Shown: in pieces, positions 1 through 64,000 of the stretch | How positions within the stretch are numbered: position 1 is the first letter of the stretch | Layout of the letters: each line of letters opens with the position of its first letter | DNA from: Atopobiaceae bacterium | Lineage (GTDB): Bacteria; Actinomycetota; Coriobacteriia; Coriobacteriales; Atopobiaceae | Reading direction: 5' to 3' | DNA: 64,000 nucleotides | Assembly (NCBI GenBank): GCA_017533825.1 | Contig: JAFWIE010000048.1 | Coordinates: 1 to 64,000, forward strand | Program-made: the position numbers and the translations under genes | The notes under the pieces: model-generated | The model's input: the letters and a program-made list of their open reading frames with translations, nothing else | The model's database searches: none | What the model was told of the DNA's origin: nothing

Positions 1-1
1 T

Positions 2-1108
2 CTGGCATCCTTCTGCAGAGGCGCGCACGACGACGCCCTCACGCCCCCGTGGAGCGTGGACGCGCTTCAGGACTACGACTCCGCCGCCCGCAAGGCCTTG
101 GTGGCACTCTTCGCCACCGACGACTTCTGCCAGATGGCGAGACGCGACATGGTGCGCGTGAGCGCGTGGGAGCTCGCCCGCCGCTCCAACAGCGTCGCTT
201 GGGGCTTCCAGGGCTCATGGGACAGCGTCTCGCTCATGTGGAGGCTCGTGGAGCCAGTCGTGGGGCACGACGTCGCCCGAGACGCGCTGTCGTCGGCCAT
301 GGGCACGCTCGCCACCTACCTCGGCAACGGCCGCAGCTACGCCGCGTACGAGCTGTTCGGCGGCAGCCGCGGCATCCACGACGTGGACGCCTACCTCGGG
401 CGCGACCGAACGCGCATGCTGGTCGCCGACGTGCTTGAGCTCGGAGCCAGCGTGGAGTCCGGCTACATGGGCGACGTCACCTCCGCCATGGCGCACCTCG
501 CGGGAACGCTCGCTGGCCTCGGCGTCGAGCTGGACAGGTCAAGAGTGTGCCGCCACGCCATGCGCCTGCTCGCGCAGCCCCCGAGGCGCTACCGCTCCCG
601 CGCGAGCAGCATCATGTCGTGGGCGACGTGCGTCGAGCGTCAGGTGTACGTCCGCGGCCGCGTGACCGACCCGTTCCCCGAGGACCCGCGCGCGCTGGAG
701 GAGCGCCTGGAGATTGAGCGCGTCGAGCGTCGCGACGGCGCGCAGGACGCGCGCATACGGGCACGTGCGGATGTGCTCTCCGACAAGTCGTACTCCGACG
801 ACGACTTCCGCATCCGCCCCGTGGCCTCCGCCTCGGAGATGGTCGAGGAGGCCGAAAACCAGCACAACTGCCTCGCGACCTACGTCGAGGCCGTGGCAGA
901 GGGCATGACTGACATATGGCTGATGCGCCGCGCGAATGACCCCGACCGCAGCCACGTCACCGTCGAGGTGCGCGACGGAGAGGTGCGCCAGGCCTTCCGC
1001 GCGTGCAACCAGGTGCCCAGCGACTCCGAGCTGAGATGGCTCGCCGCGTGGTGCAAGAGGGTGGGATACCGACCGCACAGGGGGCGCATGCAGGCGCTGT
1101 GCGCATAG
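2..1108 (+). CDS. PcfJ-like protein, 5' end outside the window
   Basis: The frame is open from the first bases of the window and ends at 1108, so this is the C-terminal part of a longer protein; the GTG at 56 is probably internal. The same frame upstream of 56 reads LASFCRGAHDDALTPPW, which matches LNSFCKDAHGDALTPPW in the decayed copy at 1671. The C-terminal third carries the PcfJ-family signature: an NQHNCLATYV segment, then TDIWLMRR, then HVTVEVRDGEVRQAFRACN. PcfJ-like genes are common on conjugative plasmids and integrative elements, and their biochemical role is not established. A strong hairpin follows the stop. I infer an accessory protein of the mobile element. Confidence 0.75.
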   Translation: MASFCRGAHDDALTPPWSVDALQDYDSAARKALVALFATDDFCQMARRDMVRVSAWELARRSNSVAWGFQGSWDSVSLMWRLVEPVVGHDVARDALSSAMGTLATYLGNGRSYAAYELFGGSRGIHDVDAYLGRDRTRMLVADVLELGASVESGYMGDVTSAMAHLAGTLAGLGVELDRSRVCRHAMRLLAQPPRRYRSRASSIMSWATCVERQVYVRGRVTDPFPEDPRALEERLEIERVERRDGAQDARIRARADVLSDKSYSDDDFRIRPVASASEMVEEAENQHNCLATYVEAVAEGMTDIWLMRRANDPDRSHVTVEVRDGEVRQAFRACNQVPSDSELRWLAAWCKRVGYRPHRGRMQALCA

Positions 1109-1128
1109 GGGCGTGGCAGGAAGCCCAA

Positions 1129-1153
1129 GGCGGGAGGCCGTGACCCTCCCGCC
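1129..1153 (+). terminator. Hairpin after the PcfJ-like gene
   Basis: A perfect 9-bp inverted repeat, GGCGGGAGG/CCTCCCGCC, lies 20 bases after the stop. There is no following T-run, so it may be a transcript-stabilising or Rho-assisted end rather than a classic intrinsic terminator. Confidence 0.5.
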
Positions 1154-1426
1154 GACGCCCGGCCTTCCGGCCGGCCGCTCCGGCGCCAAGCCCGCCGTCG
1201 CGGCGCGTGCTCGTGGGGGGCTCGCGCGCGGCTTTACCCCGCCCCCAGGCCCCGGGACCCCTGGCGCCTTCCGACGGCTCACGGATGGAGCCGGCATCCT
1301 CGCGCCGTCGGAAGCCGCTCCCGGTTTGCAAACACTCAGTTTGTATAATCATTTCCTTGATGCCTTACCATTCAATCGGCATGGCGCCGTGCCTCCGCAG
1401 GAGATCGACCACTTTGGGAGGCAACC

Positions 1427-1630
1427 ATGAAATGTAAGACCATGAGCCTTGAGCTGCGCGACAAGATCGACGCGCTCGTCTGCGCCGCCATGGGCGCGGG
1501 CTTCGTCTGCCTGAACCTCGCTGGGCAAGACCGGGAGAGCGAGACGTACTACATGATGGACATGCTCGGCGACGTCCTCGTGAGGGCCGCGGCAGACGTC
1601 CGGGAGGAGCTTGGAAGGACCGAGCCGTAG
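1427..1630 (+). CDS. Small protein of unknown function, 67 aa
   Basis: The ATG at 1427 is preceded by GGGAGG at a good distance, and codon use fits the surrounding high-GC genes. The protein is acidic and mostly helical in character, starting MKCKTMSLELRDKIDALVC and ending in VREELGRTEP, with no recognisable domain. A TATAAT box at 1344-1349 could be its -10 element, though I see no convincing -35. It sits between the intact and decayed PcfJ-like copies. I infer an element-borne accessory gene; no function can be assigned. Confidence 0.55.
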   Translation: MKCKTMSLELRDKIDALVCAAMGAGFVCLNLAGQDRESETYYMMDMLGDVLVRAAADVREELGRTEP

Positions 1631-1648
1631 CCATACCGAGGCCTGAGA

Positions 1649-1668
1649 GGGCGGCTTTGCCTTTTTTG
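1649..1668 (+). terminator. Weak hairpin plus T-run
   Basis: A short GGC/GCC stem is followed directly by six T residues downstream of the 67-aa gene. The stem is weak, so this is only a candidate intrinsic terminator. Confidence 0.3.
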
Positions 1669-1670
1669 GC

Positions 1671-2429
1671 GTGAGAGAGGGGACGCGCCGTGCGCGCGAC
1701 GGCACGGACCCCTCCCACGGAAGCGCCGTCCGACGCCGCTGCGGGAAGAAGTCCGAGCTTTTGGTCATGCTCGCGACGCAGGGGCAAGCCTACGTGATGG
1801 ACGAGCGCACGGGACGCAGGCACGCCCTCACGCCAGCCCGCCTCAACTCCTTCTGCAAGGACGCTCACGGCGACGCCCTCACGCCGCCGTGGACGCGACG
1901 CCGCGCTGGAACGGCACGCCGTGCTACTCGTTGCAGCTGTGGGCGGACTCCCTGCGCTCTCAGGTAAATGTACGAGGCCACGTCACGGACGCGTACCCCC
2001 GACGACCCCTACGAGCTGCTGCGCGACTTGGAGCGCGAGGAGGAGATGCGCCAGTACGACCGCTACGGCGATGGAGTAAGCAGGCGCGCCGAGGAGCTGT
2101 CCGAGCACTCCATGGACGACGACAGGTACCTCATCCGTCCCGTGGCGACCGTCGAAGAGCTGTTCGAAGAGGCCGAGTCTCAGCACAACTGCCTCGCCAG
2201 CTACCTCGCCAAGTACGCCGACGGCGACACCGACATCTGACTCATGCGTGCCGCCGACAACCCCGAAAAGAGCCTCGTCACCGTCGAGGTGCGTGGCGAC
2301 CGCGTGCGCCAGGCTTTCCAGGCATGCAACCGTCAGATAACGCAGGCTCAGCGCCGCTGGCTGCAAGAGTGGTGCGACGAGTGCGGCTACGTCATGCCCG
2401 AGGGTCGCATGCACGCTCTCTGTGCCTAG
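1671..2429 (+). pseudogene. Decayed second copy of the PcfJ-like gene
   Basis: Conceptual pieces in two frames align with the intact copy at 2-1108. Around 1830-1885 the frame reads LNSFCKDAHGDALTPPW; it then shifts to SLQLWADSLRSQVNVRGHV (about 1930-1990), and near 2000 shifts back to DPYELLRDLEREEEM and SQHNCLASYL. Between the first two blocks roughly 170 residues present in the intact copy are missing. At 2238-2240 the Trp codon of the conserved TDIWLMR motif is TGA, and the same frame continues afterwards as LVTVEVRGDRVRQAFQACN to LCA at 2429. Two frameshifts, a deletion and an in-frame stop make a dead gene the simplest reading. The start is uncertain. Confidence 0.75.
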
Positions 2430-2440
2430 GGTTTTCTAGG

Positions 2441-2464
2441 GCCCGACGGAGACCACCGTCGGGC
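2441..2464 (+). terminator. Hairpin after the decayed PcfJ-like copy
   Basis: GCCCGACGG pairs with CCGTCGGGC across a 6-base loop, about 11 bases after the last codon. Its placement matches the hairpin behind the intact copy at 1129, which supports the idea that both copies descend from a duplicated unit. Confidence 0.5.
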
Positions 2465-2926
2465 GCACCCCTCGCGGGCGGGCTGGCGCCCGCCTTGTTC
2501 GACCGCGCCGTGCCATGCCCACGGCTCGGTTATGGGCTCGTGGGGGGGCTCGCCCTAAACCCAATGGCACAAGAAGATACTCCATGGATGCAGCGCCAGA
2601 ATCACTCCTTGCCTGTCCCATTGGGCACGTCCCTCGAACCAAAAGCCTGAAAATCTCGAGGCGCGGCCTCAGAGTATCTTCGGCACAACACCGACGGATG
2701 GCGCTAGCTAACAACGTGAAGTGCTGTTGACGATAGGCATCGCAGGGAAGGTGGCATATTGCTCTAATTGGCCGTCTCGGCGACACATACATCGAACATG
2801 CTGTGCCGATGTCACCAGGAACAAGGTGCGCTAGTACGTCCTGCCGGAACGAGGCGATGACACGTACTTCTGCCGTCGCAGCTATATGCGTGTGTATCTA
2901 CCAAACAGATGGAGAGATTAGGCACC
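2465..2926. other. Intergenic stretch without a supported gene
   Basis: Short open frames exist on both strands, but none has a convincing ribosome binding site, sensible codon use or recognisable motif. The left part resembles the sequence behind the first PcfJ-like gene (a GCTCGTGGGGG run followed by a CTCGC run near 1208 and 2538). I see no RNA gene or clear regulatory site. Confidence 0.5.
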
Positions 2927-4744
2927 TTACTTCGCCGTCATGCCCATCTTTACCATCATCTCAGCGTTCTTCCTACTCTTGTCGAACTTTGCGAGATCCA
3001 ACTTCTCCTTAACCATGTCGTTGTATCCCCTTGTGGGGTTGTCCTGCTCGTAGTCCATTAGGTAGGAGGCGGTGGCAAGTTTGTAGAGCATGACGAGCCT
3101 GTCAATCGTGCCTCTGTCACTGATTGCCGCGCTTATCTCCCCGTACTTGCCGCCCGCGCACTCGTATCTCGAGAAGCCCTCTATGAGATGCCACGTAACG
3201 GGAACCCTAGTATCCTCCTGATTGATTGACTTCTCGTACTCCGAGCGCACGTAGAGCAGGTACAGATCGAGCATTCTCTGTGTAGTGAACTCGTCACTCT
3301 GTATTGCCTCTGTGACGAGCTTCCACTGCGTCGAGTCCTTCTTCAGAAGCGCGGACTTCTTCTGTGAGGCTTGCTGCGAGTCGCCGGCGAACGCGAGGAT
3401 CACCTGCATGAGCTTGTCGAGGGGCACCATAAAGTCCCTAAGGTTCCTAACCCTCCCCTCAAGCCCGAACTGCTCGATTTTCTTTGAGGCAAGCTTGCGC
3501 AATGTCTCGACGTCTCCCTTGTACTTCTTCGAATACTTCTCGCGGTCGCTCTGTTTCAGCAGTACGAGGAAGCCCTTGTCCTCAAACTCGCGCTGAACGG
3601 TGCGGAAGAAGTCTTCGTTGGCGTTGAAGCTCTTCTCGTCGATGCTGTTCTGGCTGTTGTTGTATCTGACGATGTTCTTCCTGAGCTCCTCGAACCTCGT
3701 CTTCTCCTTGTCGTCATCCGGGATTACGAGGGCCTTCGCCATGACGAAGACGTCCTTGAACTCCATCTCGAGCTCGGACTCGGGGTAGGCACTTAGCACC
3801 TGGTGGATGGTGCTTACGGTCTGGCAGCCGTTCACTATCTGCGGGTTCCTGAGAAACACCGGCCTGCCCTTCTTTGACTGCTTCCTGACTTGTAGATCGC
3901 TGCAAATTATCGTTATGCCGTTGTTGTAGAAGAAGAACCTTTTGCGCTCGCTATGCGATTCGAGAGTCCTCTTGATTCCCTTGTTCACGGCGCGGCCGAC
4001 GCCGAGGTATTCCCTGATGTTGGCATCGAATATCGGATATTGGGCCTTGTTCGCATCCCTGAGCAACTTGTAGAGCTCGGTCACGGGGAGCATGAAGTAC
4101 CTTGCATCAATCTCGAGATCGAGACCGTAGTCCTGAGGGTTGGTGCTGAGTATCGTGCCCTTTACCACAGTGGTTACCGTCGTCGAGAACGATTTCGCAT
4201 CCACGTTGGGCTCGCCATAGAACGCCTCGCGGATGTCGTCCAAGTAATACACGTCAGCCCGTCTATTCAGGTTGGCGTTCTTGTGGTTGAAGTTTTGTAC
4301 GGCGATATCCACCTGGTCGCTGCGCCGGTTGTTCGTCACGTAGAAGCAGTGGTACACGTAGAAATCGGGATGTTGCCGGTATGCGCTGAACAGCTGTTGG
4401 AGCTCCAGGCAGTGCTTGTAGGTTCCGTCACACAACATCTGATACGCGTGGTCTATGTTGCTCTCGAAGTACGATGCCGTCAGCTGGGATGAGTCGTCGT
4501 AGTACTTGTTCTGGATGAGGAACAGGTCCTTGGTCTCCTCGTGCCAGATGTAGCAGTCTATTCCGACGTCATGATTGTCAATGATGTGCGACTTGACGAC
4601 ATCGTCGTCCTCGCCATACAGCTTATCGAGCACCCAGAAGTTGAAGGCCCAGTCTGGGTTCGCCATGCTGTCTAGGAACGGGTGCTGTTCCTGGTAGTAG
4701 GCGATGTCCTCGCTGATTTGGGTACGGAATGTGCCTTCGGACAT
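2927..4744 (-). CDS. AIPR family protein (abortive-infection-associated, putative nuclease)
   Basis: The 605-aa product carries the AIPR hallmark: an NNGITIIC segment, then NPQIVNGCQTVSTIHQV, then VRYNNSQNSIDEKSF, in that order. Near residues 60-82 there is GIDCYIW followed by LFLIQNKYYD, an Asp...QxK arrangement that looks like a PD-(D/E)XK nuclease core variant. AIPR proteins occur in abortive phage infection loci and beside restriction-modification genes; the exact activity is not settled. The ATG at 4744 with GGAG upstream is preferred over the in-frame TTG at 4756. It follows the methyltransferase by 68 bases on the same strand, so the two may share a transcript. Confidence 0.85.
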   Translation of the reverse strand: MSEGTFRTQISEDIAYYQEQHPFLDSMANPDWAFNFWVLDKLYGEDDDVVKSHIIDNHDVGIDCYIWHEETKDLFLIQNKYYDDSSQLTASYFESNIDHAYQMLCDGTYKHCLELQQLFSAYRQHPDFYVYHCFYVTNNRRSDQVDIAVQNFNHKNANLNRRADVYYLDDIREAFYGEPNVDAKSFSTTVTTVVKGTILSTNPQDYGLDLEIDARYFMLPVTELYKLLRDANKAQYPIFDANIREYLGVGRAVNKGIKRTLESHSERKRFFFYNNGITIICSDLQVRKQSKKGRPVFLRNPQIVNGCQTVSTIHQVLSAYPESELEMEFKDVFVMAKALVIPDDDKEKTRFEELRKNIVRYNNSQNSIDEKSFNANEDFFRTVQREFEDKGFLVLLKQSDREKYSKKYKGDVETLRKLASKKIEQFGLEGRVRNLRDFMVPLDKLMQVILAFAGDSQQASQKKSALLKKDSTQWKLVTEAIQSDEFTTQRMLDLYLLYVRSEYEKSINQEDTRVPVTWHLIEGFSRYECAGGKYGEISAAISDRGTIDRLVMLYKLATASYLMDYEQDNPTRGYNDMVKEKLDLAKFDKSRKNAEMMVKMGMTAK

Positions 4745-4812
4745 AGGTTGCTCCAATCATGCGGCTTTCAGCTGTAATGCGTATTATACTTGCTCGTTGC
4801 CCTGTGATGGCT

Positions 4813-6063
4813 TCAGCTATACATCGCTATGGCCTCGCCAATCCTGTGCACCACACCCACCACGAGCGCGTTGCCCATGCAGAATGCTCTCTGCGTGTCG
4901 CGCATACCCGTGTCGGTCCATCCCCTCGGAAAGCCCTGTAGCATGTCCAGCTCGTCGGGCACGAGCCTACGCATGCGGCCGCCCTGCTCGACGATGTGCT
5001 TGAACCTCGACGCGCCGTTGCCGCCCTCGCCCGTGAGTATCGTACGGGAGGGGTTGGTCAGCAGGTCGGGATAGGCCATCGAGCCCTCCGAGTACCAGTA
5101 GCGGTGACCCCCCTTCGTCACGCGCTCCTCGCGCTTCGAACCCTTGAGGTACTCCCACTTGGGAAGCTGCGCCTCGGGCACCCAGAACTCTTCGGGCACC
5201 TCGGCGGCGGGCACCACGACGTCGCCCAGCACGCGCCGCTCGCCGTCATACGCCTCGGTGACGCGGCAGGTGGCCGCCTCGAAGTCGCAGCAGCACCCAG
5301 CCTCCATGAACGGGGAAACCTTGGACGCGGGCCAGGAGTTGGTGATCTCGTACGGGTCGTCGCCAATCGCCACGTGCCCGATGCCGTCCAGCTCCGCGAT
5401 GGGCAGCGCCCGCGCCATGACGCCGTCGACGAGCCTCCCCTCGACGTCCCACACGGCGTCTTTCTCCGCGTAGATGTAGACGCGCTTGCGCCTCTGGGGG
5501 AAGCCGTACTCGGCGCTGTTCACCACGCGCCACTCCACGGCGTAGCCGAGCGAGTTGAGGCACGAGAGGATGATGGCGAAGTCCCGGCCGCGCTGCGCTG
5601 CCGGGCTCTTGAGGAGCCTGTCCACGTTCTCGAAGAGGCAGTACCTGGGCTCCTTCAGCTTGAGGAAGCGGTGAATCTCCCACCAGAGGACGCCCTTCTT
5701 GCCCTCGATGCCGCCCGCCATGGAGAGCGGCTTCGCGACTGAGTAGTCCTGGCACGGGAATCCTCCCACGACCATGTCCACGTCGGGTATCTCAACCTCA
5801 GCCGTCTCGGCCGCGTCCATCACTGCGTGTATGTCCTCGTTGACGCAGGAACCATCGCCGAAGTGGCTCTCGTAGCAGCGCCATGCGAACTGCTTCGCCT
5901 CGCTTCCCGGCGGCTCCCACTGGTTCGCCCACACGGTCTCGTACGGACCCGCCGCAGGCATGTCGAATTCGGGATGCTCCTCCGAATGGTATCCGTCCAG
6001 GCCGAGCCTGAACCCGCCGACCCCCGCGAAGAGCTCGGCGACCCTGATGGTCTTCTCGTCCAC
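4813..6063 (-). CDS. DNA (cytosine-5) methyltransferase
   Basis: The protein transfers a methyl group from S-adenosylmethionine to C5 of cytosine in a specific DNA site. Motif I (ELFAGVGGFRLGL, about residues 10-22), the catalytic motif IV (GGFPCQDYSV, Cys104), motif VI (ENVDRL) and motif VIII (QRRKRVYIYAE) are all present. A target-recognition region follows at about 200-330, and the C-terminal motif IX/X segment ends in DELDMLQGFPRGW. The GTG at 6063, with GGAG just upstream, puts motif I near the N-terminus as is usual; a TTG at 6105 is the alternative. The Sau3AI-like nuclease at 9759 is the natural restriction partner, which would suggest modification of GATC, but this is inferred from the nuclease. 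Confidence 0.92.
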   Translation of the reverse strand: MDEKTIRVAELFAGVGGFRLGLDGYHSEEHPEFDMPAAGPYETVWANQWEPPGSEAKQFAWRCYESHFGDGSCVNEDIHAVMDAAETAEVEIPDVDMVVGGFPCQDYSVAKPLSMAGGIEGKKGVLWWEIHRFLKLKEPRYCLFENVDRLLKSPAAQRGRDFAIILSCLNSLGYAVEWRVVNSAEYGFPQRRKRVYIYAEKDAVWDVEGRLVDGVMARALPIAELDGIGHVAIGDDPYEITNSWPASKVSPFMEAGCCCDFEAATCRVTEAYDGERRVLGDVVVPAAEVPEEFWVPEAQLPKWEYLKGSKREERVTKGGHRYWYSEGSMAYPDLLTNPSRTILTGEGGNGASRFKHIVEQGGRMRRLVPDELDMLQGFPRGWTDTGMRDTQRAFCMGNALVVGVVHRIGEAIAMYS

Positions 6064-6467
6064 GTTTCTCCAATCGCTGCTGTGGACCAATTCGGTTGGA
6101 GACAATCATAGCCGACCGGGTGGACAAGATCAAGTTTGTTGGAGGGCAACCACGATAACACAAGCCTTCTCATGGCAGAGGATTCATAGCCAGCAGAGAC
6201 GAAGCGACTGGACAATCAATTCATCACCTCGCAGAGCCTGCGGCGACCCACCGACGGGCCGTACGGAAAACTCGACACGATGCAAGACGCCATGCGCTCC
6301 CTCCTGCCGTGGAGGCGCTCCCTGGTTTCGTAAAGCACCACTGCGAGAGCAAAAGCCCGACGAATTCCTTTGCGAGTAAGGGAAATAGAGGGGTTGTATA
6401 GGCATCCCCACGCCAACCCTTCGCTCGAAATCACCAACCATTGATCCAACCCGGTACTCAAACACCC
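6064..6467. other. 404-bp gap between methyltransferase and DUF4238 gene
   Basis: No well-supported gene is visible. A minus-strand frame at 6216-6461 (81 codons from a TTG, ending RRRLCEVMN) has protein-like composition in its second half, but it lacks a ribosome binding site and any motif I recognise; it could be a gene remnant. The gap probably also carries the promoter for the methyltransferase-AIPR pair. Confidence 0.4.
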
Positions 6468-7505
6468 TCAGTCCTGAATCTCGTTCCAACGCTTCATCAT
6501 GTCGGCCATCTTGTTGCAGTACCCTGGGTCAACGCGACGAGGGCGAAGCCTCGTAATCCAATCGCTCTTTCTACAATCGTACACATACCGTAGGGCGTTT
6601 TGAACAATCGAGCCCGCAATCAACTCGGTGGCGTTGGGCTCCGAGGCCAGGCGAGAAGAAGCAAACGAGACTCCGCCTGCATGGGCAAACAGAAGATGGT
6701 GAGGGGTCAGGGGCATGAAGAGGTGGACATCGGGGTCCCCGACGCTTCCATCAAGAGTCGGGCGGCCGCCCGGTCTCATGCATAGCCTCACGAACGGGTT
6801 GTCACATGTTGGGAGGACGACTCCGTCGGGCATCTCGACGACCGACCAATTGTATCCGCGCATCCGCCGCCCCACCTCGCCATTGAGAATCCGACCAATA
6901 CCTGCAAGATAGTTCTTTCTCCCAACCGGCATGGTGATTTTGAGCTCGCTCGTCTCTTCGATGACACCAACATCGAAGGCGAACTGCGGGAACGGGGCAC
7001 TGTCCGGCTGACTGGCCGTCTTGTCCTGGGCGTTGCTGGCCGTCAGCAGTCCCGCCTCATATTCGGATTCGAGGCGGTCAACTACCTCCGTGGTCGCGGA
7101 TGGGAAGACGTTGGCCATCAATGCGCAGGATTTCATGTACCACAGAGGGGTCCGAACCATCTGCAGGATGGCAAAGTCCACCAGTGCCGACATGTCATTC
7201 GAACCAAGGGTCTCGCCATCCCTGACCTTCCTCAGGGGTTCGCCCGCCTTCCACTCGTACTCGTCTCCGAACAGCTTCTCGATCGAGTCGTCAATCGAGT
7301 CGTCATCGTTGGCCTGCGTGTAGAAGTCCCTCCAGTATGCGAGTCCCCCGACGCCCTTAGACTCCCACACCTTTTGGCGCTCGCTCCACGCAATCGTGTC
7401 GTAGGTCCAGACCGTGTTGCCATTGTTCGACCACTGTCTGAGGTACATCTGGGGGACGTAGTGGTTGTTCCGTTTTTTCTCCGTGTCTTCTGCCATGTCG
7501 GTCAC
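6468..7505 (-). CDS. DUF4238 domain protein in an overlapping pair with AbiH
   Basis: The N-terminus has the DUF4238 signature NNHYVPQMYLRQWS, followed by a strand reading TVWTYD, and the length (about 345 aa) fits the family. The family has no proven biochemical role but is frequently seen among phage-defence and accessory genes. The likely GTG start at 7505 gives a GTGA overlap with the AbiH stop, with AGAGGG upstream; an ATG at 7496 is an alternative. Such overlap normally means translational coupling, so the two proteins are probably made together. I infer a shared defence function. Confidence 0.75.
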   Translation of the reverse strand: MTDMAEDTEKKRNNHYVPQMYLRQWSNNGNTVWTYDTIAWSERQKVWESKGVGGLAYWRDFYTQANDDDSIDDSIEKLFGDEYEWKAGEPLRKVRDGETLGSNDMSALVDFAILQMVRTPLWYMKSCALMANVFPSATTEVVDRLESEYEAGLLTASNAQDKTASQPDSAPFPQFAFDVGVIEETSELKITMPVGRKNYLAGIGRILNGEVGRRMRGYNWSVVEMPDGVVLPTCDNPFVRLCMRPGGRPTLDGSVGDPDVHLFMPLTPHHLLFAHAGGVSFASSRLASEPNATELIAGSIVQNALRYVYDCRKSDWITRLRPRRVDPGYCNKMADMMKRWNEIQD

Positions 7506-8788
7506 CAAGCCCTCTTCATAAGGCGCTTCACCTCAAGCCTGCCCTCGAGCAGGAGCTTGTGCATGAGGTTCTTGCCGTGGTCCCTGTTATCGAGCGTCCC
7601 GCCGTACGTTGTGAGGAGCCGGGTGACCGCCCTGACCGTCTCGGCATGAAGCTCATCTTCGTCCTTGCCCGGCCACGGCCTGTAGTAGAAGACGAGCCTC
7701 GTGCCGCCGCCGTACAGGTTCACCCCGTCGAATATCGACTGGAAGTAAGAGTAGTCCGCCTCGCCCAGCGAGTGCCCGAAGAACTTGATCGTCGCCGTCT
7801 TCGGCCAGCCGATGCCGCCAGCCGAGGTGTCGTAGAGCGGGTTGCCCATCTTTACGCCCATCGATGCGACTCTGTATGTCTTCGTGAAGGGCAGGGCGTC
7901 GAGGTCGCCCATGCACTCCTTGCCATCCACGCCGAAGATAATCTCGGCGCCGAGCCTGCCGTGGATGTTCACCACGTTCGCCTCATCGACGATGCGATTC
8001 GAGTAGATGAACGGGGTCGTGTAGTTGAATGACAGGACCGAGGTGTGCTCTTTGTCGTACTCCACCTCCTCGTCATGGGTCAAGCCATCCCAAGCCATAT
8101 CGGCCAAAAGGCTCACTGCCTCGTTGAGGTACCTCCCGTTGTTGGTTCCCTGCCCCAGGAGGTAACCCATGAACTGTTCCTCGACCCCGTGGAGTTCTAC
8201 GAGCAGGAAGTCGAGGAGTTGTGACCTGTCCATTCCCTGTCCTGCCTCATAGCCCGCCCTGTGCCAGACGCAGCGGGCGACGTCGCGAAGACGCAGTTCG
8301 AAGTCGGTTGTGAGTTTGTGCACCACCCTGTCAGTCGCCTCATCTATGCGGGGTGGGTTCCTATGAAACACGGGCAGTTTGAGTATGTCGAGGAGTTGGT
8401 CGACAACCGACGTCTCGTCCTGTCCTCCATCATGTTCCTCGACAGTCGGCGCTGGCAGGACCCAGTCGCCAATGACCTTCTCCAAGTTGCACCACTCAGG
8501 CCCACCGATGCCGAGCCTCAGGATGAAATCCCACACGGTCAGGCGGTTCTCGTCGACCACTTTCTTCCACTCCTCCTCGTCGCAGTCCTCAACGGAGTCG
8601 GCCCTCTGTAGCCTGCCGCCAAAGAAGTCGGCATACGAGGACCTCAGCCCGCATGCCAAGTCAAAGCCATTGCCGATTACCATCATCTGCCGCTCTCCGT
8701 ACAGATCGGCGAACATCTCCCCTGTAGACTGGTTCGTCTGTTGAACAGCGCATCGCATCTCGTTTGCGTCAAAGCCGTCATAGCTCAT
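7502..8788 (-). CDS. AbiH-like abortive infection protein
   Basis: The N-terminal motif MMVIGNGFDLACGLRSSYADFF (about residues 35-55) and the C-terminal FFGHSLGEADYSYFQSIFD are both typical of the AbiH family, in which the protein blocks phage propagation by an incompletely known mechanism. The family is usually 300-450 aa and this one is 428. The ATG at 8788 has an excellent AAGGAGG four bases upstream and is preferred to the upstream codons in the same frame. The 3' end overlaps the DUF4238 gene, and the pair lies between the methyltransferase/AIPR genes and the Sau3AI-like nuclease. A promoter should lie in 8789-9002. Confidence 0.85.
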   Translation of the reverse strand: MSYDGFDANEMRCAVQQTNQSTGEMFADLYGERQMMVIGNGFDLACGLRSSYADFFGGRLQRADSVEDCDEEEWKKVVDENRLTVWDFILRLGIGGPEWCNLEKVIGDWVLPAPTVEEHDGGQDETSVVDQLLDILKLPVFHRNPPRIDEATDRVVHKLTTDFELRLRDVARCVWHRAGYEAGQGMDRSQLLDFLLVELHGVEEQFMGYLLGQGTNNGRYLNEAVSLLADMAWDGLTHDEEVEYDKEHTSVLSFNYTTPFIYSNRIVDEANVVNIHGRLGAEIIFGVDGKECMGDLDALPFTKTYRVASMGVKMGNPLYDTSAGGIGWPKTATIKFFGHSLGEADYSYFQSIFDGVNLYGGGTRLVFYYRPWPGKDEDELHAETVRAVTRLLTTYGGTLDNRDHGKNLMHKLLLEGRLEVKRLMKRAW

Positions 8789-9002
8789 AGGGCCTCCTTG
8801 GTGATAGTGAATCAGACAATCGTACACCCAAGGAGGGACAAGAATAGGTGCCTAGATTCCTTGCCGCCGTGGCCTTCCGAGCCCATGCCACCCCAAATCC
8901 CCGAAGCTTTTAGCCGATGCGAGGAGACGGCCGATATGGGCGGTATGAGGCAAATGCCATCCGTCGCGGCCACGCACTGAACGAGGTTACGAAATAAGCA
9001 AC

Positions 9003-9753
9003 GTGAAGAAGGCCACTGGGAAGATGAGGGGATGGGCAATCGCGGCAATTATCACCGCCATCTTGGCCGTTCTTACCATCGACGCGGGACTTGCCATGGG
9101 AGCCGAAGGTGGCGTCGACGATGCGCACGGCACCGTGACTAGCGACACCACGCTAACATCGGACGAGTCACCGTGGCAGGAGACGCGCCAGTCGCCATCG
9201 GGGGACGCCTATGCGGTGCTGGACAGCGAGGGAATGCCCGCGTTCACCCGGAGTGATGACGGCTCATGCGATGACTACGTTATGGGCAATGCTTCCATCG
9301 CGGACGTGCTCGGAATTACACGCGACGGAACAGTCTACAGACTTAGTTCCCATCAGATCATTGCGACCGACTGGGTTCCGTGGGAGACGCAGCGCCGATG
9401 CCCGTACCGAGCCGACCTCCAACTCGACGGCTTTTCACCTACCGAATCCAGTTGGATACGGTTGACGCGACCGCAAGAATCAGCGTGGACCGCATCAAAT
9501 TCGTGAAAACAAGGGACAAACCGATACGGGTGGCGAAATCGTCCCGTCTGTGCCCACTGTACGTGTTCGAGAAGGCAATAACGCCCCGGCGAACAAAAGC
9601 TCTTGGCCAGGGTCCGACATCCAAACCCTGAGGACTAAGTACGAGCTTTACTCGAACCTCCCTCGACCCCCTTTCATGGCGCTACCGGAATGGACCCTCC
9701 GCGTGAAAGATGATGAGGCGCTGGAAGTCGGACCCATCAGCAAGCCATCCTGA
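9003..9753 (+). pseudogene. Broken gene for a secreted or membrane-anchored protein
   Basis: The first frame (GTG 9003 to stop 9506) begins with a clear signal peptide or anchor: a lysine-rich start, then WAIAAIITAILAVLTI. Near 9430 the sense-like sequence moves to another frame reading YRIQLDTVDATARISVDRI, and around 9580 it moves again to KYELYSNLPRPPFMALPEW, ending at 9753. Each segment has plausible protein composition while the overlapping frames do not, so two frameshifts in one extracellular protein are likely. The start lacks a strong ribosome binding site. It is the only plus-strand gene in the defence island. If the frameshifts are not real, the product is a 167-aa secreted protein of unknown function. 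Confidence 0.45.
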
Positions 9754-9758
9754 CGGAC

Positions 9759-11225
9759 CTAAAGCAAGTCTCGAATCTGGTCCAGCATGTAGTCACTGTT
9801 GAGCCAAAACGCCTGCCGGGTCATCCAGCGCCCGTCGGGCAGGGGCTCGGCGTCTCGCTCAACGTTCCCAATCTCCATGCGCCCGAACCGGTACGCCGCG
9901 CGTGCGGCGCGGGGGCGCACGTGGGCGACGAGGCGGTCCGATATCGCGGGGAAGTCGTTGGAGTAGGTGACCTTGCCCGTGCGGGAGACCCTCTTCGTGA
10001 GCTGCACGCCGCGTCGGACGGCGTCCCTCGTCCTTAGCCAGCACTCCCGCACCGGGCCGTCGAGCGTGTCCTCGTCCATGCCCCAGAGCCTGCAGCCGCG
10101 CAGCACCGCGTCGCCGGAGCCGTCCTTCTGGAACACGACGAGCAGGTAGCGCATGTCGGTGAGGAGGTCCCGGAGGGCCGAGTCCTCCCAGTCGTCCTCG
10201 GCAGCGAGCGTCAGGAAGTCGATGTTGAGGATCGGGCTGCTCTCCACGAGGCGCCTCCCGTCAGGCTCGGGTCGCAGCGTGCGGACGCGGATGCCTGCCT
10301 TCTCGAACTCGGCCGCGCGGTCGCCCCGTATGCCGAGCAGGCGGTAGGCGATGGTCGTCCACTGGGCCTTGTTGCCGGTGTACTCCAGTCCCAGCATGTC
10401 GCAGAGCTCGCGGTCCGTCCTGCCCACGTGGCGGTTGATGGTGGACGTGACGTAGTCCGCGAGGGTGCGCCTCTCCAGCTCGCGTGGGTCCCGGATCACG
10501 CTCTCCGCCTCCGGTGCGCCCATCGCGTAGTGGTGCAGCACGTAGTCCATGTAGGAGCGCTTGAGGGAGAACGCGCGTGCGCGGGCTTGCCTTCCTGGCG
10601 CGTACAACACCTGGTCGCGCATGCTCTTGGCGCGGCTGGCTCCCTTCGTGCAGGCGCCGAGGTAGGTGGTGAGCGACTCGCTGAGCTCGTCGGCCCTTCC
10701 CTCGCGCACAAGGTTGGCTATGAGCTCGTAGTCCGTCTCCATGACGCGCAGGTCGGCCTCGGGCGGCGTGAACATGAGCGTGTACAGGATCTTTTGGTCG
10801 TAGGGGTCCTTGCCGCGCTCGCGCAGGTACCAGACGAGAAGCATCCGCCCGCACTTGTGCCACAGGTGCGACTCGTAGAGGCTGTCCGCCACGAGCTCGT
10901 CGTAGGCGATCATGGTGAGCACAAGCCGCTCGCCCGCCGAGAGCCTGCCGCTCTTGAGCCTGTCTACACAGGTCGCCTTGAGCTCCACGCCGGCCTCGGC
11001 GAAGTCGGGCTCGCGGTCTGAGTTCGCGCGGTAGCCGAAGAACCTCTCCTCGAGGAGGTTGCCCATCCCGCCCTTGTAGCGGCGGCTGTTGTACTCGCGC
11101 TCCACGCCATCAGGGGCGATGCCGAGGTCGAGCACCTCGCGGAACGTCATCCCCTCGAGCTGGCTGGCACGCCGCCAGATGGCATCCTCCGAGTCGTACT
11201 CGACGTTAACTTGACTCTCGTTCAT
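9759..11225 (-). CDS. Sau3AI/MutH-type restriction endonuclease
   Basis: This 488-aa protein is almost exactly the length of Sau3AI. It has the MutH-fold signature: KGGMGNLLEERFFGY near residues 51-65, then EPDF with Asp74 and GVELKAT with Glu81 and Lys83, which form the catalytic Asp-Glu-x-Lys set. A second, divergent domain follows, as in Sau3AI, where two MutH-like domains act together. Sau3AI relatives cut GATC and related sites, so GATC is the working prediction. The ATG at 11225 has GGGAGG upstream; the longer frame to 11387 is not needed. The likely modification partner is the C5 methyltransferase at 4813. Confidence 0.88.
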   Translation of the reverse strand: MNESQVNVEYDSEDAIWRRASQLEGMTFREVLDLGIAPDGVEREYNSRRYKGGMGNLLEERFFGYRANSDREPDFAEAGVELKATCVDRLKSGRLSAGERLVLTMIAYDELVADSLYESHLWHKCGRMLLVWYLRERGKDPYDQKILYTLMFTPPEADLRVMETDYELIANLVREGRADELSESLTTYLGACTKGASRAKSMRDQVLYAPGRQARARAFSLKRSYMDYVLHHYAMGAPEAESVIRDPRELERRTLADYVTSTINRHVGRTDRELCDMLGLEYTGNKAQWTTIAYRLLGIRGDRAAEFEKAGIRVRTLRPEPDGRRLVESSPILNIDFLTLAAEDDWEDSALRDLLTDMRYLLVVFQKDGSGDAVLRGCRLWGMDEDTLDGPVRECWLRTRDAVRRGVQLTKRVSRTGKVTYSNDFPAISDRLVAHVRPRAARAAYRFGRMEIGNVERDAEPLPDGRWMTRQAFWLNSDYMLDQIRDLL

Positions 11226-11466
11226 CGTGCCTCCCGTTGCTTGAGCATATCGTGTCGCAGAGCAGGCTCCCCGCACATCAACAAATGTATCGTAACTGAG
11301 AATAGGAATGTGATAGTGAGACGCCAAGCGGTCAGATGGGTGATTGCCTCCTCGGGGTGCTCTGTACCACGAGTACACGCATGACACAGGGCCGCGGCGG
11401 GGCGAACCGCATGTTCTAATGGAACGAAGCGAGGTCCTTTGATGACGACATCCGAGTGCCGCTCAC

Positions 11467-11505
11467 AAAAAAAGAGATCCCCATCGGGCGTTATGCCCGA
11501 TGGGG
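11467..11505 (-). terminator. Intrinsic terminator of the 129-aa gene
   Basis: CCCCATCGGGC and GCCCGATGGGG form an 11-bp perfect stem with a 5-base loop. On the minus strand it is followed by a run of seven T residues, directly downstream of the gene ending at 11515. Confidence 0.9.
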
Positions 11506-11514
11506 ACGTGTGCG

Positions 11515-11904
11515 CTATCCGTAGATGCAGACGCACTTCTCGATGTAACGATAGTACCTGCGGTCACCTGGCATGTAGAGGATGCACCTGTCTTTGACGT
11601 CGAAGCATCCGATGTTCTCGCAGTCGTCGACCACGTAGGGCCACTTCCTCGTCCCGAGGTTCGTCCTGCGCTCGCACCACACCTCGCGTCCGCGCGGGTC
11701 CACCTCCCTGATCTTGGCCCTTGCGGCGACCTCGCGTGCGAACACCTCGCCACGCACCTGCACCCGCTTGCGTACGTATCTCTCCGGGAGCGAGGACTCC
11801 GCCTCGTCCATCATGCGCTGGATGAGCCTCCAGGTGCGGTGGGTAACGCAGCGCATCTTGACCTTGCGGGCGTCGCCGCCCGTCTGCTCTTGTCTCTGGT
11901 TCAT
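11515..11904 (-). CDS. Hypothetical protein, 129 aa
   Basis: This basic protein starts MNQRQEQTGGDARKVKMRC and has four cysteines in its second half plus a WPYVVDDCENIGCFDV segment; I recognise no family. An AGGA-type ribosome binding site precedes the ATG, and a strong intrinsic terminator follows the stop. It is the last of a run of small minus-strand genes (12986 to 11515), each separated by GC-rich hairpins. This layout is typical of accessory cargo in actinobacterial mobile elements. No function is assigned. Confidence 0.6.
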   Translation of the reverse strand: MNQRQEQTGGDARKVKMRCVTHRTWRLIQRMMDEAESSLPERYVRKRVQVRGEVFAREVAARAKIREVDPRGREVWCERRTNLGTRKWPYVVDDCENIGCFDVKDRCILYMPGDRRYYRYIEKCVCIYG

Positions 11905-11932
11905 GTCAAATCCTGTCTATTCCTTTACGGGC

Positions 11933-11960
11933 GTGGGCCCCGCACGGACGCGGGGCCCAC
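11933..11960 (-). terminator. Hairpin after the 180-aa gene
   Basis: GTGGGCCCCGC pairs perfectly with GCGGGGCCCAC over a 6-base loop, just downstream of the gene ending at 11994. There is no clear T-run on the minus strand, so it may be partial, allowing some read-through into the 129-aa gene. Confidence 0.6.
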
Positions 11961-11993
11961 AGGGCCGTTCGTGGTGGCTTCGTGCGCGGTGGC

Positions 11994-12536
11994 CTAGTCA
12001 CCAAGGCGGCACATGGAGTCGAGGGCCTCGATTGCGACGTGCACGTCGCTTACGGCATCCTCGATGATGGCGACCCGACCCCTGACGGCAGGGATCCCCA
12101 CCGTGCAGAACAGAAGGGGTCGATCACGGCACTTGACGGCGACGATGGCAAGCCAGAGGCCGGGCTTCGGCTGCATGCGCAGCAGGGCCACGTCGTCGGT
12201 GCATGCGAACTCATCCCCCATCCCCGTGTGAGGCCTGCCGCATGGCACGGGGCAGTCCGTCAGCACCATCTGCCAGATGTCTGGCTCCGACGTCTCGAGC
12301 TTGCGGAGTGCCTCTGCGAGGATGCCGCGGACTTCCGGAAGGTCACGACGGCGCGTGCTGTCCCCGCAGACGATGCCGAGGCGTTCGAGTCGGAATCCGT
12401 CCGGCCTGTCCGACAATAGGACGACGGGGTTGCCGAGCTCGTCGTAAATGAAGGGCGGGGCGAAGACCCTAGCCTGCAGGAGCTCGACGGTCGGGGCTGT
12501 GGTTTCGTTGTTGCTTTCCTTGAAATATGAAGACAT
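11994..12536 (-). CDS. Hypothetical protein, 180 aa
   Basis: The product begins MSSYFKESNNETTAPTVELL and contains PPFIYDELGNPVVLLSDRPD, then a central region with GLWLAIVAVKCRDRPLLFC. The composition is that of a soluble mixed alpha/beta protein with no signal peptide or membrane segment. I do not recognise a family. The ATG is preceded by an AAAGAAAGA-rich stretch at the usual distance. It lies between two hairpins in a series of small cargo genes on one strand. Confidence 0.6.
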   Translation of the reverse strand: MSSYFKESNNETTAPTVELLQARVFAPPFIYDELGNPVVLLSDRPDGFRLERLGIVCGDSTRRRDLPEVRGILAEALRKLETSEPDIWQMVLTDCPVPCGRPHTGMGDEFACTDDVALLRMQPKPGLWLAIVAVKCRDRPLLFCTVGIPAVRGRVAIIEDAVSDVHVAIEALDSMCRLGD

Positions 12537-12610
12537 TTTTCTATCTTTCTTTATCGGGACGCCGCCTTCGGCGTCCGCTTGGTTGGTTTTTCAGTTGCGT
12601 ATATGGGCGC

Positions 12611-12638
12611 GGGGCCCGGGCGTCGTTGCCCGGACCCC
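12611..12638 (-). terminator. GC-rich hairpin after the 102-aa gene
   Basis: GGGGCCCGGGC and GCCCGGACCCC form an 11-bp stem with one mismatch. It lies about 40 bases past the stop at 12678, and a second hairpin (GGACGCC/GGCGTCC) follows at about 12559-12582. Confidence 0.55.
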
Positions 12639-12677
12639 GCTTGCGGCCGGCGGACCGGCCGGGCTTGCGGCTGACGC

Positions 12678-12986
12678 CTACTCTTCGACTGGGCCGAAGA
12701 GCTTCTCGTAGTCGTCTGCGTCGAGGTGCTCCTCGACCCAGTCACGGGCGGCGTCCTGCGACAGGGGCTCGATTGTCTCGCCCCAGCCGCGCATGCCGTC
12801 GACGTAGGTCTTGCCGTACGGAGACAGGCCGTGGCCCTCCCCGTGGAGGAAGAGCTCGCCGGTCCGCTTGCGGTAGAGGGTCTCGCTGCAGTAGCGGAAG
12901 TTCCCGCGGTCGCAGCAGCTTTTCCAGTCGCCGATCTTCTCGGCGGTGTCGGTGTCGTAAAGCTTCCGATTGATGACTTTTCGCAT
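12678..12986 (-). CDS. Conserved small element protein, 102 aa
   Basis: The sequence MRKVINRKLYDTDTAEKIG, then SETLYRKRTGELFLHGEG, then WGETIEPLSQDAARDWVEE, matches a pattern I know from small hypothetical proteins on conjugative elements of Firmicutes and Actinobacteria. These start with a KxYDTxTA block and end in an acidic tail such as YEKLFGPVEE. The function of that group is unknown. A very strong AGGAGGTGA ribosome binding site precedes the ATG at 12986. Rich expression signals and family spread suggest a maintained accessory role. Confidence 0.7.
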   Translation of the reverse strand: MRKVINRKLYDTDTAEKIGDWKSCCDRGNFRYCSETLYRKRTGELFLHGEGHGLSPYGKTYVDGMRGWGETIEPLSQDAARDWVEEHLDADDYEKLFGPVEE

Positions 12987-13165
12987 CGTTAGTCACCTCC
13001 TTCTGGTGTCTTGGGTGCCAGTTCGTGCTAGACGTCGCGCCAGTGTCGACCCGCTGGCGCCCTCCGGGGGGTGCGTCCCCTGTAGCCCCAGGGGGCGGCC
13101 TCGCTGGGCCGTCGCTCATGGCATGCCTCCTTTCAGGCTGTGTTCCTTCTCGTCTTTGTTCTCGT

Positions 13166-13192
13166 AGCCACCTCCATGCGATGGAGGTGGCT
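13166..13192. repeat. Perfect 12-bp inverted repeat, 3-base loop
   Basis: AGCCACCTCCAT and ATGGAGGTGGCT flank GCG. The arms resemble an anti-ribosome-binding-site sequence (CCTCC/GGAGG). It lies upstream of the 13119 start signal on the minus strand, so it could be regulatory or a terminator. Confidence 0.6.
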
Positions 13193-13296
13193 GCCTTTGC
13201 CCGCCAGGGCTCGCTGTGCACTTCGTAATTAATTACCGTGGGGTCGGGCGCGCGGAGGCGTGCCGCGACCCCGGCGTCGCAGGAGGGTCTCGCTCC

Positions 13297-13628
13297 GGCC
13301 GCCATGGCCGGGCGTCTGGTCTTCCCCTCGAGCCGCAGGCGAGTAGCGTCAGCGCATTGGCTTTTGGTCTTTCGCAACCGGAAGCCGCGGGATCGGACGC
13401 GCAGAGCGTGACGCATCCCTGGCGGTGGCTTTTTGCTTGTTTCAAGTTAGAGATCGTAATCACACGCGCGCTGTAAGCGTGTCTGTGATTGCATATCGTT
13501 CAGAGCTTCCGTCCATGCCTCGTATGCCTTCGAGTACCCTCAGGGCAAGGTCTTGCAGCACTTCGCCGCCTGTCGCCACGGCCGCGATGGCCTGGCATGT
13601 ATGTCCCCTCGAGCCAGAGGCGAGTCGC
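13297..13628. repeat. Pair of imperfect direct repeats of about 50 bp
   Basis: Blocks at 13297-13346 and 13580-13628 share GGCCGC-ATGGCC-GGC, a variable spacer, then TCCCCTCGAGCC, then AGGCGAGT-GC. They lie 283 bp apart in otherwise non-coding DNA. A decayed duplication, binding sites or parts of a structured RNA would all fit. Confidence 0.5.
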
Positions 13629-13993
13629 ATGTGCGCTTCGGCCCGGAGGGCGACCTGCGGAGGCATGCGCCCCGCATCGGCGGGGCCGGTCTCGAGAAGC
13701 ATTCGGCAGCGTCGCTGCCTCAAGGCTCGCATGTGCTTTAGAGCGCCCGCCACCAGCCGAACGTCCCCCATGCGTGCTGACGGGCGTGTTCCCGCAGGTT
13801 AACCGTAGCGCGCGATTGCGCCGGACGACTCTTCGGACGCATTTCGAATCGCTCGTAACTCAACCTCTTTATATTCGTATACCGACCTAATATGACACGC
13901 CTGCGGACCCGTCTGCACCGCCTGCGCGGACCGCGAGGAGCCGTCTGCCCGAGGGGGCGTATACTTCTCGCGTAGCCGTAGGGAGGGGACGCG

Positions 13994-14860
13994 ATGGACG
14001 GCGCGACGGGTCGCACGGAGGCGTGGATGAGGGCGGACGCGATGGCCGCCGTCAGGCTGCTGTCGACGCTCAGGGGCGCGGAGGCGGCCGTGGCCGGATG
14101 GATGCTGGCGAGCATGGACACCCGGACCAACAGGGTGGCCGGTACCCAGGCCGAGATCTCGTCCGCCGACGGCTTCTTCTCACTGCACGCAAGGGGCGGG
14201 GCGCCCGCGCCGTCGACGGTCACGCGCGCCCTCAGGGTCCTGGGGGGCAAGCCCGACGGCGAGCGGCGCCTGCGGCTCCCGTTCGTGGTCATGGAGCGCC
14301 CGGGCCTTTACATGGTCAACCCCGCCTACGCGTTCGTCGGCAGGCAGAGGGCGGGCGCCGAGCTGTCGCGCAGCTTCGAGAGGCTGCGCTCGGCGGCGGG
14401 CGTGGGCGCCTCCTACAAGTTCCGGGTCGGGAAGGGCGGCTGGGTCAAGACGGGGCGCATGCAGCTCGCGGCCACGCTCGCGACGCTCAGGGGCGCCGAG
14501 GCCCAGGTCGCCGCGTACCTGCTCGCCTCGACCGACGCGCGCACCAACACGATCCGCGCCACGCAGGCGATGGCGGCGGCAGGAGAGGTGGACCGCGCGG
14601 GACTCGCGGCGCGCCTGGGGACGCTGCCCACTCCCGGCACCACCGTCACGAAGGCCGCCATGCGGCTGCTGGCGGGTGGCGAGGCGAGGGACGGCAGGAG
14701 GCTGGACACCCCGTTCTGCGTGATGGTCGGCTACGGGCGGTACATGCTCAACCCGGCCTGCTTCTTCGTCGGCGGAGACGACAAGGGGGCCGAGCTCAGG
14801 CGAAGGTTCAGGCGCCTCGACATCGAACGCAACGGCGGGCGTGGCCCGAGCGTTGCCTAG
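13994..14860 (+). CDS. Protein with two tandem RepL-like domains
   Basis: The 288-aa protein consists of two similar halves. The first, about residues 18-130, reads LRGAEAAVAGWMLASMDTRTN ... PSTVTRALRVL ... MERPGLYMVNPAYAFVG; the second, about 150-278, reads LRGAEAQVAAYLLASTDARTN ... TTVTKAAMRLL ... VGYGRYMLNPACFFVG. A winged-helix-like block ending in Y-M-x-N-P-x-x-F-x-G is the pattern of RepL plasmid replication initiators, which normally have a single such unit. GGGAGGGG precedes the ATG. The gene converges on the helicase with a 4-base overlap. Replication initiation at the repeat field near 16.3 kb is a reasonable inference; transcriptional control is the main alternative. Confidence 0.6.
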   Translation: MDGATGRTEAWMRADAMAAVRLLSTLRGAEAAVAGWMLASMDTRTNRVAGTQAEISSADGFFSLHARGGAPAPSTVTRALRVLGGKPDGERRLRLPFVVMERPGLYMVNPAYAFVGRQRAGAELSRSFERLRSAAGVGASYKFRVGKGGWVKTGRMQLAATLATLRGAEAQVAAYLLASTDARTNTIRATQAMAAAGEVDRAGLAARLGTLPTPGTTVTKAAMRLLAGGEARDGRRLDTPFCVMVGYGRYMLNPACFFVGGDDKGAELRRRFRRLDIERNGGRGPSVA

Positions 14861-16044
14861 GCGCCGAAGGAGAGGGCGCGGGTCTGCCCCTTGGACCTCG
14901 TCAGCGCGACGTAGGCGGCCCTCGCCTCCGCAAGGGAGTCGCGTCCTGCGAGGAACAGGCAGTCGAGGAACCAGTCGGTGGTCTTGGGGGCGATGTACAC
15001 CGAGTCGTACTGGCGCCCCTTGGACGCGTGCACGGTTATGACCGTGATGCCCCGCCCCGCAGGCCCCACCTCGTCCGGGCCCTCCTCGTCGGAGTACGGT
15101 CCATGCGTGACCACCCGGCACGGCACGTCGTCGCCGCCCCTGTAGGACACCATGAGGTACACGCCGATCATGCCGGCGACGTCGACGGCCTCCCTGTTGG
15201 TGCGCACGAGAACGCCCACGCTGTACGGGCCAGGGTGCTCGGCAAGGTCGTCCGTTACGTCCCACGGGGCGGCGCACGCCCTCTCCACCATGTCCTCGAG
15301 GGTGGAGGAAGTCCGCAGCCCGGACATCCTCCTGTCCGACGCGAGTATCGACTCGCGCATCGAGGCCAGGTCGTCCGAGAACCACGCAGGCCTGCTCCCG
15401 CCCGACCGGTGCTCTCCGGCGAGCGCCAGCGCCTCGAAGCCGGAGACCTCCTCGGAGGCCCTGAACCCATCCGAGTCCATCTCGCCCGCCTCGCCGTCGA
15501 CCTGGTAGTCGTAGAGCGCCTGGCACGGGTCCCCGAGCAGCGTCACGCCGCAGGTTGCGGGAAGGGAGCGAATGAGGGCGAGCACGAGGTCGGCGCGCAC
15601 GCCCACGAGGTCCTGCACCTCGTCGACCACGAGGTGCCTCACGCCCGCGATGACCTCGGGGCGCGAGCCGACGAGAGCCGTGGCCGCCTCGATGCGGTCG
15701 GTGTAGTCCATCTCGTCGAGGACGTCGGCGCCGTACCCGCCGTCGTCGCGCAGCAGCGCGGTGGCCCAGCTGTCGAAGGTCCTCACCATGCGGGCCGTGT
15801 CCTCCTCGGACACGCCTTCGCAGTCGCCGCGTATCCTGCCGGCGACCTCGGTGACTGCTGCGCGGGTGAAGCTCATCACGAGCATCTCCGATGGCCTGAT
15901 GCCGGAGGCCACGAGGCGCGCGACGCGCTTCACGAGCGTGAAGGTCTTGCCAGACCCGGGTCCGGCGGTGACGAGGACCCGCTCCTCCGGGCCGCGCATG
16001 ATCACGTCCGCCTGCGAGTCGTCTGGGTCAAAGCCCATCTCCAC
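14857..16044 (-). CDS. UvrD/Rep-like superfamily 1 DNA helicase, short form
   Basis: An ATP-driven DNA-unwinding enzyme. Walker A is GPGSGKTF (about residues 28-35), motif Ia is MSFTRAAV, motif II is VVDEVQDL with the catalytic Asp-Glu, motif III is LLGDPCQALYDYQ, motif V is ITVHASKGRQYDSVY, and motif VI is AAYVALTRSK. At 395 aa it is far shorter than UvrD or PcrA (about 700 aa), lacking much of the 1B/2B insertions. Such short helicases are common on mobile elements, where they assist rolling-circle or theta replication. The upstream repeat field at 16277-16452 and the convergent RepL-like gene suggest one replication module. Confidence 0.85.
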   Translation of the reverse strand: MEMGFDPDDSQADVIMRGPEERVLVTAGPGSGKTFTLVKRVARLVASGIRPSEMLVMSFTRAAVTEVAGRIRGDCEGVSEEDTARMVRTFDSWATALLRDDGGYGADVLDEMDYTDRIEAATALVGSRPEVIAGVRHLVVDEVQDLVGVRADLVLALIRSLPATCGVTLLGDPCQALYDYQVDGEAGEMDSDGFRASEEVSGFEALALAGEHRSGGSRPAWFSDDLASMRESILASDRRMSGLRTSSTLEDMVERACAAPWDVTDDLAEHPGPYSVGVLVRTNREAVDVAGMIGVYLMVSYRGGDDVPCRVVTHGPYSDEEGPDEVGPAGRGITVITVHASKGRQYDSVYIAPKTTDWFLDCLFLAGRDSLAEARAAYVALTRSKGQTRALSFGA

Positions 16045-16276
16045 GCTCCTCCCCCCGTGGCCGCCAACACCGTCACGCCAATCATAGCAGCGCGCGGACG
16101 ACGACGTGGGCCGCCACCGCAGACGCAGAGCCGGACGAGATCGTCATCCCTCGGCCACGCGGCATCGACGCGCGCTGCACGCCGGGTCGACGTCATCCCC
16201 TTGACTTCCCTGCCATGCAGTCCGGTTGGAGACGCCGAGCGCCAAGGACCTGGCGACAGCCTCCCCTAGCACCACC

Positions 16277-16452
16277 TGTTACGGTGTTACGGTGTTACGA
16301 CACCGCCGCCACGTCCCATATATATATTTATTTCATCTCCCTCCTAATTGGGAAATAGGTATAACACCGTAACAGGGCGAGGCCTTTGGCTCGTCTAGCA
16401 GGGTGTTCGCCGTGTTACGGCGACACGCGCTCGTTACGGCAGGGCGTAACAC
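16277..16452. repeat. Iteron-like field of TGTTACGG repeats with AT-rich core
   Basis: Three head-to-tail 8-mers TGTTACGG, TGTTACGG, TGTTACGA occupy 16277-16300. Inverted copies appear at 16361-16374 (TAACACCGTAACA). Further direct copies are at 16413-16420 and, as CGTTACGG, at 16432-16439, with an inverted CGTAACA near 16445. Between the groups, at about 16318-16360, is a TATATATATTTATTT stretch in a very GC-rich setting. Repeats plus an AT-rich opening region are the layout of a plasmid-type origin; an operator array is the alternative. Confidence 0.6.
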
Positions 16453-16453
16453 G

Positions 16454-16684
16454 TTATAGGTCCAAGCCGTAGGAGCGCTCGTCGTGCCTGGTGGCCGAGG
16501 CTCCTTGGTAGGGGAAGAGCAGACCGAAGCCGACCGCGTCGGACTCGTGGGGTACGGGCTGCCTGCCCGTGCCGGCGGCGCCCGCTGACCGCGCCATGGG
16601 TGCGCGCATGGTGGGGCTGAGCCCGTTCCTCCTGCGCGACATTATCGCAATCCGCGCGAGCCTGCGCGAGCGAGGCGCGCTCAC
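16454..16684 (-). CDS. Small basic protein coupled to the mobilization gene upstream
   Basis: The GTG at 16684 overlaps the stop of the preceding gene in a GTGA tetranucleotide, the usual signature of translational coupling. The 76-aa product is rich in arginine and serine in its first half (MSAPRSRRLARIAIMSRRR) and has no recognised domain. Its position in the divergent transfer operon suggests a DNA-binding mobilization accessory protein, but that is inference only. Confidence 0.45.
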   Translation of the reverse strand: MSAPRSRRLARIAIMSRRRNGLSPTMRAPMARSAGAAGTGRQPVPHESDAVGFGLLFPYQGASATRHDERSYGLDL

Positions 16685-17064
16685 GACCCGTCACCAACTG
16701 CCTGGGCACCCGGCACGGCGCCCTCTTCGCTGCCCTCGCCCTTGCCGGCGATGCGCTCGCGGTGCGCCCGCTGCCACATGCGGGTCCTCGCTGCCGCCTC
16801 CTCGACGGGCAGCGTGGGCGCCACGCACGTCGCGAACGCCTCGCCGTTCCTGCCGATCACGTGCTCGAGCCTGTCCAGGTCCACGGACCTCCAGCCACCT
16901 TTGAACATCTCCAGGACCAGCCCGCCGATCGCATACCTCACGGCCGTCTCCCCCTTCCGATCGGCCTCGGACTCGCGTGCCATTACCTCGCGCCGCCTCT
17001 CGCGCAGCATCGCTATCTGCGCCTCGATGCTCTGCGCCTGCTCCTCGAAGCTTTTCTTTCCCAT
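16681..17064 (-). CDS. Probable mobilization accessory protein (coiled-coil)
   Basis: The 127-aa protein starts MGKKSFEEQAQSIEAQIAML and carries a heptad-like coiled coil to about residue 40, then a GETAVRYAIGGLVLEMF block. This resembles the small TraC/TraD/MobC-type accessory proteins with a K-x-R...GxLxE core that sit opposite MobQ relaxases. GGAGG precedes the ATG at 17064. It is transcribed divergently from the relaxase across an operator-like palindrome. It probably helps assemble the relaxosome at oriT, though the family match is loose. Confidence 0.5.
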   Translation of the reverse strand: MGKKSFEEQAQSIEAQIAMLRERRREVMARESEADRKGETAVRYAIGGLVLEMFKGGWRSVDLDRLEHVIGRNGEAFATCVAPTLPVEEAAARTRMWQRAHRERIAGKGEGSEEGAVPGAQAVGDGS

Positions 17065-17107
17065 CGTTGCCTCCAATATCCAATTCCGTGCATAAAACCT
17101 TTGTCAA

Positions 17108-17142
17108 TGTATATTATACCGCATATTTTGGTATAATATACA
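17108..17142. promoter_or_regulatory. Divergent promoter/operator palindrome
   Basis: TGTATATTATACC (17108-17120) and GGTATAATATACA (17130-17142) are a perfect 13-bp inverted repeat with a 9-base spacer. Each arm contains a TATAAT box, one on each strand, facing the mobilization gene on the left and the relaxase on the right. A regulator bound here would control both directions. The -35 elements are not obvious. Confidence 0.75.
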
Positions 17143-17204
17143 CAGTATTAGTGCATAAGTGCACAACCACTATCCAAAGCTCCGCATAAAGGAAGGGAAA
17201 GGTC

Positions 17205-17441
17205 ATGAAGGACGACAGGACAAAGAGCACAGAACAAGTGCGCACTTATACCCCGAGATGCCCGCGGCACTCGGAGCGCGCCCTGCGGGGCCAAGGGCAC
17301 TCCGCGAGGGAGCACCGCGACCGCGGTCCACCATCTACGCTGCGCGGCGCCACGTGCGTGGCGCCTTGCCAGTCACGCCGCCCGAGGCGGCTTGGGCCCG
17401 CGCGCCTGCGGGCACGCGGTGGCGGGCGAGGCGGGAGGTGA
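17205..17441 (+). CDS. Possible 78-aa protein upstream of the relaxase
   Basis: An ATG at 17205 follows AGGAAGGGAAAGG, a good ribosome binding site, and the frame closes seven bases before the relaxase start. The peptide (MKDDRTKSTEQVRTYTPRC, then arginine-rich) has no recognised domain, and its second half looks like translated GC-rich non-coding DNA. The stretch also contains the nic-like sequence, so it may instead be oriT leader DNA. Coding status is uncertain. Confidence 0.3.
   Translation: MKDDRTKSTEQVRTYTPRCPRHSERALRGQGHSAREHRDRGPPSTLRGATCVAPCQSRRPRRLGPARLRARGGGRGGR
17235..17254 (+). other. Candidate oriT nic region
   Basis: AAGTGCGCACTTA on the plus strand resembles the TAAGTGCGCCCTTA core I recall for oriT sites of MobQ-type plasmids. 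It lies about 200 bp upstream of a MobQ-type relaxase. I see no clear adjoining inverted repeat of the classic kind, so this is a candidate only. Confidence 0.4.
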
Positions 17442-17447
17442 ACCAGC

Positions 17448-18587
17448 GTGGCAATCTACCACTTCCACGGCAAGGTCATCTCCCGCTCGTCCGGGCGCAC
17501 GTCCGTGGCGGCGGCCGCCTACATCAGCGGCACCAGGCTCACGTGCGAGCGGGACGGCCGCGTGCACGACTACTCGCACCGCACCGACGTTGTGCACAGC
17601 GAGATAGCCCTGCCCGAGGGCGCCCCGGACCGCTGGCTCGACCGCTCGACCCTGTGGAACGAGGTCGAGGCTACCGAGCGCGGCTGCAAGGCGCAGCTCT
17701 GCCGCAGCTTCGACGTCGCGCTGCCACGCGAGCTCACGAGGGCCGAGCAGCTTGGGTTGGCGCGTGCCTACGCCAAGTCCTTCGCCGAAGAGGGCATGGT
17801 CACGGACTGGGCCGTCCACGACAAGGGCGACGGTAATCGGCAGCACGACAAGGGCGACGGCAATCCGCATTTGCACCTGCAGATGCCGATGCGAGCCTGT
17901 GACAGGGATGGCTTCCTGCCCAAGTGCAAGTCCTGCTACGTGGTCCGAAACGCCAGCGGCGAGGAGAGGGAGGCCACCGCGGCCGAGGTCAAGGAGCTTG
18001 GCGGTCAGTGGGAGAAGGTCTTCACGTACCGCGGCAACAGGCGCCTCACGAAGACGGAGGCCGAGGCTGCGGACCTGCACCCCACTAGGGACCGCAAGTC
18101 GTCCAGCCCCGTCAAGCGCAAGATTCGCACGACCGACTGGGACTCCCCGGAGACGTACGAGTCTTGGCGCAAGCGGTGGGAGGACATGGCGAACGAGGCC
18201 CTTGCGGCCCACGGCAGTGACGAAAGGATAGACAGGCGCAGCTATGCCGAGCGAGGAATCGACCTGCTGCCCACGGTGCACCTCGGCCCCGACGTGGCCG
18301 CAATAGAGCGGGCCGCCAGGGAGGAGGCCAAGGCCTGCGGAGAGGAGTATGCGCCCGTGACCGAGCGGGCCAGGGAGAACGAAAGAAGACGGAAGATCAA
18401 CGAACTGATATTGGAGTTGGTGAGGATCATGACGGAGATGATCAGGACGAGGCTCGAGCACGCCAGAACGCTCGAGGGCAAGCGCCGTGCGCAACGTGCG
18501 ACGGCACGGAGAAGGCCAAGAAGGAAGGTCCCTTACGCACCGCAACGCGGCCGAAAGGTCAGCCCCCGAGGCGGGTACGGGAGATAA
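17448..18587 (+). CDS. mobA: MobQ-type (MobA/MobL) relaxase
   Basis: It would nick oriT and stay attached to the 5' end for conjugative transfer. The family opening is MAIYHFHGKVISRSSGRTSVAAAAYISG with the likely catalytic Tyr near residue 25. The metal-binding triad is in NPHLHLQMP (about residues 139-147). Just before it the peptide HDKGDGN occurs twice, from a 27-bp tandem duplication. The protein is 379 aa with a basic C-terminus and no primase or helicase extension. The GTG start has GGGAGGTGA upstream. With no coupling protein or secretion genes in the window, the element is probably mobilized by a helper. Confidence 0.88.
   Translation: MAIYHFHGKVISRSSGRTSVAAAAYISGTRLTCERDGRVHDYSHRTDVVHSEIALPEGAPDRWLDRSTLWNEVEATERGCKAQLCRSFDVALPRELTRAEQLGLARAYAKSFAEEGMVTDWAVHDKGDGNRQHDKGDGNPHLHLQMPMRACDRDGFLPKCKSCYVVRNASGEEREATAAEVKELGGQWEKVFTYRGNRRLTKTEAEAADLHPTRDRKSSSPVKRKIRTTDWDSPETYESWRKRWEDMANEALAAHGSDERIDRRSYAERGIDLLPTVHLGPDVAAIERAAREEAKACGEEYAPVTERARENERRRKINELILELVRIMTEMIRTRLEHARTLEGKRRAQRATARRRPRRKVPYAPQRGRKVSPRGGYGR
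17817..17870 (+). repeat. 27-bp tandem duplication inside the relaxase gene
   Basis: Units 17817-17843 and 17844-17870 start with the same 21 bases (one difference), encoding HDKGDGN twice, followed by RQ in the first and PH in the second. The reading frame is kept. It sits directly before the histidine triad of the relaxase. Confidence 0.85.
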
Positions 18588-18602
18588 GGGAGTTGGTTAG
18601 AG

Positions 18603-19046
18603 GTGGAAATCAAGCTTTTCTTTAGCTCGGAGGACGGCAACAGCGTCGTCGTCGAGTCGCACAGGCTGCCGGATTATGCCGGTAGGACGATCACCAGAGC
18701 CGCGAGTGACGACACGGGGGCGGACGTAACGTCATCGGATGCGGACATGGTTTCGGACGTGATCGACACGGTTCAGGTCAACGAGCAGGGTGTGTACCTA
18801 TCGAGGAGAGTCGTGGTCGGCAGGCAGGCGGGCGTGCAGGCGTCCGTGGAGGGCAGGCCTACCGGACTGTCACACAGCGTCCGCATCTGCAGGCCGGAGC
18901 GCATGCAGGACCTCGGGCGCGTGATGGTTGACAACGAGGTGGTGTGGCCCGCTGAAGAGGCCGAGGCGGCGTCCGAGGACCCCGCGGCAGCGGCACTCGG
19001 CAAGGTGGGCGAGCAGCTCGACCAGCTGGTGCGCCAAGGCACTTAA
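18603..19046 (+). CDS. Hypothetical protein downstream of the relaxase, 147 aa
   Basis: A GTG start 15 bases after the relaxase stop and a shared downstream terminator suggest one operon with the relaxase. The product begins MEIKLFFSSEDGNSVVVES, is acidic, and has no membrane segment or domain I know. Its C-terminal part (EEAEAASEDPAAAALGKVG) is alanine- and glutamate-rich and likely helical. The ribosome binding site is weak (GGGAG about 20 bases upstream), so translation may depend on the relaxase. A transfer-accessory role is a guess from context. Confidence 0.55.
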   Translation: MEIKLFFSSEDGNSVVVESHRLPDYAGRTITRAASDDTGADVTSSDADMVSDVIDTVQVNEQGVYLSRRVVVGRQAGVQASVEGRPTGLSHSVRICRPERMQDLGRVMVDNEVVWPAEEAEAASEDPAAAALGKVGEQLDQLVRQGT

Positions 19047-19075
19047 ACGGCATCAGGCTTTCCGAAGAGGAGCGA

Positions 19076-19112
19076 AAGAGACCCCAGGCGAGAGCCCAGG
19101 GTCTCTTCTTCT
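19076..19112 (+). terminator. Terminator of the relaxase operon
   Basis: AAGAGACCC and GGGTCTCTT form a 9-bp stem followed by a CTTCTTCT pyrimidine run, 30 bases after the 147-aa gene. Confidence 0.8.
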
Positions 19113-19155
19113 TCTCACGCTTCTACAGATACGGCCTTGCGGGCCACCACCGGCC

Positions 19156-19560
19156 TCAGGAGCAGCTGGTGGGTGCAACCAGTTCATCGAGATCGGTGTA
19201 ACTACAGCGCACGCAGAGCTCGTCAACGTTGGGGCATTGGACCAGTCGCGCTAGGCGATTGGAAACCTGCCTTACGACCACGGGATCGCTGGGCACCTCG
19301 AGCACGTTCACGAGCATCCTTCGACTTGCCACTTCCCCTGTGCTCGGCAGGAGCCAGAGGTTGACCTGCACCACGTTCGTGCCGGCACGTCGGTTCACCG
19401 CGTAGTTTGCCACCTCTATGTCATGGCGCTCGTCGATGTCGCGGTAGATGTCCGCCCAGACAGACGTGGGATCCCCATCGATGTGGTACTCGGTGCCCAG
19501 CTCTCGGCAGTAGTCATCCAACAACGTGCGTGCCTCTTCGGCTCTCTTCTTGCTTCTCAT
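19156..19560 (-). CDS. Hypothetical protein, 134 aa
   Basis: Starts MRSKKRAEEARTLLDDYCRE with AAAGGAA upstream, continues HIDGDPTSVWADIYRDIDER and NVVQVNLWLLPSTGEV, and ends in a cysteine-containing tail. It looks like a soluble alpha/beta protein with no family I recognise. It is the last of three small minus-strand genes lying between the relaxase terminator and the primase gene, convergent with the relaxase operon. Confidence 0.55.
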   Translation of the reverse strand: MRSKKRAEEARTLLDDYCRELGTEYHIDGDPTSVWADIYRDIDERHDIEVANYAVNRRAGTNVVQVNLWLLPSTGEVASRRMLVNVLEVPSDPVVVRQVSNRLARLVQCPNVDELCVRCSYTDLDELVAPTSCS

Positions 19561-19634
19561 TTTCGTTCCTTTCTATTTCAGGCCTAGGCCAGCCGAGCGC
19601 AACCATGCCCTGCTGGCCCAGGTAGCCATGCCCA

Positions 19635-19976
19635 TCAGCCTTCGTAGTCGTCGACAACGTTGCCCTCGGCGTCCTCGATCCAGGCACCCTCCATGTCCAT
19701 GCCGGGCACCTGCTCGCACGCGAACTCGACGATGTCGCTGTAGCAGTCCCAGTAGTAGAGCGCCGGGTCGTCCTCGCGGGGGTCGGGGCCGACCGAGAGC
19801 CAGCCGTGGTGGCCGTAGACCTCCGCGCGATGGATGCCGTCGGTCACCACGTAGGCTAGTTCCGGCGACGGCACCTTTGATAGCGCCTCCAGCACCTGGG
19901 GGCTGGCGGTTGCCAGCGCCTTATCGTTGATTGCCGACTCGAAGAGGTCGAGCCAGTACTGCGCAGTCCCGCTCAT
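19635..19976 (-). CDS. Hypothetical acidic protein, 113 aa
   Basis: The ATG overlaps the stop of the upstream gene in an ATGA tetranucleotide and also has its own AGGAGGTG ribosome binding site, so co-expression with the 226-aa gene is likely. The protein is strongly acidic, with SVGPDPREDDPALYYWDCYS and a tail IEDAEGNVVDDYEG. Acidic small proteins on elements are sometimes DNA mimics or anti-restriction factors, but nothing here proves that. No family is recognised. Confidence 0.55.
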   Translation of the reverse strand: MSGTAQYWLDLFESAINDKALATASPQVLEALSKVPSPELAYVVTDGIHRAEVYGHHGWLSVGPDPREDDPALYYWDCYSDIVEFACEQVPGMDMEGAWIEDAEGNVVDDYEG

Positions 19977-20653
19977 CGTGCACCTCCTAGCTCAGACGTG
20001 GCGACCAAGGCATCACCGAGGAAGTTCGGAAGGCCAAACTCGTTGCATGCGAAGTCCTCGCCATACTCCTGCCAGACCGCTCCAACGCCCCCCTCATCGA
20101 GGACCTCGTCGTACCCTTCTGGGAGCCATCCCTCAGGAAACCATGACGAGCCCGTCCGGGACCCCTCGCCGTCGAACACGCCGACGTAGGCCACGTCGGC
20201 CTCTTCTCGGCACATGCTGGGGGCGGCGGGCTTCCTTGCATCCGTGATGCCCTTCGGGAGGCCTGTATCTGGCCGCAAAGCCCGCAGCTGTTTCGATACG
20301 GCGTCATACTGCCGCATGAGCCAGTCGACCACGTGCTCGCACTCATCGCAGTAGCAGTCGAAGCCGAGCGCCTCCGCCGCTGCCTGTACGTCCTCGTCTC
20401 GTCCATACGAAACGCTCCTGAGGACCGGTACCGTGTAGGTCACGTCACCGTCGGTCTCCTCGTAGCACTCGCCCGTCTCCACCCACTCGTACTCGTAACG
20501 ATCGAGCTCGTCGCTCATGTAAATCTGCCAAACCGGTCGGAGGTATTCCCCAATCCAGTTACGTACGTGCCTCAGTGCCTTGGCACCGTCGTCTTCGTTG
20601 CTCCGCATTTCGCCGGGATGCGTCCCCGTTGTTCTACCATCGTTGTGCAACAT
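19973..20653 (-). CDS. Hypothetical acidic protein, 226 aa
   Basis: I place the start at the ATG at 20653 (MLHNDGRTTGTHPGEMRS), which has AAAGGAACG upstream; the frame extends further but without a site. The protein is acidic, with a WVETGECYEETDGDVTYTV segment and a CYCDECEHVVDWLMRQYD segment whose cysteines could bind a metal. No known domain is visible. It is coupled by ATGA overlap to the 113-aa gene. Its first residues (MLH) and leader resemble those of the primase gene, so the two promoter regions may share a regulator. Confidence 0.55.
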   Translation of the reverse strand: MLHNDGRTTGTHPGEMRSNEDDGAKALRHVRNWIGEYLRPVWQIYMSDELDRYEYEWVETGECYEETDGDVTYTVPVLRSVSYGRDEDVQAAAEALGFDCYCDECEHVVDWLMRQYDAVSKQLRALRPDTGLPKGITDARKPAAPSMCREEADVAYVGVFDGEGSRTGSSWFPEGWLPEGYDEVLDEGGVGAVWQEYGEDFACNEFGLPNFLGDALVATSELGGAR

Positions 20654-20771
20654 GGTCGTTCCTTTCTTGAGCCGTTGCTTTCCGCGTGCGTGCCGTATGC
20701 CACGCATGCCCATTGCCATTTTGAAGCCCGCCAAGTCTTGCCCGTGGCGGGGTCGGGCTGACGCCAGGCAA

Positions 20772-20814
20772 TCGTCGCCTGCCCACGGTACAGGGCTCCT
20801 TGGGCAGGCGACGA
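20772..20814 (-). terminator. Terminator of the primase-helicase gene
   Basis: TCGTCGCCTGCCCA and TGGGCAGGCGACGA form a perfect 14-bp stem with a 15-base loop, starting 6 bases after the stop at 20820. No T-run follows on the minus strand. Confidence 0.7.
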
Positions 20815-20819
20815 GATCG

Positions 20820-23591
20820 CTACTCCTCGTAACGGGCGAGTTCCTCCCACCATTCGTCCGACACCAAGATGTTGCCGCCGCGGTCGGGCGCCGGGAGCTC
20901 AGAGACCGGTCTCACCCCGAGGCTGACCCTCTCCACCCTGTGGTTCTCGCGGCGATCGCCGGAGTTGGACACGGATACCGATGTCATTGTCTGCCGTATT
21001 CCAATGACCTCGCAGTAGGCCACACGCTTAGCGCGCTCAGCCTCGTACATCTCGGCGATGGCGAAGGCGCCGTACTGCACCGTACGGACCCTTTCCATCA
21101 CACCGCCTTCAGACTCCTCATAGCGCTCGGCACGCGTGGTGATGCAAGCAATGCCCCTGCACCTCGTCGTCACCTCGTCGTTGAATCGATTGATGGCGAC
21201 CGCCTTGAGCTGGGATCGTCTGCACCATGCGCAGTAGTGGTCGTAGACGGTCTGGCGGCGCTGCATGTGCAGGTCGCCCTCCGTGAGACCGACGTGGTCC
21301 ATCCAGGCAAGTACCGACGAGTTCTCGAGGGTAATCTTCCGGAGCTCAGCCTCGGACGCGTAGTTCGGCGTGAAACGGAACTTATCTTGGGCAAGCATCC
21401 TCTGCCCCTCCTCGATGACCAATCGTATGAGGTAGGCCATGGCCTCCGGGCGTCCCATCTTCTCGACTATATTGGGGTCGGCGTCTTGGGAGTAATCGCC
21501 AGTCGAGGTCCTGAAACTGTGGGTGAACGGGATCACAAAGAGCCTGCGCTCGGCGGCCTTGTCGATGCCCCCCTCCACACGTGGGAAGCTGTTGCCAATG
21601 ATCACCACCTGGCAGTACGGTCGGAACGTGAAGCCGTTGAGGTTCTTCACGTCGGCCTTAATCAAGTCGTTGCCGACGGTCTTCTTCCATGTCGAGGCCT
21701 TGCCGCCCGTCAGGTACTCGCTCGAGATTTCTGAGCAGAAGTTCGCTGTCTTGCCAGCCATGTCGCCGACTTCGAAACGGTTGTCCATTCTGTCCAGCCC
21801 GAGGAACGCCGCGTTTCCAGTCCCTATGAGCTCCGTGGCAACGTCGATGAACTTGGACTTGCCGTTGCCGCCATCGCCGATCAGCACCGCGGCCTGCTCG
21901 TGGTGGGTGTATCGCGTCAGGCACGTGAAGAGGACCTGGAGCAGGTTGGCCCTAACGTCCTCATGGCCATCGGCGAGGACGTCCAGGAAGGTGTCAACGT
22001 AGTCTACAGGCGCAGCATTCAGGTCGAGCGGGTGCGGAATCGGGTTCGGCACGCGGTCGCGCCAAGAGTACTCGCCATGAGGCCTCACTTCTCCGGTGGA
22101 GCAGTCAAAAATGCAGTTCTCGAAGCACACGAGCCCTCGTGCGGGCATGTCGAAGCGTCGAGTGACCTCGAGCTGGGCAAGCACCTTCTTGACGACGCTG
22201 CTGTTCGACTCCGAGGAGCCTCCCTTACGAGCCAACTCGACGAAATAGCGGATCCACGCCGGCCCAAAGCGGTAGCGCTCACCGTCCCAGATGGCCGGGG
22301 CGCCGTCCATCGTGCAAGCGTGCATCCCGTAGAGGAGAGCCTCGACCATCTTGTCCTGGTGGTAGACGGTCATATTCTTCTTTTCGTCGTACGTGAAGAC
22401 CCCGAAGGCCTCGATGACATCAGCGACATATCGCTCCATGCCGAGCTCCTCCTCGGAGGGACCGTCCACGGCCTCTTCCTCGGCCAAGTGATTGTCTCGG
22501 CTGCCGCCCTTCTCCTTCGACAGCGCCCACGTAATAATCTGCCAGAGCTCGACCTCACCAATGGGCTCCTCGCACACCCTCTCGTTGAAGGCGTGGACGA
22601 GGCTGGCAATCCTATCGTCGTCATAGCCTTTCGCCTGCAGGTGCGCCGAATACCTCACTATGGCGTCATGGCGCTCACCGCGGGGGACGAAGAGAGGCAT
22701 CGAGTAGGGCAGCCATTCTCCTGCGGCCTGAGCACCTTGGCCGGCATCCTCCTTGCCCCTGCCCTTGTCGGAGAAGACGAGGTCAAGGAGCGCCTCGACC
22801 TCTTCGTCCGCCGCGGCGATCAGAGACGGGTCGAACTTGCCGCCAGCCCACTGGTACTCGCCGGCGCTGCCGTCCGCCTTGGCGATGCGCGTGGGTGCCA
22901 CGGTGATTCCGCCGCCGGTGCCACGCACGTCGATGCGCAGGTTACCGTTGGCGACGCAACCGCGCGGCTTGTCGCTCACGTAGTAGAGGTGTCGGCCGCC
23001 TCTTGGGGAGGTCGCCTCGAGCGTGCTCGGGAGCGTGTGTGGGGTGCCGTCGATCTTTCCGGAGCACCAGTCGTCGATGGACTTGAGCCCGTCAGGACCG
23101 CCCTCCACCTTGGCTGCGTCGACGTCGATCACGATCAGGTGCTTGCCGGCATGGACGCCAGCAGTGACGAGCCCCGTCCTGAGCGCCACGCCCAGGTTCG
23201 TGCAGTGCGGCCACCATCCGTCGATCGCCGCCTGGTCTCTCGTGGCGTCCTTGTAGCCGTGGGCCGTCGCGGGCGCCTTGGCCTCGTGGGTGACGCCGTC
23301 TTGCTGCCATACCGGATAGACGTCGAAGCCGGCGTTGGCGTACTCGGTGGCGGCAGCGTGCGCCGCGCTCTCCGTAGCGGCGTCAACCTGCAGGTCCTCG
23401 AAGCTGATGTCCGCCGTCTGCGCCGTCGCCTCGTCGGCTGGCTTGGCGCGGCCATCATGGGCAGGCGTCTGCGGCTTCGCCCCGATCGCCACCTCGGCTG
23501 CAAGCTGCTTGCCGACGTCGGCTATTATGGACTCTGGTACGGTGTCTCCAAGATTGGAGACTGGTGGTGGTTCGATGCTCTTGTGTAGCAT
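20820..23591 (-). CDS. Prim-Pol primase fused to a D5-type SF3 helicase
   Basis: This 923-aa replication protein combines DNA priming and unwinding. The N-terminal part (about residues 60-270) is a bifunctional primase/polymerase domain, with NAGFDVYPVWQ, the metal-binding IVIDVDA near residue 155, and RGGRHLYYVSD. The C-terminal half is a D5/P4-type superfamily 3 helicase with Walker A GDGGNGKS near residue 575, a QVVIIGNSFPRV sensor-like segment and GIDKAAERRLFVIPF. Such fusions drive replication of P4-like satellites and integrative elements. The start is the ATG at 23591 (MLHKSIEPPPVS) with AGGAAAGG upstream. It is the last large gene before the tRNA. Confidence 0.88.
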   Translation of the reverse strand: MLHKSIEPPPVSNLGDTVPESIIADVGKQLAAEVAIGAKPQTPAHDGRAKPADEATAQTADISFEDLQVDAATESAAHAAATEYANAGFDVYPVWQQDGVTHEAKAPATAHGYKDATRDQAAIDGWWPHCTNLGVALRTGLVTAGVHAGKHLIVIDVDAAKVEGGPDGLKSIDDWCSGKIDGTPHTLPSTLEATSPRGGRHLYYVSDKPRGCVANGNLRIDVRGTGGGITVAPTRIAKADGSAGEYQWAGGKFDPSLIAAADEEVEALLDLVFSDKGRGKEDAGQGAQAAGEWLPYSMPLFVPRGERHDAIVRYSAHLQAKGYDDDRIASLVHAFNERVCEEPIGEVELWQIITWALSKEKGGSRDNHLAEEEAVDGPSEEELGMERYVADVIEAFGVFTYDEKKNMTVYHQDKMVEALLYGMHACTMDGAPAIWDGERYRFGPAWIRYFVELARKGGSSESNSSVVKKVLAQLEVTRRFDMPARGLVCFENCIFDCSTGEVRPHGEYSWRDRVPNPIPHPLDLNAAPVDYVDTFLDVLADGHEDVRANLLQVLFTCLTRYTHHEQAAVLIGDGGNGKSKFIDVATELIGTGNAAFLGLDRMDNRFEVGDMAGKTANFCSEISSEYLTGGKASTWKKTVGNDLIKADVKNLNGFTFRPYCQVVIIGNSFPRVEGGIDKAAERRLFVIPFTHSFRTSTGDYSQDADPNIVEKMGRPEAMAYLIRLVIEEGQRMLAQDKFRFTPNYASEAELRKITLENSSVLAWMDHVGLTEGDLHMQRRQTVYDHYCAWCRRSQLKAVAINRFNDEVTTRCRGIACITTRAERYEESEGGVMERVRTVQYGAFAIAEMYEAERAKRVAYCEVIGIRQTMTSVSVSNSGDRRENHRVERVSLGVRPVSELPAPDRGGNILVSDEWWEELARYEE

Positions 23592-24034
23592 GATCGCACC
23601 TTGCCTTTCCTGCAGGTGCGACGGCCTAAAAAAGGGAAAGCCGGCACACCTGCATTTCACAGATGTACCGGCTCGAGCACGACCGTTGGTTTCTATGTTA
23701 CGCCGACGCACTCGCTCGCATTACCAGGATGTCGACGCGACGCCCGTTGGCGCCATTATTGGTTATTCCCCAACCAGGCGGGGTCTATACCCCATGTTTC
23801 AAAAATAATTTCTAAGCTGAAATTAGGAATCTTTCTTTCCGCGTTGCCAAGCCGACTGTTCGCTGCACACGCTGTAAAGGTAATCGTCGAACTGGATCTA
23901 CTACAAGAAGCCCACATGCGAATAGAGTAATTCGTTGCCACCATAGGGGCTGCACGTCGCTTGCAAGTTGCACGTTAGCGTTCTCTGGCCCAAAACGTAA
24001 AACGACGCCGTAAAACACCACTTATTCACAATAT
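23592..24034. other. AT-richer gap between primase and tRNA, likely element end
   Basis: No solid gene is visible. A minus-strand frame at 23756-23944 ends in GNAERKIPNFSLEIIFETWG, which resembles the end of an XRE helix-turn-helix domain, but its first half does not, so it may be a remnant. A hairpin with AGCCGG/CCGGCT arms lies at about 23638-23674 in the primase leader, and AATTTC/GAAATT arms at 23810-23827 look operator-like. The element boundary is probably in or next to this stretch. Confidence 0.4.
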
Positions 24035-24038
24035 AAAA

Positions 24039-24064
24039 GGCCGGAGGATTTTACCCCTCCGACC
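24039..24064 (-). terminator. Terminator of the tRNA-Val gene
   Basis: On the minus strand GGTCGGAGG pairs with CCTCCGGCC and is followed by TTTTATAT, 11 bases past the CCA end of the tRNA. Confidence 0.85.
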
Positions 24065-24074
24065 TCGTGTTTCC

Positions 24075-24149
24075 TGGTGGGCGATGACGGGTTCGAACCG
24101 CCGACCTTGTGCTTGTAAGGCACCTGCGCCACCACTGCGCCAATCGCCC
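24075..24149 (-). tRNA. tRNA-Val, anticodon UAC
   Basis: The minus strand folds as a cloverleaf. The acceptor GGGCGAT pairs with ATCGCCC, followed by A and an encoded CCA. The anticodon loop is CTTACAA between GTGC and GCAC, and the T-arm is GGCGG-TTCGAAC-CCGTC. The anticodon TAC reads valine codons GTA/GTG. The gene faces the accessory region with its 3' end, the usual target for tyrosine-recombinase integration. Confidence 0.95.
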
Positions 24150-24220
24150 GTGTCGTCATAGTCTAGCAGAGAGTCACACGCTATGTAACGGAGATTTCGG
24201 AGAATCTCGACTCAGTAGGC

Positions 24221-24226
24221 TATACT
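24221..24226 (+). promoter_or_regulatory. -10 box of murE, possibly leaderless
   Basis: TATACT ends seven bases before the ATG at 24234, so transcription would begin at or just before the start codon. No Shine-Dalgarno sequence is present in front of this ATG. A clear -35 is not visible. Confidence 0.5.
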
Positions 24227-24233
24227 TGTCGCC

Positions 24234-25787
24234 ATGGATACCTCAAGCATTCAGGCGCTCGGCCAGCTGCTGGCCGAGAAGGGCCTTCTCTCACACACTG
24301 CCAACCTCCCCGAGCAGCCCATCGCGGTACACGGGGCGGACTCCGACTCGCGCGTCGTGCGGCCGGGCAACATCTTCGTCTGCAAGGGCGTGGCCTTCAA
24401 GGCTGCCTATCTCACGTCTGCGCTCGAGAAGGGCGCCGTCGGGTATCTGTGCGACGTGTCGCACGCACCCGCGCTCGACGAGGCCGCTCCCGGCGTTCCC
24501 GCCCTCGTCACCACCGACGAGGGATTCCGCGAGGCCATGGGGCTTGTCGCCTGCGCCGCATGGGGCCAGCCTGACCTCGAGCTCCCCATACTGGGCATCA
24601 CCGGCACCAAGGGCAAGTCCACCTGCGCGTACATGGTGCGCGCCATCGTGGACGCTGCTTGCGGCGACGGGCGCTGCGGTGTGATGGGCTCCATCGACAT
24701 GTACGACGGCATCGAGAACATCGAGAGCGTCAACACCACGCCCGAATCCCCCGACCTTTGGCGCCACGTCGCGAACGCGCGCGACTCGAAGCTTGCCGCC
24801 ATTGCCATGGAGGTCTCGAGCCACGGACTCAAGTACAACCGCGTCGACGGGCTGCACTTGGCAGCGGGCGCGTTCCTCAACCTCGGTCGCGACCACATCT
24901 CGGCCGCAGAGCACCCCGACTTCGAGGACTACTTCGCCTCCAAGCTGCGCATCTTCGAGCATACGCAGGTAGGCATCGTCAACCTCGAGACAGACCGTGC
25001 GCCCGAGGTGCTTGCGGCAGCTCAGCGCTGCGAACGCGTCGTCTGCTTTGCCGCGTCGGGCCACGAGGTCGCCGCTGGCACGGCCGACGTCTGGGCCAGC
25101 GACGTGCATCCCGCCTTGGGAAGCGTGAGCTTCGTCGCCCACACACCGGCCTGGACAGGTCCCGTCACCATCTCCATGCCGGGCCTCTTCAATGTGGACA
25201 ACGCCCTCGCCGCCATCGCGCTCGTAGCCGAGCTCGGCATCGGCGAAGAGGCGGTGCGCGAGGGCCTGGCGCACGTACGCGTGCCCGGACGCATGGAGCT
25301 CATCCCCACCTTCGACCCCAAGGTCATCGGACTCGTCGACTACGCGCACAACAAGCTCTCGTACCAGCGATTCTTCTCCTCCGTGGCCGAGGAGTTCCCC
25401 GGCATGGCCGTCATCGCGCTCTTTGGCGCCCCCGGATGCAAGGCCTACGAGCGCCGCGTCGAACTGCCGCAGGAGGCTGCCAAGTGGTCCGACGTCCTCA
25501 TCTACACCGAGGAGGATCCCGCCTACGACCCCGTCGAGGAGATTTGCGCCCAGATGGCCGAAGCGACCCCCGCCGGCGCACGCTACGAGGTCATCTGCGA
25601 CCGCGAGGAGGCCATCGCGCGTTCCGTCGAGCTGGCCTTCGAGTTCGAGCAGGGTGCCGTGGTGTGCCTACTTGCCAAGGGCGACGAGACGCGACAGCAT
25701 CGTGGCAGTGAGTTCGTGCCCGTCGAGTCCGACCCGGTGCTCTTCGAGCGCTACGTTGCGCAGGCGCAGGAGCGAGTGGGCGCCTAA
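24234..25787 (+). CDS. murE: UDP-MurNAc-tripeptide synthetase (MurE-type Mur ligase)
   Basis: This cytoplasmic ATP-dependent ligase adds the third amino acid to the peptidoglycan stem peptide. The ATP site is GITGTKGKST (about residues 122-131). NTTPESPDLW, MEVSSHGLKYNRV and NLGRDHI are Mur-ligase motifs, with the C-terminal region GLVDYAHN and GAPGCKAYERR following. Where DAP-specific enzymes have DNPR, this one reads EEDPAYDP near residue 428, so the substrate may be lysine or ornithine rather than DAP. Length (517 aa) is normal. The first gene of the core chromosome after the tRNA, it appears to have its own, possibly leaderless, promoter. Confidence 0.88.
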   Translation: MDTSSIQALGQLLAEKGLLSHTANLPEQPIAVHGADSDSRVVRPGNIFVCKGVAFKAAYLTSALEKGAVGYLCDVSHAPALDEAAPGVPALVTTDEGFREAMGLVACAAWGQPDLELPILGITGTKGKSTCAYMVRAIVDAACGDGRCGVMGSIDMYDGIENIESVNTTPESPDLWRHVANARDSKLAAIAMEVSSHGLKYNRVDGLHLAAGAFLNLGRDHISAAEHPDFEDYFASKLRIFEHTQVGIVNLETDRAPEVLAAAQRCERVVCFAASGHEVAAGTADVWASDVHPALGSVSFVAHTPAWTGPVTISMPGLFNVDNALAAIALVAELGIGEEAVREGLAHVRVPGRMELIPTFDPKVIGLVDYAHNKLSYQRFFSSVAEEFPGMAVIALFGAPGCKAYERRVELPQEAAKWSDVLIYTEEDPAYDPVEEICAQMAEATPAGARYEVICDREEAIARSVELAFEFEQGAVVCLLAKGDETRQHRGSEFVPVESDPVLFERYVAQAQERVGA

Positions 25788-25792
25788 GCACA

Positions 25793-25849
25793 AGCAGCGT
25801 CCCCATGCGAGCGTCTCTGCTTCACGTCGGGCAGGGGCGCTTGCTTTTA
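25793..25849 (+). terminator. Imperfect hairpin with TTTT after murE
   Basis: An AAGCA-GCG-CCCC arm can pair imperfectly with GGGGCGCTTGCTT, which is followed by TTTT. Placement just after the murE stop supports a terminator, but the stem has mismatches. Confidence 0.35.
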
Positions 25850-25957
25850 TGCTGCACGCAGGCCCCATGGCAGCCACCCGGCCAATCGCGCCGAAACTAT
25901 GGGGCACGCCAAATGCGCTACCATATATGCGATTGACCGACGAAGAGGAGGGGTGTA

Positions 25958-27046
25958 GTGGCCTTCGATCCACAACGAGAGGACTACCAGCGACTTGGCC
26001 TGCGCTTTGCGAGCACGCTCGACACATCGAGCCCTGCCGAGGCAACGCGCGCGTTCGCCACCTTCGGCCGCCGCTTTGCCCGCGAGCGCGACACGCTGCC
26101 GCAGTCGGACGGGGACCGGGCGTTCCATCTCGTGGCCACCGCAGCAAAGCACATCGACTACGAACTGCCCTTTGCCGATGACGCGGAGGCCGAGAAGCTC
26201 ATCCAGCGTGGCCACGCGCTGCTCGACGAGGCGCTCCAGCTCGACGCACGCTGCTACGACGCGATGCGCATGAAGGCTGCTGCCGACAATCCCTCCTTCG
26301 AGGCATTCTTCTCGTACTTGACCGAGCACGCCGAGGAGGTGCGACGCACGTGCGAGGAGCAGCGCGACCACATCCTCGCCAACGACGACGCCGACGAGCG
26401 CACCCTGCTCGCAGCCGACATCGCCATGCGCCCCTATCTGCGCTGGATTGCAACGCAGGCAGAGCAAGCGCTCATCTGCGGACGCAACCGCGAGGCGCTC
26501 CGCCTAGCGCGAGTTGACCTCGAGGCGGACCCGCGTGACGTTGCGGACGCGCGCTTCACCGCCGCGTTCGCCTGCGCCAAGCTCGAGGATGAGCAAGCCT
26601 TGGACGAGCTGCTGCATGGGGCCGCAGCAAAGCGACGGATACGTCCCGCCAACGACGCATGGGCGCTGATCGCGCGCCTTGCGCTCGCCCACAAGCACTA
26701 CGACCTGCCCGCTGCGTCCGCCCTTCTCAACGAGCTGATTCGAACATACCCACATGCAGCGGAATCGTTCGTCCGACAAATCGAGCTGCCCGAGGGCGTA
26801 TTCGCGCGACTTTCGGTCCGACCCTACAGCGAAGACGAGCTCGTGCTGGCAATATCGGAAGCGACGGTCCTCCTCCAGGAGGGTCGCGACCCCGAGGGGC
26901 GCGGCGTGCTGAGTGCTTGGGTGGCCGCCCAAGCGGCACAGACGCTACCGCGAGCGGTACTCCAGATGCTTGCCGAGCAGGCCGAGGCCAACGCGCGGGC
27001 AACGGGTCGGGGTGCGGACCATGGCAAACAGGGCGGCAGCCGATGA
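25958..27046 (+). CDS. TPR-like helical repeat protein
   Basis: The 362-aa protein consists of paired helices with TPR-type spacing, for example LIQRGHALLDEALQLDARCY, ALICGRNREALRLARVDLEA and LALAHKHYDLPAASALLNEL. No signal peptide is present, so it is cytoplasmic. GAGGAGGGG precedes the GTG start. Its stop overlaps the next gene (ATGA), which encodes a protein of the same kind, so the two are co-translated and may have arisen by duplication. TPR proteins act as protein-protein adaptors; the partner is unknown. Confidence 0.65.
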   Translation: MAFDPQREDYQRLGLRFASTLDTSSPAEATRAFATFGRRFARERDTLPQSDGDRAFHLVATAAKHIDYELPFADDAEAEKLIQRGHALLDEALQLDARCYDAMRMKAAADNPSFEAFFSYLTEHAEEVRRTCEEQRDHILANDDADERTLLAADIAMRPYLRWIATQAEQALICGRNREALRLARVDLEADPRDVADARFTAAFACAKLEDEQALDELLHGAAAKRRIRPANDAWALIARLALAHKHYDLPAASALLNELIRTYPHAAESFVRQIELPEGVFARLSVRPYSEDELVLAISEATVLLQEGRDPEGRGVLSAWVAAQAAQTLPRAVLQMLAEQAEANARATGRGADHGKQGGSR

Positions 27047-28035
27047 ACGCGCGCGAGGAACTCATCCGCCGGCTCGCCATCAAGCGGAGCCGCCAACTGG
27101 GCTCGCTTTCCACGGAGGCGTTTGCCGAGCTCGAGCTTGCCGTCCGCGACAACCCTTCCGCCTTTGTCGACGACGCAGAAGAGGAAGCGTTTGCGCTGGT
27201 GGCACAAGCGCTCGCCAAGCTCAACGAGTCGCAGCACGACGACGACTTGCTTGACGACGACCAATACGTGCAAGCACGCGCGCAACGTCTCGCGCGGCTC
27301 GGCGCGAGCTGCGCTCAGGCACTGTCGCTCGACGAGAACTGCGGCGATGCGCTCCTGCTACAGCTGCTCGCTGCCGACCATTCCCCCGACGAGCTGGTTG
27401 GTCGGCTGCTCGACCTCGATGTCCATCTAGACGACGCATGCGGACCGCTCTCGGCAGGCGCAACAGGCGACGCCTGGGCAGACGTCTTCGCGCGACCACA
27501 CCTGCGCGTGAAGGCGGCGCTGGCGCGCACCTGCGCAGACACGGCGCGCTTTGCCATGGCGCGCGCGACCTGCGACGACCTTCTGGCGTTGGCGCCGCTC
27601 GACTCCTTGGGCGCGCGCCTGACCTATGCGCTCACACTCGCACGCCTGGAGGACGAGGACGGATTCGAGTGGCTCGACGTCCGAGAAGGACGGAAGGGCA
27701 ACGCATGGTTCCACTTGAGCCGTGCCCTGCTCATGTACAAGCTCGGACGAATGCCCGCCGCGCGGCGCGCGCTCAACGGCTACGACCGCCTCTGTACCGG
27801 CGGTGCCTACATTCTGCTCCAGCCCATCTTTGTGGACACGTACCTCCCCGACCGCCCTGCCTTCGAGCCGGGCAGCTTCCTCGAGGCGACGCTCGCGGCA
27901 CACGAGGCGGAGCCAATCATCGCCGACACACCCGACTTCGTGTGGTGGGCCAGCGAACAACCGGGATTCTACGACTCCGCCGTGAGCTATTGCGAGCGAA
28001 ACGGCCTCGACTGGCGCGACCCAAACGCCCCGTAG
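27043..28035 (+). CDS. TPR-like helical repeat protein, coupled to the previous gene
   Basis: The ATG at 27043 overlaps the preceding stop (ATGA), which fixes the start of this 330-aa protein. Repeated helix pairs are visible (LARTCADTARFAMARATCDD, RALLMYKLGRMPAARRALNG), and the final part matches conserved C-termini of such proteins (DFVWWASEQPGFYDSA). An acidic stretch, SQHDDDLLDDDQY, lies near residue 65. It is 25 bases from the amidotransferase gene downstream, so a three-gene operon is likely. The function is unknown. Confidence 0.65.
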   Translation: MNAREELIRRLAIKRSRQLGSLSTEAFAELELAVRDNPSAFVDDAEEEAFALVAQALAKLNESQHDDDLLDDDQYVQARAQRLARLGASCAQALSLDENCGDALLLQLLAADHSPDELVGRLLDLDVHLDDACGPLSAGATGDAWADVFARPHLRVKAALARTCADTARFAMARATCDDLLALAPLDSLGARLTYALTLARLEDEDGFEWLDVREGRKGNAWFHLSRALLMYKLGRMPAARRALNGYDRLCTGGAYILLQPIFVDTYLPDRPAFEPGSFLEATLAAHEAEPIIADTPDFVWWASEQPGFYDSAVSYCERNGLDWRDPNAP

Positions 28036-28060
28036 CACTCAAACAGAGAGCGAGGGAACC

Positions 28061-28843
28061 ATGTGCGAGCTGTATGCCATAGACTCCAAGCGACCCGTCC
28101 GAGCCAACGCCGGGCTCGCCGAGTTCTTTGAGGACAGCCCGTATCACCCGCATGGCTGGGGCATGGCGTGGCGCGAGGGCACACGCTTCCAGCTGCACAA
28201 GGAACCGCTCACCGCCGTGGACTCCAACTACCTCGCGTATCTGCTCGACGAGCCCATCCATGCCGAGCACCTCATCGCGCACATCCGCAACGCCACGCGC
28301 GGCGTGGTCTCGTTCGAGAACTGCCATCCCTTCATCGGCCGCGACATGACGGGCCGGCGCTGGGTAATCGCACACAACGGCACCATCCTCAACAACGGAC
28401 TGCTCACCGGTTACGACCAATGGATCGAAGGGCAGACGGACAGCGAGCAGGTAGTGCTCTTTCTCATGGACCTCATCGACGAGGCGACCACGCGCATCGG
28501 CAGGGCGCTCGACTTCGACGAGCGCTTCGTCGTGCTCTCGCGCGCCATGGACACGCTCTCGGACTTCAACAAGCTCAATCTGATAATCGACGACGGCGAA
28601 TTCACCTACGCACACACGAACACCAAGCAACACACGCTCTTTGTGCGGCAGGGCGCCAACGCAGCCTACCTCTGCACGCGGCCGCTCGCCGATGGCGCGG
28701 GCTGGAAGCCGGTGCCGCAATGCCGACTCGTCGCATATCGCGACGGACGCATCGTGCGCATCGGCCCGTCCCATGGCAATTCCTTCGACGACAAGCTCTA
28801 CCTGCGCATCCTTGCCATGGAGGCCGCCCAAGAGGCGAACTGA
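28061..28843 (+). CDS. Class II glutamine amidotransferase, YafJ-like
   Basis: The protein starts MCELYAIDS, placing Cys2 as the N-terminal nucleophile after Met removal, as in Ntn-type glutaminase domains. HPHGWGMAWREG, HIRNATRG, and ENCHPF...HNGTI are the expected glutaminase motifs. With 260 aa there is only the amidotransferase domain and no synthetase partner, as in YafJ. The family's acceptor substrate is not known. GAGGGA precedes the ATG. It closes the probable TPR-TPR-amidotransferase operon and is followed by a shared terminator. Confidence 0.85.
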   Translation: MCELYAIDSKRPVRANAGLAEFFEDSPYHPHGWGMAWREGTRFQLHKEPLTAVDSNYLAYLLDEPIHAEHLIAHIRNATRGVVSFENCHPFIGRDMTGRRWVIAHNGTILNNGLLTGYDQWIEGQTDSEQVVLFLMDLIDEATTRIGRALDFDERFVVLSRAMDTLSDFNKLNLIIDDGEFTYAHTNTKQHTLFVRQGANAAYLCTRPLADGAGWKPVPQCRLVAYRDGRIVRIGPSHGNSFDDKLYLRILAMEAAQEAN

Positions 28844-28847
28844 CCGC

Positions 28848-28875
28848 AAGGGGCAGCCTCTTATGGCTGCCCCTT
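28848..28875. terminator. Bidirectional terminator between convergent genes
   Basis: AAGGGGCAGCC pairs perfectly with GGCTGCCCCTT over a 6-base loop. It sits between the amidotransferase gene (plus) and the ABC transporter operon (minus). A short direct repeat (TCATGGGCGCC twice) follows. Confidence 0.75.
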
Positions 28876-28922
28876 CATGGGCGCCGCTTCATGGGCGCCC
28901 CTCTTGAACTCGTGACGTCTCG

Positions 28923-29669
28923 TCAGTGGCCGCGGATCGAGTCGAGGAAGTCCTTCGCACGCAGCGACTTCGGGTGGTCAAAGAACTCGTCGGGCGTGCC
29001 CTCCTCCACGATCTGGCCGTCCGCCATAAAGATGACGCGGTTAGACACGCGCCGCGCGAAGTTCATCTCGTGCGTGACGACCACCATCGTCATGCCCTCG
29101 CGCGCCAACTCCACCATGACCTCGAGCACCTCGTTGATCATCTCGGGGTCGAGCGCGGACGTCGGCTCGTCGAAGAGCATCGCCTTGGGATGCATCGCCA
29201 ACGACCTGGCAATCGCGACGCGTTGTTGCTGTCCGCCGGAGAGCTGCGCGGGCACCTTGTGCGCCTGCGCCTCCACGCCCACACGCGCGAGCAGCCTCAT
29301 GGCCTCCTGCTCCGCCACGTCCTTGGGCGTCTTCAGGACCTCACGTGGCCCAAGGGTCACGTTGTCCAGAATCGTCTTGTGCGCAAAGAGGTTGAAGCTC
29401 TGGAACACCATGCCGATCTCGGCACGCATCTTCGCGAGCTCCTTGCCCTCCTGTGGGAGCGGCTCGCCCTCGATGAGAATCTCTCCCGAGTCGATGGTCT
29501 CCAGACGGTTGATGGTGCGGCACAGTGTGGACTTTCCCGAGCCGGAGGGACCGATGAGCACGACCACCTCGCCCTTGTCCACGCTCAGGTTGATGTCTTG
29601 CAGCACGTGAAGCGCTCCGTAGTGCTTGTCCACGTGACGCATCTCGATGACGGGAGTCTCTGCAGGCAT
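28923..29669 (-). CDS. Polar amino acid ABC transporter, ATP-binding subunit
   Basis: ATP hydrolysis by this 248-aa subunit powers uptake through the two permeases encoded just upstream. Walker A is GPSGSGKST, the Q-loop is in MVFQSFNLF, the signature is [16 protein letters not shown], Walker B is [12 protein letters not shown], and the switch region is [10 protein letters not shown]. The sequence is of the GlnQ/HisP class. AAGGAG precedes the ATG at 29669. It is the last gene of a four-gene operon with two permeases and a binding protein. The exact amino acid cannot be read from the sequence. Confidence 0.92.
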
Positions 29670-29678
29670 GTCGTCTCC

Positions 29679-30524
29679 TTAGGTGGGGTTCTCGGTGGTG
29701 CGGGAAATGATGGGATTGCCACTACGCCGTGCCATGTAGATGGACAGCTGGTTGATGGCGTAGTTCACCAGGATGTACAGGATGGCCACCACGAAGTACA
29801 CCTGCACAAGCGCGTCGGTGTTGGTGATGAGCACGCGCGCATTCTGCATGAGGTCCGGGTAGCTCACCACATACGCAACGGTGGTGTCCTTGACCACCAC
29901 GACGAGCTGCGAGATGAGCGACGGCACCACGATGCGCAACGCCTGTGGCAGTACGATCTTCATCATCGTCTTGTGAGGCGTGAGGCCTATGGAGAGTGCC
30001 GCCTCCGCCTGCCCCTTCGGCACGGCGTTGACGCCCGCACGAAACACCTCGGCCAACACGCCGGATGCGGCCAGCGCGACGGGCGTGGTAATCATCCAGA
30101 ACGCGGGAATGCGCAGGCCGTACTGTGGCAAGGCGAGGTAAAAGAAGTAGATGAGCAGCAGGCTTGGCACACCGCGGAAGAAGTCCGTGATCACGTGTGC
30201 GGCGAAAGAGAGCGGCTTGATGCCACTCGTGCGTGCCAACATCAGCAGAATCCCCAACACCAGAGCAAGCGCGCCCGCGACGGCAGCAACGCGCAAGGTG
30301 CCCACGAAGCCCCCAGCAATGTAGCGCCACGTGCTCGGACGCAGGAAGAAGGACCAGTATTTGGCGTCGAGCTGACCCGTGATGTAGAACTGCCGAATGA
30401 TGACACCTATCCCAATGGCCACGAGCGCGAGCGAAATGGCAGTGATGATGAGCGTCCGACGACGCGTCTTGGGACCGGGCGCCTCGTAGAGGGCATCGCG
30501 CATAGAGGTGGTGTGTGCGCTCAT
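29679..30524 (-). CDS. Polar amino acid ABC transporter permease
   Basis: Typical HisM/GlnP-type membrane permease. After a short N-terminal extension there are about five membrane segments (LIITAISLALVAIGIGVII, VAAVAGALALVLGILLMLA and others). The EAA loop reads EAALSIGLTPHKTMMKIVLPQALR. It ends in the cytoplasm. It overlaps the other permease by the ATGA at 30521-30524, so the two are made together and probably form a heterodimer. Length (281 aa) is slightly above the family average because of the N-terminal tail. Confidence 0.9.
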   Translation of the reverse strand: MSAHTTSMRDALYEAPGPKTRRRTLIITAISLALVAIGIGVIIRQFYITGQLDAKYWSFFLRPSTWRYIAGGFVGTLRVAAVAGALALVLGILLMLARTSGIKPLSFAAHVITDFFRGVPSLLLIYFFYLALPQYGLRIPAFWMITTPVALAASGVLAEVFRAGVNAVPKGQAEAALSIGLTPHKTMMKIVLPQALRIVVPSLISQLVVVVKDTTVAYVVSYPDLMQNARVLITNTDALVQVYFVVAILYILVNYAINQLSIYMARRSGNPIISRTTENPT

Positions 30525-31183
30525 CGGATAACCCTCACTCTCTTGTCGATGGCGTTACCGGCAAGTCCCAACAGCACCGAGAAGCCCGCATACGCCACAG
30601 CCGAGACCGTGAACGGCAAGATGCCGATGGCCGTCTCGCGCGTGGTGATGAAGCTGACCAGGCCGGTGAGCTCCTGTGGATTAAGCGGCACCTGCGAGCC
30701 AAGCGCCGTGGTAAGCATGGTGGCGATGAGCAGGTTCGTCATGGGGAGCACGGCCGAACGCAGCGCCTGGGGGATGACAATCTTTGTCATCGTCTGGGTG
30801 AAGGTCAGGCCAATGGAGCGTGCCGCCTCGATTTGCCCCACGCCAATGGCGTTGATGCCCGTCATGAAGTTCTCGGAGCCGAAGGCTGAGGCAAGAAGCA
30901 CCACCGCGACCTCCACGCAGGCCTTCCATGGCAGCATGATTTTGAGGTACGGCAGCGCGTACGCCACGATGATGAGCAGCGCCACGCCCGGAATGTTGCG
31001 AAACACCTGAACGTACAAGTCACCCACAATGCGCAGCGGCTTGATGGGCGAGACGCGCATCACGGTGATGAGCACCGAGAGCACCATGGCGATGGCGAAG
31101 CACACGGCCGTCATCGAGAGCGTCTCGAAGATCGCCTGCAGGTACTTCTCGCCGTACGTAGCAAAGAGCTCGCTGTAGCCCAT
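30521..31183 (-). CDS. Polar amino acid ABC transporter permease
   Basis: A 220-aa inner-membrane permease of the same family as its neighbour, with the EAA loop EAARSIGLTFTQTMTKIVIPQALR and segments such as AVCFAIAMVLSVLITVM and IPGVALLIIVAYALPYL. AGGAGAGGCGG precedes the ATG. It follows the binding-protein gene across a very stable hairpin that probably lowers expression relative to the binding protein, and overlaps the next permease by four bases. Confidence 0.9.
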   Translation of the reverse strand: MGYSELFATYGEKYLQAIFETLSMTAVCFAIAMVLSVLITVMRVSPIKPLRIVGDLYVQVFRNIPGVALLIIVAYALPYLKIMLPWKACVEVAVVLLASAFGSENFMTGINAIGVGQIEAARSIGLTFTQTMTKIVIPQALRSAVLPMTNLLIATMLTTALGSQVPLNPQELTGLVSFITTRETAIGILPFTVSAVAYAGFSVLLGLAGNAIDKRVRVIR

Positions 31184-31226
31184 CCGCCTCTCCTTTCGCC
31201 AACGCGGCCAAGCATCGCAGCGGGCC

Positions 31227-31286
31227 GTCCGAAAGCGTCTGAGGGACGACCCACGAGGGAGTGTCCCTCGTGGGTCGCTTTCGGAC
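31227..31286 (-). promoter_or_regulatory. Stable intra-operon hairpin (attenuator or mRNA stabiliser)
   Basis: A perfect 14-bp inner stem (CGACCCACGAGGGA/TCCCTCGTGGGTCG) carries an outer 9-bp stem (GTCCGAAAG/CTTTCGGAC) with a bulge. It lies between the binding-protein gene and the first permease of the same operon. No T-run follows, consistent with partial termination or protection of the upstream mRNA. Confidence 0.75.
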
Positions 31287-31316
31287 AGTCCCTACCGTCC
31301 TTAGGAACTCAACGAT

Positions 31317-32324
31317 TTACTCGAACTTGCCAATCGCCGGCGGCTCGGGTGCGCTCGTCTGGCCGACGCGGTCGCCAATGGTGACCTGCCACAGCTCGGC
31401 CCACAGGCCAGCCTTCTCCACCTCGGTGAGGAACGTGTTGACGAACTCGACCGCACCCTCGGCATCCTTCGGCAGACCGATGCCATACGGGTCGATGGGG
31501 CCAAACGGCTCGCCCACGATCTTGTACTTGTTGGGGTTCTTGGCAACCGACCCCATGTGGAGGGTGTTGTCGATGACGTACGCATCCACGCGACCCTGCT
31601 CGAGCGCAGCGCATGCCTCGGGGTCGGTGGTGAACTCTTGCAGCACTGCATCGGGCGCGAACTGCTCCATGACGGACGGGCCGGTGGAGCCGGACTGCAC
31701 GGCAACGTTCTTGCCCGCGAGGTCATCGATGCCGTTGATGTCCGTATTGTCCTTCTTGACAAGAATGGACTGCTGAGAGGCGTAGTACGGACCGGCGAAG
31801 TCGATCTTCTCCATACGCTCGGGCGTTATGGAGTAGGTGGCAAAGACGGTGTCCACGGTGTCGTTCTGCAGCACCGACTCGCGCGTGTCGGACGTGACCT
31901 GCGTGAAGGCATACTTGGACTCGTCACCCGTGATGTAGCGAGCGAGCATCTGGTACAGGCCGGCATCGAAGCCACGACGGTGCTGGTCCTCGACGTTGAG
32001 AAGGCTGAAGAAGGTGGAGGTGTCGGTCGTGCCAACGCGGAGCGAGTCGGCCTCCTTGATCTTCTTTGCCCAGCCACTCGCCGCCACGACATCGTCGGCG
32101 GCCACGGGTCCCTTAGCGATAAGCGCATCGAAGGCAGCGGCATCCACCTGGGGAGCTTCCTGCTCGTCGGCAGAAGCCTCAGTGCCCGCGGCCTCGCCGG
32201 AGTCACCGGTATCCGCGTCATCCGACCCGCCTCCGCAAGCGGCAAGACCAAAGGTGGTAGCGGTCCCCAAGCCAAGCGCCATCAGCTGACGTCGATTGAG
32301 CACGATGCTATCGAGGGTCTTCAT
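31317..32324 (-). CDS. Amino acid ABC transporter substrate-binding lipoprotein
   Basis: The N-terminus reads NRRQLMALGLGTATTFGLAACGGG: a twin-arginine-like start, a hydrophobic stretch and an LAAC lipobox. The mature protein is therefore lipid-anchored outside the membrane, possibly exported folded by Tat. A flexible acidic linker follows (DADTGDSGEAAGTEASADE). The body is a type-3 periplasmic-binding fold with SLRVGTTD, RGFDAGLYQML, VDTVFATYSITPERMEKIDFAGPYY and AYVIDNTLHM. GGAGGAGA precedes the ATG at 32324; another ATG lies two codons upstream. First gene of the transporter operon. Confidence 0.9.
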   Translation of the reverse strand: MKTLDSIVLNRRQLMALGLGTATTFGLAACGGGSDDADTGDSGEAAGTEASADEQEAPQVDAAAFDALIAKGPVAADDVVAASGWAKKIKEADSLRVGTTDTSTFFSLLNVEDQHRRGFDAGLYQMLARYITGDESKYAFTQVTSDTRESVLQNDTVDTVFATYSITPERMEKIDFAGPYYASQQSILVKKDNTDINGIDDLAGKNVAVQSGSTGPSVMEQFAPDAVLQEFTTDPEACAALEQGRVDAYVIDNTLHMGSVAKNPNKYKIVGEPFGPIDPYGIGLPKDAEGAVEFVNTFLTEVEKAGLWAELWQVTIGDRVGQTSAPEPPAIGKFE

Positions 32325-32544
32325 GTTCATTCTCCTCCCAGGACACACATTTGTACGCATTGACATGTTCAAAAATACTAGTCGCGCGGTGGGATTCAGT
32401 CAATCAGTGAGCAACCCAAATTAACGATAGCGAAGCATCGACCTCGGACATACGCTCGCAGGTCCCACGAAAATCGCGTGGTTTATGTGGCAGCACTGAT
32501 ACCGGTGTATCATAGCTTGTTGACCGAATTCAGGGAGGCAACTC

Positions 32545-34263
32545 TTGCAAAAGAATCGCACCTCAAACGAAGATGCTCCCAGACGAGGGGCCCACTTGAA
32601 GGCAAACCGCCCGCAGCATCCGACCAACGACGGTACTCCGTCGGTCGATGCAATCGAAGGCGCTTCATCCTCAACACTCAGCGGGGACGCGCGCGCCGAC
32701 ATTCCGCGCATTGACGCACCCGCAGCCGATGGTGAGGGCTTTTGGAATCCCGCCGACGAGTTCCGCCGTCAGGAGCAGGCTGACTTACTAGAGTCTCTTT
32801 CGACCGACATCGCACAGCCCGAGCACGATTTGCCCAACCGCGATCTGCCTGAGCGCGAGCAACCCGAGCGCAACCTGCACGATGTGCCGGCCGTTCCTCC
32901 GGCGCGTGCCAAGCGCGCGCGGAGCAAGCACAAGGACGAGGCACCCAGCGACATCCAACGATACTTCGACGTTAACCGCTATCGTCGTTCGTCTCAGCGT
33001 CGCAGCCGCATGACCACGGCAAAGTTCGTCGTGGGTGCCGTCGTCGCGCTCATCATGGCGATTGGCGTCGCCGTCGCCCTCTATGTGGCCGACATCGACG
33101 AGCGCCTTACGCACGACATCACGGCCGGCTTGCGCGACCAGCTCGAGCACTCGGAGCCTGGCGACCCGTTCTACCTGCTCCTCTTGGGCATCGACAAGGA
33201 CCAAGGCCGCGTGGCGGACACCGAGAACTACGGCGACAACGACCACGCCTACCGCTCCGACTCCATCATGCTGTGCCGCATCGACCCCAAGGCCGTAAAG
33301 GTCACCATGGTCTCGATTCACCGCGACACGCTCATCAACATGGACGAGCACGGCCAGCAGAAGATCAATGCCGCCTACGCCTTCGGCGGGGCTGAGTACG
33401 CGACGAAGGTCGTCTCGGAGTTTGCCGGGGTGCCCATCTCGCACTACGCAGAGGTCGACCTGGACCGCTTCATCGCCATCGTGGACGTCGTCGGCGGCAT
33501 CGAGGTGGACCTGCCCGTCCCCGTCTACGACCCCGAGTACACCGGCCTCAATTTGCCTGCCGGCAAGCAGAAGCTCAACGGACTCGAGGCTGCGCTGCTG
33601 TGCCGCTGTCGCCACGGATATGACGAATACGGCGACGGCGACCTGTTCCGCGCCGCCAACCAACGCATGGTCTTCTCGCAGATAATCAAGACCGTCATGC
33701 GCAGCGACCCCGCCACCATTATCAACACCATCACGCAGATGGCCGACAGCGTGACCACCGACCTTACGCTCGCGGCGATTCTCGACCTTGCCGGCCAGAT
33801 GCAGACGATTGATGTCGAGAAGGACATCATGACGGGCATGGAGCCCACCGAGGGCGTAGAGCTCGGCGATGGCTGGTACGAGGTTTGCATCACCTCCGCA
33901 TGGAACAAGATGATGAATCGCGTCAACAAGGGCCTGCCGCCCTACGAAGAAGGCATGTATGACTCCACGGCTGGCATCGCCGGTGGCGTCGGCGAAGCTG
34001 GGGCGGCGGCTGCGGCCGCGGCTGCGGCTAATGGCTACGCCACGCCGAGCGAATCGGCCACAAAGAGCAACGCCGACGACACCGAGGATGGTGCCATCGC
34101 CCAGGACAACACCCAAGAGTACGTGCCACTACCGGAGCCCGAACCTGAACCTGAGCCCGAACCCGAGCCGGTCTACTACGAGGAGGAGCCCGTCTACGAG
34201 GAGCCGGTCTACTACGAGGAGCCCGTGTACTACGAGGAACCGGTCTACTACGAGGAGTACTAG
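32545..34263 (+). CDS. LytR-CpsA-Psr (LCP) family cell-wall glycopolymer ligase
   Basis: LCP enzymes attach teichoic acid-like or capsular polymers to peptidoglycan outside the membrane. About 155 N-terminal residues are cytoplasmic, polar and proline-rich. A single anchor follows (FVVGAVVALIMAIGVAVALYV). The LCP domain then shows YLLLLGIDKD, YRSDSIMLCRIDP, TMVSIHRDTLINM, KINAAYAFGG, DVVGGIEVDLP and RCRHGYDEYGDGDLFRAANQ, with the expected Asp/Arg active-site residues. The C-terminus is unusual: an alanine run, then alternating PE, then several EEPVYY repeats. The TTG start has GGGAGG upstream. Confidence 0.9.
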   Translation: MQKNRTSNEDAPRRGAHLKANRPQHPTNDGTPSVDAIEGASSSTLSGDARADIPRIDAPAADGEGFWNPADEFRRQEQADLLESLSTDIAQPEHDLPNRDLPEREQPERNLHDVPAVPPARAKRARSKHKDEAPSDIQRYFDVNRYRRSSQRRSRMTTAKFVVGAVVALIMAIGVAVALYVADIDERLTHDITAGLRDQLEHSEPGDPFYLLLLGIDKDQGRVADTENYGDNDHAYRSDSIMLCRIDPKAVKVTMVSIHRDTLINMDEHGQQKINAAYAFGGAEYATKVVSEFAGVPISHYAEVDLDRFIAIVDVVGGIEVDLPVPVYDPEYTGLNLPAGKQKLNGLEAALLCRCRHGYDEYGDGDLFRAANQRMVFSQIIKTVMRSDPATIINTITQMADSVTTDLTLAAILDLAGQMQTIDVEKDIMTGMEPTEGVELGDGWYEVCITSAWNKMMNRVNKGLPPYEEGMYDSTAGIAGGVGEAGAAAAAAAAANGYATPSESATKSNADDTEDGAIAQDNTQEYVPLPEPEPEPEPEPEPVYYEEEPVYEEPVYYEEPVYYEEPVYYEEY

Positions 34264-34306
34264 GCGACGAGCACCCTCCGGGTGAGCACATCACAGAACA
34301 CGCGCC

Positions 34307-34346
34307 AAAGAAGCGGGGACCCCAGCGCTGGGGCCCCCGCTTTCTT
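34307..34346 (+). terminator. Terminator of the LCP gene
   Basis: AAGAAGCGGGG and CCCCGCTTTCTT flank an inner CCCCAGC/GCTGGGG stem, a very stable structure about 45 bases after the stop, ending in CTTTCTTA. Confidence 0.85.
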
Positions 34347-34378
34347 ACACGCTGAAGCGGAAGTGCATGTTATTGCAT

Positions 34379-34657
34379 TTAGCAATAGTAGCGTATCTCC
34401 CCAAAGTACTGGAACCACTGTTCTTCAACATCGCGATGTTGTGCCTCTATTGTCCGCATGATAATGCGCAGCTGGCGAGCTGGAATTTCCGACCGATTAC
34501 CAGCAAGGAGGCAATGCCCCTTGCTGGTAATCCAAACCTTAGTTGCGTTCTCGCGGGGAGTGCCCTGCACCACATGGACATGAATCGGCTCCAATGGGTG
34601 ACCCTCATCCGACCAGAAATAGACGAGGTAAGCCCCGACCCTAAAAACCTGAGGCAT
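34379..34657 (-). CDS. DUF4160 domain protein
   Basis: The 92-aa product starts MPQVFRVGAYLVYFWSDEG and has the family motif EPIHVHVVQGTP, with its paired histidines. DUF4160 proteins are small, common on accessory DNA, and often encoded as the second gene of a pair, a layout reminiscent of toxin-antitoxin modules; no activity is proven. The ATG at 34657 with a G-rich ribosome binding site is preferred over the longer frame. It overlaps the upstream gene by 17 bases, so the two are translated together. Confidence 0.7.
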   Translation of the reverse strand: MPQVFRVGAYLVYFWSDEGHPLEPIHVHVVQGTPRENATKVWITSKGHCLLAGNRSEIPARQLRIIMRTIEAQHRDVEEQWFQYFGEIRYYC

Positions 34658-34913
34658 TGTCGAAGCCCCCTTCTTGGGATAGCTCGATAATGATGTGCGC
34701 AACTTCTTTGAGCAGGCGCTCATTACGTTTCATGTCTGCTTTTGAAAAGCCCGAAACGTCTTCCCAAGAGTAATCCGGAAGGTAGCATGTCGCATCATGA
34801 AAGCCATCCCGCTCATCGGGCCTCTCAAAGAGTACTTTCACCCGACCGTCGGGCATCATGTCGGAATGAACCACTTCAGTACCATCGTTGAGAGTCAAAT
34901 AGCGATACATCAT
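34641..34913 (-). CDS. Small protein paired with the DUF4160 gene
   Basis: The 90-aa product begins MMYRYLTLNDGTEVVHSD and continues MPDGRVKVLFERPDERDGF and FSKADMKRNERLLKEVAHII. The first half looks like a beta sheet and the second is helical. It resembles the DUF2442-type partners often found beside DUF4160 genes in gene order and size, but the sequence match is too loose for a family call. GGGGAAG lies before the ATG codons at 34913 and 34910. A two-gene module is likely. Confidence 0.55.
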   Translation of the reverse strand: MMYRYLTLNDGTEVVHSDMMPDGRVKVLFERPDERDGFHDATCYLPDYSWEDVSGFSKADMKRNERLLKEVAHIIIELSQEGGFDNASGF

Positions 34914-34956
34914 TTTGCTTCCCCAATACCCCAAACACAACGCTTAGATCGTTCCC

Positions 34957-36030
34957 TTACACGTTGAAGCGGAAGTGCATCACGTCGCCATCTTGCACGA
35001 CGTACTCCTTGCCTTCCATGCGCAGCTTGCCGGCCGCCTTGCAGCCCGCCTCGCCACCGAGCGAAACATAGTCGTCGTAGCTCGCAACCTCAGCCTTGAT
35101 GAAGCCGCGCTCGAAGTCGGAGTGGATGACACCCGCGGCCTGCGGCGCCTTGGCCCCCACGGGGATGGTCCACGCCTTGACCTCCATCTCACCCGCCGTG
35201 AAGTAGCTTTGCAGGCCAAGCAACTGATAGGCAGCTTGCGCGAGCGTCTCGAGTCCGGAGCGCTCCAAGCCCAAGTCGGCCAGATACTCGGCAGCCTCCT
35301 CGGGATCCTCCTCCGCAAGCTCGGCCAGCTCGGCCTCCACCTTGGCGCTTATCGGGACTACGGTGGCGCCATCGATGCTGGGCAGCTCCTCACCCAGCGC
35401 ATCCTCGTCCACGTTGGCCACGTACAGGATGGGCTTCATGGTAAGGAGGAACAGGTCGTGCGCGGCAGCGCGTTCCTCGTCGCTCATGTCGAGCGTGGCG
35501 GCGCGGTTACCCTCGTTGAGCCACGCCTGCAGACGTTGCGCGATGGCAAGACGTGGCGCGTTGGCCTTGTCGCGGCGCGCTTCCTTCTCGAGCTTCGGGA
35601 TGGCCCGCTCCAGCGTACCAAGGTCGGCCAAGACGAGCTCCGTCTGAATCGTGTCCATGTCGGCCGCGGGGTCCGAGCTGCTTTCGTGTCGAATCACGTC
35701 CGGGTCCGAGAAGAACCGCACGACCTCGCAGATGGCGTCCGTGTTGCGGATGTTGGCGAGGAACTGGTTGCCCAAGCCCTCCCCCTCACTTGCGCCCTTC
35801 ACGAGTCCGGCGATGTCGACGAACTCGACTGTCGCGGGTACGATGCGTCCCGGATGGACGATGTCGGCGAGGACCTGCAGGCGGGCGTCGGGCACGTCCA
35901 CGATACCCACGTTAGGGTCGATGGTCGCGAAGGGATAGTTCGCTGCAAGGCCGCCCTTGCGCGTGAGGGCCGTGAACAGCGTCGACTTCCCCACGTTGGG
36001 CAGGCCGACAATGCCGATTGAGAGTGCCAT
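34957..36030 (-). CDS. ychF: Redox-linked ribosome-binding ATPase YchF
   Basis: Conserved Obg-family ATPase that binds ribosomes and responds to stress. The P-loop is GLPNVGKSTLF (about residues 8-18), followed by NYPFATIDPNVGIV, the G3 motif DIAGLVKGASEGEGLGNQFL, and NVDE in place of the usual NKxD, the change that gives YchF its ATP preference. The C-terminal TGS domain includes EVKAWTIPVGAKAPQAAGVIHSDFERGFI. Length (357 aa) is typical. It sits 14 bases downstream of the iron-sulfur protein gene on the same strand, so they are probably co-transcribed. Confidence 0.96.
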   Translation of the reverse strand: MALSIGIVGLPNVGKSTLFTALTRKGGLAANYPFATIDPNVGIVDVPDARLQVLADIVHPGRIVPATVEFVDIAGLVKGASEGEGLGNQFLANIRNTDAICEVVRFFSDPDVIRHESSSDPAADMDTIQTELVLADLGTLERAIPKLEKEARRDKANAPRLAIAQRLQAWLNEGNRAATLDMSDEERAAAHDLFLLTMKPILYVANVDEDALGEELPSIDGATVVPISAKVEAELAELAEEDPEEAAEYLADLGLERSGLETLAQAAYQLLGLQSYFTAGEMEVKAWTIPVGAKAPQAAGVIHSDFERGFIKAEVASYDDYVSLGGEAGCKAAGKLRMEGKEYVVQDGDVMHFRFNV

Positions 36031-36043
36031 ACTCGCTCCTAAC

Positions 36044-37306
36044 TTACTCGTCAGAAAGGCTCTCGAGCAAATCGAGGCCCTTCTTTAACGTGTCTTTGCT
36101 CTCCTTGCGCGCCTTGGCTGCACGCGCCTTCCGTTGAGCCTTCTTCTCTGCCTCGGGGTCGGGAACCACGAGTTCCTCGCACGTCCGCGGACGCATCGCG
36201 ATGGCCTTCTCGGGACAGACCGTGGCGCACGACCCGCAGCACACGCAGTACTGCCGCTCCACGTGCACGCGTCCGGCATCGTCAAGCTGCAGCGCATGCA
36301 CCGTACATGCCTTCGCGCAGTCGCCGCACATGGTACAGCGCTCGGTATCGACCTCCGGGAAGGGCATGGTCATCTCCTCGGCGAGGTCCGGAAAGCGCTG
36401 CAGGCTCGACATCACCAGGCGGCGCCGACGCGTAAGCATGCGACGCCTCGCATGCGTGCCTTGGCTTCCCACGGCACCGTCGAGCGCGCGCTGCAAATCG
36501 TTTATCTGTTTGGTGTGCGCCTGCAGCCGTCGCGCGACCGCTTGTGCGCCCGCGAGCATCGGGGTGGTACGCGAGACGAGGCGCGTTCCCGCCGAGGTCA
36601 TGCTGCTCACAAACTGGCTGCGCTTGTAGGCGCGCTTCTGCTCGTGGCCAAGGGCGCCTTCGTCCACCTCGAGGCCCACGGTCTCGCCGCTCCACTCCTC
36701 GGCCGTAGCGATGGCATCAGAGAAGAACTCCTCACCCGTCGTAGTGCGGCACTTCTCGCACGCATCGAGAGGCAGATACACGCTCAGGTTGGGGAACTCA
36801 CACAGCAGATTGAACCAAACCTCCGGAGCCATGGCACCCACGCACGGAAGCAAGATCTCGTTGGGCTCGGGAAGCCGTCCCAGTGCGCGCGTGCAGGTGA
36901 TGTAGCACTGCTCGTATGCCGCTGCAGCCCGTGCGACCTTGTCGTAGAGGGCAAGTGGCGCGTTACCGCGAAGCTGGAACACCTCCGTAGGGCACGCCGC
37001 CACACAGAGGTCGCACTTGAGGCAGTCGTCGCCGATGCGGACGGTAGCACCCTCGATGGAAATCGCGTTCACCGGACAGACATCCCTGCAACGACGACAA
37101 ACGCTCTCGTCGCGCATCACCGCCGAGGCACAGTACGTAGAGTTGGCACGTGGCCGCTCCTTGTAATCCGCCGGATCGTAGAAGACCTCGTCCTCCGGAT
37201 CGGCAGCCAGCTGTGCCGCCAAGTCATCCCCGGTACGCGAAAGGGCGTTCCAGTCCTCGCGCATGTCGATAATCTCGTCAAGAAAGTCGCGCTTCTGTTT
37301 GGCCAT
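36044..37306 (-). CDS. Multi-cluster ferredoxin-like 4Fe-4S protein
   Basis: The 420-aa protein has four cysteine clusters of the bacterial ferredoxin type. Two are in the first third (CRRCRDVCPVN and CLKCDLCVAACPTE) and two near the end (CTMCGDCAKAC and CVCCGSCATVCPE). Further cysteines in the middle (CYITC, LDACEKC) could bind another cluster. No signal peptide or membrane segment is seen, so it is a cytoplasmic electron carrier or subunit. It resembles 4Fe-4S dicluster proteins common in anaerobic Coriobacteriia. The partner enzyme is unknown. Confidence 0.8.
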   Translation of the reverse strand: MAKQKRDFLDEIIDMREDWNALSRTGDDLAAQLAADPEDEVFYDPADYKERPRANSTYCASAVMRDESVCRRCRDVCPVNAISIEGATVRIGDDCLKCDLCVAACPTEVFQLRGNAPLALYDKVARAAAAYEQCYITCTRALGRLPEPNEILLPCVGAMAPEVWFNLLCEFPNLSVYLPLDACEKCRTTTGEEFFSDAIATAEEWSGETVGLEVDEGALGHEQKRAYKRSQFVSSMTSAGTRLVSRTTPMLAGAQAVARRLQAHTKQINDLQRALDGAVGSQGTHARRRMLTRRRRLVMSSLQRFPDLAEEMTMPFPEVDTERCTMCGDCAKACTVHALQLDDAGRVHVERQYCVCCGSCATVCPEKAIAMRPRTCEELVVPDPEAEKKAQRKARAAKARKESKDTLKKGLDLLESLSDE

Positions 37307-37388
37307 GATTCAATCCCCCTCCTGCGAACGCCCATTGTACCAGTAGATGGCTCGCTCTGGAGAGAAGGGGAAGTCCTCGGGGCCTGCC

Positions 37389-37700
37389 GAGGACTGTTCG
37401 GGCACGGAGGAACCGTCTCGGGCGGGGCGAAGCCCCGCGCCAACTTCTCCCCCGCGGGGGAGCGCCCGAACCCGGACGAAGGCCCCGCCCCCTCTTTCTC
37501 CGGCGCAGTTCCGCAGGCGAAGCCGAGGACTGTCCCGGCACGGAGGAACCGTCTCGGGCGGGGCGAAGCCCCGCACCAACTCCTCCCCCGCGGGGGAGCG
37601 CCCGAACCTCGGATGAGGGCCCCGCCCCCTCTTTCTCCGGCGCAGTTCCGCAGGCGAAGCCGAGGACTGTTTGAGCACGGAGAAAAAGGGGGCGGGGCCC
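37389..37700. repeat. Tandem intergenic repeat, about 136-bp unit, 2.3 copies
   Basis: Units begin GAGGACTGT at 37389, 37525 and 37662, and carry the same order of small palindromes: CGGGGCGAAGCCCCG, CTCCCCCGCGGGGGAG, then GGCCCCGCCCCCTCTTTCTC, then GCAGTTCCGCAGGCGAAGCC. The third unit stops after about 40 bases. The array fills the gap between groEL and the iron-sulfur gene, so it may also end groEL transcription. Confidence 0.85.
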
Positions 37701-37723
37701 AACCCTACATCAGGGATTTGCGC

Positions 37724-39385
<1,662 letters not shown>

Positions 39386-39413
39386 TCAAAGGGGGTTACC
39401 CTCAACGTGAAAT

Positions 39414-39704
39414 CTAGTCCTCGATGACGGCGTAGATGTCGTCCGCGCGAAGGAGCAGCAGGTCCTCGCCGTCGACCTTGACCTCGTTGCCGCCGAACTT
39501 GCCATAGAAGACCTGGTCGCCAACCTTGACGTCAACCGGAATGCGGTTGCCGTTGTCGTCGCGCTTGCCCTCGCCCACGGCGATGACCTCGCCGCGCTGC
39601 GGCTTCTCCTGCGCGCCGGACGAGATGTACAGGCCGGTAGCAGTCTTCTCCTCCTTGGGAGCGGGCTTGACGAGAACGCGATCGCCCAGTGGCTTAAGTG
39701 TCAT
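39414..39704 (-). CDS. groES: Co-chaperonin GroES (10 kDa)
   Basis: The lid subunit of the GroEL chamber. It starts MTLKPLGDRVLVKPAPKEEK at the ATG at 39704, with AAAGGAGG upstream. The mobile loop TATGLYISSGAQEKPQRGEV is present, as is the terminal LLLLRADDIYAVIED. The length of 96 aa is standard. The longer frame to 39752 lacks a ribosome binding site. First gene of the groESL operon. Confidence 0.97.
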   Translation of the reverse strand: MTLKPLGDRVLVKPAPKEEKTATGLYISSGAQEKPQRGEVIAVGEGKRDDNGNRIPVDVKVGDQVFYGKFGGNEVKVDGEDLLLLRADDIYAVIED

Positions 39705-39760
39705 AGTAGAAGACCTCCTTTGTGGGGCAGCGATGCCCCCTTGCATAGCCAACGTTGCGT

Positions 39761-39789
39761 ATACTACCCACTTTGCCCGGTTTATACAA
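39761..39789 (-). promoter_or_regulatory. Promoter of groESL
   Basis: On the minus strand TTGTAT (-35) and TAGTAT (-10) are separated by exactly 17 bases, about 57 bases before the groES start codon. No CIRCE inverted repeat is visible nearby. Confidence 0.55.
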
Positions 39790-39923
39790 CCAGAACTAAA
39801 AAATCTTCAATGCGAGACTTAGATTTTGTGCCAGTGTTCCGCGTGGAATCCCCCACGCGGAGGCCTTCGGCGCGATAATACTATTGCCAACTTTTGGAAG
39901 GCGCGATACAAGCGAGGGGTTTT

Positions 39924-41408
39924 ATGGGCAAGCTGGTAACGAAGACCGCCTCGGCGATGCTCTTTGCCGCGGCAATTGCGGCACATATCGCACTTGCGCC
40001 CGCACCGGCACAAGCGGCAAATCACGTGCGGGGCGATTGCGTACGCATGCAAATCGCCGAGAAGAGCAGCCACGTTCTGGAGGACAATCCAGGAGTCGTG
40101 CGCGACATTCGCGCGGAAGCACAGAGAGAGCGCGAAACCCGTCTCGCGTACGAGACTCCCATCGCCTTCGCCGTCGCAGTCATCCTGACCGTATGCTGCG
40201 TCTGGCGTGCCAGACGTTATCGGCGAGAATACGACCAAAGCCACGTCGCGGACGCGTACTGGCAGTGGTACGCGCGAATCCTTGGCGGGGACTCCGCAGC
40301 TGAGGACTTTGAATCCCACACGATGGCCAACGCATCCAAAGGAGCTGTCGACCATACGCCTGAGTTCGAGTCAACTCCAAAACCAACCCTGGAAACGCTG
40401 CTCAGCGACGACGTCCACCCCCTCATAGCCGGATGGGCACTCACGGGAGGCAAGCTTGCTTACAGCGCCATCGTCTCCACACTCGCACGACTCGCAACAG
40501 CCGGGGCGGTGCATATAGACACGGCTCGCGTCACAAAGACCGACTTTGCCACCGGCGACAGCATGTTGAACTATTCAACCGACGCCGCCAGCGAATGGAT
40601 TCTTGTCTTCCACAAAGAGAAGTACGCACTCGTAAGCGATCCATTGGATCGAGCCGTACTTGACGTATTCGAAAACTTCATGCGCACGGTGGCGGATACC
40701 AAGTCGGTGTATTCGACAAGGACGCTTGACGTCGAAGAGGGAACAACCTGCCTGCTGCTTTCGGACATGACGCGCATGACCGGGCGGCATAGCGAGGTAT
40801 ACGTCCGCCAGATGAGGTCTTTGCTCGCCGCCACGAGAAGCGCTTGTCACGACCGCAGCCTAGACGATGACCAAGTCACCGCGCGTCAGAGAAATCGGCT
40901 CGCGTATATAACCATCGGGTATCTCTGCGCGATGTTGTCTGCAACCGCACTCTTGTTGAGCGACGGATCGGTGTTTGCCATCGCACTCTTCCTTCCGCCG
41001 TTCTTTGTTGCTCGATACCTCCTCCTGACGCGCGCATACCTCGCACCACTGTCCGCCGAAGCCGTGCACCTTCGCGCCGAGCTCGGCCTCATGGCACGTT
41101 GGCTTACCAGCATGGAAGCACGGAGCGCGACAGGAGCGGCTGAAGAAGCGGAGATAACGGAAGTGAACCTCTCTACCCCCGAATGGCAGCGGCTGCTTGT
41201 GTGCGGGCTGACGGTGGGAAGCGACGTCGAGGCAGCTCATCTGATGCAGCGCGAAGCGCCGGGCCTCACGTGGCAGGAGGATCTACACGAGGTGCTCAAG
41301 TGGTGTGGCGCTCCCGCACGTGGTGTCGTCGCGGCGTTTGTCAAGGCCACGCGATACGCTCATAGAGAACGCACCGGACTGCCCAGGCCCACTCCGCACT
41401 ACAGATAG
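39924..41408 (+). CDS. DUF2207-like membrane protein with reduced extracellular part
   Basis: The 494-aa protein starts at the ATG at 39924 with GAGGGG upstream. A signal peptide (SAMLFAAAIAAHIALAPAPAQA) is followed by only about 60 extracellular residues and a membrane segment (TPIAFAVAVILTVCCVW). A large cytoplasmic part has HPLIAGWALTGGKLAYSAIVSTLARLATAGAVHI, the winged-helix-like block typical of DUF2207 C-termini, and two more membrane segments near 340-380. The usual DUF2207 beta-domain outside the membrane seems largely lost. The function of the family is unknown. Confidence 0.65.
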   Translation: MGKLVTKTASAMLFAAAIAAHIALAPAPAQAANHVRGDCVRMQIAEKSSHVLEDNPGVVRDIRAEAQRERETRLAYETPIAFAVAVILTVCCVWRARRYRREYDQSHVADAYWQWYARILGGDSAAEDFESHTMANASKGAVDHTPEFESTPKPTLETLLSDDVHPLIAGWALTGGKLAYSAIVSTLARLATAGAVHIDTARVTKTDFATGDSMLNYSTDAASEWILVFHKEKYALVSDPLDRAVLDVFENFMRTVADTKSVYSTRTLDVEEGTTCLLLSDMTRMTGRHSEVYVRQMRSLLAATRSACHDRSLDDDQVTARQRNRLAYITIGYLCAMLSATALLLSDGSVFAIALFLPPFFVARYLLLTRAYLAPLSAEAVHLRAELGLMARWLTSMEARSATGAAEEAEITEVNLSTPEWQRLLVCGLTVGSDVEAAHLMQREAPGLTWQEDLHEVLKWCGAPARGVVAAFVKATRYAHRERTGLPRPTPHYR

Positions 41409-41445
41409 ATGCGTCGCTCCCACGCGAAGCTGCCCGCACGAAGCG

Positions 41446-42420
41446 TCACCTCTTTTGCAAGACGATGGAGGCAATGCCACAGAGAAGGCCACCGACCATC
41501 CACGGCATCCAGAAGAACCGAGTCCAGAATGCATCGCCCATCTGGGTGGCCCAAAACATGAGGGGCAGCGCAATGGCCGTCGCGAGCAACATGATGACAC
41601 CGCATGCAGCGCCAATCCGCCTGTTCCGATGGACCTTGTCCAACACCTCGGCGGCCCGATCCGCGCCGACGATACCCGAGATCTCCTCCTCGCTCAATTC
41701 CTCAAGCGCAGAGATGTTGTACTCCTCGATGTCGAAGCGCGCGTGGAGCATGGAGCAGTACACGATGCGAAAGACCCCTATCGCGACGCACGCGAGCAGC
41801 ACCCCACTCGCGACGTTCTCGCCGACGCGCCCCTCGCTACAGGCCCCAAAGACGACGCCCACGAAGATAACCGCGATGCCCAGGGCAAGCTGCCGTCCAA
41901 AGACTGCGCTTTCTTCGAGACGTTGCTCGGCGGTATAGAAATCGGCCACGTAAGGATGCTCGCGCGTGAACGCAGCATGCTCTATGCCCGCCGGAATGAT
42001 AAAGGCAAGACCCACCGCCAAGCCGCCAAAGAAGGCAGCGGCCTGCATGCCCTCACCCGCCACGCCGTCGAGGTAAGCCGCGCATGCGAAGCCGGCAATG
42101 ATAGCCGCCACGCCAAGGGCAATCCGTCCAGCAAAGCGGCGCTGATGCTCGTCGTAGCCCACCACATCGGAGGCAAGCGCTTCGGCGGGTATCGCCAACT
42201 GAGGCTCGGGGGCGCGTGCCGTGAGGTCTCCCTGCACAAGCTCGTCGAGTGTGCAGTCGAAGATCTCGCACAGCTTGATGAGCTTGTCCATCTCGGGATT
42301 CGAGCGTCCCGCCTCCCACTTGGCCACAGACTGGCGGCTCACGCCCACCAACATGGCGAGGTGCTCTTGGGTCATGTTGCGCGTGGCACGCAGGTGCAAA
42401 AGATTGTCGCGAAAACTCAT
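41446..42420 (-). CDS. XRE-type regulator with C-terminal membrane domain
   Basis: The N-terminal helix-turn-helix is classic: NLLHLRATRNMTQEHLAMLVGVSRQSVAKWEAGRSNPEMDKL (residues 6-48). After a linker come five to six membrane segments (IALGVAAIIAGFACAAYL, AAFFGGLAVGLAFII, LALGIAVIFVGVVFGA, VASGVLLACVAIGVFRIVY and others). Such membrane-bound regulators are common in Firmicutes and Coriobacteriia. The start at 42420 is preferred over the longer frame because an AGGGA precedes it and the HTH begins at once. The target is unknown. Confidence 0.8.
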   Translation of the reverse strand: MSFRDNLLHLRATRNMTQEHLAMLVGVSRQSVAKWEAGRSNPEMDKLIKLCEIFDCTLDELVQGDLTARAPEPQLAIPAEALASDVVGYDEHQRRFAGRIALGVAAIIAGFACAAYLDGVAGEGMQAAAFFGGLAVGLAFIIPAGIEHAAFTREHPYVADFYTAEQRLEESAVFGRQLALGIAVIFVGVVFGACSEGRVGENVASGVLLACVAIGVFRIVYCSMLHARFDIEEYNISALEELSEEEISGIVGADRAAEVLDKVHRNRRIGAACGVIMLLATAIALPLMFWATQMGDAFWTRFFWMPWMVGGLLCGIASIVLQKR

Positions 42421-42486
42421 GGTGCGTCCCTTCGGTCGAGTGGCTTTGCTTGAAAAAGCATGCCGCATAACACGGTAGCACACCAT

Positions 42487-42533
42487 AAACCGCAGGTTGC
42501 AACCACGCATCCAGCGGTTGCGACCTGCGGTTT
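42487..42533 (-). terminator. Terminator of the phosphopantetheinyl transferase gene
   Basis: AAACCGCAGGTTGCAACC pairs with GGTTGCGACCTGCGGTTT with one mismatch over an 11-base loop, between the sfp-like gene and the regulator, both on the minus strand. Confidence 0.7.
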
Positions 42534-42579
42534 TGGCCCCAAGCAGCCGACGCAGCTCCGCCGACCCCCACCTGATCAC

Positions 42580-43215
42580 TTACGAAGACAATATGTCCCG
42601 CTTCCAGCGCACGAACTCAACCGGCTCGCCAACCCCCACGCAAACGCATAGGAAGTGGTTGTCGACCACGACCTCATGGAAGGCGACGCGCAGAACGGCC
42701 TCGTCCTCAGGAAGCACCGCATATGTCTTTGCCTCCTCAGAGAGGCCCGTACCCAGAAGCTTTAGGTAGCTTTCCTTGCGCGTCCACATGCGCGTGAACG
42801 CCTGCCCCCCATCCTCTTGGGCCCGCATCCAGCGAATCTCCTTGTCCTGGAAGCACATGCGCAGAACGTCATCGTCTACCGCGTGCCGCTCCTCCACGTC
42901 GACACCTACGGACGACGCACCAACGACACACGCCACCATGTGTCCACTATGAGAGAGGTTGAAGTGGACATTCGGCGCATGCGCAAGATACGGCTTGCCG
43001 TACGCACCTTGGGCAAGCGTTAGATCAGATACGCCCTCGCATCGCAACGCGTGCGCACACAACAAGCCAGCGCCAAGACAGAGCAGCCGGTCCTTCTCGA
43101 AGAGAAAGCGCTCCGCCTGCTGCCTACGCGATGCCCATGGCAACTGTGCGAGTCCCGCGCGATACCGATGCGGCTCCGCAAGGTCAGAGACGTCGTAATA
43201 CCAGCATCGTGCCAT
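42580..43215 (-). CDS. 4'-phosphopantetheinyl transferase, Sfp type
   Basis: It would load a phosphopantetheine arm from coenzyme A onto carrier proteins. The 211-aa protein has the Sfp-type motifs NVHFNLSHSG, VGVDVEE and WTRKESYLKLLGTGL, which hold the Mg/CoA-binding Asp, Glu and Lys residues. GGAGGTG precedes the ATG at 43215. No carrier protein, NRPS or PKS gene is nearby, so its substrate may be the fatty-acid carrier protein or lie elsewhere in the genome. Confidence 0.88.
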   Translation of the reverse strand: MARCWYYDVSDLAEPHRYRAGLAQLPWASRRQQAERFLFEKDRLLCLGAGLLCAHALRCEGVSDLTLAQGAYGKPYLAHAPNVHFNLSHSGHMVACVVGASSVGVDVEERHAVDDDVLRMCFQDKEIRWMRAQEDGGQAFTRMWTRKESYLKLLGTGLSEEAKTYAVLPEDEAVLRVAFHEVVVDNHFLCVCVGVGEPVEFVRWKRDILSS

Positions 43216-43241
43216 ATGGGCACACCTCCCGTATCGCAAAG

Positions 43242-43292
43242 CAGGTAGCCTCCAGCGAGAAATTCGCGCGAATCTCACGCTGGAGGCCACCT
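43242..43292 (-). terminator. Hairpin between the GH4 and sfp-like genes
   Basis: GCCTCCAGCG (43248-43257) pairs with CGCTGGAGGC (43278-43287), with AGGT/ACCT outside and a GATTCGCG-type inner stem. It follows the GH4 gene on the minus strand. Confidence 0.65.
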
Positions 43293-43313
43293 TGCGAAAA
43301 CCCCTTTGCGAAC

Positions 43314-44720
43314 TTACAGACCACGCGCGCAGAGGTCGGCGACTACGGGATCCTTGATGGTGACGCCCGCCGCCTTGAGCTCGGCGATCTTCTCGGCGAA
43401 CTGCGGCAAGTACGGGGCGTGCGCTACGAGCAACTCGTCGATGACCCGCTTGGCCGCGTCACCGGATGGCGTCTGCGGGTTGAGCGCCACGGCCTCAAGC
43501 AGCGCACCGTAGTCACCCGTCACCGCAGCCTCCTCCACCAGGCGCTGCATGTTCCACATCAGCTGCAAATAGCCTCGCGCCGAAGTCGGCATCGGGCCAA
43601 ACGCGATCGGCTGCGCACCCGCGCCACCGATGTAGCTCGAGACCTGCACCACGGCGTCGGCAGGCAGGTCGGGAATCGCGCCGTTGTTCACCGTGGAGCA
43701 CACGATGTGCTCGTTCGCGTTGCCGTAGATGGAGGCAACCGTCTCGGTCGCCACATCGGAGTAGTGCGCACCGCCACGCTTGGAGAGCAGCTCGGGCATC
43801 TCGGCAAGGTCGGGATCGCGATACAGCTCGAACAGCTCGTCCTCGACGGCCTTGACCTGCTCCGCGCGCGAGCCCTTCTGGGGATCCGCATACTCGCGCA
43901 GACCATCAGCCAGCATATCGGACTGCAGGTAATAGTAGCGGTGGTAGCCGCAGGGAATCATTCCCAGGTGCCCAAGCTGCTCGCGATAGAACGGGATGTC
44001 GTGGATGTTGGCCGGCGTGCCGTCGTTCTCCGTCTTTGGGTCGAGCATCTTCTCGATGATCTGATCCGTGACCTCAGCACCGGTCGCGGCATCGAACACG
44101 CGGTGCCAGTGGAAGTGGTCGATGCCCGCGAAGCGGAATACCAGCTCGTCGAGCGTCTTGCCGATAAGCTCGGGCTCGTGCAGCATCGCACCGATGGGCA
44201 CGTTGCACAAGCCGACGCAGCGATTCCATCCGCCGTAACGAATCACGGACTCGGTCACCATGCCGCTGGGATTGGTGAAGTTCACCAGCCATGCGTTAGG
44301 ACAGAGCTCCTTCATTTCCTCAACGATGTCCAGGATGACGGGGATGGTGCGCAGCGCCTTGAACATGCCGCCTGCCCCATTGGTCTCCTGCCCCAGCATG
44401 CCATACGAGAAGGGAATGCGCTCGTCCTTGATGCGCGCTTCGAGCAGGCCCACGCGGAACTGGGTCGTCACGAAGTCGGCGTCACGCAGCGCCTCGCGAC
44501 GGTCGAGCGTCAGATGCACCTTCACGGGCAGGCCTGCCTTCTCCCACATCCGCTGGGCCAGCGCACCCACAATCTCGAGCTTCTCACGCCCACGCTCCAC
44601 GTCCACGAGCCAGATCTCGCGAATCGGAAGGCGATCGTAACGCTTGATGAAGCCGTTCATCAGCTCGGGCGTGTAGCTCGAGCCGCCGCCAATCGTACAA
44701 ATCTTAATTCCCTCAGCCAT
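43314..44720 (-). CDS. 6-phospho-beta-glucosidase, glycoside hydrolase family 4
   Basis: Cleaves phosphorylated beta-glucosides taken up by a PTS, using NAD and a divalent metal rather than a normal hydrolase mechanism. The Rossmann start ICTIGGGSSYTPELMNGF, the motifs EIWLVDVERG and DADFVTTQFRVG, the metal/cofactor region NFTNPSGMVTE and VGLCNVPIGAM, and FAGIDHFHWHRV are all typical of GH4 enzymes such as LicH/CelF. The length of 468 aa is as expected. The start at 44720 has GGGAAGGGA upstream. No PTS genes lie next to it, so the transport partner is elsewhere. Confidence 0.93.
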   Translation of the reverse strand: MAEGIKICTIGGGSSYTPELMNGFIKRYDRLPIREIWLVDVERGREKLEIVGALAQRMWEKAGLPVKVHLTLDRREALRDADFVTTQFRVGLLEARIKDERIPFSYGMLGQETNGAGGMFKALRTIPVILDIVEEMKELCPNAWLVNFTNPSGMVTESVIRYGGWNRCVGLCNVPIGAMLHEPELIGKTLDELVFRFAGIDHFHWHRVFDAATGAEVTDQIIEKMLDPKTENDGTPANIHDIPFYREQLGHLGMIPCGYHRYYYLQSDMLADGLREYADPQKGSRAEQVKAVEDELFELYRDPDLAEMPELLSKRGGAHYSDVATETVASIYGNANEHIVCSTVNNGAIPDLPADAVVQVSSYIGGAGAQPIAFGPMPTSARGYLQLMWNMQRLVEEAAVTGDYGALLEAVALNPQTPSGDAAKRVIDELLVAHAPYLPQFAEKIAELKAAGVTIKDPVVADLCARGL

Positions 44721-44775
44721 GCCGCATCCCTTCCCGTATGAATCATGCAATAGTAATATTGTACGATAAGCGGAA

Positions 44776-44801
44776 GCCGCCCATCCCGAAGGATGGACGG
44801 C
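44776..44801 (-). terminator. Terminator of glgB
   Basis: GCCGCCCATCC and GGATGGACGGC form an 11-bp stem with one mismatch and a CGAA tetraloop, downstream of glgB on the minus strand. Confidence 0.6.
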
Positions 44802-44857
44802 TCATAGAATCGCGTCGGAAAAGACCTTAACGTCGCCCGAATGCTCAGCGGACCGAT

Positions 44858-47074
44858 TTACTCGGCAGCTGCCTTTGCCGCGGCTTCCTCGGCGGCCTTC
44901 TTTGCAGCGTTCGCCTTGCGCGTCGCAGCGGCCTTCTTTGCCGCGGCGGAACGCTTGGCCTTCAGGGCCGCTGCCTCGGCGTCAGACTTCGCCTTGTCGA
45001 CGACCTTCTTTGCCGTAGCCTTGGCCTGAGCGGCGACCTTCTTTGCCGACTTCTTCTGTGCGGCGGCCTTTGCCTTTGCCTCGGCGTGCTTCTCGACCAC
45101 GGTCTTCTTCTTGGGCTTGGGCGGCAGCGGGCCGTCGTACTTGAAGATGGCGCCACCGATGGGCGGGACGCGCACCTTGATGGAGTTGCTGCGCAGGTTC
45201 CAAGGCACCTCTTCGGACTCGAAGCGGATGTCGGAATTGGTGACGCCAGAGCCGCCGAACTCGATCTCGTCCGAGTTGAACACCTCGCGCCAGTAGCCCG
45301 GACGCGGCACGCCGATGCGATACTCCTCGTAGGGATTGACCTCGTAGTTGATGACGAGGAGCAGGTCGTCGTTAGGATCGTCGCCGTGACGCACGAAGCT
45401 GATCACGCACTGGTTGGAGTTGTTGGCGTCAATCCACTCGAAGCCATCCTCGGTGTAGGCCCTCTCCCACAGAGCAGGCTGCTCGAGATAGAACTTGTTG
45501 AGCGCGGCGATGTAGTGCTGATGCTTGCCATGCGCCTCGTAGTCCTTGGCGAGGAAGTACTCGATGCCCTCGTAGTAACGCCACTCAATGAACTGACCGA
45601 TCTCGTTGCCCATGAAGTTGAGCTGGCCGCCGGGGTGCGTGGTCTGATAGAACGCGAGCGAACGCAGACCGGCCATCTGACGCCAGTAGTCGCCCGGCTG
45701 ACGTGTGATGAGCGAGCACTTGCCGTGCACGACCTCGTCGTGAGAGAGCGGCAGCACGAAGTTCTCGTTGAAGGCATACATGATGGAGAAGGTCAGCAGG
45801 CTGTGGTTGCCCGGACGGAAGGGGAAGTCCGTCTGGCAGTAGCGCAGGGTGTCGTTCATCCAGCCCATGTCCCACTTGTAGTTGAAGCCCAGGCCACCGA
45901 CCTCAGGCGGACGGGTGACGAGCGGCCACGCCGTGGACTCTTCGGCGATCATCATGACGTCGGGATGATAGATGCCAACCGTCTGGTTGCACTGGCGCAC
46001 GAACTCGATGGAGGGATAGTCGTTCTCGGAGCCATCGGGATTGAACTTCTTCTGGCCGGGGTCGTCGATGCCGAAGTTGAGATACAGCATGGAGGTGACG
46101 CCGTCCATACGGATGCCGTCCGCGTGGTACTCGTCAATCCAGTAGAGAAGGTTCGAAATCAGGAAGGTGCGGACCTCGCCCTTCTCGAAGTTGAACTTGT
46201 AGGTGCCCCAGTTGGGATGCACTTCCTTCTCGAACTGCTTGGTGCCGTTGAAGTGCACGAGACCATGCTCGTCGGGGCAGAAGCCGCCGGGCACCCAGTC
46301 GAGGATGACGCCGATGCCAGCCTGGTGGCATGCATCCATGAAGTGCTTGAACTGCTTGGGATTGCCGAAGCGCGACGTGGGCGCGTAGTAACCGGTTACC
46401 TGATATCCCCAACTGCCGTCAAAGGGGTGCTCCATCACGGGCATGACCTCGATGTGGGAGTAGCCCATCTCCTTGACGTAGGAGACCAGCTCGTCGGAGA
46501 GGTCGTCGTAGGTATACCAAGAGCCGGTGGCTTCCTCGGGGTCGGTCGGCTCGGTGCCAAACGCGGTGAGGCCGTCATCGTGGCGCTTCCAGCTGCCCAG
46601 ATGCACCTCGAAGATGTTGAGCGGGCGCTTCATGTGATTGTGAGACTGACGCTCCTTGATCCAGAACTCGTCACCCCACTCGTAGGAGTCGATCTCGGCC
46701 GTGCGCGAGGCGGTACCGGGAATGAGCTCCGCCTGGAACGCATACGGGTCGGCCTTGTACAGGACGTCGCCCGCACGGGTCTCGATCACGTACTTATAGA
46801 GCTGCCCCTCTACGACGCCCGGCACAAACCCGTACCACACGCCGCCGACCGGCGTGCGCGTAAGAGCGGTGGCCTCGGCATCCCAGTCATTGAACTCGCC
46901 AACCACGTGCACCGAACGGACGTCGGGCGCCCACACACCAAAGTGGTAGCCTTCCTGACCGTCGAGCGTTGCGGGATGGGCACCGAGCTTCTCATAGCTG
47001 CGGAACCACTCGCCCTTGGCGAAGAGGAACAGGTCGTCGTTACTGAGCAGATAGTCTTGATCTGGTTTGCTCAT
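44858..47074 (-). CDS. glgB: 1,4-alpha-glucan branching enzyme with Lys/Ala-rich tail
   Basis: Makes the alpha-1,6 branches of glycogen. The N-terminal CBM48-like domain (HFGVWAPDVRSVHVVGEFNDW, about 45-65) is followed by a GH13 barrel with SHIEVMPVMEHPFDGSWGYQ, the catalytic Asp in GIRMDGVTSMLYLNF, the acid/base Glu in MIAEESTAWP, and LPLSHDEVVHGK. About 75 extra residues at the C-terminus consist of Lys/Ala-rich repeats (KKSAKKVAAQAKATAKKVV) like a histone H1 tail, unusual for this enzyme. AAAGGG lies before the ATG. No other glycogen gene is adjacent. Confidence 0.96.
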   Translation of the reverse strand: MSKPDQDYLLSNDDLFLFAKGEWFRSYEKLGAHPATLDGQEGYHFGVWAPDVRSVHVVGEFNDWDAEATALTRTPVGGVWYGFVPGVVEGQLYKYVIETRAGDVLYKADPYAFQAELIPGTASRTAEIDSYEWGDEFWIKERQSHNHMKRPLNIFEVHLGSWKRHDDGLTAFGTEPTDPEEATGSWYTYDDLSDELVSYVKEMGYSHIEVMPVMEHPFDGSWGYQVTGYYAPTSRFGNPKQFKHFMDACHQAGIGVILDWVPGGFCPDEHGLVHFNGTKQFEKEVHPNWGTYKFNFEKGEVRTFLISNLLYWIDEYHADGIRMDGVTSMLYLNFGIDDPGQKKFNPDGSENDYPSIEFVRQCNQTVGIYHPDVMMIAEESTAWPLVTRPPEVGGLGFNYKWDMGWMNDTLRYCQTDFPFRPGNHSLLTFSIMYAFNENFVLPLSHDEVVHGKCSLITRQPGDYWRQMAGLRSLAFYQTTHPGGQLNFMGNEIGQFIEWRYYEGIEYFLAKDYEAHGKHQHYIAALNKFYLEQPALWERAYTEDGFEWIDANNSNQCVISFVRHGDDPNDDLLLVINYEVNPYEEYRIGVPRPGYWREVFNSDEIEFGGSGVTNSDIRFESEEVPWNLRSNSIKVRVPPIGGAIFKYDGPLPPKPKKKTVVEKHAEAKAKAAAQKKSAKKVAAQAKATAKKVVDKAKSDAEAAALKAKRSAAAKKAAATRKANAAKKAAEEAAAKAAAE

Positions 47075-47341
47075 GGCAGTTATCCCTTTCGTGAGCGGTA
47101 TAGGCTCTATTAGTGTAGGGAGTCGATTCGTTCGTCTTTTTGACTATTGGGCAGACGTGCCGGTACCTTCGGCACACGGAAGAATACGCACCCCCGCCGT
47201 CGTCGCACTGGCATAAACTATCCAACACATTCAAGCTGCCGTATACGTCGAGCATCTTGGAAAGCCCGCACACTAACCCACAAAAGCCGCCTACAATGAA
47301 TGACGACCCACCGACGCCGTCCGCAACACCGGAGATTCACC

Positions 47342-48040
47342 ATGCCACGAGAGTCCAAGAAGTCCAAGGTCGCACGCGTCACAGAGTTCTGCCACCGCAT
47401 GGACGAGCTCTACGGGAACGAACCCAGCGCCCTTGATTGGCGCACACCCTTCCAGCTGGTCATCGCCGTGCTCTTGAGCGCACAGACCACCGATGTCGCC
47501 GTCAACGCCGTGACACCCGAGCTCTTCAGGCGCTGGGGCACACCCGAAGCCATGGCGGAAGCCAATGTGGCGGACGTGGCCGAGGTGATTCGTCGTTTGG
47601 GATTCTTCCGCACGAAGTCAGAGCACTGCGTGGCATGCGGGCAGATGATCGTCTCGGACTTCGGTGGAGAGGTGCCCCGCACCATGGACGAACTGTGCCG
47701 CCTGCCCGGCGTGGGGCGCAAGACGGCAAACATCGTGCTCAACAAAGCCTTCGGCATCGTGGAGGGAATTGCGGTCGACACGCACGTCTTTCGCATCGCG
47801 CAGCGCATGGGCCTCACCACAGCTGCCACGCCGCTTGCCGCCGAGCAGGACCTGCTCGCCCTTATCCCGCGCGAGCTCTGGGACGGCGTCAACTCCGAAT
47901 GGATTCGCTTCGGCCGCGCAACCTGCACGGCGCGCATCGCCCACTGCGACGCATGCCCCTGCGAGGATCTGTGCCCCAAGCGGCCCGTTCGCCACGGGGC
48001 GGGCAAGGCAAAGAAGCCCACACGGCGCCGTAAGGAATAG
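47342..48040 (+). CDS. nth: Endonuclease III (DNA N-glycosylase/AP lyase)
   Basis: Base-excision repair enzyme for oxidised pyrimidines. It has the helix-hairpin-helix LPGVGRKTANIVL with the catalytic Lys, the catalytic Asp in GIAVDTHVFRIAQRMGL, and a C-terminal 4Fe-4S loop with the C-x6-C-x2-C-x5-C pattern (CTARIAHC, then CPCEDLC). The ATG at 47342 has GGAG upstream; the longer frame lacks a site. The 232-aa length is normal, with a short basic tail. It is a single gene followed by its own terminator. Confidence 0.96.
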   Translation: MPRESKKSKVARVTEFCHRMDELYGNEPSALDWRTPFQLVIAVLLSAQTTDVAVNAVTPELFRRWGTPEAMAEANVADVAEVIRRLGFFRTKSEHCVACGQMIVSDFGGEVPRTMDELCRLPGVGRKTANIVLNKAFGIVEGIAVDTHVFRIAQRMGLTTAATPLAAEQDLLALIPRELWDGVNSEWIRFGRATCTARIAHCDACPCEDLCPKRPVRHGAGKAKKPTRRRKE

Positions 48041-48066
48041 CCCGACGACGGCAGGCGTCGTCGGGC
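48040..48066. terminator. Terminator between nth and metY
   Basis: GCCCGACGACG and CGTCGTCGGGC form a perfect 11-bp stem with a 5-base loop between the convergent genes. Confidence 0.8.
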
Positions 48067-48099
48067 TTGCAGCGTCAGGTGTCGCCGGATTGCCGAGTC

Positions 48100-49413
48100 T
48101 TAAATCGCGGCGAGCGCCTGGTCGAGGTCCGCAATGATGTCGTCCACGTTCTCCAAGCCAACCGACAGGCGGATGAGGTCCTCGGAGAGATGTGCCGCCG
48201 CGAGCTGCTCAGCCGTCAGTTGGCTGTGCGTAGTGCTTGCGGGATGGATGATGAGGCTCTTTGCATCGCCGACATTGGCGAGCAGCGTGTGAAGCTTCAC
48301 GTTGTTGATGACCTGCAATCCACCTTGGCGTCCCGCCGTAGTCCCGAATACCACCACGCCACCAAACCCGTGCTTGAGGATGCGGCTCGCAACCTCGTGG
48401 CTCGGATCGTTGGGGAGTCCGGAGTAGCGCACCCAGCTCACCTTGGGGTGGCTCTCCAAGAACTGGGCGACGGCGAGCGCGTTCTGACAATGGCGTTCGA
48501 CGCGGAGGCTCAACGTCTCAATGCCCAAACCGACGAGCTGTGCCGCATACGGGCTGAGGGTCGGGCCGATGTCACGCAGACGCTGTGCGAGCACGCGTGT
48601 CGAGAACGGCGCAGCAGGAGCGGCTTGGGTCCAGATGGCGCCGTGGTAGGACAGGTCGGGTTCCGTGAGCGTGGGGAATTTGCCCGGTACGGCCTCCCAG
48701 TCGAACTTGCCCGAGTCGATTACAGCACCGCCGATGGTCGCACCATGGCCGCCCAGCCACTTGGTGAGGCTCTCGATGATGACGGCGGCCCCATCCTCTG
48801 CCGGTCGATACAGGTAGGGCGTTGCAAAGGTATTGTCGACGATGACGGGCAGATTGAGCGACGCGGCCGCCTCGACCAGTGCGGGCACGTCCGCAACGTC
48901 CACGAGCGGATTGCCGATGGTCTCGACATACCAGAACTTGGTCTTCTCGTTCGAGGCGGCGACAAACGCGTCGATGTCGTTATTTGGCACGAAGGTGGTC
49001 TTGATTCCCAAGTCATCGAGGGTGTGGAGCAGGATGTTCCACGTACCGCCATAGAGCGAGTCGGAGGCCACGATCTCGTCGCCGGCACGGGCGATGTTCG
49101 TGAAGGCCAGAATCTCGGCGGCGTGACCAGAGGCGACGGCAACGGCACCGGCCGCACCCTCGATAGCCGCCACGCGCGCGGCAATCGCATCCGTGGTCGA
49201 GTTGGTCAGACGGCTGTACACGTTGCCCGGTCGCGAGAGCGCGAACTTCGCCGCCGCATCCTCGGCGTCATCGAACTGCCACGCCGCGGTGGCATAGATG
49301 GGCAGCGCTGCCGAACCAGTCGTGGGGTCAGGTGCGAGGCCAGCGTGAATCTGCAGGGTATCGAAGTGTTTCTCGGGAGCTTGAGCAAAAGCAGGGTTGA
49401 GTTCGAACGACAT
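48100..49413 (-). CDS. metY: O-acetylhomoserine sulfhydrylase (aminocarboxypropyltransferase)
   Basis: PLP enzyme that joins O-acetylhomoserine with sulfide (or a thiol) to give homocysteine for methionine synthesis. The start MSFELNPAFAQAPEKHFDTLQIHAG and the motifs YSRLTNSTTD, ASGHAAEILAF, DNTFATPYLYRP and the PLP-lysine segment ESLTKWLGGHG define the Cys/Met metabolism family, MetY group. It is 437 aa long. AAGGAGAGGGG precedes the ATG at 49413. It stands alone with its own promoter upstream; I see no SAM riboswitch in the short leader. Confidence 0.93.
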   Translation of the reverse strand: MSFELNPAFAQAPEKHFDTLQIHAGLAPDPTTGSAALPIYATAAWQFDDAEDAAAKFALSRPGNVYSRLTNSTTDAIAARVAAIEGAAGAVAVASGHAAEILAFTNIARAGDEIVASDSLYGGTWNILLHTLDDLGIKTTFVPNNDIDAFVAASNEKTKFWYVETIGNPLVDVADVPALVEAAASLNLPVIVDNTFATPYLYRPAEDGAAVIIESLTKWLGGHGATIGGAVIDSGKFDWEAVPGKFPTLTEPDLSYHGAIWTQAAPAAPFSTRVLAQRLRDIGPTLSPYAAQLVGLGIETLSLRVERHCQNALAVAQFLESHPKVSWVRYSGLPNDPSHEVASRILKHGFGGVVVFGTTAGRQGGLQVINNVKLHTLLANVGDAKSLIIHPASTTHSQLTAEQLAAAHLSEDLIRLSVGLENVDDIIADLDQALAAI

Positions 49414-49455
49414 GGTGATTCCCCTCTCCTTGTGATCTGCGTTGGGCACACGGAG

Positions 49456-49484
49456 AATCTACGCCTTGCATTCTTTCTGGTCAA
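49456..49484 (-). promoter_or_regulatory. Promoter of metY
   Basis: On the minus strand TTGACC and TAGATT are spaced by 17 bases, about 43 bases before the start codon of metY. Confidence 0.65.
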
Positions 49485-49564
49485 TACTCCGGTTATCTGT
49501 TATTTCGATTAACGTCTATCTGTGGTGTGAACCTGCGTGGTCGAACGCGCGCCGGCATAAAACG

Positions 49565-49609
49565 GGCCCCACGACATGCGGGCAGCCTTCGCCCGCGCGT
49601 CGTGGGGCC
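49565..49609 (-). terminator. Terminator downstream of the membrane-anchored protein gene
   Basis: GGCCCCACGAC (49565-49575) pairs with GTCGTGGGGCC (49599-49609), with an inner GCGGGC/GCCCGC stem, about 25 bases past the stop at 49634. Confidence 0.75.
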
Positions 49610-49633
49610 GCGCAATCCCATACGCGTGGCAAC

Positions 49634-50341
49634 CTACCACTCGAGCGGTACCTCGACGGACTTGCCATCCACCGCCAATCGCAACGTCGAGCCATTGAGC
49701 GTTGCCTCGCTGATAGCGCCCTTGCCACTGACCACAGAACCGTCGTGGCTCACAATGGGTGTCCAACCAGCGCCGATGGTGTACGCCGAAACCTCCCACG
49801 TACCATCCGAGAGGTTCTCGGGCACCAGGACCGTCTCTCCATACAGGACGATGTCAACAGGGGTACCCGGCAGATTCCCCACGACTACCTGCTGGCCGTC
49901 ACCCTCCACATGCGTCTCCATCAGCGCATATGACCCGTTGTTCTCCGCAAGAGAATAGACCGAGCCGCCATACGAGACCGATGTGCCCACAGCAGACTCA
50001 ACGATGACGTCGAGCGGGTCGGAGGAGGCGTGCTCGCTGCCAGGTACCGGTGCACTGAGAACGCGCACGAAGAGCGCGACGCAGAGCGCAATCACGAGCG
50101 CGGCCGCAATCACCAGCCCTATGAGCATTCGCTTGGGCATGGGCGTCGGCTGATCGCTCGGCGCGTGTTGTCCGGCACGCCCCGAACGCACGCTCTCCGA
50201 GTGGCCAGCGCCACTACGAGGCGCCTGCCTCGCCCCGTCGCCCTCCGCGAGCTTCTCGAACGCACCACGGTTGAGCGACTTCTCGTCGATAGGCTGCGGC
50301 GCGTTGGCACCCAGCTCGTCAGTATCACCTAGAGAGTACAT
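49634..50341 (-). CDS. Membrane-anchored protein of unknown function, 235 aa
   Basis: A polar cytoplasmic N-terminus of about 70 residues (including PRSGAGHSESVRSGRAGQ) is followed by one membrane segment, MLIGLVIAAALVIALCVALFV. The extracellular part (SVSYGGSVYSLAENNGSYAL, VVVGNLPGTPVDIVLYGE) looks like a small beta-rich domain. The start at 50341 has GGGGGAG upstream and excludes an unlikely arginine-rich extension. No family is recognised. It lies downstream of the dnaX-ybaB-recR group but separated by 136 bases. Confidence 0.65.
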   Translation of the reverse strand: MYSLGDTDELGANAPQPIDEKSLNRGAFEKLAEGDGARQAPRSGAGHSESVRSGRAGQHAPSDQPTPMPKRMLIGLVIAAALVIALCVALFVRVLSAPVPGSEHASSDPLDVIVESAVGTSVSYGGSVYSLAENNGSYALMETHVEGDGQQVVVGNLPGTPVDIVLYGETVLVPENLSDGTWEVSAYTIGAGWTPIVSHDGSVVSGKGAISEATLNGSTLRLAVDGKSVEVPLEW

Positions 50342-50477
50342 CTCTCCCCCCTCTCCTGCGCGGCATCGCGTCGTTCCAGCAACGCGCACACCACGCCTCA
50401 ATCATGTTATCCGCCGTCTGACCCGCAGTTACGGCATCGCACCATCTCTCGTGCCGCGACATCTGCCCACCGTGTAC

Positions 50478-51089
50478 CTACACCTCGCGTCGATCCTCAA
50501 TGGCTCGACCAAGGGAAAGCTCGTCGGCAAGCTCGACCTCGCCTCCCACCGACATCCCTACGGCAAAGCGCGTCACCACGACATCGAGAGGCTTGATGAT
50601 ACGCGAGAGGTAAGTGGCCGTTGCCTCTCCCTCCACGTCCGTATTCGTAGCGAGGATCACCTCGCGCACCTCACCCGACGCCAATCGCGCAAGGAGTTCG
50701 CGCACGTGCAGTTGGTCCGGACCGATGCGATCCATCGGCGAAATCACGCCCCCCAGCACGTGGTACAACCCGTGGTAAGCGCCGGTCCTCTCCACGGCCG
50801 ATACGTCACGCGGTTCCGAGACCACACAAATCGTCGTGGTGTCGCGCGTGTGATCGGCGCAGACGTCACACGTCTCGCGCGTGGCATACGAGAAGCAAAT
50901 GGGACAGAAGTGCACCTGACGCTTCACGTCAAGAATCGCGTTCGAAAGCCTCCTGCATTGTTCCGCATCGGATTCCAGCAGGTAATATGCAATGCGCTGC
51001 GCGGACTTGGGCCCGATTCCCGGCAGCCGGCCCAATTCGTCGAGCAGGCGCTGCAGGGCACGACCGTCACCGACTTCCGTCACCGGCAT
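50478..51089 (-). CDS. recR: Recombination mediator RecR
   Basis: Acts with RecO/RecF to load RecA on gapped DNA. The protein (203 aa) has the HhH LQRLLDELGRLPGIGPKSAQRIAYYLL, the zinc finger CPICFSYATRETCDVC, and the TOPRIM motif ICVVSEPRDVSAVERTGAYHGLYHVLGG with the LATNTDVEGEATATYL block. The ATG at 51089 begins two bases after the ybaB stop codon, so they are translationally linked. Gene order dnaX-ybaB-recR is the conserved bacterial arrangement. Confidence 0.97.
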   Translation of the reverse strand: MPVTEVGDGRALQRLLDELGRLPGIGPKSAQRIAYYLLESDAEQCRRLSNAILDVKRQVHFCPICFSYATRETCDVCADHTRDTTTICVVSEPRDVSAVERTGAYHGLYHVLGGVISPMDRIGPDQLHVRELLARLASGEVREVILATNTDVEGEATATYLSRIIKPLDVVVTRFAVGMSVGGEVELADELSLGRAIEDRREV

Positions 51090-51090
51090 C

Positions 51091-51408
51091 TTAGAAGAGA
51101 TTCGAGAGACCCGACATGTCGAGTCCGCCCGTGATGCCCGCAACCTGACTGTTTGCCGCCTCATTCGCCTTCGCGAGCGCCGCGTTCACCGCCGTCAGCA
51201 CGAGGTCCTCCAGCATCGAGACGTCATCGGGGTCGACTGCATCGGGATCAATCGAAATCGAAGTCAGCTTCATATCTGCCGTAGCGTTAACGCGGACCAT
51301 CCCGCCACCCGCGCTCGCCGAAACCTCGATGTTTGACATGTTGTCCTGTGCGTCCAAGAGCTGTTGCTGCATGACGCGCGCTTGCTCGAGCATTTGTTGC
51401 ATATCCAT
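51091..51408 (-). CDS. ybaB: YbaB/EbfC nucleoid-associated protein
   Basis: Small dimeric DNA-binding protein (105 aa). It starts with MDMQQMLEQARVMQQQLLDAQ, a glutamine-rich helix, followed by the strands VSASAGGGMVRVNATADMKLTSISID and a helical tail ending GGLDMSGLSNLF. All these are typical of the family. It sits between dnaX and recR as in most bacteria. Confidence 0.95.
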   Translation of the reverse strand: MDMQQMLEQARVMQQQLLDAQDNMSNIEVSASAGGGMVRVNATADMKLTSISIDPDAVDPDDVSMLEDLVLTAVNAALAKANEAANSQVAGITGGLDMSGLSNLF

Positions 51409-51589
51409 GGGGCACCCCTTGTCCCGAAGCCTATCCGTACCGTTGCGTGAGTTCGCATTGTAGCATGATGCCTCGGCCCGCGTCGGGTCTACGACCGCTA
51501 ACTTGTTCCAATTGGGTAGAGCGATTGGCGACGCCTAGTAACCCTTGCGGGCAAGGACTCCCAGCAACCCTTGCGGGCCATGATCGCCT

Positions 51590-53914
51590 TTATCCTCTCT
51601 TCACGCGCACGTCCTCGCCAAAGACCTCGAAGGCGTTCGCGAGAATGGCAGCGAGTTCCGGCGGCAGGTCATCGGGCGCCTCCGGTACGGAGCGTTGCGG
51701 TGCTGATGGTTCCGTCTGGCTGCTCGGTTCTGACACCTGCGGGGCGGCGACTGGTTGCGTGGTTGGTGCGGTAGCTGGCGATGCAGGTGGGACATCGTCC
51801 GGTGGCGCAGTCGGCGTGGTCGCAGGAGCAGAGGTTGGAGTCGGCGGCTCCGTCGGAGTCGGCGCATACTCCGACTCTGGCTCCACATAGGCAGTACCAA
51901 GCTCCTCGTAGGGCACGTAGTCGGGACCGGGGTCTTCTGGAACCGGCCCCATTGCCGGCTCCGGCATCGACGCCGGAGCGTCCCATGGCATGGGATACGC
52001 CGGTGCTTGTGGGGCGACATTCGGCGTCGGCCCAGGCTGCTGAACCGTGGCGCGCGACTCCTGTGCAGACCTCGCCACGCGATTGGGAGCGGCTGCAGGA
52101 GCAGGAGCCGGAGCAACCGAAGGGGCAGGCGCAGCGACGCCGCGCTGGCTTTGTCCCATGCCCTCGCGATACGCCATCGTACGCGGTCCGAAGTACTCTG
52201 CCACAACACCCTCGACTGCCGCACGGACATCCGGCCGCTCGAGCATCTTGAAGGCGAAGTTGGAACCCTTCGGCAGACCCACCGTGAGCGTGCGGCCATC
52301 GTCCGAAATCGGCGTCGCATTACTCAGCAGAGAACCACGGGACGGTAGTCGCGCCAAGAGCTCAGACGTCACCTGACGCCAACGTCGCCGCAATTCTCCC
52401 GCATCGCTGATTGCCGGAGAAGAAGGTTGCATGTTCATGGCAGCTGGCTGTGACTGAGCAGGAGCCTGTTGGGGCACTTGTTGAGGTGCTTGCTGGGGGA
52501 CACGCCGCGTCTGCGGCGCGACCGGCTGTGACACCTGCTGTGGCGCACGCCACGCCTGCGGCGCATCCGGCTGCGGCGCGGCCGGACGCGCCGGAGCCGG
52601 TGCATGCTGCGGCGTGGCCGGCGGTTGCTGAGTTGGCGCGGGCCGTGCCGGCTGCGCTTCTGGTTGGGGTGCGGATTCCTCAGGACGCGTCCCCACCCGT
52701 ACTGCTTGGGTCGCGGTAGGCTGGGACGTCGACACCGGAACTGGCTGGGATGCCTGCCCGACCGCACCGCTCTTCACCTTACGCTCAAGCTCCGCGAGCC
52801 GCTCGGCAAGCGACTCGAGCGTAAGGTCCTCCACGGGCCGCGCCATCCGCGTGAACGCGATCTCGAGCACCAGACGCTGGTTGGGTGCCGTCGTCATCTC
52901 GCGCATCGCATCGCCCAGAATCGTGAGCACGCGCGAAATCCGATCCGCAGATCCAAATGCCTGCGCTTCTTGCTGCAAGCGCTCCACATCCACTGAGGAA
53001 TCCAGAACCTCGGGCCGTGCCCCTACCAACGAGACCACATACACGTCTCGCATGTGGGCCGCGAGTTCGCGCGCGAACTGAAGCGGATCCCTGCCAGACT
53101 CGACCAACTCCCCCACCTGCAGAAACAGCATGGGGACGTCACGCGCGGCAAGCGCGTCTACCACATGATTCATCTCTGCGCCCGGCACCGCCCCGAGAAG
53201 GTCCTGTGCCGCCGCGGCCGAGACGGTCCCATCGCCAAAGACGGATAGCTGCTCAAGCGTGGAGAGCGCATCGCGCATGCCACCACGCGCGTGACGAACC
53301 ACGAGGTCAAGCGCCGCATCCTCGTAGGCGAACCGCTCCCGTTGGCACACGAAGACCAGTCGCTCGCGGATGTCCTCGCTGCTGATGGGCCTGAAGTCGA
53401 ACCTCTGCACGCGCGAGAGTATCGTGGCAGGAATCTTCTGTGGATCGGTGGTGCACAAGACAAACACCACGTGGTCGGGCGGCTCCTCCAGCGTCTTCAG
53501 CAACGCATTGAAGGCCGCCGTGGTTAGCATGTGCACCTCGTCGATGATGTACACCTTATAGCGACCACGCACCGGAGCATAGCCCACGCGCGTGATGATC
53601 TCTTCGCGCACATTGTCGACACCCGTACGCGATGCAGCATCGAGCTCGTAGACGTCTGGATGCTCACCAGCGGCGATGAGCGTGCATTGCTCGCAGGTGC
53701 CGTCGGGCAAATGACCCGGACCTTCTTCGCACATGAGTGACTTGGCCAGCAAACGCGCCATGGTGGTCTTTCCCGTTCCGCGCGGACCACAGAAGAGGTA
53801 CGCGTGGCTGGTCCTGCCCTCCATCACCGCTCGCTGGAGCGTTCCCACTACATGCTGCTGGCCGACCACGTCGGCAAATGTCTGCGGACGATATTTCCTG
53901 TACAAAGACTCCAT
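51590..53914 (-). CDS. dnaX: DNA polymerase III subunits gamma/tau
   Basis: Clamp-loader ATPase. The start MESLYRKYRPQTFADVVGQQHVV is canonical. Walker A is GPRGTGKTTMAR, the zinc module is MCEEGPGHLPDGTCEQC, Walker B/DExx is VYIIDEVHML, and the sensor-1 region is VFVLCTTDPQKIPATILSRVQRFDF. After domain III (about residue 370) comes a long Pro/Gln/Ala-rich tail with a small folded segment around residues 520-600. At 774 aa it is a full-length tau-like protein. I did not find a clear frameshift signal that would make a separate gamma form. Confidence 0.96.
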   Translation of the reverse strand: MESLYRKYRPQTFADVVGQQHVVGTLQRAVMEGRTSHAYLFCGPRGTGKTTMARLLAKSLMCEEGPGHLPDGTCEQCTLIAAGEHPDVYELDAASRTGVDNVREEIITRVGYAPVRGRYKVYIIDEVHMLTTAAFNALLKTLEEPPDHVVFVLCTTDPQKIPATILSRVQRFDFRPISSEDIRERLVFVCQRERFAYEDAALDLVVRHARGGMRDALSTLEQLSVFGDGTVSAAAAQDLLGAVPGAEMNHVVDALAARDVPMLFLQVGELVESGRDPLQFARELAAHMRDVYVVSLVGARPEVLDSSVDVERLQQEAQAFGSADRISRVLTILGDAMREMTTAPNQRLVLEIAFTRMARPVEDLTLESLAERLAELERKVKSGAVGQASQPVPVSTSQPTATQAVRVGTRPEESAPQPEAQPARPAPTQQPPATPQHAPAPARPAAPQPDAPQAWRAPQQVSQPVAPQTRRVPQQAPQQVPQQAPAQSQPAAMNMQPSSPAISDAGELRRRWRQVTSELLARLPSRGSLLSNATPISDDGRTLTVGLPKGSNFAFKMLERPDVRAAVEGVVAEYFGPRTMAYREGMGQSQRGVAAPAPSVAPAPAPAAAPNRVARSAQESRATVQQPGPTPNVAPQAPAYPMPWDAPASMPEPAMGPVPEDPGPDYVPYEELGTAYVEPESEYAPTPTEPPTPTSAPATTPTAPPDDVPPASPATAPTTQPVAAPQVSEPSSQTEPSAPQRSVPEAPDDLPPELAAILANAFEVFGEDVRVKRG

Positions 53915-53932
53915 GCGACCGCCTCGACAAGC

Positions 53933-54571
53933 TTACTTATGCATACGACTGCGTACGAGCCCCACCACGGTCGGCACCAGCGAGACCGCCACGATGCCGA
54001 CGATAAGCAACTCAAAGTGTTCCTGCACGAAGGGGATGCCGCCAAAGAAGTATCCCAGCAAGACGAACAGCGTACTCCAGGTGACGCCACCCAAGATGTT
54101 GTACATAACGAAGTTGTGCCACTTCATGCCACCCATGCCTGCAAGGAAGGGCACGAAGGTACGAATGAACGGAAAGAACCTCCCCAGAAAGATGGCGAGG
54201 TTCCCCCACTTGTCCAAGAATGCCTCTGATTTGGCGATGCGCTCCGGCGTCATGGCCTTGACCTTGCCCGATGCGATGATCTTCTGTCCCAGGAAATGCC
54301 CGATGAAGAAGTTGCATTGGTCACCCAAGATGGCAGCGCACCAAGCAACGGCAAGCAACAGCATGATGTTGAAGCCGCCGCCCTGCGCAAAGAACCCTGA
54401 CGCAAACAGCAGCGAGTCGCCGGGAAGAAACGGGAAGAAGACAACGCCCGTCTCGATGAAGATGATGGCAAATACGAATCCGTAGGCCGCGACGGGTCCG
54501 GCCGCAATCTGCGCAGCGATGAAGGCGCGCGGATCGCGCAGCAGGCTTACGATAAAGTCCACAAAACCCAT
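53933..54571 (-). CDS. DedA family membrane protein
   Basis: DedA proteins are membrane transporters linked to undecaprenyl-phosphate or lipid flipping. The motif FFPFLPGDSLLFASG and the conserved FLGRFFPFIRTFVPFLAGMGGM (the F/Y-x-R-x2-P-x4-P-x2-AG type signature) are clear, with four to six membrane segments across 212 aa. The start is the ATG at 54571; a TTG at 54589 is in frame. It lies just upstream of dnaX in the direction of transcription, 18 bases apart, so it may be co-transcribed with it. Confidence 0.9.
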   Translation of the reverse strand: MGFVDFIVSLLRDPRAFIAAQIAAGPVAAYGFVFAIIFIETGVVFFPFLPGDSLLFASGFFAQGGGFNIMLLLAVAWCAAILGDQCNFFIGHFLGQKIIASGKVKAMTPERIAKSEAFLDKWGNLAIFLGRFFPFIRTFVPFLAGMGGMKWHNFVMYNILGGVTWSTLFVLLGYFFGGIPFVQEHFELLIVGIVAVSLVPTVVGLVRSRMHK

Positions 54572-54594
54572 CAGGACACTCCCTCCCAAAGGTC

Positions 54595-54620
54595 AAAAAA
54601 CGCCTCGGCATGCCGAGGCG
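54595..54620 (-). terminator. Terminator of the SRP RNA
   Basis: CGCCTCGGCA and TGCCGAGGCG form a perfect 10-bp stem; on the minus strand it is followed by six T residues. Confidence 0.92.
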
Positions 54621-54631
54621 ATTGATGCACA

Positions 54632-54736
54632 GTGCGCTCGATGGGAACGGGCACCCGACAGAGGCTCCTTATGGCTGCTGTCTCCCGACCCTGACCAGGT
54701 TCGTAGTATGCCGTCGCCCGAACCCATCGAACGCAC
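54632..54736 (-). ncRNA. ffs: Signal recognition particle RNA, small bacterial type
   Basis: On the minus strand the ends GTGCGTTCGATGGG and CCCATCGAGCGCAC pair to a long helix. The apical part contains CTGGTCAGGGTCGGGAG and ACAGCAGCCATAAGGAG, the conserved symmetric and asymmetric loops bound by Ffh. The length of about 105 nt lacks an Alu domain, so it is the 4.5S-like form. Terminator and promoter-side spacing support an independent gene. Confidence 0.93.
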
Positions 54737-54965
54737 TCAGCAAGGCGAGTATAGCTAACATCGTCAACTTGCGCAAGACGGCACTTCAGGGAATCGCGCG
54801 TAAATGAGTTTCTCTGTCCCCTGCCTTCCCACCCCTTGGTCGAGTTATGTCGACCTCCACTAGGGCACGACATTCGATGTGCTATTGGTATTCTACCTCT
54901 TACAGCTTATCACCTAGCAATATTCGATTTTGGCATATCCAGTATGTGTGGCGTACCTTCGCTTC

Positions 54966-55280
54966 ATGGTTGTAATACACGACACATCGGACAAGCGCCT
55001 GCTATACAAGAGCAGGCATGTAGCTATCGGTCAGCTGCTTAAGGAGCTGCGCGAAGAGCGCCAGCTCAAGCAGATTGATATCGCTCAGGTTGCCGGCCTT
55101 GGCCAATCGGATGTGAGCAAAGTCGAGTCCGGCGAACGCAGCATCAGATTCGTAGAAGTCGATTTGTATGCCCACGCCCTCGGCATTGACGTTGGTACCT
55201 TGGCAAAGACTATGTTCGAGACGATGTGGGCCAACGATAACGCACATCAGCAATCATTCGACACCACACCTGACGAGTAG
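54966..55280 (+). CDS. XRE family helix-turn-helix regulator
   Basis: The DNA-binding domain is clear: IGQLLKELREERQLKQIDIAQVAGLGQSDVSKVESGERSIRFVEV, followed by a short C-terminal segment ending FDTTPDE. It has no extra ligand or membrane domain. I start at the ATG at 54966, though no good ribosome binding site is visible and the upstream ATG at 54930 is in the same frame. The gene stands alone, downstream of and divergent from the SRP RNA. The target is unknown. Confidence 0.75.
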   Translation: MVVIHDTSDKRLLYKSRHVAIGQLLKELREERQLKQIDIAQVAGLGQSDVSKVESGERSIRFVEVDLYAHALGIDVGTLAKTMFETMWANDNAHQQSFDTTPDE

Positions 55281-55314
55281 AGCTTGTCGGACCGTGAATC
55301 TCCCTTAGACGCCA

Positions 55315-55348
55315 CGCGCCGCGCGTCCACACTCGGACACGCGGCGCG
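55315..55348. terminator. Bidirectional terminator-like hairpin
   Basis: CGCGCCGCGCGTCC pairs with GGACACGCGGCGCG with one mismatch, between the convergent regulator and CapA-like genes. Confidence 0.7.
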
Positions 55349-55384
55349 TTCATCCCACCGTGCTGTCTGACACGTGCGACTTTG

Positions 55385-57058
55385 TTACGTAACGACCTCG
55401 ATTGCATCCCCCACCGTCTTCACCGTGGTGTCCCGCGCCCACTGCAGCGGATCACCGGTCGCGGCGCCATCTTGTTTCAGCCGCGCAAGCAACTCGTTTG
55501 ATGAGGCAAGCTCGGACGTGTAGTCTGACAGCGGGCATACATAGTCCGTACCACCGGAGCGATGCTCGATGAGTGCATGCCAGACGGGATTCTCGACGCT
55601 CACCTCTCCGTTGTCATCGCGAACAAAGTCGCAGGTCAGCATGCCGGAAAGCACCGCAGATGGCAGCGTATACGCACTGACGAAGTCACCGAGGCCGTAC
55701 ACGCACAGCATGCCATTCGCAGGCGTCACGCCCGACCCATCCGTCGTGCGTATTCCCCGGCCCACATACCGCACAGGCTCGATCGACTGCCCGCGACACC
55801 CGATCAGCAGATCCACGCCAAGTCCTGCCAGGTAGGACGCATAGTCTTGCTGCTGGTCGCTCAGGACCGAGGGGTCGGTCGACCCGGTAATCTCGTCCTG
55901 CTCGTTCCACTGCATGAACACCACGACGGCATCGGCAAGCTCATGGGCACGCTCGACTTCCTCGCGCATCTTCTCCTTGTTGAAGGCCGCCGCATAGTAG
56001 TCGTTGGGAAGGTCCGACTGCTTGTATCCATTCTGACCATAGCTGTACGAGAGGAACGCAACGGACATGCCGTTCTTCTCGACAACCCGAATGTCACTCC
56101 GGTCGCTCTCGGACGTATAGCTACCGATGGTCATCACATTCGGATGCTGCGCCCATACAGACTGAGAGTGCTCGACTGCGCTTACCCACATGTCGTACGT
56201 ATGGTTGGTGTTGGTGTTCACCACGTCGAAGCCGGCACCCTCAAGTGCGTCAGCCATCGAATCCGGCGTGTTGTAGCTGGGGTAACCCTGATACTCAAAG
56301 CTCGTGTTGCCGCCGAGCGAAGACCCCTGGCTCACAAATGCGATGTCATAGGACCCTAGGGTCCCCTTCATCTGCTCGTACAGCGGCGAGAAGTCATAGG
56401 CGCCGTCCCCCGTAGCGCCTGCCCATGCATCAGCGCTGGAAAGAATGTCGGCATTCGCGACGTTTGATCCTACCGCACAGAACGAGACCGAAGCCGCACC
56501 GCGCGGCGTACCATCCGCGCTGGTTTGTTGTCCTTCGCCGGACGTCCCCTCGGAACCGTTCGTGCCTCCGCGCGTGAACGCGATTACCACTCCAGTAATG
56601 ACAATCACGAGCAAAAGACCGCCCACGATGCCACCCACCAGAATCGGATTGATCCGACTCTTGGCGCGTGCGTGACGAGCGGGCGCCTCTTTCTGCTGCT
56701 TAGCCTTCTGCTTGACCTGCTTGCGCGTCTGGACACCAGCGCCCTTGAAGTTGGCGTTGACGTCCGACTTCACGGTACGCTTTGGCTTGTTTGACTCCTG
56801 AGCAATGCGACGTGCCGTCCCGGTGGATTGGCGCCCGGTTCCCTGCCGCCTCATCGCTCCCGTACTCTGGGCCTTCGCGCCCGGGGCGTTTGCACCTTGT
56901 GGTCCTGTGCCCTGGGGCCTCGCACTCTGGGGCCTCGCACCCTGACGACCGGATGCCGACTTGGCTCCCGCTCCTTTAGTGGCGGGCTTCTTGGCCGCAT
57001 TGGCAGCAGGTCGTCTCTTCGCGTCCTGCGTACTTCCGTTTGCGCTCTTCTCGGCCAC
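55385..57058 (-). CDS. CapA-like protein with altered metal-site residues
   Basis: The first 170 residues are basic and low-complexity (repeats of RPQGTGPQGANAPGAKA type), then one membrane segment (PILVGGIVGGLLLVIVITGV). The outer domain matches the CapA/PgsA poly-gamma-glutamate family: SFCAVGSNVANADI, FDVVNTNTNHTYD, VVVFMQWNEQDE, LGVDLLIGCRGQSIEPVRYV, GLGDFVSAY. Several usual metal ligands are changed: the family's GAHPHVLQP-type motif is GCRGQSIEP here. It may be an inactive or binding-only relative. The GTG at 57058 has GGGAGG upstream. Confidence 0.75.
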   Translation of the reverse strand: MAEKSANGSTQDAKRRPAANAAKKPATKGAGAKSASGRQGARPQSARPQGTGPQGANAPGAKAQSTGAMRRQGTGRQSTGTARRIAQESNKPKRTVKSDVNANFKGAGVQTRKQVKQKAKQQKEAPARHARAKSRINPILVGGIVGGLLLVIVITGVVIAFTRGGTNGSEGTSGEGQQTSADGTPRGAASVSFCAVGSNVANADILSSADAWAGATGDGAYDFSPLYEQMKGTLGSYDIAFVSQGSSLGGNTSFEYQGYPSYNTPDSMADALEGAGFDVVNTNTNHTYDMWVSAVEHSQSVWAQHPNVMTIGSYTSESDRSDIRVVEKNGMSVAFLSYSYGQNGYKQSDLPNDYYAAAFNKEKMREEVERAHELADAVVVFMQWNEQDEITGSTDPSVLSDQQQDYASYLAGLGVDLLIGCRGQSIEPVRYVGRGIRTTDGSGVTPANGMLCVYGLGDFVSAYTLPSAVLSGMLTCDFVRDDNGEVSVENPVWHALIEHRSGGTDYVCPLSDYTSELASSNELLARLKQDGAATGDPLQWARDTTVKTVGDAIEVVT

Positions 57059-57166
57059 CGGGCACCTCCCGCACGTCAGTAATATAGCCAAATATTCATG
57101 CTAGCAGGTACAGTGCATTGACGCAAAACTCCATCATACGAGCGGAGGCAACTCGGCACACAAAAG

Positions 57167-57202
57167 CCTGCCCCCGACACCTTCGATTGTGTCGGGGGCA
57201 GG
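57167..57202 (-). terminator. Terminator of the export operon
   Basis: CCTGCCCCCGACAC and GTGTCGGGGGCAGG form a perfect 14-bp stem, with TTTT following on the minus strand, about 28 bases past the permease stop. Confidence 0.9.
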
Positions 57203-57230
57203 ACCTGTACACTCCTCAAGTAGGTTCGAC

Positions 57231-58481
57231 CTACTGGTGGTTAAGGCTCTCCACGGGGTCGAGACGCGCGGCGCTTCGTGCCGGATACCAGCCGAAGATC
57301 AAGCCCGTCACGGTGCAGACGAGTACCGCATTGAGAATGGACGCCCCGTCGATAACGGGCGTCAGGGGATCGCCCGTTGACGACATGCCCATGCTTTCCC
57401 CCATGGGTCCTACAAGCACATAGGCTCCCCCGATTCCGAGAATCACGCCGATGATACCTCCCGCGATGCATAGGCACACGCTCTCGAGGATGAACTGGCT
57501 TGTGATGTCGAAGCGTTTGGCACCCAATGCCTTACGCAGACCAATCTCACGAATACGCTCCGTCACATTCGTGAGCATCATGTTCATGATGCCGATACCA
57601 CCGACGAGCAGCGAGATGCCCGATACGATGACCATAATGGCCTGGAATGAAGCCATGCTCTGGTTCACTTGATCGAGAATAGACTTGTCGGAGGTTACGC
57701 TGACGGAGCGCGGCGAGCCCCCGCCCCCGCTCCCATCCTCTTCGTCACTCGAAGCGAGATGATAGTGCTCGTTGAGGTACTGCTTCGTCGCCGCCATCAC
57801 CGTATCGATATCGGACCCCTCGCTCGTCATGCACTCCATCTGCTTGATGCTCGTCGTTCCCGTAAGGCGTATGCTCACAGTCGGGTAGGGAGCCATGCAG
57901 TAGACCGTGTCACCCCACGTCGACCAACTGTTCACCTTGTCGACCACGCCCTTGATGAGGTATTCGTCATTGCCGAGGTGCACGGATTCACCCACGACCT
58001 CCGTCGGCGGCTTCTTCCCAAAGAGCTTCTTCACACCAGGCTCATCCATTATGAGGACGCGATCTGCCTCTTCCATATCCCGCTCATCGAAGAAATCGCC
58101 TGCGACGAGCTTGGTAGAGTGAGCGCTAAGGTAACGGGGATCGGTACCAGTAACATCAGCGGATGCCTTCTTTGTATTGGTGCTGATGTTGCCAGTGCCT
58201 TGGACCGTAGGAATGAGGTAATCGTAGCCCGGCACAGACTGCGCGATCTCGTTCATGTCGTCCACCGTAAAGTTGTCGATACCCGAGAGGCGAATGGCAA
58301 CCAAACGAGCGGCGTTAGCGCCAAACATCTGCGACTGTTGCACAGAGATGCCAGCGATGATGGAGTTCATCGTGATAACTGCAGCGATGCCAATGACGAT
58401 GCCGAGGATGGTAAGGGCGCTACGACCGCGATTCGCCGAGAGTGCACTCCACGTCTCGTGGACCAAGTCTGATGGCTTCAT
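57231..58481 (-). CDS. MacB-type ABC transporter permease
   Basis: The 416-aa protein has the MacB/FtsX layout. An N-terminal membrane segment (LTILGIVIGIAAVITMNSI) is followed by a large extracellular domain (about residues 50-290). Three C-terminal membrane segments include IMVIVSGISLLVGGIGIMNMMLTNVTERIREIGLRKALG and ICIAGGIIGVILGIGGAYVLV. A glycine/serine patch (GSGGGGSPRS) lies in the outer domain. It overlaps the ATPase gene by the ATGA at 58478. With the ATPase and the adaptor it forms a MacAB-like export or mechanotransmission system. Confidence 0.9.
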   Translation of the reverse strand: MKPSDLVHETWSALSANRGRSALTILGIVIGIAAVITMNSIIAGISVQQSQMFGANAARLVAIRLSGIDNFTVDDMNEIAQSVPGYDYLIPTVQGTGNISTNTKKASADVTGTDPRYLSAHSTKLVAGDFFDERDMEEADRVLIMDEPGVKKLFGKKPPTEVVGESVHLGNDEYLIKGVVDKVNSWSTWGDTVYCMAPYPTVSIRLTGTTSIKQMECMTSEGSDIDTVMAATKQYLNEHYHLASSDEEDGSGGGGSPRSVSVTSDKSILDQVNQSMASFQAIMVIVSGISLLVGGIGIMNMMLTNVTERIREIGLRKALGAKRFDITSQFILESVCLCIAGGIIGVILGIGGAYVLVGPMGESMGMSSTGDPLTPVIDGASILNAVLVCTVTGLIFGWYPARSAARLDPVESLNHQ

Positions 58482-59230
58482 GTGTTCCCCCTTCGTGCCT
58501 GGACCCCCGCGTTCGACTTGAGCGCAGCCTCAACGAGCGCACGCTCCTCCTCGTCGCTAAAGAGCCTGCCATCGCGAATGTGAACGGTGCGGTCGCCCCA
58601 GGCGCAGGTCTCGGGGTCATGCGTGATGATGACGATGGTCTTACCCTGCTCGGCGAGGTTCGCGAAGAGGTTCATGACCAGTTCACTGGTAGCGGAATCG
58701 AGTGCGCCGGTGGGCTCATCCGCCAAGATGAGCGCCGGGTTGTTGACGAGGGCGCGCGCGATGGCGACGCGTTGCATCTGACCACCAGAGAGCTCGTTCG
58801 AGCGATGGTCGTAGTACTCCTCAGGCAGGCCGACGACACGCAGCGCCTTGTAGGCACGGCCTTCGCGTTCAGACTTGGGTACATCGGTGTAGATAAGCGG
58901 CATCATGACGTTGCGCATGACGGTAGCACGCTCAAGCAAGTTGTAGCGTTGGAACACGAAGCCCAGGCGCTGTCCGCGAATCTCTGCCAGTTCGTCGTCG
59001 GTAAGGTCGTTCATGAGAAGCCCCTCGAGCTTGTACGTGCCCGAGGTGGGGCGATCGAGACCGCCCAGTATGTTCATGAGCGTAGACTTGCCCGAACCAG
59101 AGGGCCCCATCACGCAGAGAAACTCGCCTTTCGGCACCTGCAGCGTGACACCGCGCAGGGCTGCCGTATAACCCGCGGCCGACTCGTAGATGCGGTGAAC
59201 GTTCTGAGCGTCTAGGACGTACTTCGCCAT
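58478..59230 (-). CDS. MacB/LolD-type ABC transporter ATPase
   Basis: The 250-aa ATPase has Walker [17 protein letters not shown], the family-typical LGFVFQRYNLL, the signature LSGGQMQRVAIARALV, Walker B ALILADEPTGALD, and the IIITHDPETC switch. Sequence class and gene order place it with the MacB permease that overlaps it by four bases. The adaptor gene is nine bases upstream. The substrate cannot be read; relatives export peptides, lipoproteins or antimicrobial compounds. Confidence 0.93.
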   Translation of the reverse strand: MAKYVLDAQNVHRIYESAAGYTAALRGVTLQVPKGEFLCVMGPSGSGKSTLMNILGGLDRPTSGTYKLEGLLMNDLTDDELAEIRGQRLGFVFQRYNLLERATVMRNVMMPLIYTDVPKSEREGRAYKALRVVGLPEEYYDHRSNELSGGQMQRVAIARALVNNPALILADEPTGALDSATSELVMNLFANLAEQGKTIVIITHDPETCAWGDRTVHIRDGRLFSDEEERALVEAALKSNAGVQARRGNT

Positions 59231-59239
59231 GGTTGCCCC

Positions 59240-60688
59240 TTATATCAGCGATATGGTGGTATCGTCCTCGTCGTCGCCCGCATCGGGGTCAATCAGGAGG
59301 ACCTCATCGCCCTCCTTCACGTCGCCCTCGATGACGGCCGTAGAGGAACTCTTTGCCTTTACCTCCACCGGTACGGACTCGTACGTCTTGTTCTCGGCGT
59401 CGGTAACGACCAGAACGTGCGGAGAGCCGAAATCTGCGCCGAAGACCGCAGAGGCCGGTACGCTGAGTACGTCATCCAGCTGCTGCGTGATGATGCTGAC
59501 GTTCGCCGTCATGCCCGGCTTGATCTTTCCCTTCTTGTTTGCTACGGAGAGATCGACGGCATAGTTCACCACGCCGCCGGCATCCGAGCTGTTGGAATCC
59601 GACGAGCCCGACGAGCCCGTCGCGGTAGTCGCGATGTTCTGCACCTTGGAGTCGAGCGTGAGGTCAGGGATGGCCTGGAAGGTGACGGTAGCCGGCTGGC
59701 CAACGGAAATCTTCTCGATGTCGACCTCGTTGATCTGCACCGGAATCTTCATATGCGAAGTGTCGGCAATCTGTACGAGTGGGCCAGAATTGGCACCGCC
59801 CGCCTCCTTGGTGCCTCCCTCAGCACCGCCCACCGCCTGGCCGTTCTGGGCGTTGACGGCGATCACGCTGCCCGTGACCGGTGCCGTTACCGTGCGCTTC
59901 TCGGCCTTCTTTCGTGCGTTCTCGAGGTCTGCCTGCTTCGACGCAAGATCAGCCTCGGCCGTGTCCTTTGCATCGATGGCATCGTTGATGCCGTCCGTCG
60001 CGTCATCGATGGCACTGGTCAGTGCGTTGTCGTCATACGTGGACCAGTCTTCGGCCTCGGCCGCCTTGTTCCATGCGTTGTCGCGCGCGCGAATGGCAAC
60101 GTCGCGGCCACGCTCGGCCTTGCTAATCTTTCCCCATGCGGAGTCGAGGGCCCGCTGGGCAGCAGAGACCGCCTCCTCGGACTTGCGGATTTCCTCGTCG
60201 AGGTCGTCGTTCTTGAGGGTAAAGAGCACGTCACCCTGCTTGACCTCCTGACCCACCGTCACATTGAGGTTCTCAATGATGCCCGAGACCTCAGGCGAGA
60301 CGACGCTCGAGCTGGCGGGGTTTGCCTTCCCGTTGCCACCCACGGTGTCGGTGAACGCGCCCTTGGTGATCGGCGCCGTCATCGAGAATGGGTCTATGGC
60401 GTTCTCTTTCTCCTTCGAGTTGCCAGTGATGAAGAAGAACGCGAAGGTGCCTATGGCGGCTAGCAGGACGATGGTTCCTATGATGATGCGCTTGCGCTTC
60501 GTCTTGGCACGCTTCCTGCGTAAGGCTTCGAAGGCGAGTTCGGCCTCCAACTCCTCATCGGTCACATCACCAAGCGCCTGGGATTCTTGCTCCGCCGGTT
60601 TTGCCAGCCCTTCAGAAGGCTTTGCGTCGGATTCGCCCGAAATCTCGGTGCCCTCGGACGGCGTAATGCTCTTGTCTTCTGTGGCCAT
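59240..60688 (-). CDS. MacA/HlyD-type membrane fusion protein
   Basis: The start at 60688 (MATEDKSITPSEGTEISGES) has GAGGGGGG upstream. An acidic cytoplasmic part of about 75 residues is followed by one membrane segment (IIIGTIVLLAAIGTFAFFF). Outside are the biotinyl-lipoyl-like halves (VVSPEVSGIIENLNVTVGQEVKQGDVLFTLKNDD and TVTAPVTGSVIAVNAQNGQAV), split by a long coiled coil, then the beta-barrel domain. It would link the MacB-like permease to its extracellular substrate. It is 482 aa and first of the three-gene operon. Confidence 0.92.
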   Translation of the reverse strand: MATEDKSITPSEGTEISGESDAKPSEGLAKPAEQESQALGDVTDEELEAELAFEALRRKRAKTKRKRIIIGTIVLLAAIGTFAFFFITGNSKEKENAIDPFSMTAPITKGAFTDTVGGNGKANPASSSVVSPEVSGIIENLNVTVGQEVKQGDVLFTLKNDDLDEEIRKSEEAVSAAQRALDSAWGKISKAERGRDVAIRARDNAWNKAAEAEDWSTYDDNALTSAIDDATDGINDAIDAKDTAEADLASKQADLENARKKAEKRTVTAPVTGSVIAVNAQNGQAVGGAEGGTKEAGGANSGPLVQIADTSHMKIPVQINEVDIEKISVGQPATVTFQAIPDLTLDSKVQNIATTATGSSGSSDSNSSDAGGVVNYAVDLSVANKKGKIKPGMTANVSIITQQLDDVLSVPASAVFGADFGSPHVLVVTDAENKTYESVPVEVKAKSSSTAVIEGDVKEGDEVLLIDPDAGDDEDDTTISLI

Positions 60689-60778
60689 GGTCCCCCCTCG
60701 TCCTGCGTTATTATTTGGGTTATAGTACCTGCTAATCACATTTAAACCACTATACCACGGCTGATTGGGGGCACTGGG

Positions 60779-61432
60779 ATGATTCAGGGCGCAATCTTCG
60801 ACATGGACGGGCTGATGTTCGACACCGAACCCATCTGGACACAGGTCTGGGAGCCGGTACTGGCAACCGTTGGAGTCGCATACCCACATGGACTTGCCAA
60901 CGCCGTGCGGGGCACCTCGGGAAAGAGCATGGAGGCGGTCATCAGCCGCTTCGCCCCCGGTGTCGACGCCGCCTACGTACGCGAGCAGGCCTTCGCCCTG
61001 GTACACAAGAAAGTCCAGGAGGGTGTGCCCAAGAAGCCTGGCCTCGATGAGCTGCTCGCCTATCTGCACGAACAGCACATCCCCATGGCCGTCGCCTCCT
61101 CAAGTGCGCTTGACGTCATACGGACGAACCTCGCCAACGGCGGCGTGGAGAAGTACTTCGGCGAGCTCTTCACTGGCGTGGGCATGGCCCACCCCAAGCC
61201 CGAACCGGACATCTTCCTCAAGACGGCTGCGGCCATGGGCGTAGACCCGGCACATACGCTCGTCTTTGAGGACAGCCTCTCTGGCGTGCGCGCGGGCGTG
61301 GCGGGCGGCTTCATCACCATCATGGTGCCCGACCTCGTCGCGCCCGATGAGTTCGCCAAGGAGAAGGCCGCCTGCATCTGCTCGAGCCTGCTCGAGGCGC
61401 GCGACCGCCTTGCCGCCGGCGAACTCGGATAG
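60779..61432 (+). CDS. HAD-superfamily phosphatase/phosphomutase
   Basis: A 217-aa HAD hydrolase of the beta-phosphoglucomutase-like group. Motif I is FDMDGLMFDTEP with the nucleophilic Asp, followed by a helical cap. Motif II is MAVASSSA, motif III lies in the HPKPEPDIFLKTA segment, and motif IV is VFEDSLSGVRAG. The substrate is probably a sugar phosphate but cannot be told from the sequence. It has its own start signal and a strong terminator, and converges on pgi. Confidence 0.9.
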   Translation: MIQGAIFDMDGLMFDTEPIWTQVWEPVLATVGVAYPHGLANAVRGTSGKSMEAVISRFAPGVDAAYVREQAFALVHKKVQEGVPKKPGLDELLAYLHEQHIPMAVASSSALDVIRTNLANGGVEKYFGELFTGVGMAHPKPEPDIFLKTAAAMGVDPAHTLVFEDSLSGVRAGVAGGFITIMVPDLVAPDEFAKEKAACICSSLLEARDRLAAGELG

Positions 61433-61451
61433 GGCCGGATACGCATTTGAC

Positions 61452-61499
61452 GCACAACGCGCGCCCGTGGGCAACCATTGCCACGGGCGCGCGTTGTGC
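61452..61499. terminator. Strong terminator hairpin between HAD gene and pgi
   Basis: GCACAACGCGCGCCCGTGG pairs perfectly with CCACGGGCGCGCGTTGTGC (19 bp) over a 10-base loop. Confidence 0.8.
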
Positions 61500-61502
61500 C
61501 AA

Positions 61503-61536
61503 TGGGTCATCAGGGAAACCGTTCCCCGATGACCCA
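61503..61536. terminator. Second terminator hairpin, nearest pgi
   Basis: TGGGTCATCAGGGAA and TTCCCCGATGACCCA form a 15-bp stem with one mismatch, 16 bases past the pgi stop. Confidence 0.7.
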
Positions 61537-61551
61537 CCCAAGCGTTACTCG

Positions 61552-63246
61552 CTACTTGCGAGCGGCACGGTAGAACTTGATGAGTGCCTGCGTGGAGGCG
61601 TCCTGTGCGGCGAGTGCCTCGTCATCATGCATTGCCGGGGTGATCTGCTTGGCCAGCTGCTTGCCCAGCTCGACGCCCCACTGGTCGTAGGAGTCGATGC
61701 CCCAGATGGTGCCCTCGACGAAGGTGATGTGCTCGTACAGCGCAATGAGCTCGCCGAGCGTGTGCGGGTCGAGCTCGGTGCCAAAGATGGAAGTCGTCGG
61801 ACGGTTGCCCTCGAAGCAGCGAGCTGGGACGATCCACTCTTCGGTGCCCTCGGCACGCACCTGGTCGGCCGTCTTGCCAAAGGCAAGCGCCTTGGTCTGG
61901 GCAAGGAAGTTGCCTAGGAACAGCTCATGCACGTCCTGCCCGTCGCACTGGATGGGATTGGCGCTGTTTGCGAAGGCGATGAAGTCGGACGGAACGGGCT
62001 TGGTCCCCTGGTGAATGAGCTGGTAGAAGGCGTGCTGGCCGTTGGTGCCGGGCTCGCCCCAGAAGATTTCGCCGGTGCCGCAGGTCACGGGGCTGCCATC
62101 CCAACGGACGGACTTGCCGTTGGACTCCATCGTGAGCTGCTGCAGGTAGGCCGGGAAGCGGTTGAGGTACTGATTGTAGGGCAGCACGGCGTGCGTCTCG
62201 AACCCAAAGAAGTTGTTGTACCAAATGTTGATGAGGCCCATGAGCGCGCAGACGTTCTCCTCGAGCGGCGTCTCCTGGAAGTACACGTCCATGTCGTGGA
62301 AGCCCTTGAGCAGCGCCTCGAAGGTCTCCTTGCCGTACGCGAGGATGAGCGAGAGGCCCACAGCGGAGTCGGTGGAGTAACGGCCGCCGACCCAGCTCCA
62401 GAAGCCGAAGGCATTGGTGGGATCGATGCCGAAGTCCGCAACGAGCTCGAGGTTGGTGGAGACGGCCACGAAGTGTTTGGCGATGGCCTCGGCCTCCTTC
62501 TCGGCGGAGTCATCAATCGCGCCCGACTTGCGCAGGGAGTCGAGCAGCCACCAACGGGCCATCTTGGCGTTGGTAATGGTCTCGAGCGTGGTGAACGTCT
62601 TGGACACGACAATCACGAGGGTGGTCTCGGGATCGAGGCCCTTGACCTTCTCAGCGATGTCGTTGGGGTCGATGTTGGAGACGAAGCGGCACGCGGGGCC
62701 ATCGAGCTTGGCCTTGAGCGCCTCATAGATCATGACGGGACCGAGGTCGGAGCCGCCGATGCCGATGGAGACGACGTTCTCGATGGCCTTGCCGGTAACG
62801 CCCTTCCACTCGCCGGAGCGGACGCGGTCGGCAAACGCGTACATCCTGTCCAGGACCTCGTGCACGTCGGCAATGGCGTCACGGCCGTCCACGATGAACT
62901 TGCCGATGTCGGACTTCGGACGGCGCAGGCCGGTGTGGAAGACGGCACGGTCCTCGGTGGGGTTGATGTGCTCGCCGGAGTACATGGCGTCACGACGCTC
63001 CTCGACGCCCATCTCGCGCGCAAGCTGGACGAGCAGTTGGATGGTCTCGTCGGTAATGAGGTTCTTCGAGAGGTCGAAGTGCAGGTCGGGGAGGTCATAC
63101 GAAAGGCGCTCTACGCGCTCGTCATCGTTCGCGAACCAGTCCTTGAGACTGATTCCCTCTTCCTGAAGCTTGGCGTAATGAGCGGCGAGAGCCTTCCACG
63201 CGGGAGTGGTCGTAACGTCAATCGGTGCAGCGGGCTTGGCGGGCAT
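61552..63246 (-). CDS. pgi: Glucose-6-phosphate isomerase
   Basis: Interconverts glucose-6-phosphate and fructose-6-phosphate in glycolysis. The 564-aa protein has [52 protein letters not shown] with the catalytic region, and the C-terminal [19 protein letters not shown], a classic PGI signature with the active-site Lys. The ATG at 63246 has AAGGAGG upstream; the longer frame reads through upstream repeats. It converges on the HAD gene across two terminators. Confidence 0.97.
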
Positions 63247-63334
63247 GCGCGCCTCCTTATCGTTGGATATACAGATGGGTATAGGGTAGCGCAACGCAGT
63301 GCCTGTGCACCAAACACATCGGTTGGCGGTGGTG

Positions 63335-63388
63335 TCCCACGGGGGACAGTCCCCCGCGGGACAAAATGACACAAAGGGGACAGTCCCC
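63335..63388. repeat. Palindromic GGGGACAGTCCCC repeat pair upstream of pgi
   Basis: GGGGGACAGTCCCCC (63341-63355), within TCCC...GGGA arms, and GGGGACAGTCCCC (63376-63388) are two copies of the same near-palindrome, separated by AAAATGACACAAA. They have the look of REP-like or small mobile palindromes and lie just upstream of pgi in the direction of transcription. Confidence 0.75.
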
Positions 63389-63510
63389 TGCGCGTCGGCC
63401 TCCCGCGCGTCGTTATCCGAAGACCTCCGTCGCGATGTAGTCCTCACCGTTGAAGGCGCGCCGCAAACCTAAACGCCACTCATCACGGTAGTGTCGCATC
63501 GCCCGCCCTA

Positions 63511-63540
63511 CAGATACCGATTGTACAATCGCAGTATCTG
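63511..63540. promoter_or_regulatory. Nested palindrome upstream of the DUF2207-like gene
   Basis: CAGATAC and GTATCTG flank a perfect 14-bp palindrome CGATTGTACAATCG. The symmetry suits a dimeric regulator's operator; a terminator is less likely because no gene ends here. Confidence 0.5.
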
Positions 63541-63617
63541 TCTTCAATTAGCTTATCATCTATGGTAAAACTTTTGGCAAGCTGAGACGATGCGTCGGCA
63601 TAGGAAGAGGGTTGGGC

Positions 63618-64000
63618 ATGGTAAAGCTGGCAAGAATTCGACAGGCAGTGAGGCCAGCGTTCACCTTCTTCATCACAGAAAGTAAACCCGTGCTACTGTG
63701 TAGCATGCTGCTACTCGCGATACTCACACACATATCTCCTGTCACCGCGCTAGCGAAGCCTCAAAACACTACCCCTCCTGAAGCAGACATAGAACTCCTG
63801 CTGCGTGACGATGGCTCCATCGAGGTTACAGACAAACGAGAACTCGAGCTAGACGAGCCGGAAAAGCGGACTCTCACCAAGTCTCTCGTTCGCGCCGGAA
63901 ACACATCGGCCAAGGTGACCTACGAAGACTTTGAAGCGGGCGAGCTCCAAGATGACGGCACGCTCCTTCGCTATGACCTCACTGAAGAGCCGCGGGAGGA
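63618..64000 (+). CDS. DUF2207-like secreted/membrane protein, 3' end outside the window
   Basis: The ATG at 63618, 7 bases after a GAGG, opens a frame that is still open at the window end (127 codons seen). It begins with a signal anchor (VLLCSMLLLAILTHISPVTALA), then ADIELLLRDDGSIEVTDKRELEL, which fits the first extracellular strands of DUF2207 proteins. It is probably the full-length relative of the reduced DUF2207-like protein at 39924. The rest lies beyond the window. Confidence 0.6.
   Translation, partial: MVKLARIRQAVRPAFTFFITESKPVLLCSMLLLAILTHISPVTALAKPQNTTPPEADIELLLRDDGSIEVTDKRELELDEPEKRTLTKSLVRAGNTSAKVTYEDFEAGELQDDGTLLRYDLTEEPRE

Follow-up and report, generated by a model that had tools for sequence, protein, structure and literature searches.

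A modular Sau3AI-type restriction-modification locus with an exchangeable defence-gene slot, probably borne on an integrative mobilizable element, in an Atopobiaceae bacterium

A 64,000-nucleotide stretch of the genome of an Atopobiaceae bacterium (hereafter, the window) carries a defence locus composed of modules: a Sau3AI-type restriction-modification (R-M) pair whose two genes flank an exchangeable slot, an AbiH-DUF4238 module within that slot, and an AIPR gene behind the methyltransferase gene. We regard this locus as probably representing a Sau3AI-type R-M system on an integrative mobilizable element, the R-M slot and the position behind the methyltransferase gene being occupied by accessory defence genes. 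The restriction endonuclease (R) and the methyltransferase (M) form the conserved core of the locus. Its five defence genes, with likely starts chosen from Shine-Dalgarno sites and homologues, are as follows:

9759-11225, minus strand: R, Sau3AI-family type II restriction endonuclease, likely start 11225 (NF040973, 444.8 bits against a curated Sau3AI equivalog cut-off of 300; MutH domain, 5e-26)
7502-8788, minus strand: AbiH, first gene of the slot module, likely start about 8788 (Pfam PF14253, 5.9e-18, 66.3 bits against a gathering cut-off of 30.9; SIR2-like motifs in SIR2 order)
6468-7496, minus strand: DUF4238 protein, second gene of the slot module, likely start about 7496 (Pfam PF14022, 2.2e-28, 99.9 bits against a cut-off of 27)
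4813-6063, minus strand: M, C5-cytosine DNA methyltransferase, GTG start at 6063 taken from the conserved leader (TIGR00675, 5e-63; PADLOC MTase_II, 499.5 bits)
2927-4744, minus strand: AIPR-family protein downstream of M, likely start 4744 (Pfam PF10592, 6.9e-40; PADLOC AbiU, 1.9e-34)

These profile matches bear out all five family assignments made in a sequence-only reading of the window, and the start of R agrees with the one given there, whereas M is taken to begin at the GTG at 6063 rather than at 6105. The same reading had treated the five genes as one cassette, a view that would lose its ground if they were never found together in related genomes. This is largely what was observed: the five genes occurred together again in 0 of 140 family genomes, which instead contained them as R-M pairs, as the AbiH-DUF4238 pair and as separate AIPR genes. 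The genome has one more R-M pair, which lacks AbiH, DUF4238 and AIPR; AbiH-DUF4238 also occurs elsewhere without a Sau3AI-type R-M system, and AIPR was seen behind M only at the window locus.

The C5 methyltransferase gene is linked to R on the same strand, and linked R and M genes recur in many relatives. In this linkage, and in the score of R, the pair resembles other Sau3AI-family type II R-M systems; it differs from them in that R and M lie 3.7 kb apart with other defence genes between them. The region around and within this gap contains the following features:

11477-11507, minus strand: terminator-like hairpin between R and the preceding gene (13-pair stem, 9 of the pairs being G-C, followed by a T tail; from a consensus scan only)
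9003-9506, plus strand: ORF inside the slot with an N-terminal hydrophobic (signal-peptide-like) segment, of no known family
6105-6133, minus strand: promoter of M (TTGATC-17-TATGAT), whose -35 box contains GATC; the sole sigma-70-like site in 2700-11600
6058-6087, minus strand: hairpin with covariation that spans the M start, formed by the arms 6087-6082 and 6063-6058; the loop contains the Shine-Dalgarno GGAG and the 3' arm the GTG start

The R stop and the M promoter mark the limits of the slot. Within the R-M clade of the window (R at least 57% identical), all 8 intact pairs carry cargo at this position, with inserts of 0.7-3.7 kb and six kinds of content: AbiH-DUF4238, NucS-like, GmrSD, GIY-YIG-Schlafen helicase, lipoproteins and small ORFs, of which the last two are not known defence genes. 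The other R-M pairs of Coriobacteriia, in contrast, were free of cargo (16 of 16), with R-M gaps of 23-194 bp. The slot contents are thus unrelated genes between a cognate R and M that vary among relatives and belong in several cases to defence families, which is the pattern of an embedded module. The ORF at 9003-9506 gave no Pfam, PADLOC or NCBIfam match and no match among the slots. Its place between AbiH and R corrects the earlier description: the island is not purely minus-strand, although all five defence genes are on that strand. M retains a promoter of its own and a conserved leader immediately before its start, and the slot is upstream of both; therefore, cargo could be swapped without cutting M off. 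One bacterial group thereby illustrates how other defence genes can dock within a type II restriction system, and the autonomous M promoter and leader offer a simple structural reason for the docking.

Analysis of the M leaders revealed a recurrent association with GATC, which we infer from sequence to be the site recognised by the R-M pair. GATC was enriched 5.2-fold upstream of M (94 loci) versus 1.1-fold upstream of R, and a promoter motif containing GATC was present in 39 of 94 M leaders versus 0.4% of random stretches. The M promoter holds one GATC copy in the window and often two or three in relatives. Across 33 leaders, the start-codon hairpin was supported by covariation (96.5% of cells paired, 38 double changes, 0 of 500 shuffles); the window leader scored 60.9 bits against the hairpin model R1, and a comparison of the hairpin with Rfam returned no match. 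The GATC-containing -35 box of M was seen across several phyla, and the covarying hairpin in Coriobacteriia. We found no relevant publications on the regulation of Sau3AI M in the open literature, and control of M promoters by methylation has been described as seldom used (PMC12707154). The M leader looks new, its hairpin being a candidate for a new RNA element, and the many Sau3AI-type M genes with GATC in the -35 box suggest that methylation-regulated M promoters are common in the family. It is a serious but still tentative possibility that the Sau3AI-type M leader is self-sensing, through its own GATC in the -35 box plus the start hairpin in Coriobacteriia, and that it frees M from R, so that the R-M gap becomes an exchangeable slot for guardian genes, AbiH-DUF4238 among them.

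AbiH and DUF4238 form a two-gene operon: at 4 of 4 loci, AbiH is immediately followed by DUF4238. All 4 copies found adjoin an R-M system, and these neighbours are of three kinds (Sau3AI-type, Eco57I-type and BsuBI/PstI-type). The AbiH motifs GNGFD, FNYT, HG and G-H-S...D are invariant or nearly so, and AbiH has been predicted to be a toxic SIR2-superfamily enzyme (PMC3506569). The best PDB fold match of AbiH was the SIR2 of Sir2-HerA (Foldseek, E=0.028; none at E<=0.001). No match to Pfam SIR2 was obtained among 27 AbiH proteins, and the comparison of AbiH with SIR2 by hhalign was negative, with a poor SIR2 alignment of four sequences. Because this profile comparison was negative, we retain AbiH as a predicted SIR2-type enzyme on the strength of the publication, with weak support from the fold. 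For DUF4238, the fold search gave no match, and the PADLOC model DUF4238-Pers scored 17.4 bits against the window protein.

A bacteria-wide partnership of AbiH and DUF4238 was also considered and was not supported by the phylum, Vibrio and viral-contig surveys. Phylum-wide, 13 genomes had DUF4238 and 3 had AbiH, and only the genome of the window had both. DUF4238 in Vibrio, on plasmids, is solo, and AbiH occurs without DUF4238 at many loci, including on plasmids. The AbiH loci of viral contigs had no DUF4238, and searches found neither DUF4238 in viral contigs and phages nor AbiH in phages.

The sequence-only reading had placed the defence island within a mobilizable element, between PcfJ-like genes and a relaxase/replication module, and both points were upheld by the features of the surrounding DNA:

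1-24119, no strand: portion of a probable integrative mobilizable element, truncated on the left where the contig stops and ending on the right at tRNA-Val (from relaxase, primase, PcfJ, att-like repeat and sister element)
2-1108, plus strand: PcfJ-like protein, open at the contig end (Pfam PF14284, 7.5e-16)
1968-2240: second PcfJ fragment (Pfam PF14284, 1.3e-8)
14857-16044, minus strand: UvrD-like helicase of the element backbone (Pfam, 4.9e-23)
17448-18587, plus strand: MobA/MobL relaxase (Pfam PF03389, 5.8e-70, 236 bits)
20820-23711, minus strand: Prim-Pol/PriCT primase (Pfam PF09250, 1e-24)
24022-24119, minus strand: att-like repeat of 98 bp, comprising the 3' part of tRNA-Val (24075-24149) and its downstream flank, 98% identical to G000:C52:2475-2572

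PcfJ thus lies on one side of the island, and the UvrD-like helicase, MobA/MobL and Prim-Pol on the other. Because position 1 is a contig end, the element's left border falls outside the window. The second att-like copy is located on a contig (C52) other than that of the window (C34), and the two are not joined in the draft genome of 147 contigs; the C52 copy adjoins an XRE gene and an integrase-like gene (Phage_integrase, 25.8 bits, slightly below the cut-off of 27.1). The element, which extends partly outside the window, encodes MobA/L, with no transfer (T4SS) genes among the genes scanned. Island DNA gave only short methyltransferase matches to plasmids. Another genome of the genus contains a sister element (G066:C187) that shares the backbone, including a UvrD-like helicase that is 49% identical, and carries M together with a truncated R at the corresponding position, with GmrSD, an MmeI-type enzyme, a NucS-like protein and extra C5 methyltransferases nearby.

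Under the docking-slot reading of the locus, R would cut unmethylated GATC and M would methylate it, while methylation of the promoter GATC, together with the start hairpin, may tune M output such that the DNA is protected first and yet not modified in excess. AbiH, the predicted SIR2-superfamily enzyme, and DUF4238 would then act as an abortive-infection back-up, stopping the cell when a phage escapes or blocks restriction, as PrrC does within EcoprrI. AIPR, which has a weak N-terminal Mrr-like nuclease signal (PF13156, 0.0025, below cut-off), may provide a further independent layer.

Defence islands are common, and the locus could be an ordinary one, with unrelated genes piled up on a mobile element and no meaning attached to the place between R and M. 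Other defence genes do lie near the R-M genes of the sister element, and the slot cargo differs among relatives; however, the concentration of cargo in the same R stop-M promoter gap in 8 of 8 close relatives, against 0 of 16 other Coriobacteriia pairs, and the R-M neighbour of AbiH-DUF4238 in 4 of 4 loci make this account unlikely. We give a similarly low probability to the view that AbiH-DUF4238 is a toxin-antitoxin or addiction pair which stabilises the element, with phage defence secondary. The tight coupling of the two genes in 4 of 4 loci, their mobile setting and the predicted toxicity of AbiH (PMC3506569) would fit, but AbiH occurs without DUF4238 at many loci and on plasmids, while DUF4238 is solo in Vibrio plasmids and protects E. 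coli alone (PMC9122126); since each occurs alone and DUF4238 protects alone, neither is an obligate antidote.

Decay of the locus to a remnant with inactive genes, as might be read from the duplicated and partly broken PcfJ nearby and the truncated R of the sister element, is highly improbable given five open, full-length frames close to intact homologues, domain matches above cut-off and the score of the M leader. Scarcely credible is one functional system of five genes, perhaps a variant form of MZA or another AIPR/methyltransferase system. All five genes are oriented alike within 8.3 kb, M is directly followed by AIPR, and other family genomes (L111-L113) also have AIPR next to C5 methyltransferase-like genes, which is the likeness to MZA. 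Nevertheless, the absence of joint recurrence in the 140 genomes led us to reject a single five-gene system, and R-M and AbiH-DUF4238 are each found without the others. MZA membership was ruled out separately: AIPR scored 73.8 bits against the MzaE equivalog, far under its cut-off of 1050, and Z1, MutL/HATPase and other Mza genes are missing, with no Z1 or MutL/HATPase gene among the neighbouring genes scanned.

Defence genes embedded in R-M loci are already known (PrrC, DarTG2), while the slot in a type II R-M system looks new. In the EcoprrI locus, which contains PrrC, and in RM guardian systems (PMC12707154), a suicide or growth-arrest gene resides in the R-M locus as a back-up for blocked restriction; the locus in the window shares this arrangement, predicted here, and differs in its type II host system (EcoprrI being type I) and in the families of AbiH and DUF4238. 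The RptR-carrying R-M island likewise has a two-gene module between R-M genes, in a gap proposed as a recombination hotspot for defence modules, although it relies on the dedicated repressor RptR, whereas the window has an M promoter of its own and a leader hairpin. The M promoter of CfrBI is regulated through methylation of its own recognition site (PMC12707154), and the window also has a putative recognition site inside the M promoter. The CfrBI genes, however, are divergent with overlapping promoters, while the putative site here is confined to M, as its -35 box, regardless of how the genes are arranged. Lactococcus AbiH acts on some streptococcal phages by a mechanism given as unknown (PMC12322248), and DUF4238 by itself, as an anti-T7 gene of the P2 hotspot, blocked T7 in E. 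coli (PMC9122126). These belong to the same protein families but are single-gene systems, in contrast to the two-gene operon of the window, whose occurrence beside three R-M types makes the long-standing idea of immunity coupled to suicide testable with one small module.

Annotation of the island agreed with the sequence-only reading on its five families, their order and their minus-strand orientation: AIPR, a C5-cytosine methyltransferase (M), DUF4238, AbiH and a Sau3AI-family restriction endonuclease (R). R scored 444.8 bits against the NCBI curated Sau3AI cut-off of 300. The main features are listed below, with the likely gene starts assigned from Shine-Dalgarno sequences and homologues.

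Features of the island
11225, minus strand: likely start of R
9003-9506, plus strand: small ORF with a hydrophobic N-terminus and no family assigned, between AbiH and R
8788, minus strand: likely start of AbiH
7496, minus strand: likely start of DUF4238
6058-6133, minus strand: M leader with hairpin and TTGATC -35 promoter, from the window and 33 homologous leaders
6063, minus strand: likely GTG start of M
4744, minus strand: likely start of AIPR

A search for relatives of the 9003-9506 ORF found none. The genome is a draft (147 contigs, 96.6% complete), of which the window is C34:1-64000. Most of its close relatives are MAGs of uncultured Coriobacteriia, and isolate names point to a rumen origin for many of them.

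The proposal that the five genes form one cassette did not hold. Across 140 family genomes, which are drafts with related sequences counted separately, matches were found in 36 for R, 18 for AbiH, 10 for AIPR and 3 for this DUF4238 subfamily, and all five genes occurred together only in the window. The pattern named beforehand as refuting the proposal, with the genes dispersed rather than grouped, thus largely held for the set of five, while two sub-modules were conserved. In the same genome, contig C54 carries a second R-M pair (R 83% and M 72% identical to those of the window) with a different gene in the R-M gap and without AbiH, DUF4238 or AIPR, and contig C17 carries AbiH-DUF4238 without a Sau3AI-type R-M system.

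The mobilizable setting suggested by the same reading was supported, with PcfJ genes on one side of the island and MobA/MobL relaxase, Prim-Pol primase and UvrD-like helicase genes on the other. The primase gene adjoins a tRNA-Val (24075-24149), and 98 bp comprising the 3' part of this tRNA and its flank recurs with 98% identity on contig C52 of the same genome (2475-2572), as an incomplete tRNA adjoining an integrase-like gene and an XRE gene. This copy is probably the other end of the element; read from unjoined contigs, the arrangement resembles that expected of an integrative mobilizable element split across two contigs. A sister element from another genome of the same genus (G066:C187) matched in PcfJ, a 102-aa gene, UvrD, relaxase and integrase, and carried M and a truncated R in the same position. 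It lacked AbiH, DUF4238 and AIPR, and had instead GmrSD, an MmeI-type enzyme, a NucS-like protein and two extra C5 methyltransferases. In this element (L109; G066:C187 20783-21586) the truncated R is reversed relative to M.

Four DUF4238 genes of this subfamily were found in the family, each immediately 3' of AbiH. Every one of the four pairs has an R-M system as its neighbour, and three kinds are represented: Sau3AI/C5 in the window, Eco57I-type on C17, and BsuBI/PstI-type with its methylase in genomes G131 and G135, whose pairs are probably orthologous. AbiH also occurs without DUF4238 in the family, and several of these solo genes have type I or type III R-M genes as neighbours (L091, L094, L095). 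Makarova and colleagues (PMC3506569) predicted that AbiH belongs to the Sir2 enzyme superfamily. The motifs conserved in AbiH (GNGFD, FNYT, HG and G-H-S...D) run in SIR2 order, and the top fold match of its model (pLDDT 73) was the SIR2 protein of Sir2-HerA, though at E=0.028; profile comparison of AbiH with SIR2, using a poor four-sequence alignment of the latter, was negative. DUF4238 alone protects E. coli against T7 (PMC9122126), and its fold search returned no match.

R-M gaps were measured in 80 loci from a genome contig scan and in other retrieved loci. The window's clade (R identity of 57% or more) has eight pairs with both genes present, relatives counted separately. In all eight, R precedes M on the same strand, with 0.7-3.7 kb of cargo between them. 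The gap was 23-194 bp in 16 other Coriobacteriia pairs, counted likewise.

Cargo between R and M
Window: AbiH-DUF4238
L007 and L101: 396-aa protein, with a weak NucS endonuclease signal in its relatives
L103: GIY-YIG-Schlafen-type helicase and 282-aa protein
L104: GmrSD
L105 (10265-10909) and L106 (10469-11065): related lipoprotein-like proteins of ~200 aa, 53% identical
L107: small ORFs

Beyond Coriobacteriia, GmrSD occupies the slot in Rothia (L204), and L206 and L209 have relatives of the 396-aa protein there. Two more contigs (G137) carry, immediately 5' of M, a 374-aa gene that by eye resembles part of GmrSD.

The cargo stops short of a sequence that stays joined to M. This leader contains TTGATC-17-TATGAT (6133-6105, minus strand), the only sigma-70-like site in 2700-11600; the scan itself was not above chance and the conservation of the site was, with TTGATC-N15-19-TANNNT present in 39 of 94 M leaders versus 0.4% of random 110-base stretches. 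Within 110 bp upstream of M (94 loci, L002-L214), GATC was the most enriched palindromic tetramer (123 versus 23.8 expected, 5.2-fold; runner-up CTAG, 2.6-fold), across several phyla, and upstream of R it was not enriched (1.1-fold). Because Sau3AI recognises GATC, this enrichment suggests that the M promoter may sense methylation by its own R-M system. CfrBI provides a precedent for this control type, described as rarely used (PMC12707154).

A six-pair hairpin with the Shine-Dalgarno sequence in its loop and the GTG start in its 3' arm was common to 33 Coriobacteriia leaders, with 96.5% of cells paired and 38 double changes. Its covariation score was 0.47 versus 0.10 in shuffles (0 of 500), with the leaders picked by a pattern fixing the start and Shine-Dalgarno sequence, so that only the three outer pairs, which are the covarying ones, carry evidence. 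A DNA operator palindrome could also account for this pattern. An Rfam search with the hairpin found nothing. The leader model gave one or two matches per genome in ~36 of 140 genomes, and nearly all strong matches were starts of Sau3AI-type M. The one clear exception (G068:C377:1655-1701, E=7e-5) has no such methyltransferase downstream.

Alongside the observed gene content, modularity, slot position and leader conservation, a mechanism may be proposed in which the R-M pair would restrict and protect at GATC, M would regulate itself, AbiH-DUF4238 would serve as an abortive back-up to restriction, and AIPR might add a nuclease-like layer. Since coupling of suicide genes to R-M systems is an established idea (PrrC, DarTG2, PARIS; PMC12707154, PMC12255303, PMC3506569), the island would be a new member of that kind; judged from sequence, what looks new relative to the open-access literature is a type II R-M system with an exchangeable slot, together with the M leader.

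Coriobacteriia and Firmicutes share a recurrent 377-444 aa family that lies in the R-M gap or close to M (L007 6571-7761, L101 3526-4716, L109 1276-2610, L206 3057-4217, L209 11438-12571); it matched no Pfam family, and one member gave a weak C-terminal NucS signal. In L103 the M start and its leader hairpin are present a second time, as a 60-codon copy (4900-5082) in the slot ahead of M itself; this copy may be a scar of recombination.

Follow-up and report, generated by a model that had tools for sequence, protein, structure and literature searches.

The window, by which we mean the whole 64,000-nucleotide stretch analysed, comes from a genus of ruminant-gut Coriobacteriia and contains a mobilizable element with a field of short repeats between two groups of genes. 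To the left of the field lie the gene for a UvrD-type helicase, with its start at 16044 and the field on its 5' side, and a RepL-like gene, 1.4 kb from the field. To the right is the gene for a MobA/MobL relaxase (17448..18587, plus strand; Pfam MobA_MobL, 5.8e-70), part of the same element and with MobQ relaxases among its tblastn matches; these are the neighbours that the initial annotation had described. A small gene (16681..17076, minus strand; weak TraC-like match, E=0.015) occupies the MobC position, divergent from mobL. Beyond the mobilization genes, and 4.4 kb from the field, is a gene (20820..23711, minus strand) for a 963-amino-acid primase-helicase with Prim-Pol, PriCT_1, and SF3-type DUF5906 domains (Pfam: 1e-24, 1.4e-6, and 1.8e-14, respectively; PHROGs DNA primase, 6.8e-52).

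Several other features of the window were recorded. Between the divergent MobC-like and MobL genes is the stretch AAGTGCGCACTTATACCCCGAG...GCGCGCCCTGCGGGG (17238-17292), also present in genome G066 (L012, 14470-14530), which is likely an oriT of the MobQ kind. The RepL-like protein (13994-14860) appears to be internally duplicated, with two similar halves, and two matches in genome G132 align to overlapping parts of it. A MutH-type endonuclease gene (9759-11387; Pfam 5e-26) and a PcfJ-like gene (56-1108) share one stretch, an apparent defense region. Among the element genes examined, none was recognized as a packaging gene of the phage-satellite type. The element appears to extend past the start of the contig, which would put the integrase, the left end, and any second repeat field out of view.

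The repeat field is built of 8-bp units arranged in two arms and a tail. The left arm (16276..16299, plus strand) holds three units head to tail, CTGTTACG GTGTTACG GTGTTACG; the sequence TGTTACGG is exact at 16277 and 16285, and the third unit reads TGTTACGA. A core follows (16300..16361, unstranded), in which an AT-rich tract, TATATATATTTATTT, occupies 16319-16333; GC content is 34% at 16312-16361 versus 67% across 16001-17000, and the core is a candidate melting region. The right arm (16362..16376, minus strand) consists of two inverted units, TAACACCGTAACAGG, and these 15 nt are 100% complementary to 16275-16289 of the left arm. Beyond an unstranded linker (16377..16411) come the tail units: GTGTTACGG (16412..16420, plus strand), a partial GTTACGG (16433..16439, plus strand), and an inverted CGTAACACG (16445..16453, minus strand). 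The head-to-tail 8-mers, the further direct and inverted copies, and the AT-rich core in GC-rich DNA, all of which the initial annotation had reported, were thus confirmed in the sequence.

The field is genuine, and chance falls far short of explaining it. All four exact copies of TGTTACGG in the 64-kb window sit within it, while 0.96 would be expected window-wide, and six TGTTACG units fall within 175 bp at the field, with two elsewhere in the 64 kb. As a generic test of 7-mer density was uninformative, being dominated by CGCGCGC in the shuffled sequences, we used a word-specific cluster scan with 200 dinucleotide shuffles of the whole window as the null. The TGTTACG cluster scored 14.9 (-log10 Poisson), compared with 8.6 for the best of the shuffles; the second-best cluster in the window, at 11.2, is a low-complexity coding repeat (EPVYYEE, 34177-34262). 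The 64-kb window contains no second TGTTACG cluster that might correspond to crr, the second cis region of P4.

A two-unit pattern run against 140 genomes of the family found clustered direct and inverted copies in five genomes of the same genus (G063, G065, G070, G071, and G075); the sibling loci are in Atopobiaceae and Coriobacteriaceae metagenome-assembled genomes (MAGs). A single cassette of about 175 bp is conserved across these five, with several copies in G071, and its order is as follows: two or three direct 8-mers, a core of 57-72 bp, an inverted pair, a linker of about 40 bp, and a direct-direct-inverted tail. In an eight-row alignment the arms are well conserved, including the left arm of the window copy, and the right arm has invariant columns; the cores vary, often being T-rich, and lie at the same position as the core in the window. 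The window copy is complete. By eye, the arms in this alignment vary independently between units, as with TGTTAGGG/TGTTACGG in G065, and an RNA or single-stranded DNA hairpin was rejected on this ground. The motif ACCTGC/GCAGGT, degenerate in the linker of the window copy, was found in 12 of 22 cassettes, where 2.6 would be expected, irrespective of the iteron word; examples in the linker or flank of related cassettes are at L046 (~4083), L142 (~2595), and L017 (3630-4000). This motif is possibly a priming or host-factor site.

The copies that recur in relatives bear on what the field is for. Its place 5' of the UvrD gene in the window would suit an operator or promoter serving either that gene or the mobilization genes. 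The sibling cassettes, however, mostly lie between convergent gene ends (L046, L053, L051, and L050), and G066 has the UvrD gene and the MobC-position gene laid out as in the window (L012) but lacks the cassette. Because of the convergent neighbors we rejected a role in transcription, which is the least probable of the functions considered. A counterpart to the window is an element in G071 (L051), where the cassette again stands just 3' of the MobC-position gene, beside MobC and MobL, and a DUF5906 primase is present; its gene order, from the primase to MobL-MobC-cassette, is identical to that in the window. This primase has no clear cassette in its own 3' flank, and no RepL or UvrD match was found in the element.

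The initial annotation had implied that the RepL-like protein is the partner of the origin. Its gene is close by, and the protein has a Pfam RepL match that is weak (E=0.0024) and below the curated cut-off. Pairs of RepL-like and UvrD genes occur in G066 (45-51% identity) and in G132 (30-42% for the RepL halves, 45% for UvrD), yet TGTTACG is absent at both; conversely, cassettes occur with primases and without RepL, as in the G071 element. Searching for related loci with either the UvrD or the RepL-like protein gave no match. G132 also has repeats of its own, about seven direct copies of roughly 22 bp, of the GACTACAAATGGTACGAACTATT type, in front of a tandem RepL-like gene (L013, 10431-10590, contig C12), which are a candidate for a separate iteron origin. 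The field therefore seems very unlikely to be an origin that the RepL-like protein drives, and, given these repeats and the relatives that lack the 8-mer, the window element may hold two replication modules.

The two-arm pattern also matched outside the Coriobacteriia. In Polaromonas CF318 and the corresponding IMG/VR prophage, both the layout and the GTTAC word are shared with the window, and the Polaromonas cassette starts 15 bp past the stop codon of a gene for a DUF5906 helicase. Ten IMG/VR contigs had the two-arm form (eight from a further scan, plus L117 and L121), and in nine of them a primase or SF3-helicase gene, recognized by Pfam or PHROGs, lies directly 5' of the cassette: DUF5906 in L115 and L121, Prim-Pol and DUF5906 in L117, the phrog_35358 primase in L132, L134, and L136, Prim-Pol, DUF5906, and D5_N in L137, a primase C-terminus in L135, and a VapE C-terminus in L133. 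L134 and L136 are apparently near-identical phages and not independent. The tenth contig, L138, is arranged differently: its cassette lies 5' of a gene resembling a primase (DUF3854; a weak match to primase in PHROGs), at a distance of 127 bp, and a terminase gene stands on the opposite side. Distances from stop codon to iterons were 15-168 bp, for which P is ~5e-12 under random placement at seven loci that are not all independent. Paenibacillus phage LincolnB likewise has an AT-rich tract flanked by GTAAC units, immediately following the gene annotated as its DNA primase. GTTAC repeats were also found in stretches where we identified no primase, both in a group of contigs with very similar flanks (L116, L120, L122, L125, and L131) and in L119 and L129, so that a primase partner cannot be read from the repeat by itself. 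A BLAST comparison of the cassette with plasmids gave chance matches only, and the window primase had no match in the two Polaromonas records: in sequence, the partner helicases are distant from each other.

This association also bears on whether the cassette is an attachment or recombination site, in which a tyrosine recombinase would bind a core-type inverted repeat flanked by arm-type repeats. The arms and a short, imperfect inverted core resemble such a site, half cassettes are broken near the core, and some copies lie near borders between element and chromosome. No integrase gene was seen accompanying the cassette, however; the G071 element has a serine-recombinase gene at its far end, homology between siblings picks up not at the core but about 200 bp past the cassette, searches for empty sites placed no junction cleanly at the core, and the partner across phyla is a primase. 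As neither a co-conserved integrase nor junctions lying cleanly at the core were found, we rejected a tyrosine-recombinase attP, and recombination in general is a very improbable function for the cassette. The role of candidate origin given in the initial annotation is, by comparison with siblings and across phyla, well supported: the 8-mers recur in both, where failure to recur had been named as grounds for dismissal. What found no support is the link to RepL; the conserved partner of such cassettes is a primase or SF3 helicase.

No iterons were found in the 3' flank of the window primase. Among its coriobacterial relatives, the 3' flank of the Prim-Pol/DUF5906 gene usually holds a cassette of the same layout with a different word: TGGCACC in the window's own genome (contig C138), and ATGCTGTAAT, GTGTGCCC, CGGATACG, AAAGCGTAGA, and AAGAGACACA elsewhere in the family. 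A DUF5906 search within the genus gave three further clear cassettes, with the words GTTACCC (G074), CGGCAAC (G062), and GGGCCA (G069). The flank at L021 is a weaker case. The G074 cassette has the word and layout of the paralogous cassettes that stand beside TGTTACGG cassettes in G071. The TGGCACC genome carries its second Prim-Pol/DUF5906 gene in two copies 47 kb apart, with identical iterons (G000, C138 3814-5844 and 50857-52887; L024 and L025). In G071 (contig C2), tandem pairs of a GTTACCC and a TGTTACGG cassette (L050, 6655-7031 and 14415-14805) flank a stretch of about 7 kb with two large, repeat-rich, surface-protein-like open reading frames.

Built from the C-terminal half of the window primase together with four phage counterparts, a profile matched the solved structures of the primase-helicases 7ola and 7om0 (E=2.3e-26), the former a SaPI5 primase-helicase, and weakly matched 7pds, described as 'similar to D. 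nodosus vapE'. The C-terminus of the window protein has a segment shared in the alignment, and the structure model of this half is too low in confidence (pLDDT 40) to reveal a DNA-binding domain. We infer that the Prim-Pol/DUF5906 protein (20820-23711) is the most likely initiator and pairs with the iterons at the field.

The main rival is that the cassette is an origin by descent but is now an orphan or relic, its initiator having been lost or replaced and the window primase reading some other site. Cassettes without an adjacent primase gene are found in G063, G065, G075 (contig C28), and G071 (contig C2), and orphan cassettes adjoin ArdC-like or DUF4313 genes; one copy is a half cassette of core and right arm only (L057), and another, at a contig end, has no left arm (L048). 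In G075 the genome's own DUF5906 primase has another word beside it, the window primase stands at a distance, and a DUF5906 search of G063, G065, and G070 gave zero matches, although these genomes are MAGs, whose incompleteness weakens any argument from absence. Against decay are the complete window copy with its conserved arms and the synteny of primase, mobilization genes, and cassette with the G071 element, and we consider a relic unlikely. Less likely still, the orphan cassettes may be plug-in origins used in trans rather than relics, a TGTTACGG cassette being kept by small islands and mobilizable elements without a matching initiator; replication would then follow the entry of a phage or element that encodes a primase-helicase specific for GTTAC.

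Known replication systems offer close but not exact parallels. In the rep-ori of Gram-positive and Gram-negative phage-inducible chromosomal islands (PICI/SaPI), an AT-rich region lies between two sets of iterons on the 3' side of rep (PMC6092414; PMC7581432), and SaPI Rep and SCCmec Cch2 recognize their iterons through the C-terminal domain (PMC7581432). The likeness lies in an initiator of the primase/D5-helicase kind and in an origin that, in relatives, is normally immediately 3' of its gene. The window element does encode a primase with a D5/SF3 helicase (20820-23711), the putative initiator, but its candidate origin is not immediately 3' of that gene as it is in phages and relatives of the same layout; it would thus work like the PICI/SaPI family without being a standard member. 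It further differs in standing beside MobC and MobL on a mobilizable element and in its word, TGTTACGG. In the annotated P4 record, crr has 8-bp type 1 repeats, TGTTCACC, in the order ++ core -- +, just 3' of alpha, and ori is on the other side, 2.1 kb past the 5' end of alpha; P4 thus shares with the window 8-bp units starting with TGTT, a direct/inverted order around a short AT-rich core, and an origin that can stand apart from the primase gene. The words differ (TGTTCACC versus TGTTACGG), P4 has ori and two crr repeats where one cassette was found in the window element, and the Prim-Pol/DUF5906 domain set was read for the window protein alone. The putative pattern-2 origin of SCCmec is similar in that the C-terminal domain of a D5-type helicase, Cch2, binds iterons downstream of its gene (PMC7581432), but its iterons are three only, of 5 nt (AAGTG), on a different element. 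SGI1 is also a mobilizable island that uses its own iteron origin after excision (PMC7433901); its RepA_C-type initiator, 17-bp iterons, and DnaA box represent another initiator class and layout.

Taken together, the layout, the conservation among siblings, the same word in unrelated phages, and the place 3' of primase/SF3-helicase genes suggest that the field is probably an iteron replication origin of the P4 and SaPI/PICI kind, serving the element once it is excised, and that the Prim-Pol/DUF5906 protein is its likely initiator. By analogy with P4, SaPI, and SCCmec, the initiator helicase would use its C-terminal domain to bind the 8-bp units that flank the AT-rich core, load as hexamers, melt the core, and prime replication of the circular element. 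Such replication, following excision, would underpin the copy number and transfer of this mobilizable element.

These comparisons give a concrete, testable candidate origin for an element family of uncultured ruminant-gut Coriobacteriia, and suggest that integrated mobilizable elements in these bacteria replicate. The combination of a single word, GTTAC every 8 bp, with a single layout accompanies primase-helicases in Actinomycetota, Betaproteobacteria, and Paenibacillus phages, while many other words are in use among the relatives of the window primase. This set of words opens the specificity code between initiator and iteron in the P4/PICI class to comparative and biochemical dissection.
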